Source: Candidatus Polarisedimenticolia bacterium
GTDB taxonomy: Bacteria; Acidobacteriota; Polarisedimenticolia; Gp22-AA2
Direction of reading: 5' to 3'
NCBI GenBank assembly: GCA_036001465.1
Contig: DASYUH010000025.1
Coordinates: 1 to 43,758, forward strand
Length of the DNA: 43,758 bases
A program made the position numbers and the translations under genes. The notes beneath the pieces were generated by a model, which saw only the letters and a list, made by a program, of their open reading frames with translations, was not told where the DNA came from and did not search any database. Of the stretch, positions 1-43,758 are shown one piece after another (position 1 is the first letter of the stretch; every line of letters starts with the position of its first letter).

Positions 1-58
1 GGCTGACGGGGGGGCAAGCGCGGCAGACCCGTTTCTCCCCAAGGCACCGGGGGCGTAG

Positions 59-64
59 TAGAAT
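59..64 (+). promoter_or_regulatory. candidate -10 box upstream of hicB
   Basis: TAGAAT matches the sigma-70 -10 consensus at five of six positions. No good -35 lies at the right distance. Transcription from it would start near base 70. That would place the upstream in-frame ATG at 63 inside the promoter and favours the ATG at 87 as the hicB start. Confidence 0.3.
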
Positions 65-86
65 GGCGGGTACAGGGAGCCGACCT

Positions 87-299
87 ATGAGCCGAGAATT
101 CAACGTGATCATCGAGCGCGACGCAGAAGGCTACTACGTGGGTTCCGTTCCTGCCTTGAAGGGGTGCCACAGCCAGGCTAAGTCCTTGGACGAGCTGATG
201 GTTCGCATCCGCGAGGCTATCGAGCTTTGTCTTGAAGCCCAAGGTGACAAGCTGGAGCCGCTCGACTTCGTCGGCGTCCAGAAGGTCACCGTTGGCTGA
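87..299 (+). CDS. hicB: HicB-family antitoxin
   Basis: This 70-residue protein has the compact HicB-like fold signature: a basic first strand with FNVIIERDAEGYYVGSVP, the turn ALKGCHSQAKSLDEL, then a helix rich in REAIELCLEA. The family neutralises HicA mRNA-cleaving toxins by direct binding. It lacks the extra C-terminal ribbon-helix-helix or HTH domain that longer HicB proteins use for DNA binding, so autoregulation, if any, must work differently. The start at 87 is chosen because GGGAG lies about 8 bases upstream; an in-frame ATG at 63 has no such site. The stop overlaps the start of the toxin gene (TGATG at 297-301), so antitoxin is made first and the two are coupled. Identification is by pattern, and the family call is firm. 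Confidence 0.85.
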   Translation: MSREFNVIIERDAEGYYVGSVPALKGCHSQAKSLDELMVRIREAIELCLEAQGDKLEPLDFVGVQKVTVG

Positions 300-529
300 T
301 GGCCCGGCTTCCCAGATTGACTGGCAAGGAAGTCATCGCGGCGCTGCAACGGGTTGACTTTGAGGTGGCACGCGTCAAGGGTAGCCACCATTTTCTACGA
401 CACCCGGACGGTCGCGTGACGGTTGTCCCCGTCCACGCGGGCGAGATTATCGGTCCGGGACTGCTGGCGAAGATTCTTCGCGACTGCGACCTGACCCGCG
501 AGAAATTCCTCGAGCTCTGTCGCGGGTGA
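299..529 (+). CDS. hicA: HicA-family mRNA interferase toxin
   Basis: This 76-residue basic protein has the HicA (YcfA) double-stranded-RNA-binding-like fold pattern: an N-terminal LTGKEVIAALQRVDF helix, the strand-turn VKGSHHFLRHPDGR carrying the catalytic histidine (His30 or His31 in GSHH), then VTVVPVHAGEIIGPGLLAKILRD. HicA cleaves mRNA independently of translation and is inhibited by HicB. Its ATG overlaps the antitoxin stop by one base. The order here is antitoxin then toxin, the reverse of the canonical hicAB locus but common for this short HicB class. All expected motifs are present, so the pair looks intact. Confidence 0.88.
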   Translation: MARLPRLTGKEVIAALQRVDFEVARVKGSHHFLRHPDGRVTVVPVHAGEIIGPGLLAKILRDCDLTREKFLELCRG

Positions 530-560
530 CACGAGTCGAACTCGCTCCGCTGCTGGCACC

Positions 561-577
561 CTGAGCCAGGGGCTCAG
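561..577. repeat. 7-bp perfect hairpin after hicA
   Basis: CTGAGCC and GGCTCAG form a perfect 7-bp stem around AGG, 32 bases past the hicA stop. The flanking CCCTGAGCC...GTCGAAG resembles the CCCTGAGC-GTCGAAGGG palindromes scattered between genes in many GC-rich bacteria. There is no U-tract, so it could slow transcription or stabilise the 3' end rather than act as a classical terminator. No gene is seen in the rest of 530-692. Confidence 0.4.
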
Positions 578-692
578 TCGAAGCACCAGCCGGCCGTCTC
601 GAGACCCCTGGTCCATATCAAGAGGTATGGCCGGGTGCGCTTCGGCCACTCCGAGCTGACGGGGGCAAACAACTCGAGACAGCATCCTTATC

Positions 693-714
693 TGTGAGTA
701 CATTGTGATTACAT
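693..714 (+). promoter_or_regulatory. tandem 11-bp direct repeat, candidate operator
   Basis: TGTGAGTACAT (693-703) is followed without a gap by TGTGATTACAT (704-714), differing at one base. It ends 16 bases before the start of an AbrB/MazE-type gene and is much more AT-rich than its surroundings. MazE/AbrB antitoxins usually bind their own promoters, so this is a reasonable autoregulatory site. That role is inferred from position. Confidence 0.4.
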
Positions 715-730
715 CGTTCGGAGATCAGCC

Positions 731-943
731 ATGAAGGCGCGCCTCGTCCGAATGGGCAACTCTCGAGGAATTCGCGTCCCGAAGCCTCTGATGGAACAGA
801 CCGGCTTGGAAGAGGACGCGGAGATCGTGGTGGGTCGCTCTCGCGCAGGGTGGGTTGAAGCGTTTCGGACCATGGCCGGGCACGGTGACGACGAGTTGCT
901 CGATGAAGCCCGATCCACTCGCTGGGACGAGGACGAATGGTAA
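731..943 (+). CDS. AbrB/MazE-type antitoxin, orphan and apparently shortened
   Basis: The 70-residue protein opens with the swapped-hairpin AbrB motif MKARLVRMGNSRGIRVPKPL and continues to an acidic C-terminal tail (DELLDEARSTRWDEDEW) of the type MazE uses to block MazF. Compared with family members as I know them (about 80-85 residues, ending EWEW), the second strand of the AbrB hairpin (the xDGxIVIRP region) seems to be missing between EIVV and RSRAGW. No MazF or PemK toxin follows; a sulfatase starts exactly at the stop codon (TAATG at 941-945). It could be a decayed antitoxin or one that acts in trans. The family call is solid, but function is doubtful. Confidence 0.75.
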   Translation: MKARLVRMGNSRGIRVPKPLMEQTGLEEDAEIVVGRSRAGWVEAFRTMAGHGDDELLDEARSTRWDEDEW

Positions 944-2325
944 TGGCGGTAAAACCCGCCATCCGGGCGCTCGCCGCGGTCGCCATCCTTCTGATGACCG
1001 CCTGTGACGGTCGCCGGCGACCGAACATCGTCCTGATTGTGGCCGACGACCTGGGTTACGCGGACATCGGCGTCCACGGCAGCCGGGACATTCCAACGCC
1101 GAACATCGATCGGATCGCTCGCGAAGGGATTCGCTTCACAGACGCCTATGTCAGCGGCCCCTATTGCAGCCCGACGCGAGCAGGTCTCATGACGGGCCGG
1201 TATCCGCAACGGTTCGGCTACGAATTCAACCCCGATGGATCCCCGGATTTCGGATTGCCCCTGACCGAGACGACGATCGCGGACAGGCTGAAGGCTGCCG
1301 GTTACCGCACGGCCCTGTTCGGCAAATGGCATCTCGGCTCGGCGGATCGATTGCACCCGATGCGTCGCGGATTTGAAGAGTTCTACGGGTTCCTCGGCGC
1401 CGACCATTCGTATATGAATGTCGACTATGTCGATGTGGGCACGAATCTGCCCGACCCGCTGCTGGACGGCATGACGCCCGCCCCGTCGGTGACGTACCTC
1501 ACGGACGCGCTCGGCGATCGGGCCGTCCGCTACATCGAGCAGCACGCGTCGGAGCCGTTCTTTCTCTATCTCGCGTTCAACGCCGCCCATGTGCCGATGG
1601 AAGCGCCCGAGAAGTACCTCGATCGCTTCCCGGACATCGCAGACCCGACGCGCCGCACCTATGCCGCCATGGTGGCCGCGATGGACGATGCGATCGGGCG
1701 AACGCTGACCAGCCTGCGCGATCAGAAGCTTGAAGAGACAACGCTGGTGATTTTCCTGAACGACAACGGCGGACCGACGATGCCGACGACGACGGTCAAC
1801 GGGTCGAGCAACGCTCCCCTGCGCGGATCGAAGCGGCAGACCTGGGAAGGCGGCATTCGCGTCGCGTTCGCGATGTCGTGGAAAGGGCACCTCGACGCGG
1901 GGCGGGTGGATCACAGGCCGATCATTCAGCTCGACGTCGTGCCGACCGCGCTTGCCGCCGCGGGCGTGGCGACGAACGGAGCAGCGTTCGACGGCGTCGA
2001 TCTCCTGCCGTTTCTGACCGGCGCAGCGCAAGGCGCCCCGCACGACACGCTGTATTGGCGCCTGGGCGGCACGATGGCGATTCGCCGGGGCGATTGGAAG
2101 CTGGTCAAGACTCGCGACGGCCCGCTGGTCGACGTCGATCCCTCGACGCTGACCGACCTTTCGGAAGCCGGTCTCTACAATCTCTCCGAAGACATCGGCG
2201 AGACCCGGAATCGGGCGGCCGATCGGCCGGACAAGGTGAAGGAGCTCAGTGACTCGTGGCAGCAGTGGAATCGCCAGCTGCCCAAGCCGTTGTGGGGACC
2301 TCGACCAGGGCCGAGCAAAGACTGA
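943..2325 (+). CDS. sulfatase (arylsulfatase family), probable lipoprotein
   Basis: This 460-residue type I sulfatase hydrolyses sulfate esters through a formylglycine made from Cys75 in the signature CSPTRAG. The N-terminal metal-site motif PNIVLIVADDLGYADIG (about 27-43), the FGKWHLG motif (about residues 125-131) and the DNGG motif near 270 all support an intact catalytic domain. The N-terminus is hydrophobic and ends LLMTAC, a plausible lipobox, so the enzyme is probably anchored outside the cytoplasmic membrane. Start 943 is chosen because GAGGA at 929-933 is 9 bases upstream; the ATG at 937 is too close. The start overlaps the AbrB/MazE stop. No formylglycine-generating enzyme is in the window. 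The substrate cannot be told from sequence. Confidence 0.92.
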   Translation: MAVKPAIRALAAVAILLMTACDGRRRPNIVLIVADDLGYADIGVHGSRDIPTPNIDRIAREGIRFTDAYVSGPYCSPTRAGLMTGRYPQRFGYEFNPDGSPDFGLPLTETTIADRLKAAGYRTALFGKWHLGSADRLHPMRRGFEEFYGFLGADHSYMNVDYVDVGTNLPDPLLDGMTPAPSVTYLTDALGDRAVRYIEQHASEPFFLYLAFNAAHVPMEAPEKYLDRFPDIADPTRRTYAAMVAAMDDAIGRTLTSLRDQKLEETTLVIFLNDNGGPTMPTTTVNGSSNAPLRGSKRQTWEGGIRVAFAMSWKGHLDAGRVDHRPIIQLDVVPTALAAAGVATNGAAFDGVDLLPFLTGAAQGAPHDTLYWRLGGTMAIRRGDWKLVKTRDGPLVDVDPSTLTDLSEAGLYNLSEDIGETRNRAADRPDKVKELSDSWQQWNRQLPKPLWGPRPGPSKD

Positions 2326-2349
2326 GGCCGTCGAACTACCACGGCCGGT

Positions 2350-2619
2350 TTACTTCACCACGATATAGCAGCATCCCTCAATATCGCAGCCGTCGTAGGG
2401 CAGCGGGCAGTCAGCCGGGACGACGCACGTGTACTGGCAGCCTGGGCCTTCCTGACAGGTCACGTCGTCCGAGCAGATCTCGGGCAGGTCGAGGAGCGGC
2501 GGCGTGGTGCCCGGCGGGCCGGGCAGGCAGCCGCCGAGCACCGTGCGGGCCGACGGCTCCCGCTCTGCCGCGTGCCCGCCGGTTGACGCCCCTCGCTTCG
2601 TCGAGATAAACTGCGCCAT
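2350..2619 (-). CDS. possible small Cys-rich protein
   Basis: A minus-strand reading frame, convergent with the sulfatase, ends in a segment with ten cysteines in about 40 residues (ICSDDVTC, GPGCQYTC, ADCPLPYDGC, EGCCYIVVK). Such spacing is unlikely for a random shadow frame and resembles Cys-rich tails of secreted proteins in the same genome style. The first half (Arg/Ser/Pro-rich) looks less convincing, no ribosome binding site precedes either possible start (2619 or GTG at 2646), and there is no signal peptide. It may be the surviving 3' end of a decayed gene. It is the only coding signal in the 331-bp gap between 2326 and 2657. Confidence 0.35.
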   Translation of the reverse strand: MAQFISTKRGASTGGHAAEREPSARTVLGGCLPGPPGTTPPLLDLPEICSDDVTCQEGPGCQYTCVVPADCPLPYDGCDIEGCCYIVVK

Positions 2620-2657
2620 CACAGACGAACGCAGTCGTCCAACCACGAGGGGGAGCC

Positions 2658-4403
2658 ATGATCGACCGCCGGCCCGCAGCGGGTACGTTCGCTGCTTTCG
2701 CCCTTATCTCAGTCCTGTTCAGTCCATTTTCTGGCCCGGGGGCGCTCGCGGCGGACCCCACTCCCGCCGATGCCGATCTGGCCTACCACCATGCTCCGAT
2801 CCACTATCAGGACACCGACAGCACCAACGCCAGAGCCGATTTCATCTCGGCCTTCAGCTACGACGGGAACTTCGACGCCGAGGACAACTGGGACCACCTC
2901 GAATTGTTCCAGCAGTTCGCGCATGCCTATCACTCGGTCGTCGAGACCTGCACGCACTACTTCATCGACTACGGTTTCTTCCACCCCAGGGACTGGACGG
3001 ATTCGAGCTTCGATCAGGAGCATGAAAACGACATGGAGGGACTCCTGGCCGTCGTCCGCAAGCCGGCGGGGGCGACCGATCCCCCGCTGGGCCGGCTCGA
3101 AGCGCTCGTGACCGTTTTCCACACTGACTTCTATTCCTATACGCCCGCCGACAGCCCGCTCGTCGGCAAATACGAGGACATCGACGGGACCGTCACCCTG
3201 CAGTCGTTCAATGGCTCCGGGCATCCGCTCACCGCGCAGCAATCAAAGGGGCACGGGCTCAAGGTTTGGCCGTACATCGACGATTTCACGGGCGCGGAGG
3301 ACCAGGACGGCGTGATCTACTTCCCCACCGGCGCGGGCGAGGTGCCAGGCTCCGGGAACGACCGGGAGGTCGGGTACGGGCTCATTTCGTTTTTCGACGC
3401 CGGCGGCCTCTGGGAGCGGCAGATCCTGGAATCCGGAAGGAGCCGTGACGCCTCGCTGAGCTTCGCGTCATGGGGGCATTTCAAGGGGAACGAGAGCGGC
3501 GGCTGCGGCGACGGCATTACCGTCACCTGCTCCACCGACAGCGCCTCTCCCCCGTGGGGATGGGACGACGGAGACGACGGCCCGACCTTCGCCGGCGAGA
3601 TGGCGCTCGATCCGGCTCACCTCGTGGACATGTACTTCGACCACGGAGCGGGCGGCGGCAGCTTCGGCCAGGCGTACGTCCGCAATCGGTATCTCGAAGA
3701 CCTCAGGACCGCCGGCTACACTTCGGCCTTCCTGCCACGCGGCATGTCCGGCTCTCTGGATCTCGATGCGATGTACGCCAAGCTGGTCGGCCTCGACGGG
3801 GACGCGGACGGGTTGGAGAGCTGCGCCGAGATCAGCCTCGGCACCGACCCGAAAGATGCCGACTCCGACGACGACGGCCTCCTCGACGGCCTTGAAGTCC
3901 TGAGCCTGGGAACCGATCCGCTGCAGCAGGATTCGGACGGCGACGGCATCGACGATGGGGACGAAGACGCCGACGGCGACGGAGTCTCCAACGCCGACGA
4001 GATCGAGCAGGGGACCGATCCGGCCTCCGGCGACAGCGACGGCGACGGGCTGCCCGACGGCCTGGATCGGGATCCGACGGTCGCCGACCGCGACGGTGAC
4101 GGACTGGTCGATGGCCGCGACGTCGAATTCGTTCAAACCGCCGTGGCGGGGCTCCCTTCCGACAGCTTCATCCCTGCCGGCGGCGGGACCCAGCACGCGA
4201 TCGAATCGGTTCTCGAGGACGTCGAATCGCTTCTGCTCGTGGGAGACGTGAATGGGGCCCTGCGCAAGCTCATGGATCTGCGCCGGCGCCTCGACGGCTG
4301 CGGCACCCGGCCGGACCGGAACGACTGGATCCTGGACTGCGCGGCCCAGGTTAGCATCCGGTCGCTCATCGACCTCCTGGTGACGAACCTCGGCGGGGCG
4401 TGA
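2658..4403 (+). CDS. secreted protein with TSP3 calcium-binding repeats
   Basis: The 581-residue product starts with a signal peptide (hydrophobic core about residues 10-30, cleavage after ALA). Residues 35-375 form an unnamed globular domain with HYFIDYGFFHPRDW, EHENDMEG and DNDGPTF-like acidic loops; I recall similar Vps62-like proteins in other bacteria but assign no function. Residues 375-500 contain at least five D-x-D-x-D-G repeats alternating with GTDP, the TSP3 pattern that binds calcium and makes a rigid stalk. The last 85 residues are helical with Cys-rich ends (VLEDVESLLLVGDVNGALRKL), resembling the FIMAH-type C-terminal domain of secreted bacterial proteins. GGGGGAG lies just upstream of the ATG. 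It is probably a cell-surface or extracellular protein. Confidence 0.82.
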   Translation: MIDRRPAAGTFAAFALISVLFSPFSGPGALAADPTPADADLAYHHAPIHYQDTDSTNARADFISAFSYDGNFDAEDNWDHLELFQQFAHAYHSVVETCTHYFIDYGFFHPRDWTDSSFDQEHENDMEGLLAVVRKPAGATDPPLGRLEALVTVFHTDFYSYTPADSPLVGKYEDIDGTVTLQSFNGSGHPLTAQQSKGHGLKVWPYIDDFTGAEDQDGVIYFPTGAGEVPGSGNDREVGYGLISFFDAGGLWERQILESGRSRDASLSFASWGHFKGNESGGCGDGITVTCSTDSASPPWGWDDGDDGPTFAGEMALDPAHLVDMYFDHGAGGGSFGQAYVRNRYLEDLRTAGYTSAFLPRGMSGSLDLDAMYAKLVGLDGDADGLESCAEISLGTDPKDADSDDDGLLDGLEVLSLGTDPLQQDSDGDGIDDGDEDADGDGVSNADEIEQGTDPASGDSDGDGLPDGLDRDPTVADRDGDGLVDGRDVEFVQTAVAGLPSDSFIPAGGGTQHAIESVLEDVESLLLVGDVNGALRKLMDLRRRLDGCGTRPDRNDWILDCAAQVSIRSLIDLLVTNLGGA

Positions 4404-4461
4404 GCTGTGCCCCTTGCGTGGAGGAAAAGCGCCGTTCGCCGGCGAGTCATGAGGTGATGCC

Positions 4462-4569
4462 ATGATTCCGAAGAGTGCCCGCACCAGATTGCGGGACGGC
4501 GTCTGGATGCTGTTCTTTCTCGCGTGGCCGGCGCCGGAGTCGGTGCTGGCACATGCGAGTTCTGCTTGA
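4462..4569 (+). pseudogene. 5' remnant of a secreted protein (signal peptide only)
   Basis: An ATG with a strong GAGGTG Shine-Dalgarno directs 35 codons that read like a complete signal peptide: basic start (IPKSARTRLR), hydrophobic core (VWMLFFLAWP) and ESVLAHA cleavage region. A TGA then follows. The mature protein is missing; the frame runs into the DUF5615 fragment beginning at 4553. This looks like a gene start joined to unrelated DNA, probably at about base 4550. Confidence 0.45.
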
Positions 4570-4660
4570 CGAGTGTGTGCCCCGACGGCTCCGTGACGAC
4601 CTTCCCGCTCACGAGGTTCGCACCGTTCCCGAAATGGGCTGGGCATCCGAGGAGAACGGG
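4553..4660 (+). pseudogene. DUF5615 PIN-like toxin, 5' fragment
   Basis: The frame from ATG 4553 encodes MRVLLDECVPRRLRDDLP followed by HEVRTVPEMGWAS, the characteristic N-terminus of the DUF5615 (Mut7-C/PIN-like, COG4634) family, whose acidic LLDE residues belong to a presumed nuclease site. Homology ends after about 36 codons (near base 4660), where a typical member would continue for 70 or more residues through a VDRNLE-type motif. The frame then runs to a stop at 4702 through sequence that belongs to a DUF4160 fragment on the other strand. No Shine-Dalgarno precedes this ATG. It is broken and presumably non-functional. Confidence 0.7.
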
Positions 4661-4664
4661 CGAC

Positions 4665-4838
4665 GCCATTCCAGGCCTCCAAGAGTCTCGCCCCATTCTT
4701 GACCACGAGCCTCTCGATCCTTCGCAACTCCACGGCCCCGAAGCCTGTTACCCGCGCAAGCGCCACCGGCTGTAGCCAAAACTTTGCCAGATACCGATCG
4801 CGTTGGACATGGATGTGCAGGGGCTCCGTTCCCTCGTT
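4665..4838 (-). pseudogene. DUF4160 protein, internal-to-C-terminal fragment
   Basis: On the minus strand, 58 codons read NEGTEPLHIHVQRD, then LAKFWLQPVALAR, then FGAVELRRIERLV and LLEAWNG. These are the landmarks of DUF4160, a small family often next to DUF2442 in toxin-antitoxin-like pairs. The N-terminal strand expected before NEG (an RFFFYS-type motif) and the normal stop after LLEAWN are both absent. It abuts the DUF5615 fragment tail to tail in opposite orientation, indicating a rearrangement point near 4660-4665. Confidence 0.7.
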
Positions 4839-5186
4839 GCGCCGCCCTTTCGCGTCGAGGCTGAGCGCTACGGACAGTGGCCTGATCATGACGTCGGTCC
4901 GGCGCTACACCCTGTCTTCCGCGTCTTCCGCCACGGCGCTGCGCGCAGCGCATCATTATTCATACCCGCTCGTCAATTCGCTGCGCCGCTTCGTTTGCGG
5001 GGAGGACGCGCCGCATACCGGGCCCTGGCCGACCCGGTCCCGTGGGACCGGCCGTGGCCGGATGCTCACGCCGCGCCATACGTGTCGCAGCCCGGACGTT
5101 TTCCATCCGCTCGTGCGACTAAAGGGGGCGGGCGGTTCACCAGGTGCTCCGGGCCGCTTGAACTGCACCTTTCTCCACCTTTTTTA
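4839..5186. other. non-coding stretch with no recognisable gene
   Basis: None of the open frames here has a convincing start, codon pattern or recognisable motif. The region holds an 18-base near-palindrome (listed separately) and ends in a T-rich run just before a promoter. It probably combines gene debris with the upstream regulatory region of the large operon that follows. Confidence 0.5.
5034..5051. repeat. inverted repeat, 8-bp arms with 2-base centre
   Basis: CCGGTCCC and GGGACCGG flank GT. The perfect arms could bind a dimeric regulator or form a stable hairpin. It sits about 135 bases upstream of the -35 box of the promoter at 5187. There is no U-tract, so a terminator role is less likely. 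Confidence 0.4.
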
Positions 5187-5215
5187 TTGACTGCACCCCG
5201 GGGTGGGGGTATTTA
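5187..5215 (+). promoter_or_regulatory. sigma-70-type promoter of the 5273-17305 gene cluster
   Basis: TTGACT (5187-5192) and TATTTA (5210-5215) are separated by exactly 17 bases. A T-rich run lies directly upstream of the -35 and may act as an UP-like element. The predicted transcript start near 5222 leaves a leader of about 50 bases before the ATG at 5273 and rules out the alternative TTG start at 5228. Confidence 0.6.
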
Positions 5216-5272
5216 GGCAACAAAACCTTGCCCTTCGACTCCATTTTCGCCCGCAAGGGACGGGGGGAACTG

Positions 5273-8200
5273 ATGCTGCATCGGACTCTTCGCGCCGCCG
5301 CCACCACCGCGTTCATTCTCCTGGCCGCCGCATCGCTCGCGGGGCCGGCGTTCGCCCACAACCCGGCGGAGGTGCACCGGGCGCTCGGGGCGATGGAGGT
5401 CACCCAGTCGATCCAGACCCTGCCGCAGCAGGGGCTGGCGTCGAGCGTGCCGCTGACGGCCCACAAGCCCACGACCATCCGCGCCTACATCGAGGGGACG
5501 CGGCTCACGCACGTGCTGTTCGGCCACTTTCCGGACTTCACGCCGATCTCGGTGGACGGGACGCTGACGATCAAGCAGGGAGGGTCGACCATCGCGACCC
5601 TGGCGGCGACCAACGGGCCGATCTCGGTCACTCCCTGGCTGTCCGCCAATCCGGCGAGCGCCAACAGCAGCCTGAACTTCGACTGGGCGTTCCCGCCGAA
5701 TGGCACGGTGAGCCTGGAGCTCGACATCACGACCAGCCCGGCGTCGATCACCGCCACCGATCCGCCGGCGCAGATGGTCACGTTCGTCCACAACCAGCGC
5801 CTGCGGATCGAGGGGGTGCGGCTGCAGTTCGACCACGACAACAACCCGGCCACGCCGCCGACCAAGACGCCGGACCCGGCGCTGGTGGCGAACGGGCTGG
5901 ACTGGTTCCGCAAATCGGGGCCGATCGCCCCCTGCAAGCTGCAGTACTGGGTCAACCCGACGCCGCTGCAGTGGACGTCCGATCTCTCGAGCACCGTCGA
6001 CCCGGGGGGCGTCCTGCGCTCGACCCTGGCCGGCATGCGGGTTCAGGGCTCGACGACCTACGACCAGGCGTACGGCTGGTGGCAGGGGGGCGTCTCGGGG
6101 AACGGCAACTCGTCGCTCCCGGGCTCCTGCGCCTCGACCATCGGGCGCGGGGCTTACGGGAACACCGACCCGACGCGGCACCAGAGGACGTTCACCCACG
6201 AGCTGTACCACAACTATCATCAGGTGCACTACGCGGACGGCGCGCCGGACGTGAACTGGGCGTGCGACGCCCACCCCGGGCTGGACACGAACAGCGGCCA
6301 GCTGGGCCTGGTCGGCTGGGACACCTCGACCGGGACGCCGGTCCCCTCGACCAAGCTGGACGTCATGGTCCCGGGGCAGGTGACCTCGGCGGCGTGGCAG
6401 GACTCGGCCCGCTACTCGATCATGTGGAACAAGTGGGACGACCCGGGGCCGGAGTCGCTCTTCGACACGTGCCACTTCAACTGGTGGCAGGCCTTCCCGC
6501 TCGAGACCTTCCTGCCGTTCGGGCCGATCCTGACCTCGGAGGAGAACCTGCCGAACGTCGACTTCATCCTGGTGACCGGGGGGATCGATCCGTCCCGCGT
6601 GGGGAAGCTGCACCCGGCCTGGCGGCTGAAGCGGCCGATCCCGCCCGACCCGCCCGAGGGGTTCCGCGAGGGGGACTTCGCCGTGCAGCTTCTCGGGCTG
6701 CAGGGGCAGATCGTCGACGAGCGGCGCTTCTTCGCTGACTTCGACGACCCGGACGGCGACGGGCACAACCAGTCCGATTACGCCTTCCTGATGCACATCG
6801 CGACACCGCTCGGCCCGACCGGGGCGCTCAACCTGAGCGAGATCCGGCTGATGGACCTGGCGAGGGGCGCGCTGCTTTCGTCGATTCGCCTCACGCCGGG
6901 CGTGCCCGCCGTGCAGATCCTGAGCCCCGATCCGCGGCAGACGCCGGTCTTGAACCAGCCGTTCGAGATCCGCTGGGCCGCCTCGGACGCCGACGGCGGG
7001 CCGCTGACCTACGCCGTGCAGTACAGCCCGGACAACGGGCAGCACTACCTGGCCCTGGCGAACAACCTGACGCAGCCGTCGTATATCGGCGACCCGGCCA
7101 TCCTGCCGGGGGGCGCGCACATCGTCCTGCGCGTGCAGGCGTCCGACGGCTTCAACGTCGGCGAGGCGACGGCCGGCACGTTCCAGGTCCCGCGCAAGGC
7201 GCCGCAGGTGTTCATCCACTCGCCGGCGGAAGGCTTCCCGCCCGACCCCGTCATGCCGATCTTCGCGGAGTGCCGCGGGCTGATCCTGGTCGGATCCGGG
7301 ACGAGCCCGGACGATGGGGCGCTCCCCGGCGATATGCTGGAGTGGTCGGACGACATCCAGGGACCGCTGGGCCGCGGCTACCTGCCTCCCGGCCCCTGCC
7401 TGACGGCCGGGATCCACAAGATCACCCTGACCGGCACGGACAAGGCGGGGCGGCAGGGGACGGCGTCGATCCAGGTCAAGGTCGTGCCCCCCGGGCTGGA
7501 CAGCGACGGCGACGGGACGCCGGACTACGCCGATCGCTGCGGGGTCAATCCGGGCCCGCCCGGGAACGACGGCTGCCCGTACGCGCCGGACGCCCTGCCG
7601 CTCGACGTGAGCGTGCAGATCAACCCGGGGCCGCCGGGCGGGCAGTTCACCAGCTTCTTCGACGTCTTCTTCGACGTGACGATCACCAATCCCCGGCCGG
7701 CCGACGTGATGATCGAGACGCTGCACGTCTCGAGTTTCGTTCCGGGCGACAGCCTGTCCATGATCGACCTGCCGCTCCCGACCCTGCTCGGCCCGGGGCA
7801 GTCGCAGACCTTCAGGTACTCCTTCTTCGACGTGTTCGTCCCGCCCAGCCCGATCGTGTACGGCGACTACGCCGCCGTGTTCGAGCCGATGGCCGGGCCG
7901 AACAACCCGCTGGGCCACGGCGGGGTCGGGTTCCAGGTCGTGCCGTCTCTCGCCGCGCGCTGCAAGCCGATGCAGGTCGGCGGACCGCTCGGCTGGTCGG
8001 TCAAGGCCCCGATGCCCGACGGCCGCGAGGGGGCCGCCGGGGTGATCATCGGCGACAAGATCTTCGTGACGCACGGCGAGCGGGCCGGCTTCCCCGACAC
8101 GTCCACCAACTTTGTCTACGACATCCCCTCGAACACCTGGGGGGCCGCCGCCTCGGCGCCGCTGCGGCGGGCCGAGCTGACCGGCGTCTGCATCGAGACG

Positions 8201-11200
8201 CGCGACGGCAGGGCGAAGCTGTTCGCGGTCGGCGGGCGCAACCAGGCGTCGGGGACGGTGCTGAACAACGTCGAGCTGTACGACCCGGCGGCGAACGCGT
8301 GGGCCGCGGGACCGCCGATGCCGACGCCGCGCCGGGGCCTGGGGGCCGCCTTCGTGCCGGGGCCCGGGGTCGCCGGGGGCCAGCTCGGCAGCGTGTACGT
8401 GATCGGCGGCGGCGACGGCCTCGCCCCGCGCTCGGGAACGCCGCTGAAGGCCAACGAGGCGTTCGACGTGGACCTGGGCGTCTGGGTCGCGAAGGCCCCG
8501 ATGATCCGCCCGATGATGGACGTCTACTCGACGACCTACTTCCCCGGGACCGGAAAGATCTACGTCATCGGCGGCTACAACGGGCTGGCCGAGGACCAGG
8601 CGGTGCAGGTCTACGACCCGGCGACCGACACCTGGAGCCTCGGGGCCCCCATGCCGACGCGGCGCTCCAACCTGGTCACCGGCGTCTGCGGCACGCGCAT
8701 CTACGCCATCGGCGGCTTCGACGGCGTCAATCTATTGTCCCGCAACGAGGCCTACGATCCGTTCGCCGACGCCTGGATCGTGCCGCAGCCTCCCAAGCCG
8801 ACCGCGGTCGCGGAGATCTCGTCCCAGTTCGTCTACACCGGCACGGAGATCTACGCCATCGCCGGCGTCCTGCCGGTCAGCCCGCCGAGCAGCGCCAACG
8901 AGGTCTTCACCTGCGGCGAGGCGCCGCCGTTCTGCCAGTCGGACGCCGATTGTGACGACGGGGTGTTCTGCAACGGGCGCGAGACCTGCCTCGCCACCAC
9001 GGGGGCCTGCCAGAAGGGGACGCCGCCGATCTGCGACGACAACAACCCCTGCACGGCGGACCGCTGCGATCCCGGCCAGGACGCCTGCCGGAACGTGCCG
9101 CTGGCCGACTCGGAGACGGCCAACGGCCTGGACGGCCTGTGCGGCACGGCCGACGACAACCCGCTGCTCGACGGCCCGGACGGCGTGTGTGGCACGGCCG
9201 ACGACGGCCACGGCGACGGGCTGTGCGATCCGATCGACAACTGCCCGTTCCGGTTCAATCCCGATCAGAAGGACAGCGACGGCGACGGGCTGGGGGACGC
9301 GTGCGACTGCGCCCCGAACGCCCCCGGGACGCCGGTGCCGGGCCCGGTCGGCCCCACGCTGATGCTGGCGAATACGCCCGTGCCCGGAGTCACGCGGCTC
9401 AGCTGGGGGGCCATCGCCCTGGCCGAGACGTACAACACCTACCGCGGCACGATCCCCCGGACGATGATGGGGAGCCGCGCCGCGCCCTACGACCACGGCT
9501 GCTTCGAGAAGGACGACGCGCAGCAGAACGGCCCCACCATCTCGGTGGACGGGATGGCGCCCCCCGCGGGGATGGCCTTCTACTACGACAACACCGGCCA
9601 GACCGGCTGCGGCGAGGGGCCGCTCGGCCAGGCCTCGAACGGCGACACCCGGCCGAACATGTTCCCCTGCTCCCCCGGGCCCGGGACCTCGGTCGAGACG
9701 CCGCCGCACGTCGATCCACCGGATCCGAACGCGCAGATCCCCTGCATCGGGAATCCGGACACCCTGCCGGCCGGCGTCGGGGCCCAGCTCCCGGCGTTCG
9801 AAGGGGACCCGATCTTCCTGAGCTTCCCGGTCGCCCTCGCGAGCACCCAGACCGCGGCCGAGGTGCGCCAGAAGTTCATCCTGCCCGCCGTGCAGGCGAT
9901 GGGGACGTGCTTCACGCGGGGCGCCCAGGTCCTCTTTCCTCCGCCCGACGACGGCATCGCGCAGAAGCGGGCCGATTTCAGCGGACTGGCGAAGGACGTG
10001 GAGTTCGAGTTCATGAGCTTCCCCGAGCTTTTGCGCCCCGAGACGCAGCACATGATCGACGTCTTCCTCGGGCGGGTCCCGCCCGACGCGGAAATCGACG
10101 AGGCCCTGGAGACCGGCGAGGGGATGAACTTCGCCCAGTACGTCGCCGGGATCGAGCGCCAGGAGATCATCTATCCCTTCCAGCAGATGGAGAGCGGCGT
10201 GCCGATCGAGCACACCATGCTCCTCGCGTCCCGCTGGGAGGGGCAGGCGGTCACGAGTGTCCGGGGGGCGCTGGTGAACCGGTACAGCGTCGGCAACCAG
10301 GTCATGATTCCGATGGCCGACGCCCCGGCCGTGGGGATCAGCGCCCTGCGGGCGACCCCGGGTGTTCTGGCGGTCCTGTCGCAGCGGGCGGAGGACGGCC
10401 CGTACCTGGTCCTTCTCCCCTACGGCAGCGATCGCCAGGGGATCGTGCAGCTGCGCTACGCCTACCGGATGATCCTGAACGGCCTGTCGGCCGGCCTGGC
10501 GGACGGGCCGTTCCTCCTGTGGCTCGATGCCGCGACCGGCCAGATCCTCGAGATGACTCCCCTGTTCAGCGACGTCAGCGCCACGGGCGAGGTGTACAAG
10601 CGCGACCCCGGCCTCGGGACGGTCTTGCAGTCGTTCCAGGTCGATCCCGCCGCGGGGGGCCTGTACACGCTGAAGCTGGCGGGGGTGATGAACCGGGTCG
10701 ACTACAGGGGGAACGGGTACGACGCCTCGGACATCAGCATCTCCGACAGCTCGGGGGGCAGCAGCGGCACGTTCGCCAACTTCAACCAGTCGCCGATCAA
10801 CAATGAAGCCCAGGCGCTGTGCGCCTCGGGGACCAACAAGGCGTTCCAGCAGGTCGACTTCTTCGCCAGCATCTACCGCTATCGCCAGACGGTGCTGAGC
10901 AACGGCATCTTCACCCCCTTCCCCGCGTCGGTCTGGAACCCCAAGGTCGAGGTCAAGAGATGCGCCGGCGGCTCGAACAACGGCGGCTTCTGCACGGGCA
11001 ACCTCGATTGCCCGGGCGGCACCTGCGGCAACTGGTGCAACGCCAACGCCTCGATGACGTACGGGGCGTGCGCCGGGTACTTCGACGCCGGCTGTCCGAA
11101 CGTGCCGGGCGAGTTCACCAACTTCGCGCACGACAACACGGTCGTGGCGCACGAGCTGGCGCACAGCATCACGCCGCGCCTGACCAACGCCCGGCCGGGC

Positions 11201-12358
11201 GACTGGTGCTGCACGCCGTTCTGCTTCTTCCCCTGCGCCATGCCGCTCGGCTGGGGGAAGTTCCACGACCTGGCCGACTTCTGGGCCGACCACTTCGAGA
11301 ACACCAACTGCACGGCGGGGTGGGTCGGCAAGAACATCGGCGGGCCCGTGAACAACAGCCTCAACTGCTCGCCGGGGAACAACGAGGCCGGCTACCTGCC
11401 GCGGCTGCACGAGGTGTCGGTGCCGTTCAACCCGGGGGACGCGGGGGATCATTTCCCCGAGCACCGCGGCCCGGGCACCAGCAGCTGCAATTACGACGAC
11501 GGACAGATCGGCGCGGCGGCGCTCTGGCAGGTGCGGCTCGGCATGCGCAGCAAGTGCCGTCCCTCGGGGGTGCCGCAGTTCGGCGTGCGCTACCAGCGGG
11601 CGATGAAGCACACCGGCTTCTTCGGGGCCGCCCCCGCGTGCAGCGACCTCGGCATCTACCGGCACCTGTACGACCTCGAGACCGAGATGCTCGATCAGTG
11701 GGCCACCTCCGGGTCGCCGGGAGGGCCGCCGGCGTTCGCCCATAACGGACCGCACAGCTCGAACAAGGTCACCGCCGGCTTCGCGCGCGCCGGCGTCTTC
11801 CTGGTCCCGTACACCTGCCTGGACGGCGGGGCTCCCTGCCTGGCGGGCGAGAACGGGGCCGACGCGGTGATCGACGTGGACGACAACGATCCCGGCGACG
11901 ACCTGACGCTGAACGGCGTCTACATGCCGGAAGTGGACTACCTCGAGCTGGCCGGGCCGGCCCCGACGTTCCACGTCTGGACGGGACCGCGCTACCGCCT
12001 GGACGGCGTCGGCGGCGACGCGACGTTCAGCAACCCCGCACCGTGCAACGCCAAGTTCAAGGTGGAGGTCTCGACCGATCCGACCTTCCCGTCCCCCATC
12101 ATCGACAGCCCGTGGATCGACGTGGACCGCGATCCGTCGACCGCCGCCAGCCCGGAGTGCTACGGAACCTGGACCCCGAACGCCGGCAAGTGGAACCAGC
12201 TGCAGGCCGGCGGCGCCCTCAGCCGGATCTACTACCGGGTCAGGACCAGGGACGCGTCGGACGGCAACGAGCGGCTGTCCACGACCCCCGGGAACGGGCT
12301 GTGGAGCGTGCCGCCGCCCTATGCCGTCCTGACCGTGGACGGTGAGCCTGAATACTGA
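5273..12358 (+). CDS. giant secreted protein with two HExxH motifs, Kelch and TSP3 repeats
   Basis: This 2361-residue protein has a signal peptide (hydrophobic core to GPAFA, residues 1-26). Residues 309-319 read HELYHNYHQVH, which fits the metzincin zinc site HExxHxxGxxH with His replacing Gly; LDVMVPG about 50 residues later could be its Met-turn. Next come Ig/Fn3-like segments, a TSP3 motif (LDSDGDGTPDYADRC, about 742), five or six Kelch blades (about 905-1212; YVIGG, YAIGGFDG), a Cys-rich segment (about 1215-1280) and another TSP3 motif (about 1322-1350). A second zinc-type motif, VVAHELAHSITPRL at about 1957-1970, resembles fungalysin (M36); its third ligand is unclear. A CxGG...DCPGGTC segment lies near 1897-1915. 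Start 5273 has GGGGGGA upstream. Probably an extracellular peptidase/adhesin; substrate unknown. Confidence 0.85.
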   Translation: MLHRTLRAAATTAFILLAAASLAGPAFAHNPAEVHRALGAMEVTQSIQTLPQQGLASSVPLTAHKPTTIRAYIEGTRLTHVLFGHFPDFTPISVDGTLTIKQGGSTIATLAATNGPISVTPWLSANPASANSSLNFDWAFPPNGTVSLELDITTSPASITATDPPAQMVTFVHNQRLRIEGVRLQFDHDNNPATPPTKTPDPALVANGLDWFRKSGPIAPCKLQYWVNPTPLQWTSDLSSTVDPGGVLRSTLAGMRVQGSTTYDQAYGWWQGGVSGNGNSSLPGSCASTIGRGAYGNTDPTRHQRTFTHELYHNYHQVHYADGAPDVNWACDAHPGLDTNSGQLGLVGWDTSTGTPVPSTKLDVMVPGQVTSAAWQDSARYSIMWNKWDDPGPESLFDTCHFNWWQAFPLETFLPFGPILTSEENLPNVDFILVTGGIDPSRVGKLHPAWRLKRPIPPDPPEGFREGDFAVQLLGLQGQIVDERRFFADFDDPDGDGHNQSDYAFLMHIATPLGPTGALNLSEIRLMDLARGALLSSIRLTPGVPAVQILSPDPRQTPVLNQPFEIRWAASDADGGPLTYAVQYSPDNGQHYLALANNLTQPSYIGDPAILPGGAHIVLRVQASDGFNVGEATAGTFQVPRKAPQVFIHSPAEGFPPDPVMPIFAECRGLILVGSGTSPDDGALPGDMLEWSDDIQGPLGRGYLPPGPCLTAGIHKITLTGTDKAGRQGTASIQVKVVPPGLDSDGDGTPDYADRCGVNPGPPGNDGCPYAPDALPLDVSVQINPGPPGGQFTSFFDVFFDVTITNPRPADVMIETLHVSSFVPGDSLSMIDLPLPTLLGPGQSQTFRYSFFDVFVPPSPIVYGDYAAVFEPMAGPNNPLGHGGVGFQVVPSLAARCKPMQVGGPLGWSVKAPMPDGREGAAGVIIGDKIFVTHGERAGFPDTSTNFVYDIPSNTWGAAASAPLRRAELTGVCIETRDGRAKLFAVGGRNQASGTVLNNVELYDPAANAWAAGPPMPTPRRGLGAAFVPGPGVAGGQLGSVYVIGGGDGLAPRSGTPLKANEAFDVDLGVWVAKAPMIRPMMDVYSTTYFPGTGKIYVIGGYNGLAEDQAVQVYDPATDTWSLGAPMPTRRSNLVTGVCGTRIYAIGGFDGVNLLSRNEAYDPFADAWIVPQPPKPTAVAEISSQFVYTGTEIYAIAGVLPVSPPSSANEVFTCGEAPPFCQSDADCDDGVFCNGRETCLATTGACQKGTPPICDDNNPCTADRCDPGQDACRNVPLADSETANGLDGLCGTADDNPLLDGPDGVCGTADDGHGDGLCDPIDNCPFRFNPDQKDSDGDGLGDACDCAPNAPGTPVPGPVGPTLMLANTPVPGVTRLSWGAIALAETYNTYRGTIPRTMMGSRAAPYDHGCFEKDDAQQNGPTISVDGMAPPAGMAFYYDNTGQTGCGEGPLGQASNGDTRPNMFPCSPGPGTSVETPPHVDPPDPNAQIPCIGNPDTLPAGVGAQLPAFEGDPIFLSFPVALASTQTAAEVRQKFILPAVQAMGTCFTRGAQVLFPPPDDGIAQKRADFSGLAKDVEFEFMSFPELLRPETQHMIDVFLGRVPPDAEIDEALETGEGMNFAQYVAGIERQEIIYPFQQMESGVPIEHTMLLASRWEGQAVTSVRGALVNRYSVGNQVMIPMADAPAVGISALRATPGVLAVLSQRAEDGPYLVLLPYGSDRQGIVQLRYAYRMILNGLSAGLADGPFLLWLDAATGQILEMTPLFSDVSATGEVYKRDPGLGTVLQSFQVDPAAGGLYTLKLAGVMNRVDYRGNGYDASDISISDSSGGSSGTFANFNQSPINNEAQALCASGTNKAFQQVDFFASIYRYRQTVLSNGIFTPFPASVWNPKVEVKRCAGGSNNGGFCTGNLDCPGGTCGNWCNANASMTYGACAGYFDAGCPNVPGEFTNFAHDNTVVAHELAHSITPRLTNARPGDWCCTPFCFFPCAMPLGWGKFHDLADFWADHFENTNCTAGWVGKNIGGPVNNSLNCSPGNNEAGYLPRLHEVSVPFNPGDAGDHFPEHRGPGTSSCNYDDGQIGAAALWQVRLGMRSKCRPSGVPQFGVRYQRAMKHTGFFGAAPACSDLGIYRHLYDLETEMLDQWATSGSPGGPPAFAHNGPHSSNKVTAGFARAGVFLVPYTCLDGGAPCLAGENGADAVIDVDDNDPGDDLTLNGVYMPEVDYLELAGPAPTFHVWTGPRYRLDGVGGDATFSNPAPCNAKFKVEVSTDPTFPSPIIDSPWIDVDRDPSTAASPECYGTWTPNAGKWNQLQAGGALSRIYYRVRTRDASDGNERLSTTPGNGLWSVPPPYAVLTVDGEPEY

Positions 12359-12363
12359 TCGCG

Positions 12364-15300
12364 GTGCGGCGGACGCCTGATCGCCGGCGCTCCGCCGCGG
12401 CGCCCCGGGTCCTGGCCCTCGCGTGCGGCGTGGCGGCCGCGTGCGGCTCGCTCCTCGCGCGCGATGCCGCCGATGCGCGCGGGGCCGCCGACGCGCGCGA
12501 TGCCGCCCCGGCCGCCGCGATTCTGCCCGCCGAGGCTCCGCCCGCACCGGGGCCGGCCGCCTTCGTCTCCACCCGTCACCCGGACACCGCCGACACCCGC
12601 GGGCCGTATCCGATCCTCTTCAGGCAGCTCGCCGGCCCCCCGGCGGTGGCGGGGCGACTGATCTACTCGGTCCTCGGAGCCGGCGGGCCTTCCGCCACGG
12701 AGCCGGGCGTCGTCCTCCGGCGCGGCCGCGACGCGGGGACCTGGGTCGGCGAGATCCCGGGCCAGGCGGCGGGCTCGGCGGTCGCGTACCACGCCGTCTT
12801 CTCGAGCGCCGCCGGCGGCGAGAGCCGTCATCCGGCCCGCGCCCCGGCGGAGTACCGCTTCCGCGTGACGGCGTCGAGCGTGCTTTCGGTGCGCGCCCCG
12901 TCCGCGGCGGAGCTCGCCCGCGGGCGATCGGCCGTGGAGATGCGCGTCGGGGCGTCCTCCCCTCCCGTCGCCGAGCTGGTGGCCCGTCTCGCCGACGAGG
13001 ATCCCGGGTCCCTCGCCGACCGCCGCATCCCGTTCCAGGTGGTCCGGCGCGAGGGAACGGGCGGGCCGGCCGCCATCTACGTGCTCAGGGCGAGCCTTCC
13101 CGATCCGGCTCCCGGCGGGATCGTGGACTTCTACGTCGAGCTGCGCGACGCGGGCGGCGGATCGTCGCGCTGTCCCCCCGACGCGCCGGCGCGGGCGTAC
13201 AGCGTCAAGCGGTCGATGCGGTCGCTGAGCCGGCTGGATCCGGGCAGGGCGTTCGTCCTGGGCCTCGGCGCTATGGACGGGGCGCGCTTCATCGGCCTGA
13301 GCGGCGGCGGGCTCTGGCTCGCCCTGGGGGACGGAACCCTGCGCCGGCTCGGTGCCGAGGCCGGCGTGGCCTCGGGACTGGCGCGGCTCGTCCTCCCCGA
13401 CCCGGCGATCGGACGCGTCTTCGTCGGGACCGACAGCGGTGTCGTGGAGATCGGCGCGGACCCTTCGTCCTGGCTGCCCGTGGGCCCGCCGCGCTCGAAC
13501 TCCTGGAGCCCCGCACCGCCGGCCTGGGGACGGGCCGCCTGGCGTCAGCGCGCCGGCCCCGGCGCCCTCTCGACCCTGGACGGCACTCTCCTGGTCCAGA
13601 TCCAGGGAGAGGATCCCGGGGGACGGAGAACGGCCGAAGCGGAGCTCCTCGTGCTTCGGGACGGCCGGCTCGAGCGGCGCCCCCTGCCCGCTCCGGACGT
13701 GCCGCTCGCCGGGCTCTCGGCCGCGCTGTTCGACCCGATCGACGGCTGCTTCGTCCTGGGCGGGTTCGTGCGCCAGGGGGGGCAGGGGATGAGGCCCGCC
13801 GTCATGCGATCCTGCGGCGATGCGCCGCGCGTCATGGCCCTGCGCGATCCACCCGCCGGCGACCGGCCGGTGACTCTGCAGCGCATCGTGGCGCTGGCCC
13901 GCGATCCCGCCTCGGGAAGCCCGGTCGTGGCCCTCGACATGCTGACCGCCGACGCCGCGCAGCCGGAGGACGGCTCGCGCCCGGGGGACGGCTCCGACCG
14001 GCGGACCGTGCGCGGCATCTTCCGCCTCGACATGGAAACCGGCCGGCTGGCGCCGCTCGCCCCCGGCGCCGACGCCCTGGACGTCGAGGTCACCGGGCTC
14101 GCCACCGACTGGACGACCGGGCGGATCCTGGTCGGAACGTTCGGGCGCGGCCTCCTGTCGGCCGCGCAGGATGGCCTGCGGCCGCTCGCTCCGCAAGCCG
14201 GGGGCGGCGGGATACGGCCAGGTGCGCCCGGCACACCCCGCGAGATCACCGCCCTGCGGGTCGAGGAGGCGATCGGGACCGTTCTGGTCGGCACCTCGAG
14301 CGGCGCCTTCGAGATCTCCGCCGGGCGGGACCGCTGGCTGCCGATCGGGCCGGCCGGCGACGGCCCGCTCCTCGCCGACGCCCTGCCGGCCGACGCGGAC
14401 GCGGGAAGCGGCCGTGTGCTTCTGTCATCCCACCAGGATGGGCTGGTCGAGCTGAAACGGGACGCGCGCGGCTCCTGGTCGATCGCACGGCACTGGCGGC
14501 CCGGCAGGGATTTCCCCGAGGGGGGCGCGGGGGACGCCCGCTACGCTCCGGGTGGCGGCCTGGTCGCGGTCCTGGAGTCGCGCGGGCTGGTCCTGATCGA
14601 GAAGGACGGGAAGGCGGCGGTCCTCGGGCCCGGGGACGGGCTGCAGGGGCCCTACGTGCAGCGGGTCCTGGCGCGCCGCGACGGGGACATCTGGGCCGTG
14701 CACCTGCCGCTGCCGTTCGGCGCCGACGCCCGCTCCTCGCTGCAGATGATCCACGCCGGCAGGGTGGCGCGCACCGTCGAGATCGCCGGCCGGGAGGCGG
14801 CCACCGTGGCCCGCTGGCTGGAGGTTCCCGGGCGGGACTCGGTGTTCGCCGCCACGCGGGCCGGGGTGCTGGAGATCCGCGCGGACGGAACCTGGGAGCG
14901 CCGCTCCACCGACGCGGCTTCGTCCATCGCTCGGGACCCGGTGAGCGGGACGATCGGCGTCGTCGGCGCGCGGGTCGAACGCTGGGACGAGGCTCGACTC
15001 CAGCCGGTTCTGTTTTCGCTGCGGCATCCGCGCCGGGCCCGTGGGAAGCCTGGCGCCGCGTCGCCGATCGATCTGGCGATCGACGGACGCGGCATCTGGC
15101 ACGTGCTCTACCCGGGAGGGGTCATCGCCCTGCTCCGGCCGGACGCCGGGGCGGCCGACATCCTCGATCCGGAGGACGGCGTCCCCCCGACCGCGGTCCG
15201 CCTCCTCGCCGACCCGCGCACCGGCGACGTCTTCGTGGGGAGCGACGGGGAAGGAGTGGCGATCGTCGGCGCCACGGTCGGGGGCACACTCACTTCGTGC

Positions 15301-15372
15301 CGTGGCTGCGTTATTATTCGGGCCTCAACAGCCAGCCGGCGCCCAGGGACGCACTCGGGGAGGACACCGTGA
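12364..15372 (+). CDS. exported beta-propeller-like protein
   Basis: The 1002-residue product starts at a GTG five bases after the previous stop and has an N-terminal export signal (LALACGVAAAC; the Cys could be lipidated). An Ala/Asp-rich linker with an 18-base tandem repeat (from 12466) follows, then Ig-like domains to about residue 280. The rest has many blades of the type VFVGTDSGVVEIG, ILVGTFGRGLLSA, VLVGTSSGAFEIS and VFVGSDGEGVAIVG, like the Reg_prop repeats of periplasmic sensor propellers, but no transmembrane or kinase domain follows. The last 30 residues read through the upstream region of the next gene and look non-conserved. Its stop overlaps the next start (GTGA, 15369-15372). 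It probably binds a ligand or partner outside the membrane; no function can be assigned. Confidence 0.78.
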   Translation: MRRTPDRRRSAAAPRVLALACGVAAACGSLLARDAADARGAADARDAAPAAAILPAEAPPAPGPAAFVSTRHPDTADTRGPYPILFRQLAGPPAVAGRLIYSVLGAGGPSATEPGVVLRRGRDAGTWVGEIPGQAAGSAVAYHAVFSSAAGGESRHPARAPAEYRFRVTASSVLSVRAPSAAELARGRSAVEMRVGASSPPVAELVARLADEDPGSLADRRIPFQVVRREGTGGPAAIYVLRASLPDPAPGGIVDFYVELRDAGGGSSRCPPDAPARAYSVKRSMRSLSRLDPGRAFVLGLGAMDGARFIGLSGGGLWLALGDGTLRRLGAEAGVASGLARLVLPDPAIGRVFVGTDSGVVEIGADPSSWLPVGPPRSNSWSPAPPAWGRAAWRQRAGPGALSTLDGTLLVQIQGEDPGGRRTAEAELLVLRDGRLERRPLPAPDVPLAGLSAALFDPIDGCFVLGGFVRQGGQGMRPAVMRSCGDAPRVMALRDPPAGDRPVTLQRIVALARDPASGSPVVALDMLTADAAQPEDGSRPGDGSDRRTVRGIFRLDMETGRLAPLAPGADALDVEVTGLATDWTTGRILVGTFGRGLLSAAQDGLRPLAPQAGGGGIRPGAPGTPREITALRVEEAIGTVLVGTSSGAFEISAGRDRWLPIGPAGDGPLLADALPADADAGSGRVLLSSHQDGLVELKRDARGSWSIARHWRPGRDFPEGGAGDARYAPGGGLVAVLESRGLVLIEKDGKAAVLGPGDGLQGPYVQRVLARRDGDIWAVHLPLPFGADARSSLQMIHAGRVARTVEIAGREAATVARWLEVPGRDSVFAATRAGVLEIRADGTWERRSTDAASSIARDPVSGTIGVVGARVERWDEARLQPVLFSLRHPRRARGKPGAASPIDLAIDGRGIWHVLYPGGVIALLRPDAGAADILDPEDGVPPTAVRLLADPRTGDVFVGSDGEGVAIVGATVGGTLTSCRGCVIIRASTASRRPGTHSGRTP

Positions 15373-16790
15373 AGAGCAGAAAAAGCGTCAACCGTCGTGA
15401 CTTCGCCAGGACCACGCTTGCCGCGGGGGCCGCGGCCGTGGCGTTTCCCGAGGTGCTCCGCGCCGGGGTGGCCGCCGAGGCGGCCGAAGGGACCCGTCCG
15501 GCGGTCGACGCGCCCCCCGCGCCGGCCGGAGGGGCGGCCGCCCGGAGCTACCCGAACGGGTGGCGCGAAGGGACGACGATCCCGGCCGAGTATTACCTCG
15601 ACCCGAAGCACTACCACAACGACGAGCGCTTCATCGCCGACCACTTCTGGCTGATGGTCGATCACGAGAGCCGGATCCCCGCCGCCGGCGACTACTTCGT
15701 CTTCGAGTACGGTCGTGGCGAGAGCGTCATCATCGTGCGCAACGGCGAGGGGGCGGTGAAGGCCTGGCACAACGTCTGCCGTCATCGAGGCTCGAGACTG
15801 TGCCGGGACAGCGACGATCCGAAGCCCGGGGATCCCCGCCTTTCGGTGCGCCAGCTGAGCACCAGCGGCAACACGCCGGTGTTCCGCTGCCCGTACCACG
15901 GGTGGACCTACGATCTGGACGGCCGCCTCATCCAGTCCTACAGGATGCAGAAGGATTTCGACCCGGCGAAGAACGGTCTCGTCCCCTGCCACGTGCGGGT
16001 CGCCGAAGGGCACATCTTCGTGAACCTGTCCCGGAAGGACGCGCCCCCCGATTTCGAGAAGAGCCTCGAGTATTTCCGGGATGTGGCCCGGCAGTACAGC
16101 TTCGCGAAGCTGAAGATCGGGCCCAGGCGCTTCTACCCGATCAAGGCCAACTGGAAGCTGGCGATCGAGAACTTCCTCGAGTGCTACCACTGCGGCCCCT
16201 CGCACAAGAACCTGGTGACGACCCACAACTGGGACCACCAGCTTTCGGACGAGCAGCAGGCCCGGAGGGACAGGGAGGTCGCGGCCTGGATCGCCCGGCA
16301 GTCGAGCGCGGCGGCCGCCGCGAAGCAGGCCATGGGGATGGGGGGGCCGAGCAGCCCCACCAGCTTCGAGGGGGAGCTGAACCCGGGCTTCCTCACCGGC
16401 TCGCTCGACGGGAAGCCGCTGGCGCCGCTCCTTCCCGGCATCAAGGACTGGACCCACAAGACCAGCATCGCGACCACCGACTGGTCGACCGCCTACTGGC
16501 AGGCATACGACGATCACGTCATGGTGGCCCGCTTCACGCCGCGCGACGTCGCCCTCACCGATTGCGAGATCTTCTGGCTGGTCCATCCCGATGCGGTCGA
16601 GGGAAAGGACTATAGCGCCGACAAGCTCATGGCCCTCTGGGGCATCACCATCCAGGAGGACATCTGGATCGTCGAGAACAACCACCTCGGCATCACGTCG
16701 GGCGCCTACAGCTCCGGGCGCTACGCCGGCAACGAGAACTATCCGGCCGACTTCATCAAGTGGTACATGACCGAGGTCGTCAAGGCGTGA
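15369..16790 (+). CDS. Tat-exported Rieske-type ring-hydroxylating oxygenase, alpha-subunit-like
   Basis: The 473-residue protein begins with a Tat signal (NRRDFARTT followed by an Ala-rich hydrophobic stretch). The [2Fe-2S] Rieske ligands are Cys137/His139 (CRH) and Cys174/His177 (CPYH). The 34 residues between them exceed the usual 15-17, so this is an extended loop. The mononuclear iron site is in NFLECYHCGPSH (His274, His279), with a candidate carboxylate in QEDIWIVENN. The overall pattern is closest to the GbcA/choline-monooxygenase-like branch. The GTG start has GGGGAGGA 4 bases upstream and overlaps the previous stop; TATTAT at 15312-15317 might be an internal -10. No reductase or ferredoxin gene adjoins it; a cytochrome c gene does. 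Export of such an oxygenase is unusual. Substrate unknown. Confidence 0.9.
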   Translation: MKSRKSVNRRDFARTTLAAGAAAVAFPEVLRAGVAAEAAEGTRPAVDAPPAPAGGAAARSYPNGWREGTTIPAEYYLDPKHYHNDERFIADHFWLMVDHESRIPAAGDYFVFEYGRGESVIIVRNGEGAVKAWHNVCRHRGSRLCRDSDDPKPGDPRLSVRQLSTSGNTPVFRCPYHGWTYDLDGRLIQSYRMQKDFDPAKNGLVPCHVRVAEGHIFVNLSRKDAPPDFEKSLEYFRDVARQYSFAKLKIGPRRFYPIKANWKLAIENFLECYHCGPSHKNLVTTHNWDHQLSDEQQARRDREVAAWIARQSSAAAAAKQAMGMGGPSSPTSFEGELNPGFLTGSLDGKPLAPLLPGIKDWTHKTSIATTDWSTAYWQAYDDHVMVARFTPRDVALTDCEIFWLVHPDAVEGKDYSADKLMALWGITIQEDIWIVENNHLGITSGAYSSGRYAGNENYPADFIKWYMTEVVKA

Positions 16791-17305
16791 GGGGGTTGCC
16801 GGCGGCCGGCCTCATGCTGCTCGCTCTCGGTTGCGCGGCGCGAAGGGGGCCGCAGGATCTCGCGGCGCCGCAGGACGTCGCGTCACGGCAGGACGCTGCG
16901 CCGCCGCAGAGTGTCGCGGCGCCCGCCGTCCCAGTCGCACCGCTCGCCCCGCAGCGCAGCATCCGGGACGGCGTGTACACCGAAGCGCAGAGCCGGCGCG
17001 GCGAGGCGGTCTACTTCACGTCCTGCTCGCAATGCCACAAGCCGACGATGACGGGACTGGAGGTCGTGCCCCCGCTGGTCGGCGAGGCGTTCCTGTCCCG
17101 CTGGAACACGCGCACGGCCGGCGATCTGTTCGAATGGATCCGGAAGGCGATGCCCTTCGGCAACACCCCGAAGCTGAGCGACCCGGAGTATGCCGACGTC
17201 CTCGCCTACATCCTGAGCCGGAATGGATTTCGCGCCGGCGAGGCGGAGCTCGCCGCCGATTTCGCCACGCTGGCGGAGATCCGGATGGCGCCGGCCGCGG
17301 ACTGA
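16787..17305 (+). CDS. lipoprotein c-type cytochrome, monohaem
   Basis: This 172-residue protein carries one haem-binding CSQCH motif (Cys80, Cys83, His84) and a probable distal Met in RKAMPFGNTPKLSD, the class I cytochrome c arrangement. A hydrophobic N-terminus ending LLALGC suggests a lipid anchor, followed by a Pro/Ala/Gln-rich tether (about residues 20-60) with repeated APQDV/SRQDA-like units. The GTG start overlaps the Rieske stop (GTGA at 16787-16790), so the two proteins are probably made together. The position suggests it passes electrons to or from the Tat-exported oxygenase; this is inference. The earlier in-frame GTG at 16760 lies inside the Rieske gene and would spoil the signal peptide. 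Confidence 0.85.
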   Translation: MRGLPAAGLMLLALGCAARRGPQDLAAPQDVASRQDAAPPQSVAAPAVPVAPLAPQRSIRDGVYTEAQSRRGEAVYFTSCSQCHKPTMTGLEVVPPLVGEAFLSRWNTRTAGDLFEWIRKAMPFGNTPKLSDPEYADVLAYILSRNGFRAGEAELAADFATLAEIRMAPAAD

Positions 17306-17318
17306 GACGGCGGGATTG

Positions 17319-17347
17319 TTGACTTGCCTCCCCGATCGGCGTATTCA
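17319..17347 (+). promoter_or_regulatory. sigma-70-type promoter
   Basis: TTGACT (17319-17324) and TATTCA (17342-17347) are 17 bases apart, nearly the same as the promoter at 5187. Transcription would begin near 17354, just before the GGAGG of the gene at 17370. Confidence 0.6.
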
Positions 17348-17369
17348 GGCTGAACCACGGAGGTTCCGC

Positions 17370-17885
17370 ATGCCGATCTCTCCTTGGATCACAGGTGCGC
17401 TGTTTCTGTCGGCGATGGCGGCGGCGAGCGGACGGCAGCCGTTGCCGGCCGGCTATCGCTTCCCGACCGATGCGGACCGCACGCAGGAGTGGGCCGCCTC
17501 AAGAAAACCGACTCCCACACCGTTCCACGCCCGGGCGGATTTCGACGGGGACGGGCGCGAAGACGACGCCTGGATCCTGATTTCGACGCAGGGTCCGGGA
17601 TGGGGCCTCTTCGTGTACCTGAACTCTTCAAGCGACCCGCTGGCCCTCGCCCTGGATCGAAACCGCGGCGACGTCCGGGCGCAGGCCATGGGCGTGAGGG
17701 TGGTGCCGAAGGGCACCTATCGCACGGGCTGCGGGAAGGGAGACTGGCGATGCGACCAGGATGAGCCCAAGGTCCTGCGCCTGAAGCGTCCCGCGATCGA
17801 CTACTTCAAGTTCGAGGGGACGCACTCCTACATCTGGTGGGACGCCAGGACCAGGAAGCTCCGACAGACGCGAATGAGCGACTAG
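17370..17885 (+). CDS. small secreted hypothetical protein with a DxDGDG motif
   Basis: The 171-residue protein has an N-terminal signal peptide (PWITGALFLSAMAAASG), then PLPAGYRFPTDAD and a calcium-loop-like ADFDGDGREDDAWIL at about 53-67, as in FG-GAP or dockerin-like modules. Two cysteines (GCGKGDWRCD) near 118-126 may pair. GGAGG at 17359-17363 precedes the ATG, and a good promoter lies at 17319-17347, so it is a single-gene unit, convergent with isocitrate lyase. I do not recognise the family. A periplasmic location is likely. Confidence 0.75.
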   Translation: MPISPWITGALFLSAMAAASGRQPLPAGYRFPTDADRTQEWAASRKPTPTPFHARADFDGDGREDDAWILISTQGPGWGLFVYLNSSSDPLALALDRNRGDVRAQAMGVRVVPKGTYRTGCGKGDWRCDQDEPKVLRLKRPAIDYFKFEGTHSYIWWDARTRKLRQTRMSD

Positions 17886-17886
17886 T

Positions 17887-17910
17887 CCCGGCGCCGGGCG
17901 GCGCGCCCGG
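17887..17910. terminator. GC-rich hairpins between convergent genes
   Basis: A 12-base perfect palindrome (CCCGGCGCCGGG, 17887-17898) overlaps a 6-bp stem CCGGGC/GCCCGG with a 5-base loop (17894-17910). It lies directly between the stops of two convergent genes, where a bidirectional terminator is expected. There is no T-tract on either strand, so confidence is low. Confidence 0.3.
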
Positions 17911-17946
17911 GGGGGCCATGCAGCGCGCCGGTGGAGCCGGCCGCCC

Positions 17947-20217
17947 TCACCTCGGCGGCGGCCCGGTCTTGTCGATCAGGCGGGACAGGGCGGCCCGGTC
18001 CGCCTCGAGCAGCTCGTCGATGCGCTTTTTGCTGACCTCCGCGACGATGATGTGGCCGACCTCGCTGCGCACCTCGCTGAAGATCCCGTGGTTCTTCATC
18101 TTCTGGGCCTGGTAGACGTTGTCCTCCGTCGGGCTGACGTAGTGCACCGAGGTGGCCTTGTAGCGGTGGATCAGGAAGAGGTGCACCAGGTCCATCAGGC
18201 GCTTCTTGCGCAGCCTCTCGTCGAACGTGTTCTGGTCGCGGATCGACAGGATGCTGTGTCCCTTGCGGTCGAGGATGTTGGCGAAGACGACGTTGGCCAT
18301 CCTCTCCTCCGTCTCGTTGAACAGGCCGAGCTCGAGGACCTCCGAGCCCGGGCTGTGCGGGCGCAGGTGCACGCGCAGCCTGATCGGGAGCTTGTAGTGC
18401 CCGGCCCACATCTCGAGCCACTCGGCGAGGAGCTTGCGCGGCACCTCGGTCTGGACCAGGTGCTGGACCTGGGTCGAGCCCTTCCCCATCGCCATGGTGG
18501 TCGCCGTGCGGCCGGTCGAGGCCATCAGGGCGCCGTCGAGGCGCGGGCCGCCGACCAGGGTCTGCGGCGTCCGGTAGGGTGACTCGAGCAGCCGGAACTT
18601 GCGCTGCAGGCGCGCCAGCGCCAGCATGCCGTCCTGCTTCAGCCCGGTGGCGAACTCTTCGGCCGCAAGGCCGTCGATCTGGTGCCCGCCGTAGGTGATG
18701 AAGTTGAACACGTACCCCAGCTTGCCGAGCTCCTCGGGGAAGCGGCGCATCTGGTCGTCGTTCATGCCGGTCGTGTCCCAGTTGAACGACGGCGACAGGT
18801 TGTAGGCGAGCATCCTGTCCGGGAACTCGGCGTGGATCGCCCGGGCGAACTTCGCCGCGTCGTCCAGGTTCGCCGTCTTGGTCTCCATCCACAGCAGGTC
18901 GGCGAAGGGGGCGGCCGCCAGCGACTTGGCGATGGAGTAGTCGATCCCGCTCTTGACGTGGTAGTAGCCCTCCGGGGTCTTCGTCGGCTCGCAGTCCCAT
19001 ACGACTTGAAGCCCGAGAGAGCGGGCCTTGTCGCGCACGGCGTAGTGCGACGCCTTGCGGGCGAAGGCCTGCCATTCGTCGGCGGTCATGTCGAACTTCT
19101 CTCCCTCCCCCAGCCGGAAATTCATGACGTCCGCGACGGCCTGCCCGCAGGTCTTGAGGCCGGCCTCCGCCTCCCAGATCTGCAGGCACTTGTTGACGAT
19201 CGGGTCGAGCACCTTGTCGACGTTCGGCTCCTTGCCCGACTTGAAGGCGCGGGCCCCTTCGTCGATCAGGGTCGTCACGCCGGCGCGCTTCAGCCAGGCG
19301 ACGGCGGCGGTGAACTCTTCGCCGGACAGCGCGAACAGCAGGTGCCCGCGGATCGCGTCGATCCCCGCGTCGTGCAGCGTCTTCAGGACGGCGATGTAGC
19401 AGGCCTTGAAGGTCGGCAGATCGAGGTTGGTTGCGCCGATGATGAACGGCTGGTCCCGCTCGTCGCCGCGGCCGTCGATGAAGGTGGCGGACTCGGCGTC
19501 GGTGCGGGCCACGATGAGGCCCGGCACCCCCATGATGTCGTACTGGAAGCGGGCGGCGTTGAGGCGCTTGATCTGCTCGTCCTGGGGGACCAGGACCTTG
19601 CCCCCCTGGTGGCCGCACTTCTTGACGCCCGGCTTCTGGTCCTCGATGTGGCAGCCGGGAATGCCGATCTCGACGAAGCGGCGGACCAGGTTGCGGACGT
19701 GGGCGTCGCCGCCGTGCCCCGTGTCGGCGTCGGCGATGATGAAGGGACGGTAGTCGATCGCGGGGGTGGCGGCGCGCTGCGCCTCGGTCATCCGCGCGCG
19801 GGCGAAGTGCTGGTTCTTGTCCGCCGCGAGCAGGGCCCGCACCAGCGGGGCCGCCTCGTCCGGCACCGCGCTCAGCGGATAGCTCGCCAGGTCGGCCCCC
19901 GGGTCCTCGTGCGCCGAGCCCTTGGCCGAGGTCGCCCAGCCTCCCAGGTAGATCGCCTCGATCCCGAGCCGCTTCATGGAGACCGCCTGCCCGGGGGAAT
20001 ACGGGCCGAAGGTGGTGATCTGCCTGCGCGTCTCGAACAGCTCCCGGAGCCGGGCGTAGAACCCCTCGGCCGCGGCGCGCGCCACGGCGTAGTCCCCCTG
20101 GATGGTCCCCTGCTGCTCGGCCACGTCGGCCGGCGAGTACAGCCGCACGATCCCCTTGAAGCGCGGGCTGTCGAACCACGTCCGGGCGGCCTCAACCTGC
20201 CTGTCGAATGCGCTCAT
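17947..20217 (-). CDS. aceA: isocitrate lyase, long form
   Basis: It splits isocitrate into glyoxylate and succinate, the first step of the glyoxylate bypass for growth on acetate or fatty acids. The catalytic motif KKCGHQGGK is present near residue 211, with [10 protein letters not shown] and NLSPSFNW also matching the family. At 756 residues it is far longer than the usual bacterial form of about 430 and resembles the long ICL2 class of actinobacteria, including [17 protein letters not shown] and a C-terminal domain of about 150 residues (in ICL2 this region regulates activity). Start 20217 has AGGAG 6 bases upstream and overlaps the malate synthase stop by 4 bases (ATGA). The upstream open frame to 20310 is not part of the gene. 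Confidence 0.95.
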
Positions 20218-22211
20218 CGTGTGCTCCTGCCTCTCTGCCCGCGGGCCGGGGGGCCGAAGTCCAGGTTCCCGGTGATCCGCCTGCCGTCCCTGGAGAGCGT
20301 CTCCAGGCACAGGCGGACCCGCTTCCCGGCCTCGTCCAGATCATGATTGTTCAGGTTGATGTTGAGCAGATCGATGAACCACGGCGGCTTGACGTCGGAG
20401 CGGACATAGGCGTCGACGATCGCGCGGGCGATCGGCAGGGTCGTCCCCTTCGAATCGTCGTGGACGTCCCGATTGCCCGCGCGGAGCAGCTTGTCGTATT
20501 CCTCCGCGAGCAGCCGCCCGAAGAGCGCGGGGGTGAACGGCTCGCCCGCTCTGGAGCCGGCCGCGGCGCCGCCCGCGCCCGGGGCGCCGTCCGCCACGGC
20601 GCCGTCGCCGGCCAGCCGCGCCCCCTTGTGCAGCCATTCCCACAGGATGCTGAGGCGGATCTCGCCCGTCGCCATGTCCTCCATCAGGTAGAGGACGTCG
20701 TCGTTGCCGAAGAAGTCTGCCGGCTTGAGCGCCGCGGCCTGGAGCCCCTGTCCGAACGCGTTCCCGTACTGCAGCGCCACGCTGAGCAGGTCGCGGGCGC
20801 CGCGGACCGTCCGCGGGGCCGGCTCGAGCGAGAGCAGGCCATCGGCGTCGGCGTCCGTGTAGGCGAGGGCCGGGAAGGCGCGTCCCAGCTGGTTGTCCTC
20901 GCCGGCCTTCTCCCAGACCGGGCGCACGATGTGCACCATCTTCCAGTGCGCCACCCATTTGCCGCTCGCCCCCGCGCTCTGCTCCCGCTCGGCGCCGGCC
21001 ACCGCCCGGCGCATGCCGCTCTCGACCCCGGCCGCCGACCCGACGGGGATGTTGGGCTCCATCCCCCCCTGCCAGAGGGCGCGGCCCCCGTTCCGGTCGG
21101 GCGTGTTCACCGCGCGCCGGACGCGGTCCTCGTAGGTCCGCATGTATCCATAGGTCATCGTGACGTCGCCGATGTTCGGATGAAGGAACTCCGTGTCCCA
21201 CGCCATCGCGTCGGCGACGCTGTTGATGTAGTCCCAGCGGCCGGTGTTGAAGCCGACGAAGTGCAGGCCCAGGGCGGCGCGGATCTCCATGAGCTGGAAG
21301 CTGGCCTCGAGCTGCTCGACCAGAACATACGCCTTGATGGTCCCGGCGGCCAGCCCCAGGTGCCCTTCCAGCGCCGCGAGGATGTCGTTCCACAGGGCGG
21401 CCTCCTCGGCCGTCTGGATCTTCGGCAGGTACAGGACGATGGACGCGCCGGCCCGCCGGAGCGCCGCGTGGGTGTTTGCCACGTAGAGCGCCGTATCGAC
21501 GATCGACGCGGAGAACCCGGCGCCGTCGGCGCAGCGCACGTGCCGGTCGTCCAGGTGGAGCCCGCGGGGGCGGAACAGCTGCGTGGTGAACGTCAGCTGC
21601 GCCTTCCAGTCGTCGACGATCGGCCGCCCCAGGAAACCCCGCGCCCAGCCGTTCATCTCCTCCGCCACCTGCCCGGCGACCTTGAGGAACTCGGGGGCGC
21701 GCGCGGTGGCGATCTTGAGGCTCCTCTGGTTGTCGAGCGACATCGTCCCGACCTGGCCCAGGGCGTCCTCGCCGTCGAACATCCAGCCGTCGGCCCCCGA
21801 CAGCAGCGCGTAGGCCACGTTGCGGAGGCTCGTCTCGAGAGGGGCGTTCGGCCGCGCCGCCGGCCCGGTCCCCTGGATCCATTGCCGTCGCAGGTCGCGC
21901 GGGATCTCGGGGCCGGTGAACCTCCCCGCGCGGGCGTCGCGGACCTTGATCCCGGTCCGGGGGATCACGGAGTCCGGGTCGAGGAAGCCGATGCGCGTCT
22001 TCGTCCCCGCCCGCTCCGCCCGCCGCCGCATCCGGGCCTCCATCAGGGCCCCTCGTTCGGCATCGAATCTGGCCAGCGCCGCCAGCGCCCCCCTGGCCTC
22101 GGACGTGAAGAGGTCCGCGTACTCGCGCTCGACGCCGTCGCGGATCTGAAGCGCGGGTGTCTTTCCGGCGGTGCCGGCGCGCTTCGGGCCCGTGCCCGTG
22201 GGGGCCTTCAT
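20214..22211 (-). CDS. aceB: malate synthase A-type
   Basis: It condenses glyoxylate with acetyl-CoA to malate, completing the glyoxylate bypass. The 665-residue protein shows [31 protein letters not shown] (substrate-binding region), [11 protein letters not shown] and [19 protein letters not shown] with the catalytic Asp, all typical of the AceB type. It is over 100 residues longer than E. coli AceB; an Ala/Gly-rich low-complexity insert (about residues 520-550) and a basic N-terminal extension account for part of this. It is the first gene of the operon, ending in an ATGA overlap with isocitrate lyase. No clear Shine-Dalgarno or promoter is visible upstream of its ATG. Confidence 0.95.
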
Positions 22212-22387
22212 GTAAGCCGCCAGTCTACAACGAGATCTTCCGGCCGGTTTCCTTGTCTGCGCCGGGGTTTGGGTGTAAACAAATTCCAGTCGGCACCCGG
22301 GGGCTCGACTGGTTCTTTGCCGCAGACGACGACGGGCCGGTCGACCAGAGGCCCGAGGAGCAGGTCAACTGAGAGGCCGGATCATAT

Positions 22388-22403
22388 GCAATTAGTTGAT
22401 TGC
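22388..22403. promoter_or_regulatory. candidate ArsR operator (dyad GCAAT-N6-ATTGC)
   Basis: A 16-base dyad with perfect 5-bp arms lies across the first part of the -35 region of the promoter for the SRPBCC/ArsR pair. ArsR-family repressors bind such AT-rich imperfect palindromes and commonly repress their own operon. It is assigned to the regulator encoded at 22891 by position only. Confidence 0.5.
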
Positions 22404-22427
22404 CTTTCTGGCTGGCCGGCGTATAAT
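22400..22427 (+). promoter_or_regulatory. sigma-70-type promoter of the SRPBCC/ArsR operon
   Basis: TTGCCT (22400-22405) and a perfect TATAAT (22422-22427) are separated by 16 bases. The -35 overlaps the dyad at 22388-22403. A consensus AGGAGGT follows at 22433-22440, so expression should be strong when not repressed. Confidence 0.65.
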
Positions 22428-22445
22428 GCAACCAGGAGGTAGCAT

Positions 22446-22907
22446 ATGAACCCATCCACCGATCGCATCGAGAGAGAGATCCTGCTCAAGGCGCCACGGG
22501 CCAGGGTCTGGCGCGCGCTGTCCAATGCCGAGGAGTTCGGCCGCTGGTTCGGCGTGGCGCTCAAGGGAAAGACGTTCGCGGCCGGGAAGCGCGTGCAGGG
22601 GCCGATCACCTATCCCGGGTACGAGCACCTGGTGTTCGACGTGATGATCGAGCGCATGGAGCCGGAGCGCCTGCTCTCCCTGCGCTGGCACCCGGCCGCC
22701 GTGGAGCCTTCCGTCGACTATTCCAAGGAGCCGAGCACGCTGGTGGTCTTCGAGCTGAAGGAGGTCGAGGGGGGCACCCTGCTGAAGCTGGTCGAGTCCG
22801 GCTTCGACGGCCTCCCGCCGGCGCGCCGGCTGGAGGCGTACCGCATGAACAGCGGAGGCTGGGACATCCAGATGAAGAACATCGAGAAGCATGTCGCCGC
22901 GTCGTAG
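22446..22907 (+). CDS. SRPBCC / AHSA1-like protein
   Basis: This 153-residue cytosolic protein has the START-like hydrophobic-cavity fold of the AHSA1 group: IEREILLKAPRARVWRALSNAEEFGRWFGV at the start (shown in part by APRARVWRAL), TLVVFELKEVEGGTLLKL in the middle and a C-terminal amphipathic helix ending GGWDIQMKNIEKHV. Members bind hydrophobic ligands or act as co-chaperone-like proteins; the ligand is unknown. It has an excellent Shine-Dalgarno (AGGAGGT) and overlaps the ArsR gene by 17 bases. SRPBCC-ArsR pairs are widespread, and the two are expected to be co-regulated by the dyad at 22388. Confidence 0.85.
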   Translation: MNPSTDRIEREILLKAPRARVWRALSNAEEFGRWFGVALKGKTFAAGKRVQGPITYPGYEHLVFDVMIERMEPERLLSLRWHPAAVEPSVDYSKEPSTLVVFELKEVEGGTLLKLVESGFDGLPPARRLEAYRMNSGGWDIQMKNIEKHVAAS

Positions 22908-23256
22908 CGCGGCTTCGAAGCCGTTGCCGCTGCGGGGCCCGGCGCTCAAGAAGTTCGCGCCGATCTTCGCGGCGCTCGGCGACGAGACGCGCCTGCGTCT
23001 CGTCGCCGTCCTGTGCGCCGGCGGGGCGTTGTCCATCGCCCGGCTCACGTCCGGGACGGACATCACGCGCCAGGCGGTCACGAAGCACCTGCACGTGCTG
23101 GCGGACGCCGGCCTGGTGCACGACATCAAGGTCGGACGCGAGCGCCGGTGGGCGTTCGAGCCGGCGCACCTGGAGGAGGCGCGGCGCTCCCTCGAGGTGA
23201 TCGCCCGGCAGTGGGATCATGCGCTCGGCAGGCTGAAGGCGGTCGTGGAATCTTGA
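22891..23256 (+). CDS. ArsR-family winged-helix transcriptional regulator
   Basis: The 121-residue protein has the ArsR winged-helix pattern: IFAALGDETRLRLVAVL (first helices), ALSIARLTSGTDITRQAVTKHL (recognition helix) and LVHDIKVGRERRWAFEP (wing). It lacks the CxC metal site of arsenite sensors, as is usual for those paired with SRPBCC proteins, so it probably senses something else or acts as a simple autorepressor. It overlaps the SRPBCC gene by 17 bases. The start within the previous gene is supported by the length of family members. Confidence 0.9.
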   Translation: MSPRRSAASKPLPLRGPALKKFAPIFAALGDETRLRLVAVLCAGGALSIARLTSGTDITRQAVTKHLHVLADAGLVHDIKVGRERRWAFEPAHLEEARRSLEVIARQWDHALGRLKAVVES

Positions 23257-23316
23257 TCGATCCCCCTTTCCAAACAGGACGCGCGGCGTTAAGCTGTGGC
23301 CTTCCAAGGAGGACCT

Positions 23317-23676
23317 ATGCCCTACGTCGATGGTTTTGTTGTGCCGGTGCCGAAGAAGAAGGTGCGGGACTACCGCCGCATCTCCCAGAAGGCGGGACGG
23401 ATCTGGCGCGAGCACGGCGCTCTCGAATACCGGGAGTGCGCCGCCGACGACGTGAAGGTGGGGAAGCTCACGTCGTTTCCCCGCAGCGTCAAGCTCAAGC
23501 CCAACGAGACGGTGTTCTTCTCGTGGATCGTGTACAAGTCGCGGGCCCATCGCGATCGCGTCAACAAGAAGGTCATGAAGGACAAGCGCCTGGCCTCCAT
23601 GATGGATCCGAAGGCGATGCCGTTCGACACCAATAGGATGATCTACGGAGGCTTCAAGACCCTGGTCGACGCCTGA
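23317..23676 (+). CDS. DUF1428 (YbaA-like) protein
   Basis: This 119-residue protein matches the DUF1428 landmarks: YVDGFVVPVPKKK at the start, ECAADDVKVGKLTSFP, FFSWIVYKSR, and a C-terminal MPFDTNRMIYGGF. The family adopts a dimeric alpha-beta-barrel-like fold; its role is unknown. AAGGAGG sits 6 bases before the ATG at 23317, better than the in-frame GTG at 23296. It lies 60 bases after arsR and could be in the same transcript. Confidence 0.85.
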   Translation: MPYVDGFVVPVPKKKVRDYRRISQKAGRIWREHGALEYRECAADDVKVGKLTSFPRSVKLKPNETVFFSWIVYKSRAHRDRVNKKVMKDKRLASMMDPKAMPFDTNRMIYGGFKTLVDA

Positions 23677-23737
23677 TCGCCGGGCGGGACGGTCCGCGAT
23701 CGGATCGGCGCGGGGCGGCGGAGGCCCCGTCTGAGCC

Positions 23738-25063
23738 ATGAGCGACCCGCTCTTCTGGCATCGCCTGCAGTTCGGCTTCACCATCACCTACCACTACATC
23801 TTCCCCCAGCTGACGATGGGGCTGGCGCTCCTCATCGTCGTGATGAAGCTCGTGGCGCTGCGGGGCGGGAAAGCCGCCTGGAACGACGCCGCGCGGTTCT
23901 GGATCCGGATCTTCGGGCTGTCGTTCACCATGGGGGTCGTCACCGGCATCCCGATGGAGTTCCAGCTCGGGACGAACTGGGGATCCTTCGCCCAGCGGAC
24001 CGGCGGCGTCATCGGCCAGACGCTGGCGATGGAGGGGATCTTCGCGTTCTTCCTCGAATCGAGCTTCCTCGCCGTCCTGCTGTGGGGCGAGCGGCGGCTG
24101 GGCCCCCGGCTGCACTTCGCCGCCGCCCTCGCGCTCCTCGCCGGGAGCTGGCTGTCGGGCTATTTCATCATCGCGACCAACGCCTTCATGCAGCACCCGG
24201 TCGGCCATGCTCTCGACGGGGACGGGACGTTCCGGCTCGCCTCTCTCGCCCGGTTCGTCTTCAACCCCTGGGCCGTCGCCCAGTACCTGCACAACCAGAT
24301 CGCGGCCGTGGTGACCGGGGCGTTCGTGATGGCGGCGGTGGGCGCCTACTGGACCATCAGGCGGTCGCACGGCGAGGTGGCGCGCGCCTCGCTGCGCACG
24401 GGTGTCGTCGCCGGGCTCCTGGCCTCCATCCTCGTGGCGTTCCCGACCGGCCACGCGCAGGGACGGATGCTCGCGGCGCACCAGCCGGTGACGCTCGCGG
24501 CCATGGAAGGGCGGTTCGAGAGCGGCCCGCGGGCGCCGCTCGCCATCATCGGCCAGCCCAACGTCCACGCGCGCAAGCTCGACAATCCGATCCAGCTCCC
24601 GGCGGTCCTCTCCTGGATCGCCTACGGCGACTTCTCGGCCAACGTGCGGGGCCTCGCCGAGTTCCCGGAAGGGGACTGGCCGACCAACATCGAGCTCCTC
24701 TATTATTCGTACCACATCATGATCGGCCTGGGGACGCTGTTCATCGCCGTGATGGGTCTGGCGACGGTCTTTCTCTGGGGAGGCCGGCTCTGGTCGGCGC
24801 GCGTCGTGCTCTGGATCCTCATCCTCGCGTTCCCGTTCCCGTTCATCGCCAACACCGCGGGCTGGCTGACCGCCGAGTTCGGCCGCCAGCCCTGGCTGGT
24901 CTATGGCCTGATGCGCACCGCCGAAGGGGGCTCCCCCACCGTCCATGCCGGCACGACCCTGTTCACGACGCTCGGCTTCGCCGGTCTCTACTTCGTGCTC
25001 GGCGTGCTGTTCCTCGCCCTGGTCGCGAAGGAGATCGGGCACGGTCCGGCGCGACGCGCCTGA
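23738..25063 (+). CDS. cydA: cytochrome bd quinol oxidase subunit I
   Basis: This 441-residue membrane protein carries the haems and quinol site of cytochrome bd, which reduces oxygen to water with high affinity and without proton pumping. His19 (in TITYHYIF) is the conserved axial haem ligand; QYLHNQIAAV carries a second conserved His, and GTNWGSF, ESSFLAVLLWGERR and EFGRQPWLVYGLMRT are family signatures. The periplasmic Q-loop is the short type, as in the cyanide-insensitive (CIO-like) branch. The cydB gene follows after 12 bases with its own GGAG. This suggests respiration at low oxygen. Confidence 0.95.
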   Translation: MSDPLFWHRLQFGFTITYHYIFPQLTMGLALLIVVMKLVALRGGKAAWNDAARFWIRIFGLSFTMGVVTGIPMEFQLGTNWGSFAQRTGGVIGQTLAMEGIFAFFLESSFLAVLLWGERRLGPRLHFAAALALLAGSWLSGYFIIATNAFMQHPVGHALDGDGTFRLASLARFVFNPWAVAQYLHNQIAAVVTGAFVMAAVGAYWTIRRSHGEVARASLRTGVVAGLLASILVAFPTGHAQGRMLAAHQPVTLAAMEGRFESGPRAPLAIIGQPNVHARKLDNPIQLPAVLSWIAYGDFSANVRGLAEFPEGDWPTNIELLYYSYHIMIGLGTLFIAVMGLATVFLWGGRLWSARVVLWILILAFPFPFIANTAGWLTAEFGRQPWLVYGLMRTAEGGSPTVHAGTTLFTTLGFAGLYFVLGVLFLALVAKEIGHGPARRA

Positions 25064-25075
25064 GGAGATCGGGTC

Positions 25076-26119
25076 ATGGAAACGCTCTGGTTCGCGCTCG
25101 CCTCCGCGATGGTGGCGATCTACGTGGTGATGGACGGCTTCGACTTCGGGGCCGGCGTGCTGTATCGCCGGGTCGCCCGGAACGATCGGGAGCGCCGGCA
25201 GGTGCTCGCCGCCATCGGCCCGTTCTGGGACGGCAACGAGGTCTGGCTGATCGCCGGAGGGGGCGTCCTGTTCATGGCCTTTCCGAAGGTCCTCGCCTCG
25301 GCCCTGTCCGGCTTCTACCTGGCGATCATGCCGGTCCTGTGGGTCCTGATTCTCCGCGGCATCTCGATCGAGTTCCGCTCGCACGTCGACGATGCCATGT
25401 GGCGCGCGTTCTGGGACGCGACGCTCGCCATGGCCTCGACGCTCGCCTCCCTGCTCCTCGGCGTCGCGCTCGGGAACCTCATCCGCGGCGTGCCGCTCCT
25501 GGAGGACGGCTGGTTCTCGCTCTCGTTGTTCGAGTCGTTCTCGCCGCGCGGCGCGCTCGGCCTCCTCGACTGGTACACCGTCCTCGCCGGGCTGCTCGCG
25601 CTCGCGGCCCTGGCGCACCACGGGGCCCTCTTCCTCGCCTGGAAGACGGACGGCCCCGTGCGCACCCGGAGCCTGAAGGCAGCGGGCGTCCTCTTCCCCG
25701 CGGTCGTCGTCCTCTGGCTCGCGGCGACCGCGGCGACGGCGTCGGTCGCTCCGGAGCTCTTCCCGGCCCTCGCGGCCCGGCCGGTCGCCTGGCTGGCGAC
25801 CGCCCTCTTCCTCGTCGGCCTGGCGGGGACCTTCGCGGCCCGCCGTGCGGGGCGGGACTTCCTCGCCTTCGTGGCCTCGGGCGCCTTCCTCCTCGGAATC
25901 CTCGGCGCGACCGCCGCCGCGGTCTATCCGACCATGATCCGGTCGATCAGCGAGCCGTCCCGCTCGCTCACCGCATTCAACGCCTCGGCGGGCAGGGAGT
26001 CGCTGGCGGCCGGCCTGTCCTGGTGGCCGGCCGGCTTCGCCCTGGCCATCGTCTATGCGGTCGTCGTGTTCCGCCTCCACCGCGGCAAGGTGCGGGCGGC
26101 GGACGGCGAAGGCTACTGA
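25076..26119 (+). CDS. cydB: cytochrome bd quinol oxidase subunit II
   Basis: This 347-residue protein has about eight or nine membrane segments and partners CydA. It carries the N-terminal signature YVVMDGFDFGAGVL, then GPFWDGNEVWLIAGGG and FRGIS-type loop RGISIEFRSH, all typical of CydB. The full length is present, so the oxidase should be functional. No cydX-like small subunit and no cydDC transporter is seen nearby; the 63-residue ORF that follows is not CydX-like. Confidence 0.95.
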   Translation: METLWFALASAMVAIYVVMDGFDFGAGVLYRRVARNDRERRQVLAAIGPFWDGNEVWLIAGGGVLFMAFPKVLASALSGFYLAIMPVLWVLILRGISIEFRSHVDDAMWRAFWDATLAMASTLASLLLGVALGNLIRGVPLLEDGWFSLSLFESFSPRGALGLLDWYTVLAGLLALAALAHHGALFLAWKTDGPVRTRSLKAAGVLFPAVVVLWLAATAATASVAPELFPALAARPVAWLATALFLVGLAGTFAARRAGRDFLAFVASGAFLLGILGATAAAVYPTMIRSISEPSRSLTAFNASAGRESLAAGLSWWPAGFALAIVYAVVVFRLHRGKVRAADGEGY

Positions 26120-26175
26120 GCCGCGGTATCATGATCCCGGACAGCACGATTCCCATGTGACTGAGGATTGAACGA

Positions 26176-26367
26176 ATGGCGGACGAACGACCGGCGCGCA
26201 CTCGAAGCGCGGGGCCCTTTGTGGGTGTCGGGGTGGCCGTCGGGGCCGGGGTCGGCGCAGGAATCGGCGCGGCGACAGGCAACCTGGGGGTCTGGCTCTC
26301 GGTTGGGATCGCGGTGGGCGCTGCGGTTGGAGCCATGCTTTCGAGGCAGCCAGGCCGGTCGGAATAG
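26176..26367 (+). CDS. small glycine-zipper membrane peptide
   Basis: This 63-residue protein has a charged N-terminus and C-terminus around VGVGVAVGAGVGAGIGAATG and a second Gly/Ala-rich stretch, giving one or two short membrane helices with GxxxG packing spacing. GAGGA is 8 bases before the ATG, and the next gene begins 10 bases after its stop, so it is likely a genuine expressed gene. Such peptides occur as unnamed proteins in many bacteria. It could assist the neighbouring oxidase or SRPBCC protein, but nothing in its sequence shows this. Confidence 0.65.
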   Translation: MADERPARTRSAGPFVGVGVAVGAGVGAGIGAATGNLGVWLSVGIAVGAAVGAMLSRQPGRSE

Positions 26368-26377
26368 GAGGTCCATC

Positions 26378-26944
26378 ATGGCCAGGAAGATCCTGATTGT
26401 CCTCGCGATCCTGGGCGTCTTTCTGGCCGTCGCGGCGGTCGTCGTCGGCATGCAGCCCGACACGTTCTCGGTGCAGCGGTCCGTGACCGTGGCGGCGCCG
26501 CCGGCGGCGGTGTTCGATCAGGTCAACGACTTCCAGGCCTGGGACGGCTGGTCCCCGTGGAAGGAGCTCGACCCGAACGCGACGAAGACCCTGTCGACCC
26601 CGTCCGCGGGCAAGGGGGCGACGTTCGGCTGGTCCGGCAACGACAAGGTCGGCGAGGGCAGCCTGACCATCCTCGAGAGTCGACCCGGCGAGATGGTCGA
26701 TATCGAGCAGGTGTTCGTCCGGCCGCTCGCGGGGAAGGCCCGGATGGTGTTCACCTTCGCGCCGGAAGTCGGCGGGACCAAGGTGACCTGGACGATGGAC
26801 GGGACCAACAACTTCCTCGGCAAGGCGATGTGCATGATCGTCGACATGGACGCCATGCTGGGAAAGGACTTCGACCGGGGCCTGGCGAACATGAAGACCG
26901 TCGCGGAGAAGGGCGGCGCGGCACAGGCGGCCACCGCGCCGTAG
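26378..26944 (+). CDS. membrane-anchored SRPBCC (polyketide-cyclase-like) protein
   Basis: The 188-residue protein starts with one hydrophobic segment (ILIVLAILGVFLAVAAVVVG) that may be a membrane anchor or uncleaved signal. Residues 30-175 follow the SRPBCC pattern VQRSVTVAAPPAAVFDQVND, WSPWKELDPNATKTL, VTWTMDGTNNFLGKAM and LGKDFDRGLANMK, as in the polyketide_cyc2 group. It probably binds a hydrophobic small molecule at the membrane face; the ligand is unknown. AGGAGG is at 26366-26371. It is in line with the Gly-rich peptide upstream. Confidence 0.85.
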   Translation: MARKILIVLAILGVFLAVAAVVVGMQPDTFSVQRSVTVAAPPAAVFDQVNDFQAWDGWSPWKELDPNATKTLSTPSAGKGATFGWSGNDKVGEGSLTILESRPGEMVDIEQVFVRPLAGKARMVFTFAPEVGGTKVTWTMDGTNNFLGKAMCMIVDMDAMLGKDFDRGLANMKTVAEKGGAAQAATAP

Positions 26945-26973
26945 CCTCGATGACCCCATGGGAGATGCAGACG

Positions 26974-27988
26974 ATGAGAATCGCAGCCGGTGTCGTCCTC
27001 CTCCTGCTTCCGGGCGCTCTCCTGGCTCAGGAAACGCCTCCACCGATCATCGACATGCACCTGCATGCCTTGGGGATCTCGTGGTTCGCCTCATTGGCGG
27101 GCCCGCCACCGATCCCTCATTGCGTCCCCATGACCGACTACCCGGTCCCGGAATCCGGCCGCCGCTGGCTCGAGGTTGTTCCGCTCGCGGGACCTGGCCT
27201 GCCGCGCGACCCTGTCTCCCATGACGGATGACGACGTGATGTCGAAGACGCTGGCGATCATGAGGAGGCGGAACATCTACGGCGTGACGAGCGGCGGCCT
27301 GGTCGATCGCTATGTGAAAGCCGCACCGGACCGCGTCATCCCGAGCCTGTCGTTCGCGGGCGGGCCCGAGGCGCCGAGCGTGGCCTCGGTGCGGAAGTCG
27401 CTGAGCGACGGCCCATTCGCCGTTCTTGGGGAGGTGACGGCGCAATACGGTGGAATGGGGCCGGACGATCCGTCACTCGAGCCCTACTGGGCACTGGCGG
27501 AGGAGTTGAACATCCCCGTCGGCATTCATATCGGCACCGGCCCGGTCGGAGCCCCGTACCTCGGGTTCGATCGCTACCGGGCGCGGCTCCACAGCCCGGT
27601 CGCCCTGGAGGAGGTCCTGGTCCGCCACCCCAACCTGCGGGTCTACATCATGCACGCCGGCTGGCCGATGCTCGATGATCTGCTGGCCGTCCTCTGGACC
27701 CATCCGCAAGTGTACGTGGACGTGGGAGCCATTGTCTGGGCCCTGCCTCGCGCGGAGTTCCACCGGTACCTGCAGCGCATCGTGGAGGCCGGCTTCGGCA
27801 AGCGCGTCCTCTTCGGCTCCGACCAGATGATCTGGCCGGAAACCATCGAGATGGCCATCCAGAGCATCGAGTCGGCTGCGTTTCTGACAGCGGAGCAGCG
27901 GCGCGATATTTTCTTCAACAATGCGGCCAGGTTCCTGCGATTGTCACCCGAGCGGATAGGCGGCATGCACGGAGGCAAGCCGAAATAA
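26974..27988 (+). pseudogene. exported amidohydrolase (COG2159-like) with a frameshift
   Basis: A signal peptide (MRIAAGVVLLLLPGALLAQ) is followed by IIDMHLHA, the metal-binding HxH of the amidohydrolase superfamily. The frame ends at 27231, but from about 27177 the next frame continues the same protein: VGIHIGTGP, VYIMHAGWP and LFGSDQMIWPE supply the remaining metal ligands (His, His, Asp), ending at 27988. Dropping one base in GAGGTTGTTCC near 27177 restores E-V-F-R-S-R-D and one continuous ORF of about 337 codons. It is either a sequencing error or a recent inactivating insertion. The ATG at 26974 has GGGAG 9 bases upstream. Confidence 0.75.
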
Positions 27989-28031
27989 AGGACGGGTCAC
28001 CTTGTCTTCGTCCGTGCCCGAGGCGTTCACG

Positions 28032-28553
28032 ATGAGCGTCTGGCGCATCGGGGCCCTGGTGCTGGCGGGCGCCATCGGTGCGGCGCCGGCGGGCCCGCCC
28101 GAGACCACGCCCTGCGACAACTTCGGGCATGTGAGCCCGGGCCTGTACCGGGGCGCGGAGCCCGACGATCGCTGTCTCGAGCACCTGGCCGGGCTGGGGA
28201 TCAGGACGGTCGTGAACCTGCGCGACGAGAAGGACGCGTCGGATCGCGAACGCCGGCGGACGGTCGCTCTCGGAATGCGCTACGTCAACCTGCCGATGTC
28301 GGGGTTCGAGCGCCCGGCGCTGCCCGAGGTGCGAAAGGCCCTGGCGGCCATCCTCGAGCCCGGGGTCCAGCCCGTCTTCGTGCACTGCAAGCGCGGCCGG
28401 GATCGCACCGGGGTCATCGTCGCCGCCTACCGGATGACGCACGAGGGCTGGACCGCCGACCGGGCGGTCGAGGAAGCGCAGCGGTTCGGGATCGCCTGGT
28501 GGCAGGTCCGGATGAAGAGGTTTATCCGGGAGTTCGACCCGGCCGGCGGCTAG
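28032..28553 (+). CDS. exported tyrosine/dual-specificity-phosphatase-like protein
   Basis: The 173-residue protein has a hydrophobic N-terminus (ALVLAGAIGAAPAG) suggesting export, then a DSP-type domain with YRGAEPDD, GIRTVVNLRDEKD and the phosphatase P-loop HCKRGRDRTG (Cys119 nucleophile, Arg125). Pattern and length resemble the Siw14-like tyrosine phosphatases. A periplasmic location would be notable because phosphotyrosine is mainly cytosolic; the target could be inositol phosphates or phosphoproteins outside the membrane. Start 28032 is preferred over the TTG at 28002 because it opens directly into the signal. Confidence 0.82.
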   Translation: MSVWRIGALVLAGAIGAAPAGPPETTPCDNFGHVSPGLYRGAEPDDRCLEHLAGLGIRTVVNLRDEKDASDRERRRTVALGMRYVNLPMSGFERPALPEVRKALAAILEPGVQPVFVHCKRGRDRTGVIVAAYRMTHEGWTADRAVEEAQRFGIAWWQVRMKRFIREFDPAGG

Positions 28554-28694
28554 CGCCTGCAGGTTTCGTCGCCGCGCGTGGCGGTCCGCAAAAGGCCCTG
28601 ACGTAGAGCGGCCGGCTTTCTTTCCCCGTTCGGCGGCCGCTTGTGGCATGCTACGCGCAACGATGGCTGACACGGGAACCGTCCCGGCCCGCGC

Positions 28695-31600
28695 ATGGAA
28701 GCCTTGATCGGCCCCCTGGTCTTCCTCGCCATCCTCTGCATGGCGGGGGGCCCCATTCTCGCGCTGCTCGCCCTGGCGCGGATCAAACGGCTCACGGAGG
28801 AGAACAACCGCAGGGAAGACTTCGCGGAGCGACTGGACGCGGTCGAGGAGCGGCTCGCGGCGCTCGCCCGGCGCACGGCGACGCTCGAGGCTTCGCCTGC
28901 GGGAGCACCGTCCTCGGAGAGAGCGCGCCCCTCTCCCGCACCCGAGCGACCCGCGCCGGCGCAGGCCGCGCCACCGCGGCCGGAGAAGCCGGCCCCGCCG
29001 CCACCGCCTGTCGCCACCGCTCCGCCCGGCCCGGGCATCGAGGAGGAGGCGGCCGGGGTCGAATCGCCACTCTTCACTCCCCCGCGGCCGCCCGGCCGCA
29101 CCAGGGCGCCGATCGACTGGGAGCGCTGGATCGGCATACGCGGCGCGGCGGTCGCCGGCGCCGTCGCGCTCGGCCTCGCCGGCCTGCTCTTCTTCAAGTA
29201 CTCCATCGAGCAGGGGCTGATCACTCCGACGATGCGGGTGGTGTTCGGGACGCTCACGGGCCTGGGATGCCTGGTCGGCTCGGAGTGGCTGCGGGGCCGC
29301 GGATACCGGCAGACGGCCGAGGGAATCTCCGGCGCGGGGGTCGTGATCCTCTACGCGGCGTTCTGGGCCGCCCACGTTCTCTATCATCTCATCGGCATGC
29401 CGCTGGTGTTCGGCCTGATGGTGCTGGTCACCGCCGCGTGCTGCCTGCTCGCCGTGCGGCACGCCTCGCTCATCGTGGCGGTCCTCGGCCTGGTCGGCGG
29501 CTTCGCCACGCCCCTTCTGCTGGCGAGCGGCTCGGATCGTCCGATCGGCCTGTTCGGATACGTCCTGCTCCTGGACCTCGGCCTGCTCGCCGTCGGCCAC
29601 AGGCGTCGCTGGCCTTCGCTCGGCATTCTCAGCCTGCTGGGAACCGTGCTCCTGCAGGGTCTCTGGATCGTCACCCGCATGGGACCCGAACGGCTGATCC
29701 TGGGTCTCGGCATCCTGGCGATCTTCGCGGTGCTGTTCGTCCTCGGCGGACGGTTCGCCGGCCGCGGCGAGCGCCGGGGCGCATGGATGTGGAGCCAGGC
29801 CGGCGCCATCCTCTTTCCCTTCGCCTTCGCCGTCTATTTCGCCGCCCGCCTCGGGCTGGGGCCCCACCTGTATCCGATCGCCATCCTGCTGGCGCTTCTG
29901 GGCGCGGGCGCCTGCTGGGTCGCCCGCGATCAGGGCGTGCCGGCCCTGGCCACGGGGGCGGCCACCTCGTGCGTCACCGTCGTCGCCGTGTGGCTGCTGC
30001 AGCGCACGCTGGTCCTCCCGCTGGCCTGGGAGACCGTCGCCGCGACCGCCGGCCTGGCCGCGATCTTCCATGTCTTCGTCGAGCTGGATCCCGAGCCGCA
30101 TGGCAACGAGGGGCCCGTGCCGGCGGCGCTCGTGGCGGCGGGCGGGTTCTTCATCCTCCTGCTGTTCGCGTCCACCGCTCCCACCGTGCCGCTCGTCCCC
30201 TGGCTCGCAGGCTGGGCGGCGATCGCCGCACTGATGTATCGCCATGCCGCCTTTCCGCGCCGGGCGGGGCTTCAGGTCGTGGCCGCCTTCGGGCTCGGGC
30301 TCGGCCTCTCCATCGCCCACCTCCTGCACCATGACAGCCCTCTCTTCCCGGCACCCGGGAGCTTCCTGGCGCTACTGGCCGGAGCGTCCGTCGCCCTGCA
30401 GGCGGTCGCGCTCCTGCGGCGGCAGCCCGAGGTCCGCGCCTTCGCCGAGCATGCCGCGGCCACGCTTCCGGCGGTGCTCCTGGTCCTTCTCGCGGCGGCG
30501 CCGCTCACCCGGTCCCTGGGGCCTCTCGCGGCCCTCGGCGGCGCGCTCGTCCTCGGCATCCTGGTGCTGACGGCGGCGACCCGGCTGGGGAGCGGGGCCT
30601 GGTGCGCCACGGGCGTCGGCGCGACCCTCCTGGTGCACGCCGGCTGGACCTTCGCGGGCCGGGGCCCGGAGGCCCCCGCACCCGAGCCTTTGACGGCCCT
30701 TCTGGCGCAGGCGGCCGCGGTCGTTCTCTTCACGGCCTGGCCCCTCGTGGCCGTCAGGCGGCTCTCGGGCGACCGGCTCGCCTGGTATGCCGCGGCCCTC
30801 GCGGGCCCGCTGTGGTTTCCGTCCCTGCGACGGTTCTTCGTGGCGGCCTTCGGCGACGCCTTCATCGGCGTGCTGCCGATCGCCCTGGGCGCCCTGTCCC
30901 TGATCGCCGCGGACCGGGCCCGCCGCTCCTGGCCCGCCGCGGATCCGATACGGCGCAGCGCCCTGGTATGGTTCTCGGCGGTCGCGCTCTGCTTCGTCGC
31001 GCTCGCCATCCCGCTGCAGCTCGAGAAGCAGTGGATCACGATCGGCTGGGCGCTGGACGGCCTGGCGGTCCTCGCCCTCTGGAAGCGGCTGGACCACCCC
31101 GGCCTGAAGTACCTCGGGCTGGGGCTCCTGGGCGCCACGACCGCGCGGCTCGTCGCCAACCCGGCCCTGCTGTCGTACTACCCGCGCTCGGGGATCCGGA
31201 TCGTGAACTGGCTCATGTACACCTACCTCGTGCCGGCCGCCGCCCTGCTCGGGGGGGCGGCGCTTCTCAGGCCGCTCGAGCCGGCGCGCGCCCGCCCCTG
31301 GGAGACCGATCTCTACCGCAAGGGCCACGCCGTCGGAGCCATCGGGTCGGCCCTGGCCGCCATCGTCGTGATCTTCGTCTGGATCAATCTCACCATCGCC
31401 GACTGGTTCGCCACCGGGCCGTCCCTGAGCCTGCGCTTCGGCGACCAGCCGGCGCAGCGGCTCACCGTGTCGATCGTCTGGGGGATCTACGCGCTCATCC
31501 TGCTTGGATTCGGCATGGCGCGCGACTCGCTCGGCCTGCGCTGGATCAGCCTGGGCTTTCTCCTGGTGACGATCGGGAAGGTTTTTCTTTACGACCTCGG

Positions 31601-31718
31601 AGCGCTCCAGGACCTGTACCGCGTGGCGTCGCTCGCCGGCCTCGCCGTCTCGCTGATCCTCGTGTCCCTCCTGTACCAGCGTTTCGTGTTCCGCAAGGCC
31701 CCGCAGGAGAGGACGTGA
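28695..31718 (+). CDS. DUF2339 multi-pass membrane protein
   Basis: This 1007-residue protein has an N-terminal membrane helix, a coiled-coil (KRLTEENNRREDFAERL to LEAS), a Pro/Ala-rich linker to about residue 135, then RWIGIRGAAVAGAVALGLAG and more than twenty hydrophobic segments. This is the DUF2339 layout; the family is of unknown function, perhaps envelope assembly or transport. It runs straight into a DUF3999-like gene (GTGA overlap), the association usual for the family. No Shine-Dalgarno precedes the ATG. Confidence 0.85.
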   Translation: MEALIGPLVFLAILCMAGGPILALLALARIKRLTEENNRREDFAERLDAVEERLAALARRTATLEASPAGAPSSERARPSPAPERPAPAQAAPPRPEKPAPPPPPVATAPPGPGIEEEAAGVESPLFTPPRPPGRTRAPIDWERWIGIRGAAVAGAVALGLAGLLFFKYSIEQGLITPTMRVVFGTLTGLGCLVGSEWLRGRGYRQTAEGISGAGVVILYAAFWAAHVLYHLIGMPLVFGLMVLVTAACCLLAVRHASLIVAVLGLVGGFATPLLLASGSDRPIGLFGYVLLLDLGLLAVGHRRRWPSLGILSLLGTVLLQGLWIVTRMGPERLILGLGILAIFAVLFVLGGRFAGRGERRGAWMWSQAGAILFPFAFAVYFAARLGLGPHLYPIAILLALLGAGACWVARDQGVPALATGAATSCVTVVAVWLLQRTLVLPLAWETVAATAGLAAIFHVFVELDPEPHGNEGPVPAALVAAGGFFILLLFASTAPTVPLVPWLAGWAAIAALMYRHAAFPRRAGLQVVAAFGLGLGLSIAHLLHHDSPLFPAPGSFLALLAGASVALQAVALLRRQPEVRAFAEHAAATLPAVLLVLLAAAPLTRSLGPLAALGGALVLGILVLTAATRLGSGAWCATGVGATLLVHAGWTFAGRGPEAPAPEPLTALLAQAAAVVLFTAWPLVAVRRLSGDRLAWYAAALAGPLWFPSLRRFFVAAFGDAFIGVLPIALGALSLIAADRARRSWPAADPIRRSALVWFSAVALCFVALAIPLQLEKQWITIGWALDGLAVLALWKRLDHPGLKYLGLGLLGATTARLVANPALLSYYPRSGIRIVNWLMYTYLVPAAALLGGAALLRPLEPARARPWETDLYRKGHAVGAIGSALAAIVVIFVWINLTIADWFATGPSLSLRFGDQPAQRLTVSIVWGIYALILLGFGMARDSLGLRWISLGFLLVTIGKVFLYDLGALQDLYRVASLAGLAVSLILVSLLYQRFVFRKAPQERT

Positions 31719-33799
31719 GCCGAAGGGTCGCCCTTGGCCTGGGGCTCGCCGCCTTCGCGTGCGCCCGGGCGGCGCGGGGCGAGGCGTCCCAGCCCGTCGA
31801 ACTGCGGCGGCTTTTTCCGCAGGAGGCAGAAGTCCTGGCCGCGGGGGACGGCCTGTCCCGCCTCGTCCTGCCTCCCGGGATCCTGACGGCCTGCCGGCCC
31901 GATCTTTCGGACCTCCGCCTGTTCGACTCGCGGGAGAGCGAGGTCCCGTTCCTCGTCGACGCCGGCGCCGGCGCGGCCGGCGGCCTCGAGGTGACCCGGC
32001 GCTTCGAGCCCCGGGTCCTCGACGCCGCCCGGGCCGAGATCCGCCGCGAGGACGGACCGCCGCTCCGCCGGGAGACGATCGAGATCGACCTGCCCGCCAC
32101 CGGGGTCCGGGGCGGACCCTGGGTGCTGATCGTCGAGCCGCGGCACGGCGAGTTCGTCGCCCGCGTCGGGGTCGAGGGGATCGACGCGGCCGGAGGCGCC
32201 ACGCGGCTGATCGAAGGAGGCTCGGTCTTCCGGATCGCCGGCGGGCGCGCCGCCGAGAAGCTCCGCCTGCCCCTGCCCGCGTTCAACGGGCCGCGGCTGC
32301 GCATCGTCCTCGAGACGGAGCACCCGTTCTGGCTCGAGCCGGCGCTGCGGCTCGAGAGCGCCCGCTCGATCGAGCGGGCCGGAACGATCGCCGTGCCGCT
32401 CGAGGTGCTCTCGGTCCGCACCGACGCGGGACGCACGGTCGTCGACCTCGCCCGGCCGCGGGGGATCGTTCCCGGCCTGCTGAGGATCGACTCGTCCACG
32501 CGGACCTTCGACCGGAGGGTCGAGGTGTGGGACGACGGCCCCGCGGGCGGCGGCAGCGCGCTCGCGACGGGGCCGATCTTCCGCGTCGAAGGGCTGGTCC
32601 CGGTCGGAGAGCAGGACCTGGCCCTGCGCCCCGCGCGCGGGGACCGGCTGCGCGTCGAAATCGACGACGGCGACAGCCCGCCCCTCGAACACCTGGCGTT
32701 TTCCGCCGTCGTCGCCCAGCCGTCCCTCATCTTCTCGAAGGGGACCGGGCACGCGGGCGAGGTGTTCGGGACCCTGCGCTTCGGAGGCGGGCGGGCGCGG
32801 GCGCCCCGCTACGACCTGGCCGGGCTCCTGCCGGCCCCCGCCCGGACCGTCACCGGCAAGCGGGCCGAGGCGGCCATCCGGCTGTACGATCCGGCGACGG
32901 TGCGCCCGGCGCGTCTCGGCGCGATCCGCCCGAACGCCGCCTACGACGGGGCGCCGGCGCTCGGATTCGCCATGCATCCCGGGGCCAGGGTCGACCGGCG
33001 CCTCTTCAGCCATCAACGGGCGCTCGCCGTCCCGTCCTCCACCGAAGGGCTGTCGCGCCTGCGGATCGAGCCCGCCGATCTCGCCGTCCTGAGCGACGAT
33101 CTGTCCGACCTGCGGGTCGCCGACGAGGCCTCGCGCCAGTGGCCGTATCTCGTCGAGCGGGAGGGGACGACCGACCTCGTCCCTCTTCAGGCCCCGGAGC
33201 CGAAGAGCCGGGACGGCACCTCGCGCTACGCGCTGCGCCTGCCGGTCACCCCGATGCGCTTCGACCGCCTGATTCTGGACACCGGCGTCGCGTTCTTCGA
33301 CCGCGGGTTCCGCCTCGAAGCGAAGTCCGGATCCGGCGGGGAGACGACCCTGCTGCGCGGCCGGCTCGCGCGCCCGGTCGGCGATCCGCGCCCGCTGAGC
33401 ATCGACGTGCCTCCGGTCCGCGTGACGTCGATCGACCTGGTCATCGAGGACGGCGATGACGCCCCCCTCCCGTTCCGGTCCGCGCAGGTCCGCGTCGTCC
33501 TGCCCGAGGTGTTTCTCATGGCGCCCGAAGGCCGCTACGCCCTTCTGCTGGGCGCGCCGGACCACGACGCGCCGCGCTACGAGCTCGAGCGGGTGCGCGA
33601 CGTCGTCCTGGCCGTCCAGGCCGCCCCGATCGAAGCCGGTCCGCTTCAGGACAACCCGGAGTACAGCCTCAATGCCCGGTTGAGGGGGAAGGGGTATCGC
33701 CAGACCGCCCTTCTCTGGGCCGCGCTGTCCGCGGCGGTCGTGGTGCTGGTGATCCTGACCCTGCGCCTGGCGCGGCGCGAGTCGTCACCCGCGGCGTGA
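31715..33799 (+). CDS. DUF3999-like exported protein with C-terminal membrane helix
   Basis: The 694-residue product has a short signal peptide (VALGLGLAAFACARAARG), a long beta-rich exported region with repeated RLRIE, LSDLRLFD and LSDLRVAD elements (two similar halves, each starting with a jelly-roll-like strand set), and a single C-terminal helix (ALLWAALSAAVVVLVILTL) with a basic tail. This is the DUF3999 pattern but longer than the 450 or so residues of proteobacterial members. The GTG start has GGAGAGGA just upstream and overlaps the DUF2339 stop. The two probably form a membrane complex; function unknown. Confidence 0.78.
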   Translation: MSRRVALGLGLAAFACARAARGEASQPVELRRLFPQEAEVLAAGDGLSRLVLPPGILTACRPDLSDLRLFDSRESEVPFLVDAGAGAAGGLEVTRRFEPRVLDAARAEIRREDGPPLRRETIEIDLPATGVRGGPWVLIVEPRHGEFVARVGVEGIDAAGGATRLIEGGSVFRIAGGRAAEKLRLPLPAFNGPRLRIVLETEHPFWLEPALRLESARSIERAGTIAVPLEVLSVRTDAGRTVVDLARPRGIVPGLLRIDSSTRTFDRRVEVWDDGPAGGGSALATGPIFRVEGLVPVGEQDLALRPARGDRLRVEIDDGDSPPLEHLAFSAVVAQPSLIFSKGTGHAGEVFGTLRFGGGRARAPRYDLAGLLPAPARTVTGKRAEAAIRLYDPATVRPARLGAIRPNAAYDGAPALGFAMHPGARVDRRLFSHQRALAVPSSTEGLSRLRIEPADLAVLSDDLSDLRVADEASRQWPYLVEREGTTDLVPLQAPEPKSRDGTSRYALRLPVTPMRFDRLILDTGVAFFDRGFRLEAKSGSGGETTLLRGRLARPVGDPRPLSIDVPPVRVTSIDLVIEDGDDAPLPFRSAQVRVVLPEVFLMAPEGRYALLLGAPDHDAPRYELERVRDVVLAVQAAPIEAGPLQDNPEYSLNARLRGKGYRQTALLWAALSAAVVVLVILTLRLARRESSPAA

Positions 33800-33817
33800 C
33801 CGCGAGACCCTGAACGC

Positions 33818-33845
33818 CTGACGCATCCCGCCGCCCGGGTATAAT
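33818..33845 (+). promoter_or_regulatory. sigma-70-type promoter
   Basis: CTGACG (33818-33823) and a perfect TATAAT (33840-33845) are 16 bases apart, 26 bases before the amidohydrolase ATG. It defines the start of the three-gene unit 33872-37880. Confidence 0.5.
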
Positions 33846-33871
33846 GGCCGCTCTCTAACAGGAGCGAAGCC

Positions 33872-35746
33872 ATGAACTCGTCACGTCGTGCCTTGCCTCT
33901 GTGCGGCGCCCTCGCGCTCCTTGCGGTGGCCGCCGCTTCGTCCGCGGCGGCGCCGGCCGGCCCGCGCCCGGCCGACACGGTCATGCTGAACGGGAAGTTC
34001 CTGCTGTACCAGGGGATCGAGCAGAGGGCCGGCGGGGACCGGAGCGCGGCCGCGAACTCGAGCGCCGGCGGGGGGCGGCCGGCGTTCGCGCAGGCGGTCG
34101 CCATCTCCGATGGCCGGATCGTGTTCATCGGGACGAACCGGAAGGCGAAGCGCTACACGGGCCCCCGGACCCGGATCCTCGACCTCGAGGGGCGCATGGT
34201 GATGCCCGGGATCGTGGACGGGCATTTTCACGGGACGCGCCCGACCGATTGCGAGATGGGCTACGCGGGGGGGACGGTGGCGCAGGTCCTCGCCAGGCTC
34301 CAGGCCTGCCTCGACAGCCCGGGCCAGGCCCCCCTCAAGGGGTCGAACGTCCGGTTCTCCGCGCACCACCTGTTCGGCGAGGCGATCCTGCCGCCGGGGA
34401 CGGCGCTGACGCGCTACGACCTCGACCGGCTCGACACCACCCGTCCCGTCTCCGTCGACAACGCCGACGGGCACAAGTTCTGGATGAACAGCAAGGCGAT
34501 CGAGAACGCCGGGATCGGCCCGGCGACCCCCGACCCGCCCGAAGGGGAGATCGGCCGCGACGCGGACCGCAAGCCGAACGGGTTCTTCGCCGACTTCGAC
34601 GCGGGCAACTGGGGCGAGACCGCGCCGGTGAGCGAAGCGTCCCGCGTGGAGGGGGTCCGGAGGACGATCGCGGACGCCAACCGGATGGGGATCACCTCCG
34701 TCTTCCTGCCGGGCGGGACCGAGGACGAGATCGCCCAGTGGGCGAAGGTCCAGGATGAGGGCGGACTGACGCTTCGGGCCAACCTCGGGCTGTCGGCGTC
34801 GTTCGTGCGCGGCAACAGCGACCTCGCCGACCTCCGGAAACAGATCGCGGCGCTCGACGAGTACAAGCACTTCGCCCGGGGGCTCCTCGACGTGACGAGC
34901 GTCAAGGTGTATTGCGACGGCGTCCTGGAGTACCCGGCCCACACCGCCGCCATGCTCGCGCCGTACCGCGTCAACGCCGGGACCCTCGACAGGCCGATCT
35001 GGAAGCCCGGCACCTTCCGGGGACCGGATCCGTCCTGCTCCGACGCCCGGGCGGGGTTCGTCGAGCTCGACCGGGCGGGCTGGCAGATCCATGTCCACGC
35101 GATCGGGGATCGCGCCACACGGGACGCGCTCGACAACTTCCAGGCCGCCCTCGAGACGAACGGCGCGCACGATCGGAGGCACACGATCACCCACCTCGAG
35201 GCGATCGACGCGGCGGACGTGCCGCGCTTCGGCAGGCTGGGCGTGGTCGCGAGCATGTCGCTGCAATGGGCGCGACGGGATGCCTACCTGGTCGAGGGGA
35301 CGGTCGGCTACATCGACGAGGTGCTGTATGGACACCTGTTTCCCGGCGCGGGGCTCTGGCGCTCCGGCGCCGTCATCGCCGGCGGCAGCGACTACCCGGT
35401 CGATCCCCTCCTGCCGTTCGTCCAGATCGAGACCGCCATCGACCACACGGGGGAGGCCGTCCCCGGCGTCCACCCGGGGGCGCTGAGCCCCGAGGAAGGG
35501 ATCCCCGACCTCCTCGCCGTGATCCGCATGCACACGATCAACAGCGCCTGGCAGATGCATCAGGAGAAGAACGTCGGCTCGATCGAGGTCGGCAAGTACG
35601 CGGACCTGATCGTGGTGAGCCAGGACCTGTTCGACGTCCCCACGGAGACGATCTCCGACACGCTGGTCCTCGCGACGATGCTGGGCGGGAAGGTGGTCTA
35701 CGAGCGCCCCGACGCCGGCCTGCGGATCGGCCCGGGGTCGAAGTGA
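33872..35746 (+). CDS. exported YtcJ-like amidohydrolase (amidohydrolase 3)
   Basis: The 624-residue enzyme has a signal peptide (ALALLAVAAASSAAA), the metal-binding VDGHFHGT motif near residue 115, IHVHAIGDRATRD and THLEAID with further His ligands, and GGSDYPVDPLLPF with the catalytic Asp. This order is that of COG1574 (YtcJ) amidohydrolases, which hydrolyse C-N bonds in amides or cyclic amides; the exact substrate varies. AGGAG precedes the ATG. It overlaps the next gene by 4 bases (GTGA). A Gly/Ser/Ala-rich stretch of about 20 residues after residue 50 is an odd insert. Confidence 0.88.
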   Translation: MNSSRRALPLCGALALLAVAAASSAAAPAGPRPADTVMLNGKFLLYQGIEQRAGGDRSAAANSSAGGGRPAFAQAVAISDGRIVFIGTNRKAKRYTGPRTRILDLEGRMVMPGIVDGHFHGTRPTDCEMGYAGGTVAQVLARLQACLDSPGQAPLKGSNVRFSAHHLFGEAILPPGTALTRYDLDRLDTTRPVSVDNADGHKFWMNSKAIENAGIGPATPDPPEGEIGRDADRKPNGFFADFDAGNWGETAPVSEASRVEGVRRTIADANRMGITSVFLPGGTEDEIAQWAKVQDEGGLTLRANLGLSASFVRGNSDLADLRKQIAALDEYKHFARGLLDVTSVKVYCDGVLEYPAHTAAMLAPYRVNAGTLDRPIWKPGTFRGPDPSCSDARAGFVELDRAGWQIHVHAIGDRATRDALDNFQAALETNGAHDRRHTITHLEAIDAADVPRFGRLGVVASMSLQWARRDAYLVEGTVGYIDEVLYGHLFPGAGLWRSGAVIAGGSDYPVDPLLPFVQIETAIDHTGEAVPGVHPGALSPEEGIPDLLAVIRMHTINSAWQMHQEKNVGSIEVGKYADLIVVSQDLFDVPTETISDTLVLATMLGGKVVYERPDAGLRIGPGSK

Positions 35747-37251
35747 GCCGGGACGTCTCCGATCCCGGCGCCGGCCGGATCGGGGACATGCCCCCCTCCG
35801 AGTTCCGCGAGGAGGGGCATCGTCTGGTGGACTGGCTCGCGGAGTACTTCCGCTGGTCGCTCGAGAACCCGGTCCTGTCGCGCGTCCGGCCCGGGGCCAT
35901 CCGCGCCGCCCTCCCTTCCGAAGCCCCCGAGGAGGGGGAGCCGTTCGAGCGCATCCTCGCCGACTTCGAGCGGGTCCTCGTTCCGGGGCTGACGCAGTGG
36001 AACCACCCGGGCTATTTCGCCTACTTTCCGTGCGGCTTCTCGTCCCCCGGGGCGCTGGCCGATTTCCTGTCCACCGCCGTCAGCCAGCAGGCGATGCTCT
36101 GGCGGACGTCGCCGGCGGCGACGGAGCTCGAGGAGGTCGCCCTGGCCTGGCTGCGGCGGGCCCTCGGGCTTCCGGAGGAGTTCGAGGGGGTCGTCTACGA
36201 TACGGCCTCCACGGCGGTCGTGCACGCCCTGGCCACGGCGCGCCACGAGCGGGCGCCCGAGGTGCGCTCGCGGGGGCTGACCGGGCGCGGGTCCGGCGCG
36301 CTCCGGGTCTACTGCTCGGAGCACGCGCACTCCTCGGTGGACAAGGCGGTGATCGTCCTGGGGCTGGGGCACGACCATCTGAGGCGCATCCCGGTCGACG
36401 CCGGGTTCCGGATGCGGCCCGACGCCCTGGCCGCGGCGATCGACGAGGACCGCCGGGCCGGGCACGTCCCCCTGGCCGTGGTCGCCACCGTCGGCACCAC
36501 GTCGGTCACGAGCGTCGATCCGGTCCCGGCCATCGCCGACCTCTGCGCCTCGCGGGGCCTGTGGCTGCATGTGGACGCGGCCTACGCCGGCGCGGCGGCG
36601 GTCCTGCCGGAGTGCCGCGCGACGATCGCGGGGGTGGAGCGTGCCGACTCGTTCGTGGTGAATCCGCACAAGTGGATGTTCACGCCCTTCGACCTGAGCG
36701 CCTTCTACTGCCGCAAGATGGACCTGCTGCGCGCCGCCTTCGGGCTGACGCCCGAGTATCTGAAGACTTCGGAGACCTCCGAGGTCCGGAATCTCATGGA
36801 CACCGGCTTCCAGCTCGGCCGGCGGTTCCGCGCCCTGAAGCTGTGGATCGTGATGCGCTACTTCGGCCTCGAGGGAATCCGGGCGCGGCTGCGCGAGCAC
36901 CTGCGCCTGGCCGGCCTGCTCGCGGACTGGGTGGACGCCGAGCCCGGCTTCGAGCGGGTCGCGCCGGTCCCCTTCAGCGTCGTCTGCTTCCGCGCCCTCC
37001 CCCGGAAGGCGGACGGCGGGAGCCGGGGGGGCGGCGCCGGGGACGACGCCGCGGTGAACGCCTTCAACGAGCGCCTGCTCGGTTCGCTCAACGATTCCGG
37101 CGAGGTCTTCCTGTCCCACACCAGCCTCGGAGGCCGCTACGTCCTGCGCTTCGCCATCGGCAACATCAGGACGTCGGAAGCCGATGTCCGCCGGGCCTGG
37201 GACCGGATCCGCGAGCTGGCGCGAGGGCTCGCGGGAGGGGCGCGGCCATGA
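35743..37251 (+). CDS. PLP-dependent aromatic-L-amino-acid decarboxylase family
   Basis: This 502-residue group II decarboxylase has the pyridoxal-phosphate Lys310 in NPHKWMFTPFD, Asp278 in LHVDAAYAG, WNHPGYFAYFP and YCSEHAHSSVDKA, all typical of the TDC/DDC branch rather than of glutamate decarboxylase. It would convert aromatic amino acids such as Trp, Tyr, Phe or DOPA to amines. The GTG start overlaps the amidohydrolase stop, and the stop overlaps the next gene (ATGA), so the three form one translationally coupled unit. There is no export signal, so it is cytosolic. Substrate cannot be set from sequence alone. Confidence 0.9.
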   Translation: MSRDVSDPGAGRIGDMPPSEFREEGHRLVDWLAEYFRWSLENPVLSRVRPGAIRAALPSEAPEEGEPFERILADFERVLVPGLTQWNHPGYFAYFPCGFSSPGALADFLSTAVSQQAMLWRTSPAATELEEVALAWLRRALGLPEEFEGVVYDTASTAVVHALATARHERAPEVRSRGLTGRGSGALRVYCSEHAHSSVDKAVIVLGLGHDHLRRIPVDAGFRMRPDALAAAIDEDRRAGHVPLAVVATVGTTSVTSVDPVPAIADLCASRGLWLHVDAAYAGAAAVLPECRATIAGVERADSFVVNPHKWMFTPFDLSAFYCRKMDLLRAAFGLTPEYLKTSETSEVRNLMDTGFQLGRRFRALKLWIVMRYFGLEGIRARLREHLRLAGLLADWVDAEPGFERVAPVPFSVVCFRALPRKADGGSRGGGAGDDAAVNAFNERLLGSLNDSGEVFLSHTSLGGRYVLRFAIGNIRTSEADVRRAWDRIRELARGLAGGARP

Positions 37252-37880
37252 TGAGGCATCCGCGCGGCCGGCGCGGCATCGGCCTCGTCGTGCTTCTCGC
37301 GGCTCTCGGACTTCCGGCCGCCGGGCGCGCCCACCCCCCCTCGGTGTCCTCCTGCGAGGAGGCGAAGCGGATCAACGGCTGGTGCGAGCCGGCGCACGTC
37401 GGCTACGTGGCGTCCGTCGAGATCCGCTCGCGGTTCCTGTACGAGGTGCTGGACGCCCACGGCCACGCCATCGATCCGGCGAAGGTGAAGTGCGAGACCT
37501 GCCGGAAGGCCCTGGAGACGGACGGCTACTGCCGGGCGCACCGGATGGGTTACGTCCACGGCGAGGCCTTCCTCTCCCCGCTGACGTACCACCTCGCCCG
37601 GGCGCGGACGATCGATCCGAAGACGATCACCTGCGCGGACTGCCGGAAGCACACCCGGGGCATCGGCTGGTGCGAGAAGGACCAGGTCGGAATTGCGGGA
37701 TACTTCGCGATCGACGACCGCAGGGAGTTCGACGAGCTGGCCCGGGACTACGAACTCCTCCTGGCGGCCGTCAAGAAGTCATCCGAGTGCGAGACCTGCG
37801 CGGGCGCCATGATCACGGACGGCTACTGCGCGGTTCACCGCCTGCAATACAAGGACGGCGCGCCCATCACCGGACCATAA
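37248..37880 (+). CDS. exported protein with four Cys/His modules
   Basis: This 210-residue protein starts with a signal peptide (GIGLVVLLAALGLPAAGRAH). The mature part has four related modules of about 45-50 residues. Each has two Cys (CETC, CADC, CETC; the first module has only one), about eight residues, then a G-[YW]-C-xx-H-like centre (NGWCEPAH, DGYCRAHRMGY, IGWCEKDQVG, DGYCAVHRLQY). Modules 2-4 therefore offer three Cys each; a His follows in 2 and 4. This suggests zinc, iron or copper binding, or disulfides. It is coupled to the decarboxylase by ATGA at 37248-37251. I do not know a named family. The module boundaries are clear by eye. Confidence 0.75.
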   Translation: MMRHPRGRRGIGLVVLLAALGLPAAGRAHPPSVSSCEEAKRINGWCEPAHVGYVASVEIRSRFLYEVLDAHGHAIDPAKVKCETCRKALETDGYCRAHRMGYVHGEAFLSPLTYHLARARTIDPKTITCADCRKHTRGIGWCEKDQVGIAGYFAIDDRREFDELARDYELLLAAVKKSSECETCAGAMITDGYCAVHRLQYKDGAPITGP

Positions 37881-37881
37881 T

Positions 37882-37928
37882 CCCCGGGACCCCTCGGGGC
37901 GACGCCCGGCCGGAACGTCCGCGGCGTC
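37882..37928. terminator. hairpins between convergent genes
   Basis: CCCCG/CGGGG (37882-37886 and 37895-37899) and GACGCC/GGCGTC (37901-37906 and 37923-37928, with CCGGCCGG in the loop) lie between the ends of two convergent genes. No T-tract follows either. They may serve both strands as a weak terminator. Confidence 0.3.
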
Positions 37929-38877
37929 AGGGGTGCCCGCAGCCGTTGGTGAGGCTCCGGGTCACGGCGCAGATGCCGGATGAGCCGCCGTTGCCGGGGC
38001 CGTTCCGTTCGTTCCCCAGGCTGTCCTTCCCCCACGAGCCTTCGACGCCGGCGGAGTCGGTCGTCACGACCACGAACCAGATCAGCTTCAGGCCGTCATC
38101 GGGAGTCGGAGCGCCGATCCAGTCGTAGGGGACCGTGTTCCCGATGTTGCACACCCCTCCGAGCGGCGTGTAGATCCCCCCCGGGGCCGACGGCAGCCCG
38201 CTCTTCTGGCCGTAGATGATGTGATGATTGGCCGCGTCGGTGGTGCAGCTTGCGACGTCGTACGACAGCCTCAGGCTCGAGGCGGCCGGCGTGGGGGCTG
38301 CCACCGTCAGGGGCGTCGTCCCCCCCAATCCGTCGGGGACGGCGGGAGGCCCGCCGGCCGCGCCGATCGTGCCGGTCTGATTGAGGAGGTTCGTGGGGGA
38401 GTTGCGCCGGACGAAGGGGGTGTTGGTGGTGTCGTTGGGGTCCTTGTTGAGCGAGTTGATGCCGTCGGTCGGCACGATCGCCCCGAACGTCCAGGTGTCA
38501 TAGACGGCGAATGTGATCCGGTCCCCGGCGGTCGAGAAGAAGTTGTCGACGATCTTGTAGTCCCTCGGCGGCACGCCCGGCAGGGCGGCATAGCCGTCCG
38601 TCGCGAGCAGGAGGTGGTCGTTCGGCGTCGCCGTGGTGAGATTGGCGGGGAAGGTGAAGGAGTTCGTGTTGCTTGAGAGGCGCTGGCCCCCGATGAAAAT
38701 CTCGCCGCCGGCGGAGCCGCAGCAGGTGGTCATCTCGATGAACTGGATCGTGCCGTCGGCGTTGCTGTAGACCTCTTCGATCCGCCACAGGTGGACGCCG
38801 CTCCAGGCGGGAACGCTGCTGCACACGAGAATGACGGCACAGGCCAGGAACCACGATATGCGCGCTGGGAGTTTCAT
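37927..38877 (-). CDS. secreted hypothetical protein
   Basis: The 316-residue product has a clear signal peptide (ISWFLACAVILVCSSVPAWS). The N-terminal mature part (VHLWRIEEVYSNADGTIQFI, then IFIGGQRLSSNTNSF and GVPPRDYKIVDNFF) resembles lamin-tail-like beta domains of secreted bacterial proteins; the C-terminal part has paired Cys (SCTTDA, VCNIGN, GICAVT, NGCGHP). It ends in Cys-Gly-His-Pro. The start at 38877 has GGAGGGGG upstream; the ATG at 38889 does not. It is a single-gene unit. Function unknown; probably extracellular or surface-bound. Confidence 0.75.
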   Translation of the reverse strand: MKLPARISWFLACAVILVCSSVPAWSGVHLWRIEEVYSNADGTIQFIEMTTCCGSAGGEIFIGGQRLSSNTNSFTFPANLTTATPNDHLLLATDGYAALPGVPPRDYKIVDNFFSTAGDRITFAVYDTWTFGAIVPTDGINSLNKDPNDTTNTPFVRRNSPTNLLNQTGTIGAAGGPPAVPDGLGGTTPLTVAAPTPAASSLRLSYDVASCTTDAANHHIIYGQKSGLPSAPGGIYTPLGGVCNIGNTVPYDWIGAPTPDDGLKLIWFVVVTTDSAGVEGSWGKDSLGNERNGPGNGGSSGICAVTRSLTNGCGHP

Positions 38878-38959
38878 CGCCCCCTCCATCCGACAGGAAC
38901 TCGGTCTCGACGCACTGCGGTCAGGTCCACGACAATCGGGCTGTCCGGGGTACGGCTAT

Positions 38960-38988
38960 TCTATACGGCGAGATTCCCCCGGAGTAAA
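38960..38988 (-). promoter_or_regulatory. candidate promoter for the minus-strand secreted protein
   Basis: On the minus strand TTTACT and TATAGA are 17 bases apart (plus-strand AGTAAA at 38983-38988 and TCTATA at 38960-38965). It lies in an AT-richer patch between two divergent genes, about 80 bases upstream of the ATG at 38877. Confidence 0.4.
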
Positions 38989-39003
38989 GTCCAGACTGCC
39001 GGT

Positions 39004-39046
39004 TATACTGGATGGCCGTCGGTGCCATAAGTCACGGAAGACGGCC
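39004..39046 (+). promoter_or_regulatory. -10 box and 7-bp leader hairpin upstream of methyltransferase
   Basis: TATACT at 39004-39009 is a good -10 without a clear -35. GGCCGTC (39014-39020) and GACGGCC (39040-39046) pair perfectly around a 19-base loop at the predicted start of the transcript, and CCCCT/AGGGG (39045-39056) makes a second small stem that overlaps the first. Both may shape the leader of the gene at 39071. Confidence 0.3.
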
Positions 39047-39070
39047 CCTTCAGGGGGTTGAGTCGAGCCG

Positions 39071-39931
39071 ATGAGCCAGCCCCAGCCGGCCATCAGGAAC
39101 ATCTCCGACACGGCGCACTGGGCCGCGGTGTACCGGGCGCGCGAGTCGGAGCGCCCCGACGCGCTGTTCCAGGACCGGCACGCGCGCCGGCTGGCGGGCG
39201 CCCGCGGCGAGCAGATCTTCGGCTCGCTGCCCGCCAGGGACAGGAACGAGTGGGCCTGGGTGGCGCGCACCGTCCTGTTCGATCGCTTCGTCGTGGATCA
39301 GGCCGGGCAGGGGGTCGACACGGTCGTCAACCTGGCCGCCGGTCTCGACGCGCGGCCGTACCGGATGCCGCTTCCCGCAGCGCTCCGATGGATCGAGGTG
39401 GACCTGCCCGGGATCCTGGCCCACAAGGAGGAGATCCTCAAGGACGAGAAGCCGTCCTGCGTCCTGGAGCGCGTCCGGCTGGATCTGGCCGACGTGGAGG
39501 CCCGGCGCGCCCTGTTCGATCGGGTGGGCCGGAGTGCCCGCAGGGCCCTGATCATCACCGAGGGGCTGCTCATCTATCTTTCGGCCGACGAGGTGGCCGC
39601 GCTGGCGCGCGACCTGGCCGCTCCCGCCGCGTTCCAGCGCTGGGTCCTCGACCTCGCCTCACCCGGCCTCCTGCGCCTGATGCGGAAGCGGGTCGGCAAG
39701 GAGCTCAGCCAGGCCAGCGCCCCGTTTCAGTTCGGCCCGGAAGAAGGGCCGGAGTTCTTCACGCCCCATGGCTGGCGCCCGGCCGAGGTCCGATCGCTTC
39801 TCCAGGCCGCGGCGCAGCTGCGGCGCCTGAACCTGATCCTGCGTCTCATGTCGCTCCTGCCGGATTCGACCGGCCGCCAGGGATCGCGGCCGTGGTCCGG
39901 GGTCTGCCTGATGGCCAGGCAGGGATCGTGA
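39071..39931 (+). CDS. LCM-family class I SAM-dependent methyltransferase
   Basis: The 286-residue protein matches the bacterial branch of the leucine-carboxyl-methyltransferase family: ISDTAHWAAVYRARESERPD at the start, the SAM-binding VVNLAAGLDARPYRM near residue 85-100, WIEVDLPGILAHKEE and ALIITEGLLIYLS. Members methylate small molecules such as polyketides or carboxylates; the substrate is unknown. There is no export signal. The DUF1330 gene follows after 65 bases, possibly in the same transcript. Confidence 0.88.
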   Translation: MSQPQPAIRNISDTAHWAAVYRARESERPDALFQDRHARRLAGARGEQIFGSLPARDRNEWAWVARTVLFDRFVVDQAGQGVDTVVNLAAGLDARPYRMPLPAALRWIEVDLPGILAHKEEILKDEKPSCVLERVRLDLADVEARRALFDRVGRSARRALIITEGLLIYLSADEVAALARDLAAPAAFQRWVLDLASPGLLRLMRKRVGKELSQASAPFQFGPEEGPEFFTPHGWRPAEVRSLLQAAAQLRRLNLILRLMSLLPDSTGRQGSRPWSGVCLMARQGS

Positions 39932-39996
39932 GCCCTGGGAGCCGGTCCGGATCATGGACCGGCTCCGGCGCGACTCTCTCGAGGGATAATCGAACG

Positions 39997-40284
39997 ATGG
40001 CAGCCTACATCATCGTGGATGTCGAGATCACCGACCCGGTCGCATACGCCGCCTACATCCGGGTCGTTCCGAAAACGCTGGCCCACTTCGGCGGGACGTT
40101 CCTGGTGCGCGGCGGCAAGGCGATGACGCTCGAGGGCTCATGGAGCCCGAAGCGGGTGGTGGTCCTCGAGTTCCCGAGCTTCGAGCACGCCCGGGCGTGG
40201 TGGGCATCGGAGGAGTACCGCGCCCCCAAGGCCCTGCGCCAGAGCGCCTCGGTCACCGACATGATCCTGGTGGAAGGGGTCTGA
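39997..40284 (+). CDS. DUF1330 protein
   Basis: This 95-residue alpha-beta-barrel-type protein matches DUF1330: AYIIVDVEITDPVAYAAYIR, FGGTFLVRGGKAMTLEG, VVVLEFPSFEHARAWWASEE and a C-terminal AVTDMILVEG-like end. The family is dimeric and resembles small monooxygenase-like ferredoxin folds; function unknown. The start at 39997 has GAGGG 11 bases upstream. Confidence 0.88.
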   Translation: MAAYIIVDVEITDPVAYAAYIRVVPKTLAHFGGTFLVRGGKAMTLEGSWSPKRVVVLEFPSFEHARAWWASEEYRAPKALRQSASVTDMILVEGV

Positions 40285-40296
40285 GGGCTCCGGCCG

Positions 40297-40302
40297 TATA
40301 AT
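40297..40302 (+). promoter_or_regulatory. -10 box (TATAAT) of the dioxygenase operon
   Basis: A perfect TATAAT in the context CCGTATAATGCC is very like the -10 boxes at 22422 and 33840. No -35 is visible at 15-19 bases upstream, so it may need an activator. Confidence 0.4.
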
Positions 40303-40352
40303 GCCCGCACACCATCAGTGCGTCCGCCCTCGGACTGGAACAGGATGACTCC

Positions 40353-40556
40353 ATGACCTCCCGCACGCGACTCCGGCTGGCTTTCGCCTTCTGCCCGTCC
40401 GCCATCGGTTCTTTCGCGTTCTTCGGCCCTCGGGTTCTGGCGGCGGCGTGGCATCCGTTTGGATTGCAGGGAATCGAACTCCGTCCCCTGGCCGTGGCCC
40501 CCGGCCGCCTCTGCGCCGGGACGGCCGGGCGAGGCGTCTTCTGCCTCGACCTATGA
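40353..40556 (+). CDS. small exported ORF coupled to the dioxygenase
   Basis: This 67-residue protein has an N-terminal hydrophobic stretch after basic residues (TSRTRLRLAFAFCPSA), so it is probably exported or membrane-bound. Its last 30 residues (LRPLAVAPGRLCAGTAGRGVF) look like one blade of a BNR or Reg_prop beta-propeller; a lone blade cannot fold as a propeller, so it may be the remnant of a larger gene. AGGATG precedes the start, and its stop overlaps the start of the dioxygenase (ATGA, 40553-40556), which argues it is translated. Confidence 0.55.
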   Translation: MTSRTRLRLAFAFCPSAIGSFAFFGPRVLAAAWHPFGLQGIELRPLAVAPGRLCAGTAGRGVFCLDL

Positions 40557-41419
40557 GCGTGACGGCCGATCCGGGGCTGCCGGCGCTGTTCATCGGGCAC
40601 GGCTCCCCGATGAATGCCATCGAGGACAACGAGTTCCGGCGCGGCTGGGCGGGGGCGGCCCGCCGTTTTGCGAGGCCCCAGGCGGTCCTGTGCGTCTCGG
40701 CCCACTGGGAGACCAGCGGCGTGTTCGTCACGGCGGCGGAGAGACCGGCGACGATCCACGATTTCACAGGCTTCCCCGACGATCTCTTCGAGGTGCGCTA
40801 CCCCGCCCCCGGCTCGCCGGCGCTCGCCCGACGGATCGCCGGGATGCTCGGCGGCGCCGGGGTAGGCCATGCCGATGCCGGCCATGCCGTGGTCGGCCAT
40901 GTTGCGACCGGCCGCGTCCAGGCTGCCCTGGACGGCGAGCGCGGTCTCGACCATGGGGCGTGGAGCGTCCTGCTGGCGATGTACCCCGACGCGGACATCC
41001 CGGTCGTGCAGCTCAGTCTCGATACGTCCCGGGCCGCGTCCTTTCACTACGCGCTCGCCCGGGAGCTCGCGCCGCTCCGCCGGGAAGGGGTGCTTATCCT
41101 CGGAAGCGGCGACATCGTCCATAACCTGCGCGTCATGGATTACTACCGTCCCGACGGCTACGACTGGGCGCTGCGGTTCAATGACGAGGCCCGCAGGCTC
41201 ATCCTGGCGCGCGACCACGACGCGCTCGTCGACTACCAGGCGCTCGGGCACGACGCCCGGCTGGCGGTCCCCACCCCGGAGCATTACCTGCCCCTTCTGT
41301 ACGTCCTGGCGGTCCGGGGGGCGGGGGATGAAGTCGCCTTCTTCAACGACCGGGTGGTGATGGGCTCCGTCTCGATGACATCGCTCGTGATCTCGTCGAA
41401 CCCGGGAGGGAACTCATGA
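40553..41419 (+). CDS. DODA-type (class III) extradiol dioxygenase
   Basis: The 288-residue enzyme opens catechol-type aromatic rings or acts on 4,5-DOPA, using a metal bound by His16 (FIGHGSPMNA), His51 (VSAHWETSG) and probably a later His. ERGLDHGAWSVL, IPVVQLSLDTS and ILGSGDIVHNLRVMD are family marks. Between residues 105 and 124 four five-residue units (GHADA, GHAVV, GHVAT, GRVQA) form an insert that typical members lack; they come from a 15-base tandem repeat. The insert sits just before the catalytic LDHG. The gene is coupled to both neighbours by 4-base overlaps. Confidence 0.9.
   Translation: MSVTADPGLPALFIGHGSPMNAIEDNEFRRGWAGAARRFARPQAVLCVSAHWETSGVFVTAAERPATIHDFTGFPDDLFEVRYPAPGSPALARRIAGMLGGAGVGHADAGHAVVGHVATGRVQAALDGERGLDHGAWSVLLAMYPDADIPVVQLSLDTSRAASFHYALARELAPLRREGVLILGSGDIVHNLRVMDYYRPDGYDWALRFNDEARRLILARDHDALVDYQALGHDARLAVPTPEHYLPLLYVLAVRGAGDEVAFFNDRVVMGSVSMTSLVISSNPGGNS
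40865..40924 (+). repeat. 15-bp tandem repeat, about four units, in frame
   Basis: Units starting with GGCCATG at 40865, 40880 and 40895 and a degenerate unit (GGCCGCG) at 40910 are each 15 bases and stay in frame, encoding G-H-x-x-x. It looks like a minisatellite that could vary in copy number by slippage without breaking the gene. Confidence 0.75.
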
Positions 41420-42297
41420 ACCAGGCGATCATCGACCTCTACGACGAGTACACGCACGCACCGCTCGACCGGCGGGTGTTCCTGACGCGCCTCGCGCGGC
41501 TGACCGGCAGCATGACGGCCGCCCTGGCGATCCTCCCTGCCCTCGAGGCGGACCGCGCGCTGGCGGCGATCGTCCCACCCGACGACCCGCGGCTGGAGAG
41601 CGGTCGGATCACGTACGCGGGAAGCGGGGGCAAGGTGGCGGCCTATACGGCCCGGCCCCGAAAGGGGGGCAAGACGGCGGCGGTGATCGTCATCCACGAG
41701 AACCGCGGCCTCAATGCCCACATCGAGGACGTGGCCCGCCGCGTGGCGATCGAAGGGTTTCTCGCGCTGGCTCCGGACCTCCTGTCCCCGCTCGGCGGCA
41801 CGCCCGCCGACGAGGACGCCGCGCGCGAGCTGATCGGCAAGCTCGATCCGGACGTGACGATCCTCAACCTGAAAGCCGCCGTCGCGTTCCTCGCGAAGCA
41901 CCCGAAGACCACCGGCAAGGTGGGGGCGGTCGGGTTCTGCTGGGGCGGGGGGATGGCGGGGGAGCTGGCCGTCCAGTCCCCCGACCTGCGCGCGGCGGTC
42001 GTGTATTACGGCCGGCAACCCAGGACGGCCGACGTCCCCCGGATCACGGCACCGCTCCTTCTGCATTATGCCGGGCTCGATACGCGCATCAACGAGGGGG
42101 TCCCGGCGTTCGAGGAGGCGCTCAAGCAGGCGGGGAAGAAGTACACGCTTTACCTGTACCCGGACGTCCAGCACGCCTTCCACAACGACACGTCGGAGGC
42201 CCGCTACGACAAGGAGGCGGCGCGTCTCTCCTGGTCGCGCACCGTCGCCTTCTTCAAGGAGCATCTGCGGGGGGAACGCCCCCGGCCCGCCTTCTGA
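41416..42297 (+). CDS. Tat-exported dienelactone-hydrolase-family protein
   Basis: The 293-residue alpha/beta hydrolase has the nucleophile Cys175 in GFCWGGG, with Asp near LDTRIN and His in VQHAFHN, the DLH catalytic set. The N-terminus holds RRVFLTRLARLTG and a hydrophobic stretch, a probable Tat signal like that of YghX-type members. DLH enzymes open lactones formed from ring-cleavage products, so the pairing with the extradiol dioxygenase suggests aromatic breakdown; one enzyme being exported and the other not is odd. The ATG overlaps the dioxygenase stop (ATGA at 41416-41419). Confidence 0.88.
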   Translation: MNQAIIDLYDEYTHAPLDRRVFLTRLARLTGSMTAALAILPALEADRALAAIVPPDDPRLESGRITYAGSGGKVAAYTARPRKGGKTAAVIVIHENRGLNAHIEDVARRVAIEGFLALAPDLLSPLGGTPADEDAARELIGKLDPDVTILNLKAAVAFLAKHPKTTGKVGAVGFCWGGGMAGELAVQSPDLRAAVVYYGRQPRTADVPRITAPLLLHYAGLDTRINEGVPAFEEALKQAGKKYTLYLYPDVQHAFHNDTSEARYDKEAARLSWSRTVAFFKEHLRGERPRPAF

Positions 42298-42340
42298 TCC
42301 CGGCCGGCATGCCCTCCCGACATTAAAGATGATAGGCTTT

Positions 42341-42401
42341 GCCCGGTTCGATCCCGGTCGGGCACCCTGGCGCTGAGCGACGGGTGCCCCTTAGCGAGGG
42401 G
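42341..42401 (+). promoter_or_regulatory. leader with mutually overlapping hairpins, last covering the ribosome binding site
   Basis: Stem A is GCCCG/CGGGC (42341-42345 with 42359-42363). Stem B is GGGCACCC/GGGTGCCC (42360-42367 with 42382-42389, 8 bp, with CGC/GCG inside its loop). Stem C is CCCCT/AGGGG (42387-42391 with 42397-42401), whose 3' arm is the Shine-Dalgarno of the permease. A and B share bases, as do B and C, so they exclude each other: with B formed the ribosome binding site is free, with C formed it is hidden. GC-rich DNA makes chance stems easy. Confidence 0.4.
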
Positions 42402-42406
42402 ACCCC

Positions 42407-43758
42407 ATGGCCAACCCGCTGTTCGCCACCAAGTCGTACGAGACCCTGATGAAGGAAATGGCCGGCGAGCACCGGCTGCGCCGCGTCCTCGGGCCGGTCG
42501 CCCTGACCAGTCTCGGAGTCGGCGCGATCATCGGCACCGGCATCTTCGTCCTGACGGGCGTGGCGGCGCACGACAAGACCGGCCCGGCGCTGATGCTGTC
42601 GTTCGTCTTCGCCGGCATCGCCTGCATCTTCGCGGCGCTGTGCTACGCCGAGTTCGCGTCGATGGTGCCGGTCGCCGGATCGGCCTACACCTACGCCTAC
42701 GCCACCATGGGAGAGCTGTTCGCCTGGATCATCGGGTGGGACCTGATTCTCGAGTACGCGGTCGCGTCCTCGACCGTGGCGCACGGCTGGTCGCATTACT
42801 TCCAGGCGCTTCTCGATCAGTTCAACGTGCATCTGCCCACCGTCCTGACCAACGCCCCGTTCGACTACGACCCGGCGACCGGCCACCTGGCGGCCACCGG
42901 AACCTGGTTCGATCTGCCGGCCATCGCCATCGCGGCGCTCATCACGGTCGTGCTGGTCATCGGCATCCGGGAGAGCGCCGGGTTCAACGCCTTCATGGTC
43001 ATCGTCAAGCTGGCGATCGTCTTCTTCGTCATCGCGGTGGGGGCGTTCTACGTCAACCCGGAGAACTGGAAGCCGTTCGCGCCGTTCGGCCTGACGGGCC
43101 TCGCCTTCTTCGGCAAGACGATCTTCGGCCAGACGGGGGCGGGAGGTGAGCCGCTCGGCATGATGGCGGGCGCGGCGGTCATCTTCTTCGCCTACATCGG
43201 CTTCGATTCGATCTCGACGCACGCCGAGGAGGCGAAGAACCCGCGGCGCGACGTGCCGATCGGCATCATCACGTCCCTGGTCCTGTGCACCATCCTGTAC
43301 ATCGCCGTGGCGGCGGTGCTCACCGGCATGGTCCCGTACAACCAGATCAACATCGACGCGCCGGTCTCGGACGCCTTCCGGCAGGCCGGCCTCCCCTGGG
43401 CCCGCTTCCTCATCTCGGTCGGGGCGATCACCGGCATCACCTCCGTGCTCCTGGTCATGATGCTCAGCCAGCCGCGCGTCTTCCTGGCGATGGCGCGTGA
43501 CGGGCTCCTGCCGCAGAGCTTCTTCGGGGCGGTGCACGACCGTTTCCGCACCCCGTGGAAGTCGACCATCCTCACCGGCTGCTTCGTGGCCACGCTGGGC
43601 GCCTTCGTGCCGCTGCGCATCCTGGCCGACCTGGTCAACATCGGGACGCTCCTGGCGTTCGTCATGGTGTGCGCCGCCGTCCTCATCATGCGCCGGACCA
43701 ATCCGAACGCCCCTCGCCCCTTCCGGGCGCCGTTCGTGCCGCTGACCCCGATCCTGGG
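42407..43758 (+). CDS. APC-superfamily amino-acid permease (cationic type), partial
   Basis: The gene runs off the window after 450 codons. It has GVGAIIGTGIFVLTGVAA in the first membrane helix, the substrate-binding signature of APC transporters, then SFVFAGIACIFAALCYAEFA, GWDLILEYAVASSTVAHGW, FFAYIGFDSISTHAEEAKNP and LMMLSQPRVFLAMARDGLLP, all like the bacterial cationic-amino-acid transporter (CAT) group. It imports or exchanges amino acids across the inner membrane. GAGGGG lies 5 bases before the ATG. The C-terminal helices are missing only because the window ends. Confidence 0.93.
   Translation, partial: MANPLFATKSYETLMKEMAGEHRLRRVLGPVALTSLGVGAIIGTGIFVLTGVAAHDKTGPALMLSFVFAGIACIFAALCYAEFASMVPVAGSAYTYAYATMGELFAWIIGWDLILEYAVASSTVAHGWSHYFQALLDQFNVHLPTVLTNAPFDYDPATGHLAATGTWFDLPAIAIAALITVVLVIGIRESAGFNAFMVIVKLAIVFFVIAVGAFYVNPENWKPFAPFGLTGLAFFGKTIFGQTGAGGEPLGMMAGAAVIFFAYIGFDSISTHAEEAKNPRRDVPIGIITSLVLCTILYIAVAAVLTGMVPYNQINIDAPVSDAFRQAGLPWARFLISVGAITGITSVLLVMMLSQPRVFLAMARDGLLPQSFFGAVHDRFRTPWKSTILTGCFVATLGAFVPLRILADLVNIGTLLAFVMVCAAVLIMRRTNPNAPRPFRAPFVPLTPIL

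Follow-up and report, generated by a model that had tools for sequence, protein, structure and literature searches.

The window (the whole stretch of 43,758 nucleotides that was analysed, from a Candidatus Polarisedimenticolia bacterium) carries on its plus strand, at 15369..16790, a gene with a GTG start for a Rieske non-haem iron oxygenase alpha subunit. The product has 473 aa, resembles the Group-V/GbcA-Stc2-like proteins, and is predicted to be exported by the Tat pathway. Its gene is tightly packed between two others. The start overlaps by 4 nt (GTGA) the stop of an upstream 1002-aa ORF (12364..15372, plus strand), and the stop likewise overlaps by 4 nt (GTGA) the start of a cytochrome gene (16787..17305, plus strand). 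The 1002-aa ORF has no Pfam or NCBIfam match, is not conserved at the other oxygenase loci described below (L025, L026, and L027), and is possibly co-transcribed with the oxygenase-cytochrome pair. Propeller-like repeats can be recognized in its product by eye.

The oxygenase, its predicted export, and its neighbors

The oxygenase consists of a CxH...CxxH Rieske [2Fe-2S] domain (PF00355, 50.9 bits against a cut-off of 20.3) and a Ring_hydroxyl_A catalytic domain (PF00848, 99.7 bits against a cut-off of 24.9), as is expected of an alpha subunit. The presence of PF00848 also separates it from Rieske carriers of the bc1/AioB type, which have no oxygenase catalytic domain. The best NCBIfam match was GbcA (NF058607), which covered residues 66-470 with 225.8 bits. 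Because the equivalog cut-off of this family is 670, the protein is a relative of GbcA that falls outside the GbcA equivalog. It appears to be a member of the quaternary-ammonium demethylase group (GbcA/Stc2/CntA-like), with quaternary ammonium compounds as the presumed substrate class.

The active site is conserved. Residue roles reported for the group (PMC10952381) place the bridging Glu271, the CxxC pair C272/C275, and the iron ligands H274 and H279 at 16179..16205 (plus strand). The CxxC pair lies within ECYHC at the same place as C206/C209 of CntA, and a Cys-x-x-Cys beside the mononuclear iron site marks certain members of Group V, whose substrates are quaternary ammonium compounds (PMC10952381). 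The third iron ligand is Asp431 (16659..16661, plus strand). All six residues were invariant in an alignment with GbcA-like proteins and YeaW. In other words, the facial triad is complete, and the oxygenase has both a 2-His-1-carboxylate iron site and a bridging carboxylate.

Oxygenases of the demethylase type normally work inside the cell. The N-terminus of the window oxygenase, MKSRKSVNRRDFARTTLAAGAAAVAFP, reads as a twin-arginine signal, after which come an uncharged hydrophobic stretch and a Pro/Ala linker. The putative signal peptide (MKSRKSVNRRDFARTTLAAGAAAVAFPEVLRAG...) occupies 15369..15500 (plus strand) with its twin arginines at R9-R10, and TatC is encoded in the genome of the window. 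The motif, the hydrophobic stretch, and a genomic Tat system are thus all present, and export itself is predicted from them. An RR(D/H)FA motif, the uncharged stretch, and the linker were kept in every homologue, each with a matching start, and were absent from the surveyed relatives. A Rieske protein is a known Tat substrate in the case of the bc1 complex of P. aeruginosa (PMC8432897).

The gene at 16787..17305 encodes a mono-haem c-type cytochrome of the Cytochrome_CBB3 family with one CxxCH, a lipoprotein signal (LLALGC), and a conserved Met-Pro motif, which is typical of high-potential cytochromes. This family is broad, and its members more often accept electrons from periplasmic dehydrogenases. 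c-type cytochromes mature outside the cytoplasm. Because the oxygenase carries a Tat signal and the cytochrome a lipoprotein-type signal, both proteins are predicted to reside outside the cytoplasm. It is very probable that the exported enzyme is paired with this cytochrome. No paralogue of the cytochrome was found in the genome of the window at E 1e-6. The direct neighbors of the oxygenase gene are the 1002-aa ORF and the cytochrome gene; neither encodes an NAD(P)H reductase.

Other genes of the window are worth recording in their own right. A 2376-aa ORF at 5228-12355 (plus strand) contains kelch repeats, shows zinc-protease-like HExxH stretches by eye, and looks exported. Subunits I and II of a cytochrome bd oxidase are encoded at 23738-26116 (plus strand). 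The minus-strand region 17947-22211 holds an unusual glyoxylate-shunt pair, in which a 787-aa isocitrate lyase, whose match is limited to residues 40-302, adjoins a 665-aa relative of malate synthase A that scores well below the equivalog cut-off.

A 17-residue insert in the Rieske domain

The two ligand pairs of the Rieske cluster are C137-x-H139 (15777..15785, plus strand) and C174-x-x-H177 (15888..15899, plus strand). The gap from H139 to C174 measures 34 residues, which confirms the 34-residue loop that a sequence-only reading had reported between CxH and CxxH. HMMER alignments left 17 of these residues without a counterpart in 3n0q and Stc2 (3vca/4qup), the closest relatives with a solved structure, in both of which the gap is 17 residues. 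The gap was 17-19 residues in 26 other Rieske oxygenases from the fetched loci, none of which had a long loop or a Tat motif; a gap of 34 appeared in four rows of this survey, all of them the window protein or its close homologues. The sequence-only reading had set the spacing of the family at about 15-17 residues, slightly below the surveyed range, but was right that the loop exceeds it. A spacing of 17-19 is typical of the family and not strictly defining, and the loop of 34 represents family variation in which the ligands are kept.

The insert itself lies between the cluster-binding loops at 15804..15860 (plus strand; approximately residues 146-164, with boundaries that shift by 1-2 with the alignment). 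Its earlier description as Asp/Pro/Gly/Ser-rich applies to the first half but not to the second half (RLSVRQL), which is the better conserved one. Independent MAGs encode loops of equal length that carry the motif DPxPxDxRLSVxQLxxSGN, and the 17 insert codons of the window and of the homologue at L026 differ by 7 synonymous and 0 amino-acid changes. Because of these two findings, the insert is not a product of chance or of an assembly slip, and recurrence in other assemblies rules out a frameshift origin as well. The insert is under constraint.

Where does the insert lie relative to the surface on which a redox partner docks? Mutants of YeaW put the reductase-docking surface of that enzyme around Arg83, Lys104, and Lys117 (PMC9508527). 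In an alignment that included E. coli K-12 YeaW, and for which the numbering was fixed by matching all three docking residues to the YeaW sequence, these positions correspond to K131, T169, and D182 of the window oxygenase. Lysines 104 and 117 are thus replaced by Thr and Asp, and two of the three docking charges are lost. About five residues separate the end of the insert from T169, which corresponds to YeaW Lys104, and the insert therefore extends the hairpin that carries this docking residue. As judged from this alignment, the insert appears to adjoin the docking face mapped for YeaW. An AlphaFold2 model of the Rieske domain alone had a mean pLDDT of 79, and values below 50 were confined to its first ten residues and the insert; the full-length model (pLDDT 47) was unusable. 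The Rieske-domain model matched NagG (Z 15), 3n0q (13.1), Stc2 (13), and CntA (12) with an rmsd of 2.1-2.8 over ~150 residues, and it placed the insert at a hairpin turn as a low-confidence loop.

Homologous loci and a rare clade

A homologue scan that used one genome per species, and that reaches close relatives only, identified three further loci. L025, from a MAG labelled Acidobacteria, has two tandem copies of the exported oxygenase (2588-4015 and 4031-5464) that are 69% and 67% identical to the window protein and precede one cytochrome gene. This unit is followed by a gene of the homocysteine S-methyltransferase family, which is only a hint toward a quaternary ammonium substrate. L026, from a MAG labelled Chloroflexi, encodes an oxygenase 76% identical to the window protein, and part of this gene reads N. 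L027, from a MAG labelled Gammaproteobacteria, encodes one that is ~63% identical. In the L027 homologue, a frameshift at ~8480-8500 splits the gene shortly ahead of the second ligand pair, indicating a sequencing error or a broken gene. The known set consists of five genes in four genomes, most or all of which are MAGs.

The Tat motif, the ~34-residue loop, and a same-strand downstream gene for a lipoprotein-type cytochrome c occurred together at all four loci (the window, L025, L026, and L027). The spacing between oxygenase and cytochrome genes was -4, ~+51 (putative start), -4, and +7 nt across the four, the genes of the window being among those that overlap, and the cytochromes are related (~42-51% identical). 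Beyond this pair, no gene is common to all four loci. A Tat-signal FAD/NAD-binding oxidoreductase is encoded upstream at L025 (428-2509) and L026 (312-2480), and the two proteins are 29% identical to each other. It was considered as a part of the conserved unit and dropped, as the L025 protein had no match in the genome of the window (in a search run without a positive control) and none was seen at L027. Reductase genes lie beside some of the cytoplasmic relatives, namely a VanB-type gene in L050 and a hybrid-cluster NAD(P)-dependent one in L051.

In a tree from which L027 was left out because of its frameshift, the exported oxygenases formed one clade with 100/100 support, which corresponds to the traits having been gained together once. 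Because all of them arose on one branch, the insert, the Tat signal, and the cytochrome link count as one evolutionary event with no independent replication. The window protein is nearer to the copy from the Chloroflexi-labelled MAG than to those from its own class, a hint of lateral transfer or misbinning. Members of this clade are rare: none besides those above was found in 396 genomes of the phylum of the window, in 369 genomes of the class of the Gammaproteobacteria MAG, or in 301 genomes of the phylum of the Chloroflexi MAG and 18 of its order. Likewise, 72,556 plasmid records contained only relatives below 60% identity, with 37% the best among the matches listed.

Electron supply and comparison with known systems

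Rieske oxygenases are described as being driven by NAD(P)H and fed by flavin/iron-sulfur reductases and ferredoxins. The Tat signal would put the window oxygenase out of reach of cytoplasmic NADH reductases. We infer that the cytochrome is the electron donor because the two genes are coupled and because such reductases cannot reach the outer side; this direction of flow is reasonably probable. The favored reading, to which we assign a probability of roughly 0.55, is that a periplasmic Group-V-like oxygenase receives its electrons from a dedicated membrane-anchored cytochrome c, with the insert adapting the electron-entry face. The oxygenase would fold and take up its Fe-S cluster in the cytoplasm, would then be exported by Tat, and would work at the outer face of the cytoplasmic membrane. 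There, the lipoprotein cytochrome c from the next gene would deliver single electrons to the Rieske cluster, from which they would pass via Glu271 of the neighboring subunit to the mononuclear iron. Activation of O2 at this iron would be followed by oxidative demethylation or hydroxylation. The role of the 17-residue insert would be to fit the electron-entry face to the cytochrome, either by docking or by shielding and tuning the cluster.

The sequence-only reading had proposed that the insert is an adaptation to a different electron donor such as the cytochrome encoded next. The cytochrome part of this proposal has been strengthened, as each homologue identified has both the insert and the neighboring cytochrome gene, and a search for close homologues that combine this insert with an NADH reductase did not turn up any. 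However, the proposal had missed its own key reason, the Tat signal on the enzyme. The other part, a role of the insert in partner docking or tuning, draws on its position and on the co-occurrence. It stays tentative, at somewhat below even odds, because the linked traits share one branch and the insert is a low-confidence loop in the model.

The main difficulty for the cytochrome as donor is energetic. The Rieske centers of bacterial dioxygenases and Rieske oxygenase systems lie near -150 mV (PMC1847435), and the Rieske protein of arsenite oxidase (AioB), at +225 mV, equilibrates with a cytochrome c near +250 mV (PMC5574378). Electron donation from a cytochrome c at ~+250 mV to a Rieske cluster at ~-150 mV would be uphill. 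It would need an upshifted cluster, a low-potential cytochrome, or a strong pull from O2 activation.

Tat-signal FAD oxidoreductase genes just upstream at two of the four loci (L025 and L026) are the main support for a different role of the cytochrome, in which it accepts electrons from a second periplasmic enzyme in the pathway, such as a flavin dehydrogenase oxidizing the demethylated product, and the oxygenase is fed by quinol, a periplasmic ferredoxin-like protein, or peroxide. The Met-Pro motif of the cytochrome also fits an acceptor, and CntA can run on H2O2 by a peroxide shunt (PMC10952381). Yet the oxygenase-cytochrome pair persists, with overlapping genes, in the window, whose genome gave no match to the FAD protein in a search run without a positive control, and it also persists at L027, where none was seen. 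We regard this explanation as unlikely. Very unlikely is a cytoplasmic oxygenase whose N-terminal extension is a start-site artefact or a non-functional signal and whose reductase is encoded elsewhere. Export is a prediction from sequence only, but the signal and linker recur in every homologue, each with a matching start, the partner gene encodes a c-type, lipoprotein-type cytochrome of a class that matures outside the cytoplasm, and TatC is present.

The insert may also have nothing to do with the donor. It could stabilize the Rieske domain or the trimer outside the cytoplasm, or be a neutral hairpin extension that was fixed once in the ancestor of the clade, and the chance of this comes close to even. 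The insert has one origin only, sits with low model confidence at a hairpin turn, where a loop may be merely tolerated, and is conserved about equally to the rest of the protein. On the other hand, its motif is kept across proteins that are 63-76% identical, no replacement accompanies the 7 synonymous differences between the window and L026, and it appears to adjoin the docking face mapped for YeaW.

The favored reading of a cytochrome-fed periplasmic oxygenase extends to a more general proposal, which has slightly less than an even chance of being correct: an NADH-independent class of extracytoplasmic Rieske oxygenases that would draw respiratory electrons via a dedicated lipoprotein cytochrome c and in which the Rieske potential would be raised and the insert would act as a docking loop. 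If true, an exported, cytochrome-c-fed member would break the rule that Rieske oxygenases are NAD(P)H-driven, uncultivated bacteria would not have to import methylated amines or similar compounds in order to attack them, and the enzyme would offer a natural case for what sets the potential of a Rieske cluster and its choice of partner.

Searches of the open-access literature yielded no report of a Rieske oxygenase that is exported by Tat or fed by cytochrome c. Among named systems, Stc2 (PDB 3vca, 4qup, 4quq, and 4qur) and 3n0q share with the window protein the Rieske and catalytic domains, the Rieske-domain fold, the facial triad, and ECYHC, and align over residues 66-470. However, they have 17 fewer residues between the ligand pairs and no Tat-bearing N-terminal extension. 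GbcA, the best NCBIfam match over the same residues, is paired with the ferredoxin reductase GbcB (PMC12093977), whereas the window oxygenase is paired with a cytochrome c gene. CntA and YeaW are likewise Group V enzymes with a bridging Glu and a Cys-x-x-Cys, and the docking face of YeaW has been mapped by mutants; YeaW is, however, only 24% identical overall to the window oxygenase, and these enzymes lack a Tat signal and use an NAD(P)H reductase (YeaX/CntB). AioB and the bc1 Rieske protein resemble the proposed system in that a Rieske protein and cytochrome c exchange electrons. Unlike the window protein, they have no oxygenase domain, and their electrons pass from the Rieske cluster to the cytochrome, the reverse of the direction proposed here.
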